Source of the DNA: Paramacrobiotus metropolitanus | Taxonomy: Eukaryota; Tardigrada; Eutardigrada; Parachela; Macrobiotidae | DNA: 64,000 nucleotides | Direction of reading: 5' to 3' | Assembly (NCBI RefSeq): GCF_019649055.1 | Contig: NW_026570235.1 | Location: 372,001-436,000 of the forward strand | The notes under the pieces: generated by a model | Told to the model about the DNA's origin: nothing | What the model saw: only the letters and a program-made list of their open reading frames with translations | Databases searched by the model: none | Shown here: positions 1-64,000 of the stretch, one piece after another | How the letters are laid out: every line of letters starts with the position of its first letter | Position numbering within the stretch: position 1 is the first letter of the stretch | Program-made: the position numbers and the translations under genes

Positions 1-80
1 ACACAGAAGCCATGCACCTTACATTTTTCGTTGGGTAAATAAAACTTAAAAACCAGGCAACTTCAGACTCACGAGTGCAT

Positions 81-86
81 TTTATT
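81..86 (-). terminator. AATAAA polyadenylation signal of UNC50
   Basis: A canonical AATAAA on the minus strand lies about 65 bp downstream of the UNC50 stop codon. Confidence 0.6.
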
Positions 87-151
87 GCAATCGCCGAACA
101 AATTAGCGAAAAACTTAACAAATTTTTTTATCGAAATAAATAAAAAAATCT

Positions 152-1119
152 CTAAAGAGCAAAAACAGACTGATAAAGGCTGACAACAGTGCGAGAAATA
201 TTCCATTGCATTACTATGCAAACAACATACGTCGCTAACAAGAGAGGAAGAAGCGTTAAAAATCTTTTCGTATTCCGAAGATATGGAAGGGAGGAATATC
301 CCAAAAATGTTATGTACACATAATACGAACAGGCCAGCAGATAAATAGTATCACCCAAAAACACCGACAACAGATTTGTCGAGTTTAACACGTTTTCATA
401 GAAGAGAGGCTGCACAACGTGAATGCAGGCCAAAAACGGGAACGCTGCATTCAGATGTATGTCAAACGAATAACCCCACTCAACATCCTGCGTCAGATCA
501 CTGCGAAATAAATGATTTGTCAATGTCCATAAGGCGGTGGCAATCAATAAGCCCGTCCCAATGCAGTCCACAAACACTGTCCAGGCCAGGAGTTTGAAAA
601 AACCAGCCACGTATCCCAAAAACTGCACCGGGCCATGGTGAAACATCACGGTCATCAAAGCCGAAGACAGGCACAGAAATCCAGCAAACAAAACCAGAAA
701 AGCAGGATCATCACGGGCAAACTGATTCTTTGTCTCTTTGCGACTAACAAAGTGGCGATAAACTTTCCGGGGAGCAATGATAAGATTGACCATCTGTAAA
801 AACAGTTTCGAAATTGATATACACTGGAAACATGAAATCAGAGGTAATTATCCAGTTACCAGTTTGTCGCCACTGTACAGTAACGAGTTACAAATAGCTA
901 CTGGTTACATGTCAATGTGTGATGTGTTGCAAAACAAGTCACATTCGAAAATCGAAAACTCTTAATCACTGTTACAATCTTAAGCACCTGCCACGCAGCG
1001 AACTGAAAATCCATTTGGTCATAGCGCTTCAAACGTCGTAAAAATCTCCATCGTTTGGCGGCTGCTGAAAGTCTTTCACTACAGCCATATGTGGAAGGAA
1101 TGGTCAGCGTAATTGCCAT
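152..1119 (-). CDS. UNC50: UNC50 family Golgi membrane protein
   Basis: Two exons, 1119-988 and 793-152, joined in phase 0 across a 194-bp GT-AG intron (donor after FAAWQ, acceptor before MVNLII). The protein is 257 aa, against about 259 aa for human UNC50. Family hallmarks are the N-terminal SAAAKRWRFLRRL basic stretch, QMDFQFAAWQ, TKNQFARDDPAF, VEWGYSFDIHLNAAFP and YYVYITFLGYSSLPYL. About five hydrophobic membrane segments are visible (near residues 75-95, 107-133, 160-176, 188-210 and 222-241). UNC-50 proteins reside in the Golgi/ER and are needed in nematodes for trafficking of acetylcholine receptors; that role is family knowledge. The start ATG at 1119 is the first in frame with the conserved N-terminus. 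The gene is divergent from the PNUTS gene. Confidence 0.96.
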
Positions 1120-2230
1120 GGTCGCTAAAAGCAGCTAGACTGCTTCCACGTAATACATGCGACAGGTCCAGTTCAGATTTCCACTTGACGATGGTTGGAC
1201 TTTTGTCTGTAAACACCAGAAACACAAAACAATCGAATGCCCACAAACAGCTGATCAAAACGACCAAGTCAGGCTCCGCTTAAATGAATAATGAATAAGA
1301 TGCGATTATGAATAAATAAGCAAGTAAGTAAAGCACCATAATTCCATTTTTCCTAGATCCGGTCTACTCGTTCAATAATAATGATTTAGTGAGTTCAGTG
1401 ACTTTAGTCTACCTAGTATCTATGAATATCCAACGAGCTGCAAAGTTCTAGCGATTAACAAATTTTTAAATGAGCAGAGACCACAGCGTATCGCATGTAC
1501 TGTACCTTCTTGCAGCCTGAAAATCCAATTTTTTGTCTCTTCGTAAACGGTAAACAGTGAACTACGTACTAAAGATGAGTAAAAGAATAGGTTTCAAACT
1601 TTCAAGCCTCCGATAATCAAGTTTCATCAACATAAGTACGTAAGAAGTCACTATGAACTATGCACGGAATAGTTTGAAGAACCTTTGAAATCTTTAAAAT
1701 AATCAAAGAGTAATCTGTAACATTCTAAAAATTATCTAAGAATTTCAATTATTCCGAATTTTTTGACATCGATTTTTTAAATACTTGAAGTAGTCATTTG
1801 ATTGTTTGTGTCATGACGTAGCACCAGCCACTGTACTAGTGTGAGCACTACTCCAGTCGGAGTCGAAATCGTCCAACGTGGGTGACTCAGTCAAAGTCAA
1901 GCATTGCAAGCTGGCTCCTCATTGAATGAGTTCTGAGTGCCAAGATCTCGTGAAATCTATGAGCTGCAGTCACCAGACACTAGATGCCATCGTAGTGTAG
2001 TAAGATATTTATGCAATCGAAAAAAGTGACCTTAAATTCTGATTTTCTCCCACGAAGCTTGTTTAGAACTGTGAAATGCATTGTATTTGAGTAAACCTAC
2101 TTATTATTAGTTCTTGGACTTGACAATACAAAACTCAAAAGGTTGAGGTACAAATACGAAACCCTGAACGAAAAAACCACACTCGACTGTCATCGACAAA
2201 TCTTCCTTGTCGATAAGGCTTTGTATCAGA
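1120..2230. other. Divergent intergenic region UNC50 / PPP1R10
   Basis: About 1.1 kb between the two divergent start codons. It must hold both promoters. I see no TATA box at a convincing place and no conserved reading frame. In particular I find no exon encoding a TFIIS N-terminal domain that could extend PNUTS. Confidence 0.6.
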
Positions 2231-5200
2231 ATGTCTAGCTACCTCGGAGGCCCACAAAACCTCACTTCTTTCCACAATGCATTAGATGGATTCAAAAGAA
2301 AGCCTTTTGAAGATACACTTGACAATGTAAAACGCAGGAAGGCTGACGCTGATGTGCCTAGTTACGCTGGCACAGGCCTTAAAAGAACGCCATCCTACGA
2401 CGCACCTCCCGATTCTCAAACAGAGGATGCTCCTGTTAACAAGTATATCGCAGATGTTGATCAGCATGAGGAGGATGAACTGTCAAAGATTGACTGGTCC
2501 AGTAAGTGTTAAATTATATGTATTTTTCCATAATATATTTATTAACATTTTTAATTCTTGGCAATCGTAATAAATCTCCCATTATTGTCCGTGTAAGCCA
2601 TATCCTGAATTTTTAGATGGACGGCGCCGAACGATTGCAGGACTGCTCACCTGTTTGTACGACAGGAGGAGAGAAAGAGAATTCACACCACAGGCCAAAC
2701 CAGTGAAGAAGAAAGTTCGTTTCGTGCGCGATGAAAAATTGGTTAAAACTCGATTTTTTGAAATGGACGAAGAAGAAAGAGGTAAACTACGTGAAAACTA
2801 CTTCCGCGAAGAAATCTGTGAAGGCATAATAAATGTCCGTTATGCATACGAGGAATTGTTTTGTACACATTTGTATTTGTACGTCCCACAGGCACCAGTG
2901 CATAAATTTTCCTTTTGCATAAACACAAAGTTCAACGCATAAGTTTCCTTTTTGTAATTAATTATTATTTCCCGTTGGGAAATTATTATTTGATCGTAAT
3001 CGGGAAATTGCCGTTTAAACTGTATTGTCTAAATAAAATCTACTTGTTTTTAATGCTCCATAGGCTGGTTAAGGGGAGACTGGGGAGTCGAGACGGTCCT
3101 CAGACGGATAATCGTATTTAGTTAATATGTAATTATCTTACGTTTTGTGGTATTTTAAAGAAGGGTGTGCCGTGGTGGCAGTTTACAATTTTATAGAAAT
3201 AATATTGAAGTATATCTTTTTTTTAGCAAATGTGTACAAGAACAAAATTCAGGCGGAACAACTTGGTATAGACTTGAAGCAGTTATCGGCGGAAGAAGAA
3301 CGGAGGAGCTTGGAACAAGCTGCCCAGAACGAATTAAACCACCATGTGGAAAGTACCGATGAAAATCCCTGGTTTTCACCGCCTCGAATTGCCCGACTTC
3401 CGGCACCTTTGGTTGAACGCGGATTCGACAGTGTAGAGAAGCTGGTTTTTCATGCAAGACAAATGACTACGCTCTCCGCACTGTATCTTAACAGAGAAAA
3501 GTATGCTCATAAATCGCTATGTAGGAGAAACCAGAATAGTAATTCTGCTCTGTACGCTTCCGGTATGAAAGATACACTTAGGCAGTCGTTCTGTTGGGTT
3601 CATTGCACTGGGTTGATCTAGAAGTCCAGTCTTGTCGGGATGGTGGAGAACGCAGCATTGAAGTGCTTGACCACGTCATTGACATGATTCTTGGGCTTCC
3701 GGCACCAATGCGTTCGGCTCTTCCCGATCCTCGTTACCGAAAGAAATGCTAAACAACTGAGTGATTTCAAATTCTCATTTTTTGACGTAAAGGCCATCAG
3801 CTTGGTCTGAGGAAAGCTCTCGTCTGGCGTTCGTCCTAGGCGACAGTATTTACGTTGTTTCATTAGCCACATGATCTATGAATGCGCTGTAGTAACTGAC
3901 TTCCGAAGGGCATCGAGTTTCCTCGCGTTCGAGAGCAGACATACGATTTTGTGGTCAAACGGTCGAAGTGCAGCTCAGTGCCCCATTAACTGTAGTGTTA
4001 ATTTGGAGCGCAATGAATTAGGCCCAGCAACGCCCAAGGCTGTAATATACCACGGCAATTAATCGATTATGACCATAAATCTAATTTAAACTTTTTTTTT
4101 AATTTAGCCTCCCAGATAGTCCAGAAGAGCCAACTGAATCTCTGCCGACATCAAGTGTAAAACATGTCCTGCTAGTGAGGCCAGGGATGAACATGAAACA
4201 GCCACTGCCCGCCGAAATAATCCCTAGCGGCCCCTTACCGGAAGTGCCTGAGTTACCTCCAGCACCAGCTCCGGTTACACCTACCTTTACCGTTCAGCCA
4301 GTCACTGCAGCAGCTCCGGTGAATAGCACGTCGCACAATACGTTTCCGGTCGGTCAGTTGCTTCCGCCGAATGGTCTAGCGTTGCCGGCAGATCCAGTTT
4401 CCAGACCTGCACAGCTTGTTGCTCCGATGTCAGCACCAAAGTCCACAGGTAATTAGAGTTAGCAACTAGCATTCTTATTGAGGCTTAAAATTTAGAACTT
4501 CCAAATAGGTACTCAAATAGTCAAATGTAAGTGTATAGTTTCCGGCTTATTGTTAAAAAATGTCCAAACTAATGTTGGTGGAAGTAAGTGCAGCTGTGTG
4601 GATAACTACTATTACATTGCAATTGTTTAGGATTTGGAGATATTGCTCATTCATCTTCCGCAGTTCCATCCTTTGCACCCTCTAGGCCTTCTTTTCTACC
4701 GGCGCCAATAGATGCTTCCTTTCGCGCACAAGGTTCCCGTTGTTAGAGATAATCTCGAAAATCTCAAGCTGCTTCCGAAATCTCAGAGCACATGCGTCCG
4801 TTATTACGTGCTGTTGTACAGATCCTGCACAGTATTCTATATTGGTGATTTTTGTTGTTGCTCTTTGAAAATACGTACAGATTATTCAGGAATCTCCGGC
4901 GTAATTCCACCCTGTATATGCATCTCAGAGGTACAGTAACATTCTTCCGGTTGTTGAGTACATGTTCATGTACTGCAACTGGCGACCAGATTGAAAGTGG
5001 TAAGAGAGTGCCGTTGCGCGTTCGATGGTTTTCAACATTAAGTATAGGTTTCCAGTTTCCAACAATATAAATTACTTATGTAGCAAACTGGCAGTGAAGC
5101 CGAGGAAGCGAATTCGACTTCATATTACATAAGGACTGTTTCACCGTAAACTACATCGTTGGTATTCGGTCACTATACGTAGCAAGCAGCACATTAGCTG

Positions 5201-7548
5201 CGTTTTACATTCAGGGATAGATTGTTAAGGAATGCCAGCCCAAGTGCCGAACCCACAATCGCCATACTCTTTTTATCAAAATGTATCAAAGTATTGCTTT
5301 TTCTCTCGATTGAAATTATAGCAGTTTTGGCCAGATCCTACTTATTTTTAACGACCAGATAATCGATTACAAGCTGTGGTGATATGCCATACAGTGTAAA
5401 ACTTGCATCCCAGACAAGTTGAACAACCCTTTTTGAAAGGTCACCGGGAGCATCGTATGTATATTGTATACCCATTGCTGTTTGTCAGTCTGCCCTTAAC
5501 ATTCTATAGTCTGTTTAAAGAAAATTAATTGAATTTATGTTAAAAATTGTGTAAATTTGGAACGAGCGAGGTATAACTACGGCATACGAATATTTTGCTT
5601 GAATACGCGTATTATTGTACGTATTACCGTAGCCTCCGAAAATTTACTGTATTTGGCATATGGTATAGCGACGGGCAAATAAAGAGCGTTGACGGACGGG
5701 CAATGGTAGTCGCTGAGGTCCCGCATTTTTTCGGCTCGTCCGGGTCTCATTTTGAGACCAGGTAACCAACAAATCCCGACCCGTATGATGTACTCTAGAC
5801 GTATAGAAGTATTGTACATATGGCGATCAAAGCTCCGGCCCGTTTGAAGATTAGCAAAACGGGAGTCGGTCTCTTTTTCAATCCCAACCCGTAGAGTCAT
5901 CACTCATCACTATTCGTGTGTCTCATATAATTTGGTAGTGCGACTGTGCCAGAACAAAAGCACTTAAAATTACGAATATCTATATTTTTGGGAAATGAAA
6001 GCACTTTCTTAATTGTCTGTCCTTGGCTATATATGATGCGGGTCACTTTTTTCACGGTGCTAATCCACAGCGTCATACCCTTTCTCAAAAACAAATTGTT
6101 AGGATTTCGCCTTTTTCGGGGTTCACCATGGTTCATTTCTGTTTGTTCCGTAGACTAATGTTTTTCATAATACAGATTAACTATTAAGTGTTGCTTTCTG
6201 ATCCGTTCAACCATAGGGCTTATACCCCTCACGGTGCCATTTTGTTGTACGTGATAAAATCATAAAACATTATGCTCAATGTGTTATCGATCGCAGACAA
6301 GTTTTCCTATGTTTAAGAACTACCGTAATTAGCGATTTGTATCCCCAGGGTGGCATATAGAATATTTCGATCGCCTCACTGAGAAACCTTTTACTGCGGA
6401 GGGGTAGGGTGGACTAATAATTCGATAGACACGGTATTTTTGAAACTGAAATGATTATTTTGTTCTAATTGTAAGTTCGGACTTTACCTGTACTAGGCCC
6501 TTAGTGGTAATTACTGCTGCAGGATTGTTGAAGTATAAAACTTCTTTTATGGGAAATACATTCCCCTTATTTTAATTAGTATAGGAAAATAGTGCATTTC
6601 AAGACGTTCGATTAACTTGATGATGTGCATGCCTTCTTGTTTGGCTAGGACGACTGTGATTTTTACAGTATATTGGGTTTTTGCATGCACCGCTTTCTTT
6701 GCCAGTAGCCACTGTAGTTTATATTTATAGGTCTATTTTGAATTCACCGATGCATTGATGCAAAGGTCAAAGTGCGCTGCTTCAGCCTGCTTGCAAATGC
6801 CGACACGGTGTTTTGATGGTCACAACCTAGAGTAATGTCAGTACACTACATTAGAAAAAAATCGGTTTTGGTTAAAATCTGCATTAAAGTCGTAAGGATC
6901 TGTTAAGCCTTGTTATACAGTTAAAAGTTCAAATTTATGAGATTGTATAAATAAGCGTGTATTTATGGAATTTGTGAAGTGTTGTGTTGTTTACCTATTA
7001 GTATTAAATTTGTTCTGAGAAGGATTGTTCAATCTCAAACGGTATAATTTGATTTTAATATACGATCGCGACGATAACTATGAAATTCGTGTCTGACGAT
7101 GTGCTCTCAGGTTTGGAAGCTTAAAATAATGAGATACTTCACTGGAAGTGACCTTTCAAAACCTGAAATGTGGAATAAAACAGTTGTTGTCTTTCTAGGA
7201 AGCGGAAATTCTGCCTTCCAGCCGTCGTTTAACGGAATTCCACAGTATCAAGTTGCCGGTGGACGAACGGACGGATACAGCCCGATTGCACCGGCGCCCC
7301 TGCCCTCTGCACCGTCCACTCGACAACCCGATTATCGTCCTGCCTTCCCTGCCCACAATGTTCGCCACAATGGGCCTGCTCCCCCCGTCCGGCATGATAC
7401 TAACGGTTTTCGACCACATGCCGGCGATTTCGGTAGCCGTGGTCCACAGCAACGGCCGCCTGCGCGAGTGTGCCAATATCAACATTTGCCCGGAGGTTGC
7501 CGGAATGGAAATGCCTGCCGCTTCCTACATGTCTCCTCGAAACCGTAA
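2231..7548 (+). CDS. PPP1R10: PP1 nuclear targeting subunit (PNUTS), short form
   Basis: Six exons: 2231-2501, 2617-2781, 3227-3500, 4108-4448, 4631-4732, 7199-7548. The sum is 1503 nt, 500 aa, and every junction keeps phase. PNUTS anchors protein phosphatase 1 in the nucleus and works with the 3'-end processing/termination machinery (family knowledge). The RVxF docking motif KKVRF is at residues 122-126, followed by FEMDEEERANVYKNKI, close to human FELDETERVNVNKIKD. A block ending in LYLNREN with PRIARLPAPLV matches the human PW..PRPLVLPSPLV..LFLNKE block. A C-terminal CCCH zinc finger has C476, C485, C491 and H495 (C-x8-C-x5-C-x3-H, the spacing seen in vertebrate PNUTS). The start is the ATG at 2231; an in-frame TTG 24 nt upstream is not a credible start. 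The protein is about half the human length and no TFIIS N-terminal domain is visible. The last intron (2466 bp) has a weak GTTCCC donor. Confidence 0.9.
4733..7198 (+). other. Large last intron of PPP1R10
   Basis: A 2.47-kb intron from GTTCCC to TTTCTAG that restores phase between exons 5 and 6. No reading frame in it resembles PNUTS. An additional small exon cannot be excluded because human PNUTS is much longer in this proline/glycine-rich part. A short hairpin (GGTCTC...GAGACC, 5743-5759) is the only structure noticed. Confidence 0.55.
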
Positions 7549-8020
7549 CCTTGGCAGCTTCTTGCGTTATTATTCTGGTGCATGAGTTTGTTCACTTGTT
7601 TGGTGACGTACGGTGGGGTTTGGCATTTGTTGGTGTCAATATGGACGATGAGATTTCGTTATTTTCCTAGGGTGACCAGTGCTATCGTCTAGCTAACACT
7701 ATGGTTTTTGAATCTAAGCAATCTAATTTTATAAAAGGACGAACATGTGGTACCTTGATTTCACAAATGTTTGAACTGCCTGGTACGATTCTGATGGTAT
7801 CGTATTAATATCATGATTATTATTAATTTTGGAAATACTACCATACCGTAATTTACTGAACTTGATAAACTGATTTAGTACAGTGTATGTTCGATGATTA
7901 AACTGATACCGTGAATCGTTCAGGGACTACCGGAAATAGTTGTGCAGGCAAATAGAAATGTTGTGAAATAGTTGTACTCGCAAAATCAGCATGCAACGGC
8001 CAACGAGTAACTTGTCACTG

Positions 8021-8026
8021 AATAAA
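8021..8026 (+). terminator. AATAAA polyadenylation signal of PPP1R10
   Basis: Canonical hexamer about 470 bp after the PNUTS stop, before the tail-to-tail MTMR gene. It implies a 3' UTR of about 0.5 kb. Confidence 0.55.
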
Positions 8027-8431
8027 GTCTGTGTCGGCTTTTAGCGAAATTCTTTCGAATTTTTGTAGAGGTTTTCAGTCATATTTTTTGCAGACTTTTT
8101 TTAGGTAAACAGAGTAGAACTTTGCAGTATAGAGCCAAATGCCAGGTAGACCGAAATGCTTTACTTGGGTTAATTGCACACCATCCCGTGCAGGCTCTGG
8201 CTACTTCCACATTGACATGGATAACTAATAAAACGAGTAACTGCACTTTGCAGACAACCAGTCACCGGGATTAGACAGAAATAATAAATTAATAGAAAAC
8301 AATTTGATTTTAAAAAAGTATAACCATTGGTGGATATATATAAAATATCGTTTTGTAACAAAGGGAGCAGACCAAAATCAAATCACAATCAAATTGGGCA
8401 GAACAACTCGAACTTATACGAAATGGCAGTC

Positions 8432-11400
8432 TTAAGGAACCTTCTCGGTTTTTTGGCTCTTTTGTAGTTTGTCAGATTTCTCCGCAAAGGTGGCATTTTT
8501 TTCTTTGATGGGAGAAACGCGCGATCTTTCGTAGCACAGCTGGCATACCGGCACGGGTTTGTTTGAATAAAGGCCTATTAAAGGAGCGTGAGTATCCGTG
8601 CAACGACGACATACCACATCACCGCACTTCCAACAATGGTACTAAAAGAAACATAACAAATTGTAAACCCATACAGCATTTTTTAAAAAATGCGGTTCAG
8701 GAAGCATGTTTATGAAATTTAAATGATTACGTGAAAGTGGTCATATTACGAGTACTAAAGTTAGGTATAAAAAGAAGAGGGGGTTTAGAAATTAAAGCGC
8801 CACCAAACTGAAGTATACATTCCAATCTCCAGAAACACCATTTCTACACGGGAACTAATACTTCACATTCGAAATTTCAAACTACTACTGCTTTCGAAAT
8901 TCGAGAGAAGCCGTAAAGGCAAAACACGCACCTTGACTGTAAACTGCGAGAAAGGTGTTGAGCAAACACAATATCTGACATAGCGTATGGGCTTCCAGTC
9001 AAGTGCTACGGATTTAATTATCACAGAAGCGTTCGGATAGTCATCCCAATTCATGGAAGAGCCCATACTGATGCTGCTCAGACTACCGTGTGGCGACGAC
9101 ATTCCCGCTCCGTTGGCTGTCACCGTCACGAGGGGATTACGTCGATGATGAGGAGGATTTGCCAGCATTTCCTTTAATAATGCTATTCGCTACAACGCGC
9201 AGAACACTATGTCACCGGCTGGAATGATGAAACCATTAGATGTAAGGAAAAAATCGCACACACATACACGTTCGAGGTACAACGCATGATCCTCCAGGGC
9301 ACTCGAGTGATCAATCAGCGATGTTACCGTATCCAAGAGCGGCTCACGTGGATGGACACCCTCTTCGAAGCGGCTATAGAGGGTCACCCACAATCTGAAT
9401 GCAATCAACAGAGTGCATTATCACATCAGCAACATCAAGAGGAAATAGTCGCTCGCGGTACCTCAGCTGCTGAGCTGAAATGTCAGGAAATAATAATGGA
9501 GTTAATCGGCATCGTTCCGGATCGTATAAAGGGTTCAAGTACTCGTTCAAATGCCGCTTCATGTAGCCCCATAACGAGTAGGTTCGCTCGGACAGCCTAA
9601 CAAAGACACGAAACTGTAGACACTGTGTGGCATTTTTACAAAGAAAATTAGTGCCAAGTTTCGTTCGAAAATTAGTGCCAAGGTTATTCCAAATTTTGTT
9701 ATAAACGTACGGTTCGGGAACCGTACGTTTACCCGAACCGCACGTTTATAATAAAAGTAGCTTGCTCTCCAGTATACTGTACAATTCCACTAGTGCAATA
9801 AAAAATTCAGTACAGTACTAGTAGTAAAAATAAAAATTATCGTTCAATTATTTATAATAGACTGTAACGGCTAATATTCAGTTCGTTCTTAATCTAATCA
9901 AAGCCCCTGGAAAAGGCTCAGCGTTGCCATTTCCTCTGCCTATAACCTATCCACCCCAGCGTGCACAAAAATAAATCACTGATGCGCATGCCGTCAGCAA
10001 AAGCCTAAATATTTACTTCAAATCTCGCCGCTCCTTCTCATTATTCCCAATGAATGTCCCAAACTGACAGCTATACAGATGATCATGTAGCACCAACAGG
10101 AAGCGTTCGTTGAACTGAAATGCGTAGGGCTTCTGACAGAGCAATTGCCAAACACAATCCAGGAACTGCGCAAACACCGGGCTCTGCTCCCTTGATGTAT
10201 CAATAACCATGTTGACGGCACTACTCGGTGTGATGGCTGGACTGACACCTCCGTTTCCGAATACCGGCCGCAGGTGTCCGGCACGATCGGAAAACTTATG
10301 TCCAAATGCCAACCATTCTTTTTCAATCAGCGCCTAAAACGCAATACTTATGATGCAAAAATTAGCAAGATTTGCAACTACACAGTTATCACAGTAAGTT
10401 TACGACAAGTCAGCCCAGCAAACATGCATGCTGTTTTCTAGTGCTGCGTCGGCTGCGACGAAAAGGTACTGCTTAATCCCTTCATTATATTTTTACCGTT
10501 GTTCCAGTTTCTGTACACAAACATTAACATTTGGCACTCACCATGAATCCATGTAGCGTACGATAGTATGGATCCAAGAACAAACATGCGAGGGAGCAAG
10601 TCTGAGCAGTCCTATCCCAACCATCAGAGCAATGCACTAGGACACTATGACCTTCAGTTATTTTCTGCAAAGGACACAAGGTATAATGAAGACCTAAGAA
10701 TCCGACCTCTCTAACTGTAAGAATTAGGCCTTTATACAGTTAGAACAACGAGCGAATTTTTGCGTGCATACCGGGAAAGGAAGTCCAGATACTGGAGTAC
10801 AGAATCTCATACTCTTCCAGTTTGAACTACTTACCTCAGCAATAAATAAAGACGCATCCAAAATGGAACGAATATGTTTTAACCAGCCGGTGGCTTGTAA
10901 CCCGCTTAAGAAGGTAGAATGCGAAGGTAAACTTAAGTCCTCGGATCCAGTTTTCAAATCACAAACTAAAAGTCAAAACATGGGAAGAATTATTGTATGG
11001 ACGGTGACAGCGCATCCGATCAATTCTTATTTTTACAGAAATTTCCAAGAGTCGAGCGTCCACTGCTCTCATGGATGTGAGACGATCACTCACCACAGGG
11101 ATGGTAAACCCCTTTAACGTAAGTAATTAGTTTTACACTTTACTAACCTTCAACCAGCTTCTGCAACCCGCTGCGCATGACATGGATGTTTTCAATGCTG
11201 AAAAATTGCACTTTCATTCCGACGTAATTTGCTTCAGTCTCATAACCTTTTCCTGTAGCTCGATTAGCCATCGCGTTGATCTATAAAATACAACGCATTT
11301 CGTAAAACAGACATTTATAAAAGGAAAAAAAACATTCCTTACACGGGGTCGAGTGTCGATTATAAATACGGTTTTCGACTCCGGTGTCGACCGCAGTATG

Positions 11401-13874
11401 CAGTTTAGCATTTCCTCGTCTTCCTCACAACGAGCACTGAAACCTGATAATGGCTGTGAACAGCGACAAATGGCAGCCTAAAAAATCAACAATTTAAAAC
11501 CACGAAAAAGCAAGACAGGGCTACTACGTATCATCCTCACGTTGGTTTTAGGATACAAATACGATAAAACAGGAAGTCGACCCCGACTACGAAATCCGGC
11601 GCTGCCTAGCAAAATTTTTGGCGTTGCCGAGGAAGGAACGTAAAGAAACTGTGGATAGGTATCACAAACCTACGAGAGAGCATTAAACGTACTCGCAAAC
11701 AATCAGATTCAAAAGCGTTCCTAATTCCTACTTCATAATGCTGGTTCATCTTGGACAACACCCAGTGCTGGTTTGGAACGCCGATTCTTTGATACTCAGA
11801 CTGCAAGTCGAAAATATTCCATCCGGACGTTCGGTCAAAGCTCTCCTCGGGTGGATTGTATGAAAAACAGTACAGCTCTTCATATGTAGCTAAAATAATC
11901 AAAAACAGCTGTAAATGCACACTGGCATTAGGTCCAGACACCTGTGTAATTTGACCTGTTTTCTGGAGCTCACGAAGTTAGATTTTCGTTATTTTGAATA
12001 ACACAGCACAAGTGTTCACCTGGTTGTGCTAAGCGTAAAAGAGCTGCATAAAGCTCCTGGGAATCTCTGTCTTTGGGAATGACTAGTATCAAGGACAGAA
12101 ATGTTTTGCACCGGATCTGTAAGGGTGAACCGCCAACTGCCATCGATAAACGATCAACACTTCCGATATGCCCCAGAAGAACCTGCGACGACATTGCAAG
12201 TAAATTCTAATGTATAAACATGGAAAGCATTTCAATTTCTATTGCTAAATACAGCGAAACATTTATTGACAGTGTGAATTTGCTGAAATTTATGCAGTAA
12301 ATGACTCTGCTTAATCAAGGAATGTGAATATTCATGACGATCGTATTTACCCAAGTTTCCCGCTTCTCGACGGGATTAACGAAGATTAGATGGGTCGGCG
12401 TCAAGTACAGGGTACCAGTGGACGGTGTCGTAGATTCCATAGCGTTTCGGTTTTGCCAATGGTAAAATCGATCAAGTACACGGACATTCTCTATCTGCAA
12501 AATAATGCTAATTGTACATCCGACAATCTTATGGCACCATGAGATTTGCACATCTCCAATCGACTTTTTTCGTTCGATTTTGCCCGGCCTGATGGGTTGC
12601 CGGCAGTGGGAATTACGCCAATGTTCCCGTATCCACGCTAGATTAATTCGGCTAGTATTTTCCCTGTCTAGATAACGGTTTTTTGATGAACCGGTGATAA
12701 TTGTTTCACAGGCAGTGAAACGTAAAAACCATTTGCTAAAGCACAATGATGACGCCGGTGCTGGCGCATGCAGACAGTTGGACGCATTATCGATCCTGAA
12801 CACTGGGACAACGCTATGATCCCGCGGAGAGAAAAGAACAGATTGTCGGGTCGGAGTAATGAAGCTCCCGTTAAGAATAACCCAGAATCCTTCTGACTTA
12901 CATTAAGGAAGCAATTCCATTAACGCTTTCCTAATGTGCAGTTTACGTCGGCAAAAGACAGTACCAGTAGTTTAATTTACGTAGGATTCCAGCGCGTTAA
13001 AAAAGCTGAAGAGACAGGATAATTTGTCAAATTCCCCTCAAACGATTCTCACACCATTAAACTTTTTGACTTATGAGTACCACCCGGTATTTAATAGTTA
13101 TATAGCATTTGTTGCATTTGCTGACCTTGCTTTGAATTTCAAACCTGGTAAAGTGGCAAGATTAAAAAGCAGCAAATACGTTCCCGAAAACGATGTCATT
13201 CATTCAGACAGTCATATGAAAACTGTCTCTGATCGAAAGTACACCTGGGTAATGCACTTTGCGGACACTCAGTAGTCAGTACTAAAATCGCAGAATTGTG
13301 AACTAAAAATTTTAAATAATACCATTTCGTTATAATACTCGTACTGTAAGTATAGATATTGCACACAGTACCGGTACAATAGTCTTCTCTTCGAGCTATA
13401 AAACAAATGTATCCCGAAGAGGAGATCACCTAATATTTATATTATTATTTATGGTTCCTGGTTCCACTCAAGATTCGATATCCACGATATCATACGCTAC
13501 GCTAAGAAACGTTATGCTAAGAAATCCAGGATTAAAAACATGAATCTAAAAATGTACGTGAACTTTACCAAGATACGGTTCGCATACAACAAGTAACGTT
13601 GTACAGAAACGTAGTACGCGAAAAGCTGACAGTAACAATTTCGCTCAAAATTCATGTCTATCATTTTATAAAGAAACAAACAACAATATAACGCGTTTTA
13701 CAGGTGAGAAAGAGACGGAATGCACTAAAAAGGCACCACCGTAAACACCTAAACACTCCTACAGTGCGCTGCAACTGCGCGAACTAAAAACTCTAGCTCT
13801 ACCTGAAGCAATGGATTCTCCAGAATCAACGCCGTGGAATCAAGACCACCAACATTACGATAAAACGCTTCCAT
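8432..13874 (-). CDS. MTMR6: Myotubularin-related phosphatase, MTMR6/7/8 type with FYVE domain
   Basis: Exons in 5'-3' order: 13874-13803 (candidate), 12494-12351, 12182-12020, 11889-11732, 11669-11541, 11477-11343, 11280-11148, 10965-10835, 10664-10542, 10333-10017, 9596-9462, 9394-9268, 9189-8932, 8641-8432. All junctions keep phase, giving 744 aa with the candidate first exon and 720 aa without it. Myotubularins remove the 3-phosphate from PI(3)P and PI(3,5)P2 on endosomes. The PH-GRAM domain begins VRVLDRF...[12 protein letters not shown]. The catalytic loop HCSDGWDRT (Cys about 367) is intact, so an active enzyme is predicted. [24 protein letters not shown] and YLNPLY are MTMR6/7/8 marks. 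A C-terminal FYVE-like finger (PFSQFTVK, then [14 protein letters not shown]) spans the last intron; its first cysteine pair reads C-x-C instead of C-x2-C. Introns at 11670-11731 (62 bp) and 9395-9461 (67 bp) are very short. Confidence 0.92.
9699..9751. repeat. Nested inverted repeat inside an MTMR intron
   Basis: Arms 9699-9718 and 9732-9751 are 20-nt reverse complements with one mismatch. Within this, AAACGTACGGTTC and GAACCGTACGTTT form a second, perfect hairpin sharing the left arm. Just upstream, a direct repeat of AAATTAGTGCCAAG occurs twice (about 9648 and 9671). It lies in the 420-bp intron 9597-10016. Confidence 0.8.
13803..13874 (-). CDS. Candidate first coding exon of the MTMR gene
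   Basis: On the minus strand an ATG at 13874 opens 24 codons (MEAFYRN...LLQ) that end at a CAG|GTAGAG donor in phase 0, exactly the phase needed by the next exon at 12494 ([10 protein letters not shown]). The implied intron is 1308 bp. Myotubularins of this class have a short, variable N-terminus before the PH-GRAM domain, so sequence similarity cannot prove the exon. No better ATG exon with correct phase was found between 12495 and 13802. Confidence 0.5.
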
Positions 13875-14777
13875 CCTTACGTCAGCTGGCTGTCAAACTT
13901 CAGTATTCTAACCAAACACTGATACTTGAAATTAACAGCAACAGCCAAACTCGATCAGCACTGCACTGCATCCAACCATCCCGTAATCTTCAACAGATCC
14001 TCTGCATACATTAAGAACGCTGATCAGAATTAGAGAGCCTCTTGCTACTTTCTACACACACAAACTTCACAATTCACATCGTCTGCTCACGTCCACCTCA
14101 AAGAACCGACATATCATCATGTGCTACGCGGCTATTGATCCAAATCCCGACCACTTAACGATGCACGCACATCCTGTTCCCGTCCGCTTTTCCAGCTTTT
14201 TGTATTAATGTCAACTTTGCGATTTACTGACAGAGAACGGTAGCACGTAAAAAGATCAGCAAACAAATCTACTTTTCCTGCTTTTATGTACGGGCAAACA
14301 GAAAACGGATAACAAGTGGATAATTTTTGACTAAAAAAGTGTAAATAAACGCTGTAATTGCTGTTTCTGGAATCTCAGGATTCTCAATCCAACGCGAAAA
14401 GGATCACTCAGCACAGGCCACAGCTGGCCGGGGTTGGAATATTTGCAGGTTGAATGAATGCACGAATGAATGGACCGCGAATGAATGAAATTGTAATCAT
14501 GCAGTACCTCTCTACCAATGGCTTCAGTAGACGAATGTGTCGGCAGTGACTCGGCTCTGTCTGCAGCAGCCGAGCGAAGCTGATGAATAAAAATACTCAA
14601 TATTATACAAATATTGAAAAAAATATACTTTATCCAAAATGAGATTTTTCAACTTTTAGGTGTCAGCAAGTTGTACAGGTGTAGTTCGAAGAGTTTATTC
14701 ATGTACTACAAAAATACCGCGGGTTCTGCAGAACAATTAGAGCTTCGAGCCAAGCTGTTGTGCAATATACAAAGTAC
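13875..14777. other. Upstream region of MTMR, no gene seen
   Basis: Non-coding DNA upstream of the candidate MTMR start, ending at the hAT-like element. No conserved frame was recognised. It probably holds the MTMR promoter if the candidate first exon is right. Confidence 0.45.
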
Positions 14778-15388
14778 TAGTGTTGTGCTACTAAATAAAA
14801 TTAAATAACGGCCATTTACTTAGTAAAAGTCCGCCTAATATTAAAAGTCTAGTAAATAGTAAGGTTTTGGAAATAAAGTAAGTAAAATGTGCTGACGGAA
14901 TAGTAAAAAGCAAGTAAATATTAAGGTTCAGCGTTGAATAAATAAAAATCATTTACTAAATTATTTACTAAATCGTTTTATCAGCGTTACGGAAAACTGG
15001 CGTGTCAGCCGCCGCCACTCGCAGGTAAAGTGAGTGTGCGCAGTAGTCGGTAGTCGGCTGCTAGCCTGCCACCCTCCAAAGCAGCAGTATTTATTTTTCA
15101 GTATGCACCTGTATAGCTCGATTAATGCATAAGAAATTTATCTGCACTATTTTCAGTAGTCTGTTGCTCTTTGAAACTAACGCAATTCGAAACTTTCAAT
15201 GCTAAATTAAATTTGTTTAGTAAATTTACTTTAATTTAGAAAGTAAATGTCCTTGGGAAAACTGAAATAAAAAGTAAAAGTAAGTAAAAGTCCCCAAAAA
15301 TTTTGAATAGTAAGCAAAAGTAAGTTAACTTTCAAAAGCAGATAGTAAAAATAAGTATATTGGCAAGGATTTTTACTACCTAACACTA
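14778..15388. mobile_element. Non-autonomous hAT-like DNA transposon (MITE)
   Basis: A 611-bp element bounded by identical 8-bp direct repeats CAAAGTAC (14770-14777 and 15389-15396), the target-site duplication length of hAT transposons. Its ends are short imperfect inverted repeats starting TAGTGTTG on the left and, as reverse complement, TAGTGTTAGG on the right. TAGTG fits the hAT end rule YARNG. The interior has no transposase frame but is packed with AGTAAA/TTTACT repeats on both strands, as in subterminal repeats of other hAT MITEs. It is therefore a passenger needing a transposase from elsewhere. Confidence 0.75.
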
Positions 15389-16552
15389 CAAAGTACTCTG
15401 CATACCGCAAGGTGCCGCGATATTATTAATATTAAGTTTTGGTAAAAGTGTACTTACAGTGCACACCTACGAGTAAGTCAGCTCTAAACCGCCAGGCGCA
15501 AGCCATACGGTAAGACGGTGAGAAACAGTGTAAAATTACTTGTATTACAGGTATTAAATCGTATACACAATATTTTTGGCACAAATTTTAGACTAGGGAT
15601 GAAAAATGTTTTTACGTGTACTGGCTTTTGCTGAATAAAACCACAATCAAATAGCTCCGTTTAAATTAAATTAGACAACCTTAAAGGAAAGGTTAGCATA
15701 TGGATTGCAAACCCTTGTCGACCACGCCAGTGTCGGCTCGATCAATAAGATCGTCTTCGTATAAGATATAGCAACAGTAGTAAACAGCAACAGGTACAAT
15801 ATAATCTTATGAATTCTTAATTTAAATGAGTGAATATCAACTGTAGAAATTAATAGTGTCAAATCGAGATTGACGACTGTAAATTAACTGCACAACATTT
15901 TAATATACGTACGTCATTTCCTAAAAGAGACTCCTGTAGTATATATAGACGACACACTGATAGAGTTCTAGTGTTTCTAAACCTGACCTTTTCTAATGAA
16001 TTTCTAGTTTTTCGTGTGTAAGTGCTCCGCATGCTCATACCCAAGTCGCAGCAATGATTGCGAACGTGATCTGTTGAATTGGATCTGATCCATATCCATT
16101 CAAACGCACGAAGTAGTATCCCAGTGATGTCATTCGTAAGCACTGTACCAACTGACTTTATTTTCCTATGTCGCTGTGAGCACAAAGCACGAAAGCTGCC
16201 CAGAATTGTTAAAACATCCGTGTTCAAATTCATTATGTTTAATTCCAAATTATCCGCAGTGCAACGGATATTTTGGAAATGAGCTTACCCAAAATTCTAC
16301 ATGTACAATTTCGGGTAATAACGTAAAAGCAAAAATAAATTATTCGAGAAGAGTCACATTTATTTTTGTTTTTCACAAATGTCTTTTAGGAATAATCCAT
16401 TGCTATGTACATAATTTTCATCATCATGTACATGAAACAAATGGTTACTGTATATTATATTGTATACAACATATAACTGTATGGCACGCAACTTTGTCGG
16501 GATACTCGATCCTACTGTTCATAGCTACGCCATGTGCTGCAATTCATTTGAT

Positions 16553-16855
16553 CTATACCGGCTGCCCGTTGAAGTCGCAACTTACTCGTAGATATAAACT
16601 TGATTTCAAAATTTGCACAATGCATTCGTTAGGCAAATTAGGATTGTTGTTGTAATTGATCACAGGAAGTATGATATGCAATAACAGTTTATAACTATCC
16701 GCTTTAAGACGCTTCAGCTGCACTATCCGATCCGGCTGAAATTCATATGCGGCATTCTGCATATGGTAAATTATTTCCGTCACATTGGCTCCAGCGGATT
16801 CCGCAAACTGGTTTATATTGCGCAAAAATAAATATACATTTGATTCAGATGACAT
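16553..16855 (-). CDS. Hypothetical small protein, 100 aa (uncertain)
   Basis: A minus-strand frame with an ATG at 16855 encodes about 100 residues (MSSESNVYLFLRNI...) rich in amphipathic helix-like segments (FAESAGANVTEIIYHM, RIVQLKRLKADSYKLLLHI). Its amino-acid balance looks more protein-like than other frames nearby. I recognise no family, and no flanking exons with convincing splice sites were identified. It may be an exon of an unseen gene, a lone small gene, or chance. Confidence 0.2.
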   Translation of the reverse strand: MSSESNVYLFLRNINQFAESAGANVTEIIYHMQNAAYEFQPDRIVQLKRLKADSYKLLLHIILPVINYNNNPNLPNECIVQILKSSLYLRVSCDFNGQPV

Positions 16856-19634
16856 CGACACCGTTATTAATGAGTTAGCGAATAAATTATTTCAAAACGA
16901 CACAACAGCAGATGATCTGGTCAGATACAGTTAAAAAGGGGTTTTTGTACGTAGACTTTGAATTTCTGTAAACCACGCAGGCGAAATAAAGTGTAAACAA
17001 TCAAGAACCGAAATGGTACGTTTTTCCGTCGCAGGCACTGGAGTAGTAATAATGTAAGCAAACGTATTGCGCGCATAAAAAGGAATTAAAAATTATTATA
17101 AATTGATAGTAATCTGAGCGTCACATTAAGCTAATCCATTAGCAAATACAGATCCGTTCGCATATGCAAATTGTCTGGTGTCGCACAAATATTATGTACA
17201 AGTACATCCCGATTATACATGCTATAATCGAATAATCAAACTGACACCAGTGATTATTTCACACACCAAATAATAATTTGAGGGAGGGACGTGAAACAAA
17301 AGTGCGGTAAATGGTCTGAAGTCGAAAATCCACCACGAGTTTGAGGCGGATTATTAATTGCCGTCAAGGTTTGTATTTGGGGTCGTACTACATGTACAGA
17401 TATCTGTGCCACTGGATTCTGGATAACCCTGTGCATTGGTGTAGTATGTGCGTATGCATAATGTCCAGCAGCATCCTCGTAGTTCCGGTGTCGTATAAAT
17501 GAGAGTGTTTGGGATACTCCCACAGTGTGATGTGAATAAAAGAGTGGATGATACACGCGCACATATGATGTACAACCCTAAGTGTGACACTACTGTAAAG
17601 GGATCTAATGACATGCCGACGCGAGCAGGTTATCGGCACTCCTTCAAAGTAATCAAATTTTGAGTACAGTACGTCATCCCTGCAAAATTCATTACAGAAA
17701 TTACGTGAGCGGTTACGTTTTTTCGGGTAAATTGCTTTCCAAACGGTAATTGTTATTTCGCTAGCATTGTGGTTCCTCTTTTTGCTAGCATACTAACGCT
17801 AAAAATTAGCGAACGTTTGCAGAATATGGTTGAAATAAAATTATAAGCCTTATTTTATCGGTTATTATCTACCATGCAGTAATTCCTTTATTTATATATC
17901 GTCACTTATTATAGTTACGGCGTAGCAATATGCTTATCGGTATCCGGCTTTTTGAAGCTTTTCCCAAAATGAGATTCCTTGGGTATTGTATTTTTGAAAA
18001 TTTTGTCCTCGTTGGACTTACACAAAGTTTCCGTTAGAACGAATCATGCCAGCCCTAGCTAACTGCCCCGCCACGAAATTGGCACTAAATGAAAGAAAGC
18101 AACAATGAAAACCCTGGGCTGCGTCATATTTCGCGCATGTACTTGTAAATAATTATAGCATGCTTAATTGCGTCATTATTCACTTCATTGGCGCAAGCAT
18201 GAAAGTCGGAAGTGGCCGGCTCGTCAATTCCGGTAACACATACAGAAGATCTGGAGCAATTCAAATCCTTGCAAACTAAACATACAGGTCCAACAATAAA
18301 TCCTGTTGCTTGAAACTTCAATTCTACGTGCAAATAATATGACACTGTAGCAGCAATAGTATGTACATAGCTTACGGTGAATTTAAGGACTGACAGATAA
18401 TTTTTGAAGGTGATATGAATAAATAATAATATTACATTCCTGAACAGTTTGCAGGCATTACTCGTTTTATTCAAGCAGTATCCAAAATATACAGTGAAGT
18501 TATGTAAGACTCTGCCCGCGTTTACAAATTCTAAGTAACCCAGAATTTTACGACGGGAACACCTGTGAGGACCAACGCAAGAAATCGATTGACCGAAACT
18601 GACTTACGAGTAATACTTGTATTTTTGGCAGCTATGATCGTAAGGATACAAGCAGAAATTACTAACGCAATCATATAACGTGAAGCCCACCTACACATTC
18701 GGTTATGTGCTGTAATGGTCTATATTATCGAATTTGGGTGTAATACAGTGTATTCTACGTGTACGTAGTTTAATTCTCTTTCAAGTTCATGCAGCGAGCA
18801 AACTTCAAAACTACTCTACGGTTTATGCCTACGTAGCCTTTTCGGTGATTCGGCTAGAGCAGAAATTCTACTGTACTTACAATTAGGAAACAAAACTTCA
18901 AAACTGCTCAGATCGGGAGAAAGCCGGTTTAGCACCATATTACCAATTTCTCACAGGTGTGCCATAATCAGTGCATTTTATTATAAATAAACAAAAAAAT
19001 GATAGCTGTATGACGCTATCCTTGATCATGTAATAATATTGGACATTGATGCGTTTAGGTACAATACGTGCCGTGCCAGCGTGTACAATACGTACACAGA
19101 TTTTCAGAATTTTTCGATGTACCAGAGTTGCTATTCGAACCTTTAATGACTTACTATACGAGTTATTGTACAAGCATTCACTATCCATCTTTCAAACGAT
19201 AACGTACCATTTCACACCCGCCATATATACGTTTTATTAACCTAGTTCAATGAAACCAACTTTTATCGGTATTGCATGGAACGTCGGTGTTACAATGTAA
19301 TTTATGCTCATTAGGAGCTGTTACCTCACCTATGAGTATACTTGCCTATAGTAGGAATAAGGAAGTACTATAAGTACTCGTACTTACTTAATTATTCATC
19401 TTAGTAATGATTTTATAATGAATGTGTACGTACATACAAGCACAGTATGCGGTACGAGCAACAACTATTCAGGCTGCAGCCAAAGTCGCAATTCAATATA
19501 ATATTATACTGTCGTATATTAATTATAATAATTATTGTAATAATTTTAGTTAAAATTCAAACAAGCAGGCTTGTGCTTTACATGACGATATGGGGTAGAT
19601 ATTTATCCCTTTTGTGAACCAGTACCCTACTCGA

Positions 19635-19665
19635 GGGGCTTTTTATACGTAATAAAAAAAGCCCC
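19635..19665. repeat. Hairpin GGGGCTTTTT / AAAAAGCCCC
   Basis: A 10-bp perfect stem with an 11-nt A/T-rich loop in non-coding DNA. It resembles a stem-plus-T-run by chance only; bacterial-type termination is not expected here. Confidence 0.6.
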
Positions 19666-22600
19666 ATGAATACTGTACGGTATTGGTGAAACAAAAATAT
19701 ACAGTATGAGTAATCATAAAAGCAGAGTCGGTATTAAGCTAACGCATAATAAGGTATACTGATAAAATTAAAATATTTGAATAATTTATTTACCTTATTT
19801 TTTTAATTTTTCAAGCCAGACGACAGTTGTGCTAGTTCTGAATAAGCTGTATAAGGATAGGAACATTTTCTTGAAAGCTTGCAACTTCATCACCAGGAAA
19901 TAATACTCGTAATTATTTATGTTGTGTAGGTGTGTCGTTCGGTGTTTCTGTTCTGGATAAAATTTTCTCACAGTTTTATATTGAACAGTATATGTACCAA
20001 AACATACGTGCGTTTACTTGAATAGAGTCCAGTATTTGATTACATTAATAATTTCTTGATTATTCTCTTATAATTTTTCCACTTGATCTTGCATCTCGTG
20101 TAACAAAGTGATTGCATCGAAATGAGCTTTGCGGTCGGTAAAGAAGTATATAATATAGTATAAGTGGATCGCTCTTGACAAATCGACCCAACTCCTGTGT
20201 TAAGTATTATACTAGGCCATGAGTAGAATAATAATTTAATAAGATAGATCTTGTCAAATTATTATCTAGTATTTATTCAGGAATCAATGCATTTTTGGAA
20301 AATCAGATCTGTACGCTTGCGACGGCTTGCATATGCAATGCAAATAAAAACTCACAAAATGCCATCGTACGCGCAAAGACGAACGCGTATCTATGCACCA
20401 TAAAATATAACTGTATTCGTTTGTGGCAGCAATTTACATATACGTAAAAGTACAAATTCGGTAATATAGATATTCGTATTTTGCATGCGGCAGTGCGAGA
20501 CCCATACTGCTGTAAAATGACTAAAAAAACGGCTTATCATAAAAAATGCATCTGCTTTGAAAAATAACCTACCACATTTTTGCGGAGATGTTGGCTAAAG
20601 AAATGACCGTGTAGAAAAGACAGACTCCTTATGAATCTTATATTATCACAATACTGATTTTTTAAAAACTTTTTAACACACTGTGGAGTAACTCTTTCAG
20701 TAGCTTGATTATAAAATATACATACATCCAGCATATGCATAAGGCGGTTAACATAAGAAAAATAATAATGTTATTATGGATAGACCTCCTTGCAAAGCCG
20801 CGTGTTTATCGTACCTTTGCAGTTATTTATACAGTTTTTTGTAATAACTGATTACCTTCGGAGTTCGAATTCTCTCCATATAATCTTCGATGTGTAGATA
20901 CCGAAGCAACCGGATGTGAAGATCGTTTCATTCCATCGACGCATGTACAGATAAGAGGATACCGAAATTTTTCATTAGGACTTGCAGAAATCAACGACAG
21001 CACGTCCATGCAGCACTTGAACAGTGACATGTATTTAATCGTTTTTGTACCCTAATGTCCAGTGGAGATAATCGTAAGTAAACCAATAAAGTGAATTACT
21101 CGTGTCAGTTTGCCAACAGGTAATTCGATTCATCCAACATGAGTGCCATATAAAACAGGTATTACCGTAGTCACCATATATACGTGAACTTATGGGCTGC
21201 ATGTCCCGGTGGCTCGTTAATATACAACAACGCATATCAACGCTCGCGCCATATCTAGATCCAATTTCTCGGCTGTGACATTTACAGTTGTGGGATAGGT
21301 CCTCCATAAAATGGTGAAATATTAATTTTACCGGCAGCCACACACAACGACAATGATGCTGATTGTTGACATGACGCGGTCTCCACGTTGGGACAGGAAA
21401 CATCTGCGTCCGCCGATGCTAGCATGGGGACGAATGCGTTTGTTATAAATGGGCGTTTGGCCCGAATATACCGGGAGACTAGAGGAAATATCTGTGCGGA
21501 TGCTGGCAACATCGGCGGGAGTTGCAGACGCAGCGGCGCGGTGTGTATGTGTATTCTTAAAGAGTTAAAGAGCAACAGTCAGAGGAAAACATAACCCACA
21601 CTTAATCCCCAATGCCAACAGGAACCGCTAAGCTTAAGCAGGCCATGCGACGAAATAGATCCGAATAAACATATGTCGACAATGGTAATCAGTTTCCCGT
21701 TTACATACATACTGTATACATTAATACATATTGTACAAGTACACAGACACTCAACAGTTGTTCACTTACTGTTAGCAAATGTTAGTCTGGCCCAATCGTG
21801 CAGGCCATGTAATTACCAGTCAGCAATATCTATTACGTCGTGCCAGTAATCCCGCTGTATAGTGCACGTGCGCATTGCCGATATATGTACACACATACGT
21901 AAGACGGAAGTGGAAAAGGGCTGGAGAATTGTGCCTTAAATAAGTTCTGATAGAGGCCGGTCTCAGTGGGAATCAAGTACTGTGCCGAACAGGACATCCG
22001 CGTTCAACGTGCTTTCATCTAACTCTAAACACATCCTTAGCCCATACAGCACGTCCAATTTTGCTGTTGCATTCCTCGGTTTAGGGCATAACGCTAATGT
22101 GTTCCTGTTTCCTGCATGATCGGTACGGGCGTATTTTGCCGACTCTTTAAACCCCCATATACACGTAACTATTCCAGGCCATCAATAGCGGAAAAATTAC
22201 ACCAGGATAACAACCATTCATGTATACCATATGACCATACCGATGGTTGTGTCAGCCGCTCCAGCTGAACGCATAACTGCACTGCAAAGCGGTTACTAGG
22301 GTCATAACTTTTGCGAAATTTGCAGCGGAAATAGCGGCGCAACAAAAATAGTTACACATAAATTTTCTAAATAGAAGTATTAAAATATCTTTTAATGCCA
22401 CTGTTGTAACGTGAAAAGTCCTATCATCCCTGTCCAGTGCTGCCGCCGAAGCACCAATGATGACTATCCTGCTAAACACCCATTAATTGATTACAAGTAA
22501 CTTTATACAGAATGTTTCACAAAAGATTTAACATTAACGCTTAGCGTTCAGATGATCTAGATGAAGAATCCATAAATTAACAGGGAACAATGTAGCCTTT

Positions 22601-24423
22601 TTATTGTTGCACGAACGTCAGACTTGAAACATAATATTGAAACATTGAAACATTTGGGAAAATATCATTTTCAATAGAAATATGAAGTGATCCGTTGTAA
22701 CTTTAGGAGCTGTAAACTCGTTGTAAAACCCATTTGGGGGATGTGGTGCCTGCAATTCGCAGTTCCAGTTTTATCGAGCAAGCGTAATGACGGTAAGTGT
22801 GCAGTAAAATAATAGTTAATAACAATACTGATTATTGTATGTTTGTAGTCCACCCAACACACGAGATTTCTTGGACGATATGCAATTATCTGTGTAGGCT
22901 TATATAAAATGTTTAATTGCAACTTAGCTGAGATTGGCTATATTTTCTCAAGTTGTGACTCATGGCAGCGAAGAAAGAATAAATAAGTAAAACGATGACA
23001 TAAGAACCAACCACGAAAAGAAAAACTGCGTTTTTATTGACATCTGCATTATAGTGTGAGCATTATGGTGTGAGCGTTACGTCCAGGTTGTTATACGGTG
23101 CACACAATACTTAATTGTATTTCGGTGCTGTGTTTACAGTAATCCCCAACAAGGGCGAAAACAGTATTATTAAAAAACAATATCAAATACACATCGTTGC
23201 TGTGTGTGACTAGTTGATTCCGCAACATTCACTAATTTATTTTGTTTTTCATTAATTCATAGCTGAGATTCAACTGGTTTATGCATATTCCATAATCCAT
23301 GCATCCTGTTTTCTGCATTTTTTAGCCTGCTATCGCGTTATATAATTCCAGCATGTACGATCCCGCAAGCAGCCCAACCCGTGCAATCCCTAAATGGCTA
23401 AATATATTATATCGTAATTCATTAATTTCCGAAGTACCGTATACCGCCATTATTTAAGCAAGTTGAACGTCATCACATAAGAAATGTCTTATAACTTACA
23501 TAAATAAACCAATTAAAATTTGATACTGATGTCTAATCTGATTTTCTTTTACGCTTCGTATGTAAACGATACTTAATCATCGTCGAACCGCTGTTTTCTC
23601 AGCTATAGTTACGATAAAGTAATTACCTATGTTCTTTTTATGCCCAGGATACAAAGGTCAAAGCGGATTTCGTACGTTCGCCTTACTTGTTAATTTTCCG
23701 CGCTCTTACCGGCAAAAGCTGGAAGGAGCAAAAACACGTCCTTTACCTTTGAGATATATCTGCCGGCAAAGTTTAATCGAAACGCATACAGAAGATTAAA
23801 TTTCGAAGTTTAATACAAGAAACCACGATAATTTTGTATTAGCAGTCAGTTGCAGAATTCAATGGTCACATTCCGACTCACATAGAAAAAAATAACTACA
23901 GACTGTACTTCGTCACTTTCTCGCCAGGATCTGGAACTCAGTAAGCTTGGCCTGCAGAAAGGTGTACGGTTCAGGGTTTCAATGCTTGCTCAAAATAACG
24001 CAAAACTAACTTTTACACAAAATCATTATTGTGATCGTATTTTCTGGCTTCATCCTTCATAGGAAGTGTGTACTAATTTTGCGGTGCAGTTTTATTAATT
24101 AAGTACGAGTATTGATTTTTCGCTTAATTCAATTACTTTACTGCACAGTAAGGAACTGCCCCTCGTTGTGGTTGGTTCTACGAGTATCTCGCGATCAGCT
24201 GTAGCCTGTAGCCGTCCTGTATTTTACCTGCGAACCTTTTTCGGTTTTTGATAATACTTCGAATTTTTTTGTCTTTTTATCTTTCGTATCCAGTACTTGC
24301 ATCCAGCTGCATGGAAGTTTTGTGGATTTCTATTGCTAATCGCTTTAAGTCGTAGCGTGTCGAGATAAAGTCCGCCGTGGCAGTGATTTGATATTTCGTT
24401 GTTAGATTCGCTATTGTTGTACG

Positions 24424-25761
24424 ATGCTCACTAGTTTGCGAAAGCTAATTATAATCCAGAGACGGTACTACCTATACCACTCCCACAACGAATTGTTTAT
24501 TCACTACTGGAAGACCTTCGTGCCTGGAAATACTGGATGGTACATTTTCTCTGCCCACGCCGTCGCTCGATTTTGTAGCCATGGATCTCTGGTAAACTGT
24601 TTTTCGAGAAGCGGAAAATCCTCCGGTTCGCTGTTCTCGAGCTTCACTGGAGCTCCTAAAACACCTGGATCGGGCTCGTAAGTTATAGTTAATGGTTCAC
24701 ATTTTTTCTTTTAACAATACTTACAATACTCTGAGTGTCGTGCATTGAACCCAGCTTCCAAAACACATTTCTGCGAACAGAACTGAGATGACCGAAAAAA
24801 TGTACAACGAAATCGCGGACCATAGCTTGGATGAACTTACTGCACTCTTTGAAGAAATAGGCGATACGCAGCAGTGCCATCCGGAATACGATGTGACACT
24901 AGCGGTATTTTAACGATTTTATTTTTTTTGTTTTGATGTGGTAATCAGGATGTTCTCGATTTGCAGAATGGTGTCCTGACAGTCAAGATTCAGCCAGGCG
25001 AGACTTACGTTATAAATAAACAGAGCCCTAATCGACAGATTTGGTTATCGTCTCCCTTGAGGTGAAGGAAATAAAAAAAGCAAAAAAATATGTTATAATT
25101 AATCCGGTATGTTATCTGTAGGCTATAATATGTGTTCATATTAAGAAAATGCTTAAGGTACTTAATATAGATATATCCTGTTTAGTAGTAAGCACAATGT
25201 ACGTATTAATCGAAATAAAATAATTCATAAATTAACTGCTCTCTAAAATGTTTCTCATCTTAAGAAATGTAGTGTTTGAAATTTTGAATTACGGTATGTT
25301 TCAGTGTTTGAAACACTGCTTGTAGTGGGATACAGTGTGTACAACACACTCATGCAGTACAGTATTGTACTTTAATAGCGTACAAGTACTGTAGTGCTTC
25401 GAGAAACGCGTAGTAGTTACCTTATAACAAAGGCAATACCGCTGCCGATGATCGGCAGCGCAAGGATTTCTGGTCACGCTGTAATAAGTAAACACTAAGG
25501 GAGAAAGCTGTAAAAGCAACGAAATGCTGATTATTTCTGTCCATACCATATTATTCAAATTGTCATTTCGTGGTTAATAGCGCGCTATCCTCGTTTGCAT
25601 TTTGTAGTGGCCCAAAGCGCTATGACTATGCTCGAGGAACCTGGATTTATCTTCACGATGGGATGTCCCTTTATGACCTTCTCTCATCTGAAATTTCCAG
25701 TGCAATTGGAGCACCCATTGATTTTTCGCGATGCAGGCCAGGCGGCGCGAGCTCGTCCTAA
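24424..25761 (+). CDS. FXN: Frataxin, mitochondrial
   Basis: Four exons, 24424-24677, 24781-24904, 24967-25061 and 25608-25761, all in phase; 208 aa, against 210 aa for human frataxin. Frataxin stimulates sulfur transfer on the NFS1-ISCU iron-sulfur assembly complex in the mitochondrial matrix (family knowledge). Exon 1 encodes an arginine/serine-rich leader of about 85 aa that fits a mitochondrial presequence. Helix 1 ([19 protein letters not shown]) keeps the acidic ridge. The beta-sheet core [19 protein letters not shown], then [15 protein letters not shown], retains the NKQxPNxQIWLSSP signature with the conserved tryptophan and arginine, and [10 protein letters not shown] follows. The tail after the last helix is Ser/Gly-rich. 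The start ATG at 24424 is the first in frame. Nothing suggests truncation. Confidence 0.97.
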
Positions 25762-26420
25762 CAGTGCTGGTGTTCTATATTTATTACAGCAAAAAAACTG
25801 TTGTGCAGTCTGGTGAACTGTGCAAGTGTGCACCCTTTTGACGTTTCTTCTTTCCTGGTGTGATTCGCTTCTAAAATTTTATGGTTATGAATATTTATAG
25901 GCGAATGGTAAATTAGCTATCTACCTTAAGGAATTGTGTTATTTGGGCTCGAGCGTTCCATTCATATGGAATACTGATGACTTTTGCAAGTGCGAACGAG
26001 AGCTAAGTGCTAACTGCCTGGTGAGATGACAAATACGCACTTCCCTTTACCCGTATGCAACTGACAGAAGTCACAAAAAGGAAGGTACTTTCACTGCATC
26101 ACGCGTCAGTTTTTCGGCTGTTTACAATTGCTATCACGAATTTATATCACATTACCAATCTACGAAAAAGAAAATTCTCATCACACAGCGCACTGACTGT
26201 ACAAACACAATAAGGACCATTCTACGGTACAAAAAATTCCAAGGGTCATCTGATTTGAAGGAAGATCTGGCTTAAATAGTATAACAAGTCGAATTCAACA
26301 ATAAACGTAGGCGGATAGGAATCTCATAGAATAAATTGAAAATTTAATCCGCAATTAATTATACAGGGCACGAAAGACAAAATCGCTGAATTAAACTCAA
26401 CATATGACGTCCTGTGAACA
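25762..26420. other. Convergent spacer FXN / SNUPN
   Basis: About 660 bp between the two tail-to-tail stop codons, holding both 3' UTRs. An ATTAAA on the minus strand (26343-26348) may serve SNUPN. No gene seen. Confidence 0.5.
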
Positions 26421-28131
26421 TCAACGTTTGCCTGGCTTTGAACTTCGTCGTTTCGATCGTTGAATGTCTTTCGCTCTAATATTTTTCTCATTCAATGCTA
26501 GCAGATGCTCCGACAAATTCCTATACCCTTCTGGCATGCCCTGCATCATGACGTCAGGAACAGGGATACCAAGTATCTCCGGAATCATAAACGGCTTCAA
26601 CCAACACACCAACGGAGTTGTCCCAGGAAAATAGCAGCCATCCTTATGACAAAACATCATTCCATCCACTGTAAAGCTGCTCGGGCTCCTTTGCAAATGA
26701 GCTTCCATGTTTGTTTTGTCACATGGCACATATTCAAGGCAAGAAAAAGGCAACTACAATTAGAATGCAATTTTATAAGCTAGCTGCATGATGCTGAAGT
26801 AAGGTCCTGTCTTACTTCTTCGTTTTCTGATATGAGTGTGGTGTGGTCCAGTTCGCCGAGACGGCTTTTCAACCAAAACAATCGAAATTCAGCCTAGAAG
26901 CAGAACTCTGAGATAAACCGAAATCACAAATACTTAGACTTTTAAGATGCGTAAATGCAATCGGTCAGCAGGAGCCGTTTCATAAAACAATTGCAAGCAC
27001 AACAAAATATAAATATTTACCGACTGATCCACTAATGAGGATCCATTCCAAAAAAGCACATCCAGCACGTATAACTGTCCATCTTTACTATTTAAAATGC
27101 AGTCGAGAACGCTGTAACACTGCTTATTGGGGTTTCGGGGGCTACCACCTGGCAAATCGGATGTTCCGTCCATAAGGAATTTTCCAGGTCGGGAATAAAT
27201 TACAGTACGACCCTTAAACAAACAGACAAAAACAAATTTTTCAGACATCCATGTGGATGGAGAAAAGAGGACTGAGGACAGAAATCATGCTTAACTAATA
27301 CAGATCGACACAACGCAGCACTAAGGAAAAGACAAACGGAAAAAGTAAAATGGCAGCATCATTACTACGATAATTTTCTACCTTGTTTGCCACGACTGCA
27401 CAGCGCTTTCCTTCCGGACATATAGTCATAAGCCAGCTATCTTCAAAATCCGCCGGCACTTCGATCAGCCACTCCGACAGCATTAAACGAGGAGCCTTAT
27501 CTTCCGTTCGACGTTTCGGACATTTGTTGGGCGAGTAATCCTCAGCTTCGTGCCCTGCACTGGAACTCTGACCATGTTCTGCCTGAATCTCGTTTGTTTC
27601 CTCTTCTGTTTTTGTAGCATAATCTCTATGATCTGCAGCGCCCTCGTTATCAGAAATTACATCCGCGAAAATGTTTTTGTATCTGCTTACCAGGAGAGCG
27701 TCACGTTTCCTAAAATTAGTAACGCAAAATTTACCGTAATCTGCGATTCGGCTAAGCGCAGTTCATTACCACTACCTATGTGACTTTAAATTAATTATAA
27801 ATTAGTCTTTAAAATAATATGCTAATACAGTAAATACACACTCCACAATCTCCACGCCTGGACTGACAATCAGGATTTCGATTTCAAGGATGCATCCCAT
27901 GTTTCCATATTTAGAGGCGTTTTTTTTCAATTCTACAGCTTCATTCAACTTTCGCTAATATAACGAGTACTTACAGAGTTTCACTTACTGTAAACGGAGA
28001 TCTCGGAGCACAGCTCTTCGTCTATCTTCCTGTGTTTCTGCGGATCGACGCGACTGAGTGTAATAATCGGAGAAACGGTTTGAAGAGTGTCCGATTTTTT
28101 GTAATTCTGCGTTCAGGAGTTCGAATTCCAT
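26421..28131 (-). CDS. SNUPN: Snurportin-1, snRNP nuclear import adaptor
   Basis: Five exons: 28131-27989, 27709-27382, 27212-27021, 26893-26816, 26753-26421. The total of 1074 nt gives 357 aa (human 360 aa) and all junctions keep phase. Snurportin binds the trimethylguanosine cap of U snRNPs and hands them to importin beta. An N-terminal importin-beta-binding-like region (HSSNRFSDYYTQSRR...EDRRRAVLRDLRLQKR) is followed by an acidic/polar linker. The cap-binding fold starts at LMLSEWLIEVP and CPEGKRCAVVANK, continues with LPGG and YSVLDCILN, YVLDVLFWNG, and ends with FTVDGMMF and PGTTPLVCWLKPFM. The tryptophans of LSEWL and PLVxWLKP that stack on the cap in the human protein are kept. It ends with a basic tail. 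The ATG at 28131 is the first in frame. Confidence 0.95.
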
Positions 28132-29095
28132 TTTTTTAAAATCCTCACAGCAACTGCGCTCCACTGATTCAGGGCACTGAAAACTAAAAAGCGTAAGTTT
28201 CCGGTTTAGTCTGACAGTAGTCTTATGTGTCTGCTGTAAGTCACGCAGAACCTAGTTCCTGGGAATATCAACTGGACAGAGCAAAGAAAAACTGATTTTG
28301 AGAGAACCAACGAGGAAAAAGTGCTAGACTAGCTAGTCACCAAATTTTGACGAAGAAAAGTAAAACTATAAGAAACTTTTCAACTTTAATACTTCTTTAC
28401 GTGACTACGGGTGCGTGCGGTCGTCCGAAAAACTTTTTTCTCCAAATATGACGGCACACGGGGGCAGTTGTCTGCTTTTTCTGCTCTCCCGCCTGTCTAG
28501 CAATAAAAGACTCTACAGTCTACCACATTATAAAACAAACAAATCTTCCAGTTCTTTCCAGTTTCTCATTATGAATATCAGTTTTCTTGAAGAGCTAAAG
28601 TAGAAGTTATAAAGGTGCAGAAGTTCAGAACCATATTATCTTTTTATGGTTTGAGCCTGCTGTTACTTAAGTCTGCAAGCTTGCAGCGATAGCAGATCTC
28701 CTGGGTTTGTACTCTGCAGTTTGGACTGCTTGTGGAACGACTGGAAGCGTGGAACTGGGAGTTGGGACACCAATGTTCTATGATAAAAAAAGCTTGGAAA
28801 CTGTTTGCTTACTGGTGACTTATTTATTCGTATTTGGGACTTTTTGAGTGGAAATTTGGAGCTTCTCTTCTTCCATAAGCTCTCATTTTAAAATCAATCA
28901 TCTGTTATGAGATTATCAGTCTGGTTATGATTGCTTAATTCAAGCAGTGACTGGAAGTCGGGAACTACTGCACATAAGTGCTACGAGTAAGATTTGGACA
29001 AACTGATGGCCTTATAATAACCCTTGATACTGACTTGTGAGCTATGTACTCTTATACAGTGATTCATTTAAACTGCTGACTGGAATTGTAAGTCA

Positions 29096-29190
29096 ATACA
29101 AAATAAAGTGAGAAAATGAAAATGATATGATATGAAAATGATATACAAAATAAAGTGAGAATATGAAAATGATATTAAGTGCAATTTGCT
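29096..29190. repeat. 47-bp tandem duplication
   Basis: ATACAAAATAAAGTGAGA recurs at 29096 and 29143 and is followed in both copies by the same A/G-rich AATGAAAATGATAT sequence. This gives about two imperfect copies of a 47-bp unit. Confidence 0.75.
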
Positions 29191-29745
29191 CATTTTGCTG
29201 CGTGTTGGTATCACGGGTTGCTTCTTGTTATATGTTAGTAACTGGGCAGTGGACTGTGGACTTATCAAGAACCAAAGCTCTTGAAAATGGAATCTGGCAC
29301 TGCTGCTGAACTGTGGAAAACAGGTACGCTGCTGTCGTTTAAATTTGGATTGTTGTTTCTTACATGTTAGTTAATAGAGAGCGCTTGAGATTTCCACTTT
29401 TCTAACGCACCGTGTACAAGCACTAAGCGACTGACTTCTCATGCTGACTTATGAGAAGCAAGCAATGCGATTAAAGCAATGGCGACCAAGCATGGACAGA
29501 TGGTTGGCGATGGTTGGTCGATGATGAACTTGGATGAGCGGCAACTTGCGTTCTAATTAATATTAATTCGAGTAGTTTTTGTGAGTTTCGCGCAATTGTG
29601 CACCTAAATGCTTTATCTTCTGCGCGTGGCGTAGCTAGCGCGACATTTTCGGCCTTACTAATAAATTAGTATGACCTGTTAGTTAGTAATTGTTAATTTG
29701 CAAATTGGTCTTGTTATTTTTACTATAATCGTGAAGTTTAAATAT

Positions 29746-29777
29746 AGATAATCGACCTTCGCTTCGGTCGATTATCT
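29746..29777. repeat. Perfect 12-bp hairpin
   Basis: AGATAATCGACC and GGTCGATTATCT are exact reverse complements separated by the 8-nt loop TTCGCTTC. Non-coding context. Confidence 0.7.
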
Positions 29778-31234
29778 GTAATTATTTAATTCTTAATAAT
29801 TATTAATAATTGCGGTTTTCGCAAAAACACAAAAATGAATGCTGGTTTCGCATATTTAGTTGCTTACCATTAGGCCAGGTATTAAAGGAAAGTTAATTCT
29901 GCAATAATACGTTACTGAAACGGGCATTAAATGTTGCTAGGTTATGGTACGAGTACCTACAAAACCCGAATAAAAAATTACTTAATAGCAAGCCAAATTA
30001 GAATGAGCTGAAATAACTCAGCTGCTGCGCTCGGGTCTTCCCCGTACACACCACGATTCCCCTTGAGTTACGAGTACGACCTGTGGAAATTTTTTCTAGA
30101 TACGCTGAGGCGAAAATGTTTTGTCGAAGATTGCAAAAGATCCGCTATTCATTCATTCAGTCATAAAGATAATGAGTGATCATTCATGCACGTGCGTAAT
30201 ATGCATAACATGCGGAATGCTGCTTACTGTTATTACAGTATGTAATTACGATTTTGCATAAATATTTGAATCCTGTCATTATTAAGTTTTAAAATCATGA
30301 AAATATGCCGATAACACGATGCAGCTTTTACATGTTACCGTCAGGGCATCGTTGACTGAAATACAGCGCCGAAAGGTCATTTCTTGCATTTGAATTCGTT
30401 TTCCGGGATTTATTACTACAATCTTTCCATCGAAAGAGTTTTAAAAGAATCCCGCGGGTAGAGGGGATTTGGAGAAAAGAGCAGAGGATCGCGAAAAGGT
30501 CTGACCATACAGTGAACAAACAGCGGTGGCAAGGTGGTGGAGGTATTTGCTTGCCCGCCGCTATGGTTTGATGGGAAATACAGATTTCGTAAAGTGCGGA
30601 AAATTAATGTGATACTCGTACATACATGGCGCTAGTGGAAACGATTTGCCAAATTTCGCGGGGACAGTCTAATTTATTTATTAAAGGCATGCGCGGTTCA
30701 CGATTAAGAACGTGCTAGCGGCTTTTGCTTTGTGTAATAGATCTCGGCAGTCTGGCACCGTTTTATTGCTGCCGCGCCTGATTTATATGTTGTCCAGTTG
30801 TTGTACCACTGCGGGTGGTCAAGCCGGTGTGATCCCTCGGATCACAGCAGCATTAGGATGTAGCTAACTGTAAATGTAGCTAAACTTTGGAGGAGGTTGT
30901 TCGTTACTCATTTCTATCTTGCCAGTCTGATTCGCAAACCAAATTAATGATTAGCCTCGTCGTTATCTACCCGTAGAGAAGTGATGCCTAGTGTACGTCT
31001 TGCAATTTTGCTTTTAAACCTGAATTGCATTGTTATTGCTGGGTGTTGTTACTTACTGATGTTTTTATCTGTAATCTGTATTTAAAATTTTATGCTTCCG
31101 TGGGCAGTTATCGCAAGGTAAAGCTATTTTCGTATTACTGTATCTTTCGCAATGCGTGTTTTGGCAGTGGGATAAACCGAAATGCGTAGTGGCATGCCGG
31201 GTTCTGCTTGATAATCCACCTTTTTTCCTGCTAG

Positions 31235-34153
31235 ATTCGAACAATTTGGACAAATTACTGAAGACCGATTCTGACGATCTTGACGACCTTTCACCAGAAA
31301 TGCCTATCGATCTTCCAAGTGAATTATCGGACTATCTGGATATGGTCGGCAAAGGAGAAGTGCCGTTTTTATCCATAGATGACGAATGTGAAATATATGG
31401 CAAGGTGGTGCTTAAATTCTATGTCAAAATTCGCCTAAGTTATATAAGTAATAGAAAACGCCGTTTACACGAATCGATTTGACACAGGTTCTGAATGATG
31501 TTATCCATGGAAGTATTTCCCGTAAGTGTTGCTTACCTTTTGTTGCCGTGCTTACTGTAATTACGGTGCGAATCGGTTTCCGCACACTCCTGATGACCTT
31601 AATACAACAAGCTGTTTCCAGTGCATCCGCTGTTGATCAAATTTATTGACACCGAAGAGTTCCAACGCCTTCGCGAAATAAAGGCCCTTGGGATGACATC
31701 TCTCTTGTTTCCAACAGCCAATCATAAGCGCTTTGAACATTCTATCGGGTACGTAAACTGATAAAGAATATTTTCCGAATTTTTTCTGTATAAATGCTAG
31801 TAGCGCAGCTGCATTATACCTGACGCCAGTAAACGCGAGCTAATTCATATTTTTTTGCTTACTGCATTTTAAGGAGAAGGTCCACAACCGCGACCAAAAT
31901 TTTGTATGGATATTTGTTCTTATGCGTTTTTGTTTGTAGTGTGTCCCATTTGGCTGGCCAGTTTGTTCAAGCTTTGGATCGAAAGCATCCGGAACTGGAG
32001 ATATCGCGAAGTGAAATTCTTTGTGTTATGCTAGCAGGCCTCTTGCATGACATTGGTACGTGAATGTAGTCTTCTTTTAGCTGTTCGCTTTTAACTGTAG
32101 ATTGTTGCCGACTGTCGTGCCTGGAACCACAACACCCGAGAGCTTTTTAACTACTTACCTCGCAGAATTATACCTTAAGGCTCACACTGTCATTTTCCGA
32201 TCGCATTTTAATTCCTTCACGTTTCGCAGGTCATGGTCCGTTCAGCCACACCTTTGAAAAGTTCATGAGAGCAGCTAATCCAACTGCACAATGGACGGTG
32301 AGCGATAGTTCTAAATTGCCGTAATGTTTACTTAAAACAATTATTAGTTAAATTATCAGCCTGTTGATTATTTCTGTCCGGAACGCGTGAGGAATGTGAT
32401 TATTTTGTTTTCGTTTATCAGCATGAACAAGCGTCATTGGACATGATCGATTACCTCATAACGAAAAAAGATCTACTGCCGACAATTAAGGCTTTCGGAT
32501 TGGGAGATGAAGATATCCGTTTTATCAAGGAACTTATATTTGGGCCTCTCAACGGATGCCAAGAAGTGACCGCCCGCCCAAAGAAACGCCATTTCCTATA
32601 CGAGGTTAGTTCCCACTCACAGTACTTATTCAAGCTTGAGCTTTTGTCTTGGAACAGTCAAATTTTTTCGTCTTATTTTAGTCTTTTTATATATATTATA
32701 GTTTTTTTTTGCTGTTGAAGATCGTGTCGAACAAGATAAATGGAATCGATGTGGATAAGTGGGATTACTTAGCCAGAGACGGCTACCAGGTTGACGAGGG
32801 AGGTTCATTCGACCATCAGCGCTTCATTACACATTCCCGGGTTGCATTTACTGGCACTGGTAACGACCGGCGTCGTTGTATCATGTTTCGCGACAAGGTA
32901 TGAAGTGCTTAGGTTTAAGATTAGCTGCAGTGATATGAATTTCACCCGTTTGACACACACTGTATAGGTGCGACTGTTTCGGCAAAAGGTATTATGGAAG
33001 GCCATTCCCATGTTGACATTGATTTTTTTCAGGAAGTGGGCAACTTCTACGACATGTTCAATGCGCGATACCGAATGCACAAGAAGGTATACCGGCATCG
33101 CGTGTCCCTGATTCTGGACGAGATGATCGTTGACGTCATGAAGGCAGCCGATGGGCATTTACGATTAAAGGGCTTGAATGGAACTTTCTACAAGCTGTCG
33201 GAAGCGTTCAAGGATATGGCTGCATATGCACGACTGGACGACGGAAGCATCCGCACCTGGATAAAGAACGACGATAGCTTGGAAATGGAGGAAGCTAAGG
33301 CCCTGTGGAAGCGAATCGATGAAAGAAAATTGTACTGCTGTATTGGTCGTACCGAACCCAGGGAATCGATAGATCAGACCATTGTAAGTTTTTCTTGAAG
33401 CGGGTTTTGGCTTCTTGCAGCTTTCCTTATTCTATGGTAATAAATGCAAAGCATTATTGACTGCGTAATATCGTGCAGGACACAATCTTGGAAGAACTAA
33501 CCGCTATGTTAGTAAAAATGCCAGATGCAAATTTCATCTCTGCGGAAAGGTTCAGGAAGAATGTGATCATTTTAAAGAACGAATTCGATTACGGGAAAAA
33601 AGATGAAAATCCGCTGGATCATGTGTTGTTTTTCGAAAAGAAGAAGCTGAATTATCCTAAAACAATCAGCAGCAACGAGGTATGAGTGTGCTGCGGACAT
33701 TAACACTATCAGTTACCGGCTAAACTTGAATGCAAATCGTGTTGGAATTAAATCAGCTGGTTGTACTGTTGTTACTTGGCACTGATTAAAGGCTTGGGTC
33801 CACACAGGTATCCAAACTTTTGCCAACAACTTTTTCTGAAACGGAAATCCTGTTCCTTTACCGATCTGAAGACAAGATCGAACAGAGAGGAGCTGCTGCG
33901 GTTGTTGAAGCATGGGCGAAATTTAGCCATTTCAGCCTTAAGGTTAGACTTTTTGAACTAAATATACCTACTTAGTTTTCAGTTTAGCATTGATAACATT
34001 TAAAAAATGTCTTTGGTGTAGAATTCCACGGTGAAGTTGTCCGAGATTAAATACAGCAAGACGACCAAGCTTACTCCGCAGGAAGTGAAAATGAAAGAAA
34101 ACGCGAAACGCAAGCTGGACTTCTATGGCAAGGGTTTGCCACTGGCGCAATAG
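31235..34153 (+). CDS. SAMHD1: SAMHD1-like dNTP triphosphohydrolase (5' end unresolved)
   Basis: Eleven exons: 31235-31404, 31488-31521, 31622-31748, 31940-32055, 32230-32297, 32422-32604, 32721-32897, 33033-33383, 33479-33679, 33808-33942, 34022-34153. All phases agree. SAMHD1 hydrolyses dNTPs to nucleosides and triphosphate. The HD-domain metal ligands and catalytic residues are present: RFEHSIG, LLHDIGHGPFSH and [14 protein letters not shown]. Downstream, [22 protein letters not shown] and NPLDHVLFF follow the human order, and the C-terminus ends [15 protein letters not shown]. Exon 31235 starts in phase 1, so a short upstream exon carrying the start is expected; the first in-frame ATG inside it is at 31300 (542 aa). 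Upstream of the HD core there are only about 70 residues, acidic and Leu/Asp-rich, with no SAM domain visible. Confidence 0.93.
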
Positions 34154-34530
34154 ACCTGTCCTGTAATTGTGCGGTTAAAGATCTGAGATCCTTGAGGTTA
34201 ACCTGTTACTCTTTTAAAAATTCTTCTGGAGTCGACATCGATACTCATCGTACTTGGACCCTGTTAATTCTTAAGTTTCGTAATAGCTTTTCCATGTGAC
34301 CCTTTTTGCACTTTTTACCAGATTTTCTTGTTTTATTAATATCGCGGCTTCGGTATTTTTTTTCTATACTGTTGTGTGCTTGTTCTTCGTTACTAATACA
34401 CTGAAAACATTAGGATATTTAAACACGAATTACTGTACATAACGTTTTAGCGCTTATTCGTAAGCCTTAAATCAATGAAATCAGCTCCATACGAATAATG
34501 TAAGAGACTACTTCTACTAAAAGAGCAAAC

Positions 34531-34536
34531 AATAAA
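34531..34536 (+). terminator. AATAAA polyadenylation signal of SAMHD1
   Basis: Canonical hexamer about 380 bp after the SAMHD1 stop codon. Confidence 0.5.
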
Positions 34537-34809
34537 TTAGATGAAAAAATATTAAATTTACGAGTCACTTTTGTGAAGGATTTCAACAAATTTTTGTACA
34601 ATGCATAAGTACGTTAAACCGTATCAGCGTATGCACCCTGCGTTTTATAATTATTTGTTGGCCGCCCCAGGAAGCGACTCCGAGTTTTGCCTGAATGTAG
34701 AACGATCCCACGAGGGGCATGACAAGCTGTTTTCGAGCAGATGGCTTGTTTAGCCTTGTTGTATCCTCTAAATTTCTGCCTGCAGGAACTAGATTTATTG
34801 TTAGGGCTC

Positions 34810-34935
34810 GTCCCGAATTCGAAGCGAATCTCGGTTCGATACAGCAACTGTTTTCGCGAGATGGCTTGGCCACATATAGCCACCTCGTGCGGTTGAGCAA
34901 CCGTACCATAGCGAGATTCGCTTCGAATTCGGGAC
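34810..34935. repeat. Fold-back element with perfect 24-bp arms
   Basis: The arms 34810-34833 and 34912-34935 are exact 24/24 reverse complements (arm starts GTCCCGAATTCG). The 78-nt interior is itself partly self-complementary around 34857-34888 (GAGATGGCTTGGCCA... with TAGCCACCTCG). A diverged copy of the segment CTGTTTTCG..AGATGGCTTG occurs about 120 bp upstream (34727-34748). No target duplication was identified. Confidence 0.75.
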
Positions 34936-35373
34936 AAGGCCTTAGTTTCGTGTACATGCTTCTAGTCTGTTTCGTGTTAAGGATTATTAGGCCAGTTTTG
35001 TATTTTCTTTCCGTATTTTGATTTATATGGTTTGATTATGCGTTACTACGTCATGATAGCGTCTTTTTAACCTACTTTTCTTTGAAACTTACAAAGTTAG
35101 CATTAAAATGGCGGTATTTTAAATGCCTCCCATTTAAAGGATCGCATGGTTAAACTTTTGATCTGCACGAATTTCGGTCCAGTATCTTATCGCATCACGG
35201 GGTTTACAAAGGACAGACGAGGTTTACGCGGATGCTGATCCGTGTCATTTTAGTGGATGTGTTTTTCGCTATTGCGAAAGCTGTTTCTGGCGTCGTTTAA
35301 CAGAGTCTGGATCAGAAATTCCGATTGTTGAATGATCTCGTGATCATTGGCTTCGGTGGCTGCTGATACCATT

Positions 35374-35383
35374 GCCACCATGG
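35374..35383 (+). promoter_or_regulatory. Perfect Kozak context at ClC start
   Basis: The sequence GCCACCATGG surrounds the ATG at 35380 and decides the start of the ClC frame. The open frame extends 33 nt further upstream only through a TTG. Confidence 0.8.
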
Positions 35384-38300
35384 ACGCCGACCGTTCGCAC
35401 ACCAACTGGGTGTCAATGGATCTGGGGGAACTGGATTCGCGTCGGGTCGATGCCCAGGGCGCCGTGAATTTCAATCCTTTCGACGTGGAGATGACCATCG
35501 ATACGGAGCACACCGATCGAAGGGATCACGATATGCCCGTTCCGTCTATCGATAACTATTCCTACACGACGCTGCCAAACATGGCAGTCACATCCGGTGA
35601 GTTAAATCTAAAAAACATTTCTTTTTATAAATTATGGCGTTATTTAAAAATTGCATTTCGAGAAAATTGTGAACATGACAGGGGCGAGAAGCGGCCCGAC
35701 TGTGTTTGCAAAGTATGATGATTTCCACACCATCGACTGGCTGCGTGATAATGCCATGGACCGTCAGCGTCATCGGCAGTTCAATAAAGTCAAGAAGAAG
35801 TCCATTCTGGACTACCTGCGTAGTGGAATGGATGCTGGATCAGCATGGCTGTGTGTCTTTCTTGTGGGATTGTTTTGTGGTGCGTCCTATTTCAGCACGG
35901 TTTATTTCACGGAAGTGTGACGGGAAATGTTTATTCTCGATTAGGTTTGTGCACATCCATGCTGGATATAGGGACGGCGTGGCTAATTGATTTACGGAGT
36001 GGAATATGCTCTGTGGGATTTTGGTATAACAGGGAACAGTGTTGTTGGCAGTCCAACGAATTAAGCTTTGATGGTGATTTTAACTGCACAGAGGTAAAAT
36101 CGTTCTATCAGTATGGTTATTCGTAATTTTTTTAGTGAATACTTTGTCCAGTTAATTTTTTTGTAAATTCGACATACACTACAGAACATATATTGGTTAT
36201 GATAACTTTTAAAATATGAAGTGTCCGTAATCCTGATCGTACAATAGTCATGTAAGTTGAAATTAGGTCAAGGCAAATAATACGTGCCACCTGGATTTTG
36301 TTTTAAGTACCTTTTTAAATTTTATGACGATAATTTTTCTAGTGGAGAACCTGGTCTAACTTGCTGGGCCATATTCCGGAAGATGCTGGAGCCTATGTTA
36401 TCCAGTACTTCATGTATATTTTGTGGGCTGTGATTTTCGCTTGGTTAGCCGCCACGCTGGTGCGCGTGTACGCCCCTTATGCTAGCGGATCTGGGATTCC
36501 GGAGATTAAGACAATACTCAGTGGATTTATTATTCGTGGATATCTTGGCAAATGGACGCTGATTATTAAAATTATTTCCCTTATTTTTATCGTTTCGTCC
36601 GGAGTGAATGTGGGCAAGGAGGGCCCGATGATCCATATTGCTGCGTGTTGTGGAAATATTTTGGCATATTTATTTCCCAAGTACGGAAAAATGAAGCAAA
36701 AAAGCGAGAGGTTGGTTACAGGTTGCGGTGTTGAATCTTTTGACTTTTCGTATTTACATTTTGCATTTTATTAGATCCATTCCGCCGCTGCTGCTGCGGG
36801 CATTTCTGTAGCTTTTGGTGCGCCCATTGCCGGTGTTTTGTTTAGTTTGGAAGAGGTACGCAATTTACTTATTAACGGTACGAAATTTTAATTATTAACG
36901 GACACTTGGACCCCTGCGGTGTTTTAGATTAGCTATTATTTCCCCCTGAAGACTTTATACCGCTCTTTCTTCTGTGCTCTTGTTGCTGCATTCGTTGTGA
37001 GAAGCATTAATCCCTTCGGCAATGACCATTTGACAATGTTTTATGTGGAAGTTCGTAATCCATGGTTTTTCTTTGAGCTGATTCCCTTTATTTTTCTGGG
37101 AGTTTTTGGGGTAAGTATGAATTTGGCATGTTAATATGTGCTGCAAGTGCTTCTATAATAAACCTCTGTGTAGGGAATTTTTGGGGTTTTGTTTATCAAA
37201 GCAAGCGCATGGTGCTCCAAAATGCGCAAAACTACTCGCTTGGGACAGTATCCCATTTTGGAAGTCGTAGCCATGGGTTTTTTGACGGCCGTACTGAGCT
37301 TTCCTAATCCTTACACGAGAGAAGATAACAGTGCTCTCATCGCGCGACTCTTCCATGACTGTGGCCCGGCAGACGTCTCTGAACTTTGGTATGTCGCTGT
37401 TGTTGATCAATATGCTTGCGTAATCCGCGTGCTTTGGTGAAGAAGAAAACGATTATGATATCTTTTAAAGTGACTACAATCGCACTTACGTGTCAGTCAC
37501 GGCTGACTTTGAAAAGGCGGCTCCGAATTCCGGAGTGACGAACGCGATGTGGAAGCTGTTTTTGGCTTTCGTTGTGAAATTTGTTTTGAGCATCATGTCA
37601 ATCGGAATGAAGGTATGTTCATGTAAAATCTTCTGCTCAGCACGAACAAAATGTGAGCTGGTATGGTTCCAACAGATCCCGGCCGGAATTTTCATCCCGA
37701 ACATGGTTGTCGGTGCCATTGTAGGACGGATGCTGGGAGTGGGTATGGAGCAGCTGAGCATGTAAGATTCTGTTGGGCCTTCTTTTATCCATGGTATCTA
37801 TCCAGTGGATTAATCGCCGCTTGTCACTTAGGACTTATGCCGAATCGGCATTATTCGTCGCGTCGTGTGGCACCTCTACGCGCTGCGTTACCCCGGGATT
37901 ATATGCCGTGATTGGAGCGGCGGCTATGATGGGTGGTGTAACACGTATCACCATATCCATGGTGGTTATTATGGTGGAGGTGACTGGCGGATTGCAGTAC
38001 ATTGTCCCTTTAATGGCGGCTGTTATGACGTCTAAATGGGTCGGCGATATCCTTATGAAAGAGGGAATGTACGGTTTATCACTAAAAGATTATTTATTAT
38101 CTGTATGACAGCTTAATGACGATTTGTTCTTAGTTATGAGGTGCTTATTAACATGAATGGATATCCGTTTTTGGATAATAAAGTGGAATTCCATCACACG
38201 ACAGTGGCGGCAGACGTGATGCGACCACGACCAACTGAAAAGGATCCACTATGGGCGCTGCCACAGGATTCCATGACAGTCGAAGAACTGGAGCATGTAG

Positions 38301-38969
38301 TGCAAAGCGGTCCCAATGGGTTTCCCATTGTGGTTTCGCGGGAAAACCAGTATTTGGTTGGCTTCGTGTTACGAAAAGAGCTGCAGATCGCTCTAGGTAG
38401 ATGCTTCTCTTTAGATTGCGCTTTTTTCACTTGAGATGAAAACTTATCTGTGTTGCAGAAAATGTTCGCCATTCAAACACTGGCATCGTTTCCAGCTCCA
38501 AAGTGTATTTCGTAGAACATACGATTGCCAGTGATTACATCGGTCCAAAGCCGCTGGTTTTGACAAATATCGTGGACTATGTACGCGAGTGGCTTTATAC
38601 TAAAAAAAATACTCCAAGCTTTAGGCTGAAGAGTTTTCGGCTTTATAGGCTCCCATAACAATTATTGATCAAACCCCCATGGAGACTGTAATAGATCTGT
38701 TCAGGAAAATGGGATTGCGCCAGACCTTGGTGACGCACAAGGGGTAAGTAAATTGGGCAGTAACATTCGATGGGTATTGTTGCTGTGGTTCAGTGTTTTG
38801 CTATTTAGGCGCTTGCTGGGAATTATTACGAAGAAAGATGTTCTCAAGCATGTAAGATTGCTTTTGTATAATGAAATTTTTTGAATTTTATTTATTACGT
38901 GGCTTCCATTTTGTTTTCTAGATCAAAGAAATGGATCACTTGGATCCTGATACGGTGCTGTTCAGCTAA
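35380..38969 (+). CDS. CLCN3: ClC-3/4/5-type chloride/proton exchanger
   Basis: Fifteen exons: 35380-35596, 35682-35879, 35945-36093, 36343-36714, 36775-36855, 36928-37110, 37174-37388, 37471-37612, 37676-37761, 37832-38068, 38134-38396, 38459-38580, 38649-38743, 38809-38851, 38922-38969. The total of 2451 nt gives 816 aa (vertebrate ClC-3 about 818) and all junctions are in phase. This subfamily exchanges 2 Cl- for 1 H+ across endosome/lysosome membranes. The selectivity motif GSGIPE is at 237-242. The gating glutamate of GKEGP is E281. A glutamate in FFFELIPF (about E389) fits the internal proton glutamate of exchangers rather than channels. The N-terminus has the [10 protein letters not shown] block and the C-terminus carries paired CBS domains (DVMRPRP...GFPIVVS...VGFVLRKEL and [17 protein letters not shown]...[11 protein letters not shown]). 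The junction after exon 4 uses a weak TTG|GTTACA donor. Confidence 0.96.
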
Positions 38970-39293
38970 GGGCTCACTGTCAGGCCGACTTAATGAAAAT
39001 TGACCTCTGTTCCCTGTGTTTTTTCTTTCATTCCCGCTCAGCGACTGAAATGTCTGGAAGGATAGTGTGAACTCTACAGACTTATTTGTACAGTGACTTT
39101 TTTACGTCTGTTACTGAGAAACGTACAGTAATTTTGTGTAATTTTTAATTGTTGTCGGACATTTAATCGATTGGAACATCGACCCTGCGATTGCTAGCCG
39201 ACTAGCAGCAGGTTTTTTTGAATTATGATTGTGTTAGCACGATGGAAAATAGGCAGCAGCCTTTGTTTTTTCAAATACAATTCTGGTCGTAAA

Positions 39294-39299
39294 AATAAA
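39294..39299 (+). terminator. AATAAA polyadenylation signal of the ClC gene
   Basis: Canonical hexamer about 325 bp after the stop codon. Confidence 0.5.
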
Positions 39300-39354
39300 T
39301 ATTTTTGTGTGCGAAATTGGGGATTCAATACATCATTTCTTCGCGAAATGCAGT

Positions 39355-39404
39355 TATGCATGGTGGGATGATATCTGTCTATGCATGGTGGGACGATATC
39401 TGTC
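39355..39404. repeat. Two tandem copies of a 25-bp unit
   Basis: The unit TATGCATGGTGGGATGATAT plus CTGTC (39355-39379) is repeated directly at 39380-39404 with one change (GATG to GACG). Confidence 0.85.
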
Positions 39405-40008
39405 ATAATCAGTTTTTGTTGCCGATGGTACGAAGCAATTCAAACAATTTAACAGTTAACTAGTGCTGATCAGACTGGTATTTCCGCCAGGAATCTGCTG
39501 AATATCGTACTTTGTTCGTTCTCTTAAAACTAACTTGCGGTAAACCGCTCCAGGGTTCGATTACGTTAATATCAGCGTCACGCTGCTTTGAGTGTTTTCC
39601 CATAAGATGCTCTAATTTATATATCTCTCACTCTGTATCAACTTTCCTTTTAGAGTTGTTTTAAATCGTTTTTGGCTAAGTTTCTAATCGTAAGGATGTG
39701 ATCGTGATTGTATGAAAGATTTTGTGGAGATTAAACGTGATCTGCTGAGATGTTTTGAAAAGCCACTAATCAGTAACTGTAGCCCTTTGTGTAAGATTAT
39801 CTGATGCGATCTACAATGAGAATAACATAGTGGTGCACTGCTGTACTGGCATCAGCAACACTGACGTCCTGTCGACGTGGTAAATTCCGCGTAGAGTCAT
39901 ACTAGGACGTCTTTCAAAGCACTGTCCGAAATGCTGGAATTGGTTTCCTAAAGATTTTCCTTGGACTAGTCAGCCCTCTCAGTCATCGACTTATCGCATC
40001 TCTGAAAA

Positions 40009-43000
40009 ATGTCAGATTCAGAAGACAGCTTTCACAGCGTGGAAGAAGGCGCTGAAGATGTTTGGACGCGGGACGAAGAAGTGGATTCGGAAATCGAAGC
40101 GCAGAACGAAGAAATCAGGAATACTGTTATCCCGGGCAATGAGCCAGATTCCCAGGAGCCAGCTGAATCACTTCCTAGCTCTAGTTCAGAAACGGAATTC
40201 TTAAAAACTGATTTACCGGGGCTCGTGCGCAGTGAAGAAAGGTAATGTGTTGTACGTCCGTTTGTTGGTATGTGGTTGTTTATGGTCGACGGTCGTCAAC
40301 TCATCGTTAGCGCAAACATGCTGATGACGAAGCTTTTTTGTTAGCGTCACAGTGAATCTGGTCTGTGTTCGTCGATTTGTTGTGAGAGAATAGACGGTTT
40401 TTTACGCTTGAGGATTTTGAAACGGAATCCGGAAAAAAAATCGCGTGTAACTGCAGTGAATTCATCATATAGATATTATAGTATTTTGATAAGTATATAT
40501 ACAGATAGATATACTACATAATTGTTTTCTACATAATACATACCACATTTTTAGACGTGCTTATAGAGGCGCCAGTTAATGTTCATTTTTAATGTTGCAG
40601 AAGTTTCTCTGCTCCTGCTGGACTAGACCAAGGCGACACCCAGCATGCAGAATCTGCGTTGACAAGGTGAATATTCCTGTTTATCTTTGTTGAAGAATGC
40701 TTGTGAAAACTAATTGTTTTAGTGAGCTATCAAAGTGAGTAATATAAATCACTTTGGAGCTGTTGTTAAGCATTCGCTGTTCGAAAGAAAAGGGCTGTTT
40801 TAAAATGCTAGAATAGCTGTTTCACTAGTTGATGGATATTTGAGCTTAATGTAAATAGATTTTGCTCGTACAGTTTAAAGAAGGTCAGCTTTGATTGTGA
40901 ATTGATATGTGATTCACGGTTTGTTGAGGGCGAGTCTGGACGACGATTTTTGATCGCTTTCTAGTTCAGAATTTCGAAATCTGTATGATCTTTTTCTTGC
41001 TCTTTCCAGTGAAAAACTTCCAGCGATTCAAAAGAGTGCCCCTGCTATTCCTGTGAAGAACGAAAAGGGTGATACCGACCGCTTTCCGAATCCTCTGACC
41101 TTGCGCTCTATATCCGAAACGGAATTTATGGAAGAATGCATGGACAATCCATGGGATGAGGAATGTCGAGATTTAGATAAACTGATAATCTCCGCGCCGG
41201 ACAGCCCGTCGGTGCAGTCCGACAAAGACAGTAACAGTGAAACGAAGGAATGGGATAAACTGAGTACCAACGGCACAGACAACGGCAGTGCGAAAGCCGC
41301 CATCAAGACTGCAGGAAAAGAAACTGTTGATCAGAGTTTATTAGATGAATGGGAGAAAGGATGGGATGATATGGAGTTAACCGAGGAGGATTTTATACCG
41401 GTTGCTCTGCCGCCTACAGTTTTGCATCCGAGACCGGTTCTATCGGAGACAGCAAAAACCATCTTAGAGGAGAGAGCTCAGGACGTGTCCAGTCCATTGA
41501 AAGCTCTGGTGTCTCCTCCTCCGGCACCCCCGGAAGCAAGCACTAGTGGCGGGTTGCTGTCTAAATGGGGCGGATGGGGAACGTCGTTGTTATCGACAGC
41601 CACAGCATCGGTCTCCACGTTATCCAGTCAGGTTGGACAAGGACTGAATGCTGTTTTGGAAACCGTGGAACAGGGACTTGGCGCTCCGAAGCCAGAAGAA
41701 CTGGCCTCCATGGATAAAAGTAGCGTGGAAGAAGTGCGTCGGTATTTTTTATCGTTGTTGGTTCTGACATAATTGTAAAATATGTATTTTACAGCTGTGT
41801 GATCAGTTTTACAATGATTTTATTTGCAGAAAAGTCCCACCGAAGCTGCGCAATCTCCGGACGTGGATACCGGATCGAGCTGGCTGTCAGGAATAACGGC
41901 GAAAGTACAGACGGGAGGTTTGACCTTGGTTTCCGGTAGCCTGGATGTTTTAGAGGGCATTGGAAGAAAAACTATGGATGTAATTAAAGAACGGGACCCG
42001 GGATTACAACAGACTAAAGCTCTATTAAAAGGAAAGATCAATCAACCGAATCTTTCTGAGGTGCAGCTTAGATAGATTTGATATGAGTCCAAAGTTATAA
42101 TTGCGCTTTGAGTTTTGTTGAGAATATGTTTTTTTATTTTTGCTTTTCAGGTTTTACGGGATGCTAAAAGTACGAAATCTGTCGCGGCTGGTAAAAGTCA
42201 CTCTGTCTCAAGGGACGATCAAGTCTCATTTGTGCAGTTTTTCGATGAGGAACAAGGAGCAGGATCTTGGGAGGCTCTGGAAATACTGAGCCAGCAGTGC
42301 GATGAGCGCCTGCAACAGCGATTACAAACGCGTTTGGATCTCGAAACAGAAAAGTGGCTGCTGGAAATCGAAAAGCTCTGCGTTCTGTTGGATAATGAAG
42401 ATTCCCCTCGAGATAGAAATTTTGTAGAGACAATTCGGAAGGAATTCCATTCTCTGGGTGTTGGTATTCCGGAACCACATAAACTGATTTTTGTCCATTC
42501 AAAAGCCGAAGAGTTCCTCAATGAGCACTCTAAAGCACCCGAATCGGATGTTGACCTTTGGTGCCGCAATGTCCACAAAAACGCCGGTAGGTCGACTTTT
42601 GAGTCATAAATGTTAATTTTATTTTTTTCTTGGCTTATCTTTTTATTTTTTTGTTGTTCATCCTTTCTGCAGTATATTGTGTAAAGACTAACGGTCATGT
42701 TTTTTTTGCAGTGCGCACTTTCGCTGCATGTACAGCGAAGTCTCTTGAACAAATAAGGAAAATTACAGAAATGATTTACTTAAATGGTTCCAGCGGGAAG
42801 CAGGATGGGATTCTACTTGTACATCGCGTGAAAATCGTGCGTGATATCTTGCAGAGTTTATGCGGGGAAGTGGACAAATTAGCCAATCAGTTTGCCGGCT
42901 GTTTGGCTTTGGGAAAAGGCGCTGCAGTGGATTCGAGCAAGATGCAGAAAGATATTACTGCTCGAATTACGGATATTTTTGTCGAATCAGCCAATAGCAG

Positions 43001-43094
43001 TCGATATTTGCAGGATGCCTTGGTGGCGCTGACGCCGATTTTTAAATTATCTTACCTGGATAGTCTGAATGCTCCAGAAAAGCGTACCGAATAA
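40009..43094 (+). CDS. FAM114A: FAM114A family protein
   Basis: Six exons: 40009-40241, 40601-40666, 41010-41733, 41830-42060, 42151-42586, 42712-43094. The total of 2073 nt gives 690 aa, longer than human FAM114A1/A2 (about 500-560). The long acidic, Ser-rich N-terminus (residues 1-260) contains repeated SETEF segments and WDD/WEKGW motifs. The family core begins near residue 280 with LLSKWGGWGTSLLSTATA and runs through VGQGLNAVLETVEQGLG. It continues through GGLTLVSGSLDVLEGIGRKT and MDVIKERDPGLQQTKALL, then QVSFVQFFDEEQG...LEALEILSQQ-like sequence (WEALEILSQQC here). The C-terminal half is helical. Vertebrate members are poorly characterised proteins linked to the Golgi and Rab2. The ATG at 40009 is the first in frame. 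The gene is tail-to-tail with the FRMPD gene, 870 bp away. Confidence 0.93.
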
Positions 43095-43963
43095 GCTTTT
43101 GGTTGAATACGTTGATACTTGAAGGTTATGCAAAGCCGGTTGGAATTTGCTTGCCGAAAACATTGTGTATTTTATAATTCAGGAAAACAAGAAGGTCCGG
43201 CGCGGCGCCTAACTGTGAGTTGTGTAGGGTGCGAATGGAAAAATAAAATTTTTACTTTGTTTTTTGTGCCATTTGTAACCGAATAAAGAATGGTTTACTT
43301 AGACTATATGTGTCAAATTATTTTGACTACAGGTTCCAGATTTCGGGAGTGACAGCTTCGAATAACGTTTTGTTTTCTGTTCCCCTTTTCGTAAAGTCGG
43401 TTTACAAGATGAGATGAAATTCCAATAAACGCGCTGAGCTTATAACTCCATTTTCTTAAAACTGAAATTGTAGTCATATCGTATGCCAAAAACTACAAAA
43501 ATATGCCAATTTGGGTAGAAGATTCATGTGACGTGGACATGAACAGTATGTGTCGTGTCCATGTCGTTGGTTTAAGTAGTTACTGTACGTACTTTGTATT
43601 AATACCATTACCATAAGATGAGCGAATGTTTGACATGTATAGTAAAATCGATTTTCCTCTATAGCATCGTTTTAATCCCATCGATCGAAAACAAATTACA
43701 CGCATTGTGACTGGATAAATATTTTCCACTCATGCGGTTTTCTTTTATGTACAACGTTAACAAAGCATGGAAAGGCGATCAAAAAATTCTCAGTAGTGAA
43801 GCCAGAGTAGGAACTCCATTATTAATTTTTGGTGCACAATGAGAGGCCATAAGAATGCCCACTCTCTCAGCATATCGATTCCACCCAAATCAAATCAATC
43901 TTCTCCAACAGAATCAAAAAAGAAACCCATCTATAAACAAATCCAGAAAACTGACTAGAGTAT
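43095..43963. other. Convergent spacer FAM114A / FRMPD4-like
   Basis: 870 bp holding the 3' ends of both convergent genes. An ATTAAA on the minus strand near 43669-43674 could serve the FRMPD-like gene. No other gene seen. Confidence 0.5.
43282..43287 (+). terminator. AATAAA polyadenylation signal of FAM114A
   Basis: Canonical hexamer about 190 bp after the stop codon. Confidence 0.6.
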
Positions 43964-46900
43964 TCATTTGATGTGCTCATCATGACGGTGATCATGTTCC
44001 AGCGCATGACCCGGCTGCGGCGGCGGCGGTTGCACGGCCGCGGCCGTTGCACCGGCTGCCGCTGCGCCATTGCAGGGATTTCCTTCAATTGATCGTATGG
44101 TCTTCATTAGACTCGTCAGCGAAGCTGCCAATTTCGTGGCTTCCGACATTAGCAATTTGACAGCCGGATCGTGCAGACTGTGCTGGCGTTCGGCGTAATT
44201 GATTGCCCCTGTTGGACGGAATGCCGCTTGTACGGTACTGCGGAATGCCACCGCCACCAGCAGAATGCCCTCCACCAACTTGGTCGCCTCCCCGACCGTG
44301 GAGGAATACCGTGCCACGAGCGTGGCGGAATGGAACATCATGCCGATTAAATCCGTACACCGCACCAAACTCTCGTGGAAGATGGAGTACTGGTAGGATA
44401 CCGCGCCGTTTCCGGTCAGCGAGGTGGGGCGACCGCGCTGGGGCGACGCTTCCACGTAGGTTTCATCCGGCGGCACGGCTCGCGCCTCCACTTCCCCGCT
44501 CAACATCACCGTGGCGCTTTTAACGAAACTCTTGGACGCCGTAACAAATCGCCGGGCTTCGGACACAAGCTGCTCACGGGCGTGGCGCATGTGACTGGAA
44601 CTGGGCGTCACCGTCTCCGGCCGCCGGATGGAATCCAGTGTCCAGTCGATCTCGGAGACTATATCACAGATGCGCTCCAGGACCTCCCCGTCGGTTTCCT
44701 GCTGATTATGACCGGGACGATGCGGCAAATTGGACTGGATGTCCACACGCGTAATGCCCGAGGGACCACAGCTGGTAGCCCGCACCGCCTCCCCGCGTCC
44801 GGTCGGTTCATCGTCATCGTCTTCTTCGTGACCGTTGACATAGTTTTCTTTGGCTTCTGTCTGGGCTCGCACCGCCGCCAGACGTTTACGGATCTTCTCG
44901 CGAGATGGCGGTCGGGTGCGGTATTTCGTTTTCATATAGCTGGAACTGGGTTTGGTCAGGGCGAAGGGCAGAGTGGCATTGGGATGAATACCGCCCACGA
45001 TGGGCGGTTTACGGTTGCTCTTATTATTCAACACCGGATTTTTCCGCCACATCACCGGCGTCGACTCTTCCGATGCCGAGGGTGTTGTCGATACAAGGTC
45101 CGATTCACTGCTGACGGCCCCCCTGCGTATGGCGATTTCACTAAGCTGTGCATTGATTTCCGCCACACAGTCTTTGAATGCTTCGGTGTTCTCGATTTCA
45201 CCGCGTGGTGTTGGTTGAGTAGGACTGAACCGGGCCGTATTTACCGGCGAGGCGCTGATGTTTGTCTCGACCGCTGGTTTCGTACCGTTCGGACTAGACG
45301 CCTGCTTCTTCCCGCGCTCTAAAGATTTGTTGCGCGGCGGCGGCGGAGGTGGGATAATCTTAGGCTTAGGCGGAAGCGGTGGTTTCTGCGGTGAGAGCAC
45401 TTCCGAGGTGTCGGTTGTTGAGTGTTTCGAGCAGCTTGGACTGACCGTGGCTGTGCTGGCCGTTGATGGGGAGGCGGTTACCGGCCGTGTGGGAGTGCGG
45501 GATGGCGGAGGTGGAATGACCAGCAAACGAATATCTTCACTGGTGACACGGTGCAAATGCGGGTGCGCTTCGTCCGGGTCGGGAATGGTCATGGCGGAAA
45601 TAAAGGAATTCAGTTCATCCAGCGCACGGTCCAGAGCACCGGTGTCGGTGCCGGGTTTTTCGGGCATATCGTGCAGGAGATCGGCCATCTCCGAAGGGAA
45701 ATGCCGTGGAGAGTCTATGGATTAAAAAGGAAAATTGAAAAATTGATCGGATTATGACAAGATACATCGATGGTCCAGTTTTACGACCCAGAAATTACTT
45801 GTTTGTGAAATCAGCCAACTGCACCCACAAGTCGCAGAAGTACATACAAACGAATGTAGTAATTCAGTTTGCATGCCATTGCCGCTCCTATGCCGTGCGG
45901 AAAGGTTATTTAAATTGATTAAAATCCTCGTTTTTCGAACCAATGCGACGGACGGCGAATACAGTATGTTTGGAAATATACGAGTATGCTTGCTTACTTA
46001 AGCGTCATGACAAAATTTTCTAAAAGGCTCGTACATTTGAATAATAATTAGAAACAGAAGCTGGTTTCGCAGCTGTCCGCATGTGGCATTAATTATGTTG
46101 ATTGTAAGATTTATGATTTTTCGGAGCACAGGATGTACCCGTACTGTTCTTTCCAATCCGGCGCTGTGGAAACTTTTGCATCGACCTATCTTTGCATAAT
46201 TGGCAATTTTTACCTATTTAATTTCTGCCCGCTTGCATAACAAAAGAAAGAAAGCATTTCAAAATAAGAACTGCTGCATTTTTTAATTATCAGATAAAAG
46301 ATAAAAATTCTTTTATGCAGTTAAGTGACTTGGAATTATTGTTAATTGTTAACTGTTGTCACGTATGTATTTATGCTGTACACAATTTTCCTACATTTCT
46401 AGCAGGTAACTATGATTCCAAATTCGAATAGTATTAGCTCGGTATTTGTAAGTGTAACTACAATAAAGCAAAAGTATGAAGTATTGATACTGTCCCTTGT
46501 TATAAAATAAGTCTATAACTTTACTTAAGTCGAAAACTGATTTGTAATGCTAGTTCACGGAATTTGTATAGCTTAATTCTTTGCAGTTGTATGGTAACGT
46601 TTTGCTTCAAGTGTGTGAATGGGAAACCGACCGGGATTGGTCTCTTATGCACTACTATGTAAGAAGAATATCGGGAAATGAAGAACTTGACACCGTTGAA
46701 GAGTTCAACAACGCCGGCGCAATCTCCGCTCCATATTTAAGATCAGAGCGCAACTCAATATCGTAAGCACTTCTGCATTTTCCCTGATTGTGAGCACCAT
46801 TCTATGCCTGATTGACTGACCAGAGTTCATAGTATAAAAACTAACGAATACTGCACATATACGGTGCCGGCGTTCGCTCGACAGGCTGCAAATCTACGCG

Positions 46901-49900
46901 TTAGAAAAGCTGGTTTTGTCACTTCCGGCTTAGACAATTATCCCGTGTACGCGCTAATCTTCTACATGCCGGTTACAAATTATCCATTGCAATACAATTA
47001 GCGCCTGACCTTCTTCGATATCGGGTAGCACATCGAATTCATTACTGGTCTCGCAGCCCGGGAACGGGATCAGCGGATCACGGAACGGTGTCGGCGGCAC
47101 TTCCACGATGTCGGCATACATTTCCATGTAGCATTCATTAGCTTCTTCGGGGATGGGAATCTGACAGAGATCAATGATATCCGGATCCAAGTACAGTGAT
47201 CCGACACTCTGCCGGTGATCATTACGACTATCAAACGGGCGCATCTCCATATCGGCCACGTTATCAATGTACACCTGAATACCATCGCTGTTGTACTTGG
47301 CCACATCATCCGGACTGTGCAGGCCGAAACTGGATCCGCTGCGGAAGAGTGTCGACGGCGGATTGGCGATGCGATGATGATGACCGGCTGCGGTGGCAGC
47401 GGCTGCCGTGCTGATGCGTGCCGCTTTTTCCGCCAGCGCCCGATGGATCGGGCTATCGGTGGGCGTCGTACTGACGCTGTCGGTCTCCTCGCTATCCGAA
47501 CCCAACTCCATCTTATTCTGCCAGGCAAAATTGACATTATCGGCCGGTGTCGTGGGCGTCCGCAGACTGCTGAGTTTCTCGGCCAGTTCGGCCACGGAAC
47601 CGGTCTGCGAGATACTGCGCTTGATGACATCCGGTTCGTTACCGGTCGGACCGGTTAAGTGCGGATTGAAGAGCTGCGGTCGGAACCGGATGACGTCGGT
47701 TTCGCGGATATTGTGCAGCTGCTGTTCGGCGCGTTTGAGGGCGCGCTCGGCGATGGGCGTATCCAGCTCGGACGATGTGGAATCGTCGATGAATTTCATA
47801 TTGCGAACAATATCGGGCGGCGCCAGTGTTGTTGAGGTTGACGAGGGGGCGGGGACTGCAGTAATGGGTCCGGGCAGTGTGATCTCCACATGGGTTGGTA
47901 TGGTGACCGTTGGCGGCTCGGGAATGTCCGCTGGCTTAGCGAGTGTGACCACGGATTCCGTGGACGACTGCAGAGAGTCGGATTTTATGGACACAGAGAG
48001 CGGATGTGGCTGCAAATGAAATATGCATCAGTAGGATGAATATTACAGTATGTACATGCAGTTTGTATTTCAAATTCAGCTTCTGGATATTTTTAGAGCG
48101 GCGCATACAGATAGGGTAGATGTTTGTGACCCATACTTGCTATGTTGCTATAATTAAACTTTATGTTTCCAGACACAATGATCTGAATGTGCGTATAACC
48201 ACGAGAAGTTTTATGAATTTGTACTGTTTGCGCTTTTGTGGCATACAGGAAACTGCAACGCGTTACTATGTGTAACCACGTTACAACAGAAAGCGGAAAT
48301 ACAATTGTATCGAATTTTTTCTGTCACAGGAGACCTACGCTATAGTTTCAACTGCATTACAATGATACGAGACATATCTGGATGTTTATGACATATCTAG
48401 ATGTCGGACGAGGTGTAGCGTAATGTCATATTATTGAATCAAATTAACATGTTAATTTGATTCATTAATATGACAATTACGCTACACCTCTGTAAAAAGC
48501 TGTACAGCTTTTACAGTGTATGTCTGTCTTTTACGGTATGCCCGGTCTGATAACATGTTATGCGCAACCCAGGTGACCAAACGTTAACTGACCAAAAGAA
48601 AATTATTTATGCTAATCCATACTGGTCTTATGGAAAACAAATATAAAAGAGTCGAGCCTAGCAAACCACTGTTGTAGATCGACATTCATAAATAAGCGCG
48701 GTAACATCCAATATGTGCTTGAATAGGCTGATTCACTTTCGACAAGATTGATTGCGAGTGATAAGTGTTATATAACTAAATAGCTGCAACTTAATATTAT
48801 AACATATTAATTACTGTGAGTTTTAGCTTGCTGGAGCGCAATCTTTGTACAACTGGAAATGTGCTTGCTAATTACCGTAAAATAGCAAAGCAAATAATTT
48901 ATTATGCATTATTTTAGTTTTAATTATGAGCTGTTGCAGTTTCTGGATACCTATGTTTAATCCTTAATTTTCCTTATTAACTGCGGAAGAGATAATGGCA
49001 AGTTAAAACCGCATGTTGGTACAGCAATACATAATGTTTGGAACAGAGCCGCTTTCGACCATTATAGACGATCACGCTTAGCATGTCTTAACAGAAAGGC
49101 TCGAAGTACAAGCAAAGTCTTTAAACTGAGCTTACGCGTATAAGTATAGAAGCACTCTTACCTGCGGTTGAACAGGAGCAACTGACTGGGATATAGTCGA
49201 CGGTGCGTTGGCCTGATTATTAATGTTTTGTGCTGACAAGGGAAGATGTGAAAAATCAGCGTAATGCTCGGCAGTATTTTTGATAGTCTCTTCATTTAAT
49301 TGGATTGTTATCGATTTGAGATCGGGCGGATAACTCCAGGGCATGGAATAGACAACATGATGTCCGTAATACGGCGGAGGCTCTGTATGTTCAAAGATGA
49401 AAAATAATTTCCTATATAAAGTGTTTATGGGGTGACATATATATGAGGCCCAACTGTACCGCCGGGTGATTTATTATCATCCTTGCCGTCGTCAATAACC
49501 AATACTCTCAATGGGATCCCCACAAACAGCTTGGAGTAACCGTTGAGTAGCTGAACCATATCATCAAGATCATCGCTACTTTCGGCTTCAAATCCAAACC
49601 GCTACAAATTTGTAACTCTCAGAGATCAATCGCAAAATACACGCAGCTTGTATTAACTGCATCGGCGTCGCCAGTGTATGCGACGATGTGTATAAATTTA
49701 GGCGGGTTACATCCGGCGCTAAGTATGCACGTCCGTATGCAAATGCTAAACAAGCCGCATTTCTTAGGGTTTCCATTACGCTTTCCTTACTTCGTTTAAG
49801 GGAGGCTTGATGTGGATCTCGATGGAGTGGAATGCGTCAGGAATTTCCGCCACAATGACTTCGCTTATTGACTCTAATTCAGTTAACATCACAGGCTGCA

Positions 49901-52900
49901 AAGACACGCAATATTATAATTATTACACTGTTCCAAAGTGGTTTTATGGTTTTAAATGTAAAATTATGAGTAATAAAGCGTTACAAATTCAGATATATTT
50001 TGTCATAACATAGATGAATAAAAATACCAATGCAGGAGCTTCTAGAGACTTTATTTTTGGGTATGATTTTTCCAGACAGGCTCTTTGTTAAAATAGAATC
50101 ATGCAGAATAAATTATTATCAAAATTTTGTTGGATTGTTGTTTCCGAGTTTCGCCTAATCTGCATTTCAAGTGGGGAATTAATTCAAGCCCCACAAGTTG
50201 TGGGAAACGAAGCGCAAAAGCCAGAATAACAGGGAGAAGACCACAACGTACTGAGCCGCTCTTCGTGCCGGAAATTTGACTTATCCCAAATTTAGGCGAT
50301 ATCAGGATTAATCCATCGCTTTTGGTTTCCTGCAACACGATGGTTAATTCATTTTCATCTTGTCCCAGTATCATTATTATCTCTCAGATGAACTGATAAC
50401 CTTTAGCGCTGTTGCGCAGTTTACATTGGCTTACCGGTATAGTGACGTTAAAGCAGCGTCCGCCAAAGGTGGGCAGCTCGCTAAGGATTTTTAGGTAATG
50501 AACCTTAATTTGCACTTCGCTTAGCTTTTTTTGCCCCGGCGTCGACAGTTGTTGATTGTTGATTTTTATTAAATGCGACAATAAACGCCTTAACTCTTTT
50601 GTTTCATAGCTTCGATAATGGAGGGAGGAATGAATCGCTCGAGACCACACTCTTTCCTGTTAATGTAACGAACAATAAGTCCTGAATTTTGCGTACCTGA
50701 AGTGAACTGTACATGTTTTGGGCGAGTACTTACTCGATTCGTTTCACAGATAGCTTTGCCCCAACGTTACTTGTTAAACCGTGCTGCTGCATCTGAAGCG
50801 CCGCTAACCGCAGAGCAACATCGCAGCGTAATTCAGTGGCAAATCTTTCATCAACAACATCGTTACAACACTGTAATGAGAACACAGAAGCATGACGTAC
50901 AACATGTACAGTTTTAATTCCCGTTACAAAGGCAGATCATTTGTGCATGTAATTTTAATTAGCAATACTGTGACTGCTACTTACAATCCGTGGAGAAAAG
51001 TAAGCATAAAAGGCGCTTAGGTTGCTGTGTATAATTTACCTGCATATAAAAATAATCAAAGGCTATCGGGTCTCTTCTGAGGAGATCATACGCATCCCGG
51101 GGTACAAACACTACACGGAATAGACATCGCAGATGTTGGGCACCGGGTCGCGCTGCCACCTAAAACGCATAATGTTGCTTGACCTTTGGAATTTACCCCA
51201 AAGTTTTTTAATAATCCAAAACAGGCGTTGAATGCATAAAAATATATGCCATAACGCGCGTCTACCAGATAATCGCGCACTCCAAAGTTTTTTAGTTACT
51301 GTGCTTAATTAATTTCTTAGAGCTAACCTAAATAAAAACAAATCTAACCTTTGAGATGGTATCTTCGGGGCTCAAAAGCTTGAGCTGATTTTTCTTTAGG
51401 CTTTTCACATGTTCCACAACTAATGCAAAGTGCTCTATGGCTTGGATTGAAAGCTTTTCTCTTAAAGAGTTCATCACATCCTGCAAAAACACATACTTTA
51501 CAAAAGGCAGTATATGATTAGCTATCGTTTTTGCTGATTTAAATGTAAGGCCGCACGCTGCATGCGCACAAACATTTCGTCCGCTACTTCGATATTATGA
51601 GCAACTTACTCGAACTGTGGTTTTATTATCGTATTTGAAAGACTTGGTTTGTCCATTTTCCAGGAATACTTTGAGAACATTGGGTATAAAGGGAGTAGAA
51701 GCGGGATCAGGGGCGCCGGCTGGAACAATATTTCCGCTGCCGTTTATTACCACTCCGTCGGCAAAGCGCACACGCGATGGCTTATTTTTTAATTTGGCTT
51801 TTTTTGCCGCACTTAAAAATGCCGATTTCCTGCTGGCCTACACAATGACAAACCCGGTGTAAAAATCAATATAAAATCAATTGCGTAAGAAATAAACAGC
51901 TTAAGCGACGTGTTCATAAATTCGCAAACTGGTGCGTGCTATTATGCAACTGCATAATACAATTATGCGAACTTGAGGTATTAAGTGCCTAATGGATGGC
52001 CACACAAAAGCAATGATCGTGTATTACAATGCAATTAAGAGCATGCGTGAGCACTTCGCTGTACATATATTACTGCAAAACGATGCGACTGCAGCATATT
52101 ATATTAGTCCATTTTAAATTGTTGCAGAACTTACAGTCTGATTTACTAAAACTGCATGCCGTTTCGAATGCCAAAGCTGCATTAAAGTAATTCGTAATTT
52201 TAAAAAAAAACGGAGCGCAAAAAGTCCGAAAGAAGCTAAACTTTTTTTCAAAAATTATGAAAAAACCCGGAACGACAAAAATTTATTAATTTACAGAGTT
52301 ATAAGTTCGATCGTATTATTGTGCTTTTAATATGGTATCGTTTTTCATACTTACGTTGTCACTTTGCGGTTGACATACGGTAAGCGTCACCGTATCTTTG
52401 CATGATCGCACCAGCTCGATAACATGGTCCCGTGGCGCTTTTTCCACGTCTTCCCCATTGATTTTGAGAATGAGATCAGAAGGAAGGAGTTTGCCTGCGC
52501 TTGGTCCATCTGCACGAACACAAATTATGTATGTATAATGTACATGCAAAATTATGCATCCCGTTGTGTCATTTGCAGTGGATCTATGGCCACCTGTTAC
52601 AACAGCGAGAAACACTTACCTTCGTTTACAAAACGCACTATCACCGGCTTCTCGCTTCCTGCAACAAATCCAAAACCAATATTGGGATCACGGCGCAGGA
52701 CAACATCCCGGGGAACGGGATAGAGATCCTGCTCGGAATCGTCGTCGCCTTGCAGCAGCCGCGGATCGTCGTACGTGGTGAATTTGTCGATATGACTATG
52801 TAAAAGCGTTCACACAACAAATAAGATATGCTTAAAAACAGATCTAAGAAATATTTAGCTCATAGATGCACATTAAAAGGTTAGCAATGCAACAGTTTTG

Positions 52901-55900
52901 CTTTCTTTTAATTTACCTGCGTATCCATTATAAATTTTGCAACGACAATCTTTGTTAAAACGTTTACAGTAGCTGTCACATGTAATTCAAGCAATTCAGT
53001 TGCAATGTACATGTATAACATGTACACTCGAGGTTAGATCGGAATGTCCGAATAGAAGAACAACAATTATCGCCGGAATAATTTCTTAGTTCGTAGTTCG
53101 TACGCGATATTTCAGTTCGGAATGTGTTATTACAGCACTTTTTTGCTTTTTAGTTTGACATATTCATATTAGATTAGAACAGGATAAAAAATTACGTAAT
53201 GTCATGATCATTCGTTCCGGCTCATTAATGAAGTTCCAGCACATTTACAAAACTACCAAAAACCGACACATTGTTCTCCTTCTCAGGACGCCTATTTATT
53301 GCTCTTTGTAAATTTTTGTATAAAGTCTGAGTCATTTCTATCAAGTTTGGTTTGTGCTTGAAATAGTGCGTTAATTACGAATATTTACATTTTTGGTTTG
53401 TTTAAAGTTCGCTACTGTGATGGAGAATATGTCATTTTAAACAAAAAAAATTCCCGGTTTACATGAGTGTGGTTGATTTTCGTTAGAGTGCACTATTCTC
53501 GGCACTGGTGACATAGATCGTCGCGCTTGTTATGAGTGCAAACATGCAGAACAAAATAAGCCCGCACAACCGGAAATTGCCAAAAGTGAACCGATTTTCT
53601 CGTTCCCGTCTTTTACGAGATATTATTGTGGTTTCGCCGGAACGTAGTCTCCTCTACAGCAGGGCGCCTGTGGCTAAAAGCACACAGGGCGTACACGTAC
53701 TTGATGTAATAGATCCGACCCTGCGAATCAGCTCCGCATTCCCATCCGTAAGGCAATCGCCAGTCGCCGGCATCCCAGTTTTCCGCTGGCGGTATCCAGT
53801 TGGTTGTTTGAGTCCCATGGCTACAACAATAAGCGGTTGGTGTGTCTGCATTCACATTACAACGTGACACTCTTTTATCATTTAAAATTTGCAGTAAACG
53901 AATGCATTTGCATATATGACACCTTTCGCAAAATCCGTAAATTACTCATAGTGTTTTTACTTTTTAGAGGTTTCAGCATGATTAAAAAATGAGCTAACAA
54001 CTCTACATAAAAATTTTGAATCACCTAAAGCGCATATTATCTGCACAAAAAACATTCCAATATCCGCACGAAATGTGCCATTTCTGAGATAATTAGTGAC
54101 TGTTTAATAAATACCATATATTACTCGTATGTTCACGTTCTCGGAGTAATTTTTATGACGTCCTTTTGTATACTGCCGAGTTGCAACTTGCAAGAGTGCA
54201 GTGCATGCAACCGCACTTATTAGTAGTAAGAAAAGCATGCAATTGACGATTAAATTACCAGAGTATACGATACTGGTTTTAATTAATTTGACTGTGGAAT
54301 TTTGGAAAATCGAAAATAGTGCAACTGACCACTACCACAGCAGCGTCATTATCAGACTGGATTGTTGTGGAATCGATAACAGCTGATCTGTGATTCAAAG
54401 GTACTGCAAGCACACTGAACACTGTACAGCACCACATTACCCTGAGAAAACAGAAAACTTCAATGAAAATAAAATGCTGTTTTGCATAGAGCCGCATTAA
54501 TTGACAGGGTTTTTTAGACAGCCAAAACCCCTGGGGTAGAATAACAGTGGAACACAAAGGACCCTGTCATATGCGTAAGATTTCCAAACACAAAGCAAAA
54601 ACTCAGACAACTAGCCTCGTAAAAGATTAAAGTGAGTTATCGATAAATTTAAAATATCCCAATCGAATTCACTTGCGCTTAGCCCATTCCTTTTTCCAGT
54701 GTTTGCGCTCATCTGCTTCGCTTCTTTACCCTCGGGGCCTTTCACTTAAGCAAATAATTTGTTCGGCCACCCTGAAAATCGATTTATCATTTGGCGTATT
54801 ATACAGGAAAGGGAAATTTAAGTCTAATAATTGTATCCAAGAAAAATTTAACGAAAAGGTACAGAGTGGTTGGGCGTTCTACTATATATAGTTGCGCAAA
54901 ACTGGGTTAAACATATATGCATATTGCCGGCACATTGAGCGTTATCTTGTTGCTGGTCACTATGATCCTAGTCATGTAATGAAGCTATTGCAAATAACGC
55001 CACTCTTTGCACGCTTTTTAAACCATACTGCCACAAAGTTTCCAACCTCCGTTTTCAGGTTGCACGAAATTCCCGAAGAACTCATATGCACGTTCCTGTT
55101 TATCCACAAATAATAATCCCATCGTTGTATCCACATTACGCACACGGTGACTAGCGGATATACTTAATATGCAGTACAGATACGCTGGTTATGCTTTTCT
55201 GTAAATTGTATTTCAGCATCGGTCTATCATTGCGCAATAACTCAAGCTTCGATAATATAGAGTCACATTAATTAATATAACTAGCATCATGTCAAATTTG
55301 TTTGTACTGTATGTCTTGCTTTCCTTCCGAAAAAATCTTTTTCGCGAAAGAATCCAGGTCTGACAATGTGGATTACCAGTAAACTTTGATATGCCGTGTC
55401 TATATATAGTAAACACAAAGGGTCATTAATATGAAGAGGGGTCCGAGATTTTTGAATGAGAGAACGGGATAGTGAGTTAAGATACAAATTGTAACGCTAT
55501 AAAAAGTTCTCAAGTATCGTTCAGGCAAAATTTTATCCAGTACAACGGTTTTCAAAAACTTCTCAACAGACAAGAAATCTGCAATCGCCACCGGAGCTTG
55601 TCGGGTCTGGATGCTCGACGTATAATAGATGGAAACGAGCTACTTCAAAGCTTCTTGCTCGTTTATTATCAGCCATTTGCCTGACACTACGTATCAGGAA
55701 ACGAACCCCCAAAAAAATCAATGACCGACACAGCTGTATATCTTAAGCATACTTTAGGCCTTAAAACACATACATATACGAGAGCCGGCTCAGCATTCAA
55801 TAACGCTCATAAGCAAAAATCAACAATTTAAATTTTCTTACAGAAATTTACAGAAACAGAAATCTGTACATCAGCTAGCGCGAAAAGTACGTGCACTTTT

Positions 55901-58900
55901 TTACCGTGAGCGTTAACATTTTTACGTTTTCTTATTAGTGCTCTACAGTCTACACATGACTTGATCCGTTGGTCAATCGCATGTGGAGTTTAGAAATTGA
56001 ATTAAATGTGCAGATGTGCATCGCTTCTGTTTTTGACGGCGTGTAAAAAGCCGTCGACTTACTGTACCAGACTCATCAATATCGCAAGTCGATTATGACT
56101 TTAATGATTTTACTGGAAGCTAAGTTTTTGTTATTTCAGCCGTCTACCTTTGAAAACATTTAGTTGGTATTATTCCACGGTACGATTTCAGGTTTTTCGA
56201 GATCGCGGTTTACTAGCGGTAAATGCTAAAGGATTTTAGGTAGCGCCATAAAAATTAAGAATTATTTGAAATAAGTAACTACTGCAAATAGCTTCACCAA
56301 ATGTAAAGCAAAATGTCTTTTAAACATAGTTTAGCTCGAGAGTAATTAAAGTAAGGTCAATTTTAACCATGTAAAAAACCGCAGTAACCCTTAAATGCCA
56401 CTGCCATATTTAATGCAGTGTCACATTCCTTATGAATTTGGGCACACCGACGCTGCATTACATGAAAAATTTTGTAAAATGCTATCTAAATTGAAATACT
56501 TTGCATCAAATTCGACCTATTATTAATTTCCGCATGGAACACAATAGAAGTAAAGTAAAAACTTACATTAGTTTTTTGCGTTTTTATTTTAACTATGCAA
56601 TTTTTCTCTGTAAGCCAAACAGGGGTTGAATCCGGCCGCATTTATGCAACATATTTAAGTTGAAGTGCTAGTTCCTGTTTTCTTTCCGTGCAGCACGAGC
56701 AGTTAGGGCAGGAAACGGTAATTTGACTTGGTCGTTTATTAGAATTAGTGTACTAGAAAAACGAAGTAGGCATATTTACTTGGTGTCATGCGTGCGACTT
56801 TGAGACGTTTGAAATTAGATACCCGTGATTAACAGATATTTCACAAGTACACGCAAACACCTACCTGACGCACGACACCGGTGCTTTTTTCGAATGATTA
56901 GATGTATTAGCAGCTTTTTGGCGATTGGTCGCATTACTGTGCTTATTTCCCATAATCGAGACAACACTCCCAGCATCACAAGCCGAACTCTAATTTCATT
57001 CCATGCGATAATAATGTAATGCAGTATGCAACAGTTATGCCTTCACACCAACATCGATCCCAGTTCTAGTACGGAATTTTAGGGAAATGTGCCAACTCTC
57101 GCGTATTCACATATTATTATGTGTATACTGTATACCCGGCATTTTCATTAAAATGACAGTCCAACGACCGAGCGCTGTTATCATTGTCATAATGCACAGA
57201 TAGTCGGCAATATTAATTTCCGCAATATTTCTCGGTATTGCAAGGGTTCCACTGCTGGGAATAGGTCGATCAATCTTGGACTGGAATGTCAGAAAATACG
57301 TTTAATCGCCTTCAATTTCGCGCTCAAACAGAGAAAGACCAAAGAAGATGTGCGTAGGGTTACGACCCTGCCGAATGCTTCGATTGTGGCCACGGCGCGA
57401 GCGCGCGCGTTGCACAGTGCAGTCAGCAGGACAAGGAAGAGTGCAGGGGAGAATTTCTTTTCATACGGGAACAAGTCTAAAGGAAACTTATCCTAATGGA
57501 TCTCATTGAGCCTGACACAGCATCTGCACCAACTCGTCCATCAGATCAGCTGCGATATACACATATCGCGCAACGCGCAATTTCATATCAGACTGTGATG
57601 AGCGCTCATAACTGCTGCATTTATCTCCCTAATCATATCCGTGCCAAATAAAATATCACTGTCTATGTAAAACGTATGTCCGACGGGATATCAGCAATTG
57701 TCAAATGATCAGACCTTCGGGTTCACACACAATGGTACACCCAATGTCACAAAAGATAGCATTTGCTATATATAGGTGTTGTATACAAAATACGGGAACA
57801 GGTCTCCATCATTTCTGCTACAGAGAGGAGCGCCGGGCTGGAGTGCAGTGGGAGCATTAGCATGTACGTGACTTTGAAGTGGTTATCCATTTATACATTG
57901 CCCAGGTACAACGAGGTGTTCAATATTTGCAAGCACTTAACACGAACAATTTAGTGCCACATCCCTGGCAGATACTGCATATGGTGGACAAGATTCAGAT
58001 GACACTTATCTATAATATGTAACACGGAAAAATTTCCGCAAAAAAATAACACACTAGATCGCTAATAGCCGCCGACAAATGAGACATGAAATTGACCAGC
58101 TGGATGCTCATCATGAATTCACGAAATTGTCAACTACATACGCTGTGTCGTACAGGCCGAAAAGGATATTTCCTGTTGGAAAACGGCCCTTGTGCAGTAC
58201 TACGGAAAATTGCTTGATGATCGGCGTTACGTACAAATTTACGAGTTGCCATGAATTGCCGAATCGCTATTCAATATGTCCCGTGTCATTGCCTATACTG
58301 CCCGACTACATGCAGTGCACAGCTACGTACACCACACAAGGAATGTATAAAAACACTGGTTAGCCGGCAACCGATGTTGTCCCCTAAACCCGCCTTTCCT
58401 GCCCAAGTTCAACGGATGAGCACTTTTGCCCTTAATAAGCGGCTATGTGATTGAGCTATTAAATTCAGGATGGCTCCATAGCCAGTGGAGCTATTCGTTC
58501 CGGAAAGTAACAGTGGTATGTTATAGGGTCGGTGTATCTGTATGTACACATGTGTGGCTGTCTTTAAACTCATTTGCCATGGTGGGTGGAGCTGATCACG
58601 GGAACATCCCTGAAACTCTCCAGCCCGCAAAGTTACACGATGTGCTGTATCCACCCGAACATGTGTGTGAACAGTGAAAAATCTTGACTGTATGCACTGC
58701 ATAGAGTGTCCATGGTGTGTGTATGCATTATGCATACTGCCAACCACAAAACCCAAACTTTTACGGCTGTAAATGGTGTGCTTCCGGCAGCTATCATCGA
58801 CAAGCTTCCTCCCCGCCTCTTCCTCTTATTCTCATTCTCTCGCATACGGACAGATAATTCCCCTCTCACTCTCTCACGTATTATACCCATGTAACACTGA

Positions 58901-61900
58901 TACCGCAATGCGATCCCGCGCATGTATGCTGGCGTTTTTTGCCTAAGTCCAGGCGCGCGCGCGGCACATCGCAGCTAAGCCGCATCCCGCGTCTGATCGT
59001 TCTAGCGGGAAACGGTTTGACTGCCTATATTGCATCACAACACCGCCAGCGAGCAGTCAAATGCGAAATGCGCTGGATTAGGAAACTGTATAATATTTCC
59101 CAGTGGATTGTATTTAAACCTATTAAAAGTTCCAAATTTTCTCCTCTTCGTAATCCCCGGCAACATCCCCGGCTCCAGCTGCCGGCCCTGGCTTAATTGT
59201 ATAACTTACGACTTTTAACAATTTAGCTCGCTGGAAAATGCTTCCACTGGGTCAGCTGACGCAAATCACACTGCTATCGTTCAGAAAAGATTTGTATGAT
59301 CTGCATGGTACATACTTAACTAATCTGGCTCTGTAAATTAGTGTTCCGGGAAAAAAGTGCACATAAAAACCAAGAGTCGAGCAGCGTTATACGGCATTTA
59401 TAGGATGCAGTACTACTCACAGCGAACGCCGGACATAATCACTAATTGCCGTTAGTGCGCCATCTTGTTTCTCATAGTTTTGCCACAGAAAGTTCATTTT
59501 TAATATTAATATTTTATACACGCATCACAACGGTCAAGGTCCTCCGTCCCTCGCCCTTTCTGTAGATGTCAGAACCATCTCACCGCAATGTGACAACGTA
59601 TCAGTTGTTAAGAGCACTGTGGCGTTGAACGGAATCGGCGGCTAAAAATGTGTACTCCGAGTAACCCAATAAATTCTCGTACTCGTACCATCCCAAATAG
59701 ACTATTAAGACACGCCATAATTTGGGAGTAAGAATTCTTGTCCAAAATTCCAGTAACGTAAGCAGTTCGTGATTTTCAAGATTATCGTAAGGAATACTGC
59801 ACTATATAAAAGCAGTGCATTAAAATTTTCAGAGATGGTGCGAGTTCGCTGAATTTGGCTACATTGCCATCCAATGATAATTTTGCGCACTTTTCAATAG
59901 TAAGAAACCAGATGCTTTATTAAATTTTGCAACCATACATTTAGATGTTTGCGGAATGTAAAGAAGCAAAATAGCGCGCCGTACATCCCCGGCCCAGTCA
60001 GTGTTCATGTACATAACGTGTACAAATGTGGAAGACACAAAATACCGTTTTAAGACAGCAACAGCAAGAACAGACTTTATATATTGCGCGTTTATATAGG
60101 TTAGAAAAAGTAGAAAGGATAAAATCTCAAATGATGTGTCGTCTTTTGTTTTGATTCTCGTGTACTCGTAATTCCTTACCACCAGATTGCATTTAATATT
60201 ACCAGGTCTTTGATTATATCTTTACACTCGTACAGTGCCTTTGCAGCTCATGATCATTAATCTTTGCAAAACGTGTCTGATAGTTTTTGCAACACTTCAA
60301 AATTTAGACATTATAATCATTTTACAATCATTTTGTTTTGCACAGTTGACCTGATCCTACCGTGTAGCTACGGTCTTCCCGTACAGTCTTACCAGATCTT
60401 TGGAAGATGTAACATAGAAATTTTTTTGCGTTTCGCAGCTGCTTTTTCTTTCTAATTTGCTCAGAAACAAAACATAGTTTACCATATCTAAATAAAACAC
60501 ATTCTTCGGTTTTTATACATCTTAATTCAGTGGAAAAAAGAGACGCAAAAAGGTATCCGTAATTGGACCTTGTTACAAATGTCAAAAAACCTCATCATTC
60601 AATGACCTCGCCGGTGTCGGCAAACCTCGCTCTTTGAGCGGTTACCATTAATATATATTCAAACTAAAGCAACAGTTTAAATGCTGCAAACTTGTGCACA
60701 TGTTTGTGCCGTTGTTTTATTTCAATGGTCCATTGTGCCGGCTTTTCGACGCCCATGCTGTAAAAGTGTTGGTACATAAATATGTGCTCACGAGGGTACT
60801 AGTACAAATACGATATCTTTCATGAAGTTTTATTTAAAATGCAGCACTAAATTTGAGAATCAACATTTCAGAACAAAATTTTGTCAACGTATTGTTCTGA
60901 AAACACAGATGGATTAAAACGTATAGTAAGTAATTAACGATATGTATATATAGGGAGGGTCACACCAAATCGTGCAGCCTATAAAATCTTGTAAAATGAT
61001 TGCAAAGCTTTGTAAAAATGCGCTCATCGCATTGACTTATTATCAGCGTCCTTGACTGCCTGCGTATTCCTTTGCGTCGTGCAATGTCAGTTTTTCTATC
61101 GATTAGGTTTTAGTTTCTGAAACCTGCAGTTTGATGTGAACATTAGATACATATAAATATACCTGATGGTAGCAAACTCAAAAATCATTTGCTGTAAGGA
61201 AAATTTGCATCAGAGCAGGAGAACAAGACTTGCATTACCAGGACTTATACTGCGACACCTCCCATGCAGCATCAAGTCACAATCAAAGTAATCATTTTTG
61301 TTATGTCTAATTACTTGCAATCAATGCAGATCAGGAGCAGCTAGGTTGGTACACGGAATAAAGCAGTAGCGAGTGAAGCAGTACTTGGCCAGTTCTTCTA
61401 GCGATCACTTTAACAATTGCAGTAAAGCCTGCATGGTCATAAGCTGTTGCTTTTCAGCTTGGCTAATCACGCCGCTCGCCGTAAGGTTCCAAGTTCCCAT
61501 CGTATTTGCAAATGGAAAAAAGCATTGGATGTAAGGTAAATGACCTACACTCATATATATGCACAAGCATTTTCCATGAGGATTCCGGTCTCCAGTGAAA
61601 GCTCAGCGACTTTAAAATGGATGATAGTGTGACAGAGGTCACTCTGTATCTTGTAACAAAAACTGTGATCTACACCTCCTAATTTCTAAAATAACAGCGT
61701 TTTTTTCCGCGCGCTATTTAATTTATTTCAGGGAATATGACAAGCAGCAGAGTTATAATAAGAGCACAAGTTATTATGGTAACCATACTAATCGCATGTG
61801 ATATACAATATTTACTCTCGAATCCCTTCTGCGTACAAAAACTAACAGTAGAGCTATAACAATCCTTCTGAACGGAGGGGCTATAGTCGCAGAAAAAAAT

Positions 61901-62138
61901 TGTTAGGAAATCTGTAATTTCCACTTCCTGCTTTACTATTTAATGGTATTTGCTCAGACAATTACTTGGTGGCAGTTACGCACCTGCTGTAGTATATCCG
62001 ACCGTAACGATCCAGATTAGCGGTCCATCCGCTAATTAAGTTGGTGTTAACGGATTTTACATAATCTTGCGATGGGAGTTTAGTCGGTGATGTTGGTTCG
62101 TCATGTGTCTGTCTGACGCTTACAACTGGGGCCGCCAT
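43964..62138 (-). CDS. FRMPD4: FRMPD4-like scaffold: tandem WW, PDZ, FERM, long tail
   Basis: Fifteen exons: 62138-61984, 53820-53701, 52795-52620, 52509-52355, 51837-51610, 51480-51349, 51159-51040, 50870-50734, 50651-50435, 50380-50252, 49895-49791, 49601-49460, 49382-49162, 48009-47010, 45714-43964. The total of 4788 nt gives 1595 aa and every junction keeps phase. WW1 is at about 35-65 ([15 protein letters not shown]) and WW2 at about 74-105 ([17 protein letters not shown]). PDZ is at about 118-198 ([16 protein letters not shown]). FERM is at about 255-590 ([45 protein letters not shown]). The tail is Pro/Ser-rich, and a roughly 165-residue Cys-poor helical block (about 1392-1557) ends before a His-rich C-terminus. 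Vertebrate FRMPD4 (Preso) is a postsynaptic scaffold. The N-terminal exon joins WW1 to WW2 exactly in phase 2. The acceptor at 50652 was chosen over one 5 nt upstream because it keeps the frame. Confidence 0.92.
45715..47009 (-). other. Intron 14 of the FRMPD4-like gene
   Basis: 1.3 kb between the two large tail-encoding exons. Donor GAAG|GTCAGG, acceptor CCATAG. A TACGAGTA octamer is at 45979. No gene seen. Confidence 0.6.
48010..49161 (-). other. Intron 13 of the FRMPD4-like gene
   Basis: 1.15 kb, donor CAG|GTAAGA, acceptor TTTGCAG. It contains the large palindrome 48410-48490 and a 19-bp direct repeat just upstream of it. No gene seen. Confidence 0.6.
48410..48490. repeat. 81-bp near-perfect palindrome
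   Basis: Left arm 48410-48450 and right arm 48451-48490 are reverse complements with one mismatch and one single-base indel, with essentially no loop (centre ATTAACATGTTAAT). The arm tip is GAGGTGTAGCGTAA. A second short palindrome, AAAGCTGTACAGCTTT, follows immediately (48496-48511). Direct repeats of GACATATCTgGATG precede it. Confidence 0.85.
53821..61983 (-). other. 8.2-kb first intron of the FRMPD4-like gene
   Basis: The interval between WW1 and WW2 exons. No conserved exon was recognised inside. A minus-strand frame at 61718-61924 encodes a cysteine-containing segment followed by one strongly hydrophobic helix, but has no ATG and no partner exon. Three TACGAGTA octamers are present. 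The rest looks like A/T-rich non-coding DNA. Confidence 0.6.
61984..62138 (-). CDS. First coding exon of FRMPD4-like gene (WW1)
   Basis: A 155-nt exon starting with ATG at 62138 ([15 protein letters not shown]...) and ending in AGCAG|GTGCGT. Its last residues, [15 protein letters not shown], are the first two strands of a WW domain. Joining to the exon at 53820 completes it as [12 protein letters not shown], with the second tryptophan and the proline in place. Phase 2 at its end equals what exon 53820-53701 requires. It is only 51 codons, so it is easily missed by ORF length filters. Confidence 0.85.
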
Positions 62139-64000
62139 CTACCGGTACGCCATACTATTCCTCTTCCAATCCGAAAAATGGTTTGCAAAAATATTCAAAG
62201 TATTTGACAGTTTCTGACAAGGCGATCCACTCTATATTCCAGACAAATTAGACTCCATCGGTACACCGATCAGCATTAAGTAGCGGCGTTTATTGGTTGA
62301 CAACAGGTTTTAGATCCGACGTATTTTTACGTTGACGAATGCTTAATGATAGCTATTCCGCAATGGCAGGGAGATGATGATCATGATGATGATGATGCAG
62401 CAGCCGCTCTCTATATAAAACAGAGATAAAATGGTAAGATTTATGTACCAACTATCACTCGTTAATCCATTTCATTGCCGATGCCGCTATAGTGCGGTGA
62501 TGGACAGAAGGCAGTGCAGACTGAGTGCGGCGTGTGCCCCAATATGATTTGAACAGTAAATGCGTCCTTATCAAAACACTTTACAGCCGGTTTGTGCTCC
62601 GCGGACAGGTAATGTGACAACCGCGATTGTACTTTAATCATGTTGATTCTAGTTTTAAACTCGCCAGTCATTCAAACGCCGCATTATGCCAGTGGTGTTC
62701 AGACGTTTTGGTTATTTAGCTTTTTCACTGCGCACCAGGCCGGCACAGCATCATAACAAACCAGCATGTGGCAGAATTAGCAGTTTCGCTTACAAGATTG
62801 TACAGCGCGGTAGATATTGATTGTATTGTGATTTTCAAAACGTTGTTATTAGCTATACAGTTCTGCAGACAAAAATAACCTACAGCCCAAAGTAAAAGGG
62901 GGTCAGCTGCAGTCACAATTAATAATCTGATAATATGCAACGATGGCAGAAATCACTATCATTAAGCGAAACAATAATATTTAATTTTTGAGCCCACTTA
63001 AAACTGAACCGTGCGCTCAAAAGCCAAAAACATATAGTAAGCGTTCAACTGTTAGGTATTAATTTATACCCCGATAATAAATCAAACAAATTGTACAATA
63101 ACAGCAAAAAGCGCGGCATTATGTTACAACTTACAAGCAGGTACGTTAAATTAGTGTTCTGTGGCGCACCTTTCACCGCTTCACAGTAGGTACCGTTTTC
63201 GGTTATTGGTTTAAAATGTCCAACAGACTTACATAAACACTTTACAGACGATTGATCAATATACTGAACTGATGAGAAAGAGTGCCTTCTGCTGCGAAGC
63301 ATTGTTTTCACTGTGTTCCATTGTAAAACGTTTCCACAAAAGTTACAATAGCTGTACAATATAGACTAAGTGGCCTTTACAAAGCTGAAATAACGCCACT
63401 GCGACTATGTTTTTAAGACTGTCGAGTCTGACTTAAAGTAACGTATGAGCAAGAACAATGGCTCAATAAAACATTACGTATGCGCTGCAATACGTAGTGC
63501 AAGCTTGATAACAATATACAAAAGCAAAATTTTAATGACACAAAAACAGAGATACACGTGCAATCATATTAAGGTTGTACTCGCACAGTTAAGCAATGTA
63601 TTCTGCAAAATTTAATAACCATGCAGAAACAGCAATCTAAAATTATATAAGCTAACGCGCTGTTGATTATAGAATGTAGCATATCAAAATATTTATGCTT
63701 TGGTTCCTGAAACAGTAAAATATTTTAAGCATATTGACATTTTATCATTAATTTTTGGGTCTGCAGCTATCAGATGGAAAATAAAGGATAAACCCATATG
63801 CAAGCAAATCATTTCATTAAATTTAAATACGCTAATAGGACATACACTTTTATAAGAACCTCTAAGAATTTGAAAAAATGGATATCTGAAAGGGACCGGT
63901 CATAAATGAAACCGTACATTGGATCTATAAACCTGCGTGCAGTGGACCTTTGTATCTCAACTTGTTTGATCAGCTTGCCATCTTTAATTTATCGTATGTA
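62139..64000. other. Upstream region of the FRMPD4-like gene
   Basis: Holds the presumed promoter, a short GAT/ATG trinucleotide run (62373-62397) and several short minus-strand frames. One (about 63154-63303) reads MLRSRRHSFSS...VKCLCKSVGHF and ends at a possible donor AAAG|GTGCGC. It has three cysteines but no recognised family. No firm gene. Confidence 0.4.

Follow-up and report, generated by a model that had tools for sequence, protein, structure and literature searches.

A predicted distant first exon and a predicted pair of WW domains in an FRMPD4-like gene of the tardigrade Paramacrobiotus metropolitanus

An FRMPD4-like gene on the minus strand of the window (the whole stretch of 64,000 nucleotides analysed here) very likely starts at an exon more than 8 kb away from its other coding exons and specifies a protein of the order WW1-WW2-PDZ-FERM, in which the two WW domains would be tandem duplicates that act as two loosely coupled grips. 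The WW-WW-PDZ-FERM order, predicted from exon anatomy and profile matches, is well supported. The initial annotation proposed that a 51-codon exon at 62138-61984 on the minus strand, 8.2 kb upstream, carries the front half of another WW domain; the coordinates, a consensus donor of phase 2 and first rank among 418 comparable sites all bear this out. Its further proposal, that the next exon (53820-53701) completes the split codon and supplies the rest of the domain, holds as well: the exon 2 acceptor reads TTGTTGTAG|C, and the codon divided over the exon 1/2 junction is AG|C, Ser. The features of the gene are as follows.

61984..62138, minus strand: exon 1, 155 nt (51 codons plus 2 nt), starting MAAPVV, front half of WW1; donor CAG|GTGCGT, phase 2
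53821..61983, minus strand: intron 1, 8,163 nt, splitting WW1 within the codon that precedes the conserved His
53701..53820, minus strand: exon 2, 120 nt with phase 2 at both ends; completes WW1, then linker and front half of WW2
52796..53700, minus strand: intron 2, splitting WW2 at the same residue and in the same phase as intron 1 splits WW1
52620..52795, minus strand: exon 3, back half of WW2, then the beginning of the PDZ domain
52355..52509, minus strand: exon 4, remainder of the PDZ domain
51610..51837, minus strand: exon 5, linker between PDZ and FERM, and start of FERM
51349..51480, minus strand: exon 6, FERM
51040..51159, minus strand: exon 7, FERM
50734..50870, minus strand: exon 8, FERM
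50435..50656, minus strand: exon 9, FERM; reading frame broken near 50593 in the assembly

All joins between these exons are splice-consistent, and the joined frame has no stop in exons 1 to 8 and continues into exon 9. There a stop stands beside 50593, and a shifted frame seems to continue the same FERM domain; the break is either a slip of the assembly or a real lesion in a broken copy. Pfam matches in the joined protein run in the order WW (two stretches), PDZ, RA_2 and FERM_M, so that WW and PDZ lie ahead of FERM as they do in FRMPD4. The FERM part matches PDB 7byj, the solved FERM structure of FRMPD4, with an E value of 9.2e-61, and the next-best match is protein-tyrosine kinase 2-beta (E 1.9e-09). 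By these sequence matches the gene is a relative of FRMPD4 (Preso) in this animal; the 22 sequences found at E <= 0.01 include neither FRMPD3 nor FRMPD1, so that they do not separate FRMPD4 from these paralogues. The exon 1 sequence occurs once in the genome (169.8 Mb, 533 contigs). A second copy of the gene was not seen among 13 protein matches in the animal's own genome, nine of which fall within this gene, two in a WW pair on C40 and two elsewhere.

By profile alone WW1 is marginal, so that its context has to decide. Together the two WW stretches score 46.0 bits in the joined protein. WW2 alone reaches 36.9 bits, above the curated PF00397 cut-off of 26.9; WW1 alone reaches 19.1 bits (E 0.0014), beneath that cut-off, and the exon 1 peptide by itself gives no Pfam match. 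The significance of WW1 in a domain scan, which the earlier reading had singled out as a point to check, is therefore borderline, with the E value in its favour and the cut-off against it. WW1 is here called a WW domain by its predicted anatomy, not by cut-off. Inspected by eye, it retains both signature Trp residues, the GR-YY core, the His and the closing Pro. It carries SS at the ligand pocket, with Ser where a hydrophobic residue is usual, at what is presumably a pocket position. WW2 has Tyr at the position of the second Trp, and its pocket is present.

The context of exon 1 can be expressed as a WW-front score for stretches of 16 residues; its matrix was built from 17 of the 30 WW matches found in the animal's own genome. 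The 13 matches left out are that of the FRMPD4-like gene itself (L039) and partial or weak ones (L026, L028-L030, L033, L035, L037, L038, L040-L043); among the 17 used, L034 and L036 lie under the Pfam cut-off, and L003 and L032 are one residue off register. The sites that could join exon 2 are the minus-strand GT sites between 53.8 and 72.0 kb that lie in phase 2 behind 16 open codons, 418 in all. The exon 1 donor heads this set with 13.4 bits, about 15 bits clear of the next site at -1.6, and it also heads the 15 consensus-like donors of the set, where the next scores -8.9. Across the whole window, taking either strand and any phase (10,159 GT sites), the WW2 donor scores 32.9, the exon 1 donor 13.4 and the best remaining site 9.2. 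In 30 kb of control DNA from three other contigs, one of 4,955 sites reaches 12.6 bits, in phase 1 and with no consensus donor; a control site so near 13.4 bits means that the WW-front score by itself is not conclusive. Codon usage was also tried as support for exon 1 and was dropped. The exon's own frame is the best of three, yet 3.1% of 620 overlapping stop-free intron windows match it, and the same test ranks the true frame of exon 2 lowest of three and so has little power.

The positions of the introns provide a further line of evidence. Intron 1 falls in WW1 exactly where intron 2 falls in WW2, within the codon preceding the conserved His and in phase 2, and this coincidence points to tandem duplication; judged by sequence, WW1 and WW2 are probably tandem duplicates. 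An ancestral WW domain that already carried a phase-2 intron before its conserved His would have been duplicated, and because the duplicated unit held the intron, exon 2 bears the back half of WW1 together with the front half of WW2. Of the 50 bases that precede the two donors, 27 are alike without gaps. In the 36 bases that follow the two acceptors 12 are alike, which is near chance, so that the back halves keep no trace of the duplication at the DNA level. Four of the 30 WW matches in the animal's own genome cover a front half only, with spans of 1-23, 1-24, 1-19 and 1-23, and that of the FRMPD4-like gene is the only one to end at 19; this front-half comparison is a limited control, as the corresponding back halves, being so short, do not reach the list of matches.

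The spacing of the pair resembles that found in ITCH (WW3-WW4) and WWP1, ubiquitin ligases of the NEDD4 family. The two-WW span aligns with theirs 69:69 without gaps, and the second WW domain likewise lacks a second Trp, ending TTYIDPR or TTFKDPR. The pair on C40 of the tardigrade's own genome, which is taken here to be of NEDD4 type, differs in lying within one open frame that lacks the intron at position 19. The tardigrade pair is five residues longer than that of SAV1. KIBRA and MAGI2 share with it the presence of two adjacent WW domains in a scaffold protein, and the initial annotation had likened the pair to theirs. The spans do not agree: the tardigrade pair is seven residues shorter than that of KIBRA (70:77) and six shorter than that of MAGI2 (72:78), and coupling of the KIBRA/MAGI type was rejected on this spacing. 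In the WW supramodule of KIBRA and MAGI2 the inter-domain linker is given as 23-24 aa, and coupling of the KIBRA type is described as needing an alpha helix after WW2 (PMC6744271). In the tardigrade protein the closing Pro of WW1 and the LP of WW2 are ten residues apart. The PDZ match starts 26 residues past WW2, at profile position 9, which leaves little room for such a helix.

Two alternative accounts concern WW1 and exon 1. Exon 1 may be spliced as described and WW1 may still be a degenerate, non-binding fold that serves at most as a structural cap for WW2. The score under the curated cut-off and the Ser pair at the pocket speak for this possibility, which is unlikely, but the signature residues listed above are all retained, and WW1 at 19.1 bits outscores the hybrid formed by joining exon 1 to exon 3, which Pfam scores at 16.3 bits (E 0.01). 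That the hybrid might be the stronger domain is rejected on these figures; the halves of WW1 suit each other better than the WW1 front suits the WW2 back. It is far less probable that the front half at 61984 is open by chance or is part of another upstream gene, with exon 2 joined elsewhere. The control site of nearly equal score in 30 kb and the weak codon signal of exon 1 leave some room for chance, but a chance stretch would have to show the right strand, order, phase and donor consensus all together, to stand clear of every other site among the 418 by the margin given above, and to end at a boundary that matches the exon boundary of WW2. As for another gene, no listed ORF of at least 100 aa overlaps exon 1. 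For the six ORFs of at least 90 aa in the stretch that corresponds to 62.0-72.0 kb, Pfam gives nothing at E <= 1, and hence no neighbouring gene is seen as an owner of exon 1.

A WW1 headed by exon 1 is the preferred reading, and the remaining rival concerns where the protein starts. Exon 2 is separated from the upstream stop (53948) by 41 codons that lack an in-frame ATG, and some upstream exon is therefore needed unless translation starts at a non-ATG codon. The start codon and the transcription of exon 1 are predictions; its ATG has T at -3, and a short upstream frame abuts it. Intron 1, in which repeats amount to one weak 31-nt pair, also offers a competing first exon.

62139..62153, minus strand: uORF of four codons (MAYR), its TAG (62141-62139) abutting the exon 1 ATG in frame
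56865..56953, minus strand: predicted candidate first exon 1b, starting MGNKHS; A at -3; donor CAG|GTAGGT, phase 2

Exon 1b is the last of three candidates in intron 1 (61027-60966, 60485-60361 and 56953-56865), each with an ATG, 8 codons or more and a phase-2 donor that fits G|GT[AG]NG. Its N-terminus, MGNKHS, fits MGxxxS/T, a pattern for N-myristoylation at the protein N-terminus. The gene could start at exon 1b with a phase-2 join to exon 2, giving a putatively myristoylated protein in which WW1 is headless and WW2 complete. Exon 1b could take the place of exon 1, though a second promoter used alongside it is more likely. This account is unlikely, although several features recommend it. Judged by eye, its donor is the best among the three intron candidates, and its ATG has A at -3 together with G at +4. 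Its codon score (-0.077) is close to that of exon 1 (-0.066), unlike those of the other two (-0.415 and -0.701). It is also the sole exon with an MGxxx[STCAG] start among 145 ATG-exon candidates (all phases, both window strands and the 30 kb control, most upstream ATG used). The presumed human FRMPD4 N-terminus likewise has no WW front half at that point. Against these stand the post hoc discovery of exon 1b, its short peptide and the little power of codon scores; moreover, exon 1b leaves the WW front half at 61984 unexplained.

With exon 1 as the start, the proposed protein can be outlined in steps. (i) A transcript that begins at exon 1 would, by the splice-consistent exons, encode WW1-WW2-PDZ-FERM. 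(ii) Given the ITCH WW3-WW4 spacing, the pair is most likely two loosely coupled grips, and it would be predicted to bind proline-rich ligands with two motifs. (iii) By analogy with vertebrate FRMPD4, the PDZ domain beside the pair would serve for C-terminal tails, and the FERM domain for receptor tails. (iv) Since exon 2 has 120 nt and phase 2-2, skipping it keeps the frame, and splicing of exon 2 could alter the number of WW domains with the frame unchanged.

PMC10965980 gives the N-terminal order of vertebrate FRMPD4 as WW, PDZ and FERM, and describes binding of group I mGluRs by the FERM domain and a C-terminal PDZ-binding motif in Preso. The tardigrade protein shares the order and the FERM match to 7byj, and differs in the additional WW domain in front and possibly in its C-terminus. 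A C-terminal PDZ-binding motif and a Homer-binding motif would be expected of an FRMPD4 orthologue; the C-terminal ORF (45688-43967, minus strand, 574 codons) ends HDEHIK, and a PDZ-binding motif is not seen at that end. The best Pfam match of this ORF is 14.2 bits to PF11139, against a cut-off of 35.

Comparison with the human N-terminus bears on the direction of change. In an alignment with the presumed N-terminal sequence of human FRMPD4, 79 of 149 residues are identical (53%), and the alignment begins at SSH, the exon 1/2 junction. On this sequence the human protein would have only the back half of WW1, behind a different first exon. Pfam finds one WW domain in this N-terminus, at 18.1 bits, and no match in its first 33 residues alone; by this presumed sequence, a WW score under the cut-off would not be unusual for FRMPD4. 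A human N-terminus that retains the WW1 back half would make the pair ancestral and the vertebrate form reduced, its WW1 front having been lost, a lead that depends on the presumed human sequence being right. The initial annotation called the tardigrade protein an expanded WW-WW-PDZ-FERM scaffold; the order is upheld by the splice joins and Pfam, whereas expansion may be the wrong direction.

A broader scenario, which is rather improbable as a whole, would place the origin of the WW pair, through duplication about a phase-2 intron, at the very start of bilaterian FRMPD4. The first exon would then have been swapped in vertebrates, which would have kept an unnoticed headless WW domain (presumably SSHRTKSSGWPPP). 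In the tardigrade, exon 1 would yield two WW domains, skipping of exon 2 one hybrid, and exon 1b a lipid-anchored headless WW1, so that the choice of first exon and the splicing of exon 2 would determine how many WW domains the scaffold has and whether it is anchored to the membrane.

Should the pair be ancestral, the residues ahead of the vertebrate WW domain would be a relic and not filler, one could ask which ligands the missing WW domain bound, and any gene model beginning at exon 2 or at a short first exon would lack a domain. The distant first exon may let tardigrade FRMPD4 hold partners by two WW domains, against the one described in vertebrates. A preprint associates FRMPD4 with intellectual disability, with epilepsy and with loss of hearing, and relates its fly orthologue CG42788 to hearing (PMC13060437). 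A two-WW FRMPD4 is not described in the portions covered of the main-text literature on FRMPD4/Preso, CG42788 and tandem WW domains, including PMC13060437, PMC10830384, PMC10965980 and PMC6744271. Among predicted proteins in public databases, the pair may already be present in other invertebrates. Pattern searches gave 48 matches in viral contigs and 170 in genome contigs with no relatives among them; both collections are non-animal and are uninformative on animals.

Some further features of the window were noted. Between coding exons of the FRMPD4-like gene, at 48410-48490, lies an inverted repeat with two nested arm pairs, in which arms of 26 nt agree at 96% with no spacer and flanking arms of 15 nt at 100%. 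This near-perfect hairpin of about 81 bases is perhaps a small mobile element. Among the 10 of 47 listed ORFs that were scanned against Pfam, neighbouring genes are represented by UNC-50 (155-793, minus strand), an MTMR6-like GRAM domain (12318-12803, minus strand), a piece of a CLC chloride channel (36361-36771, plus strand) and DUF719 (41053-41769, plus strand).
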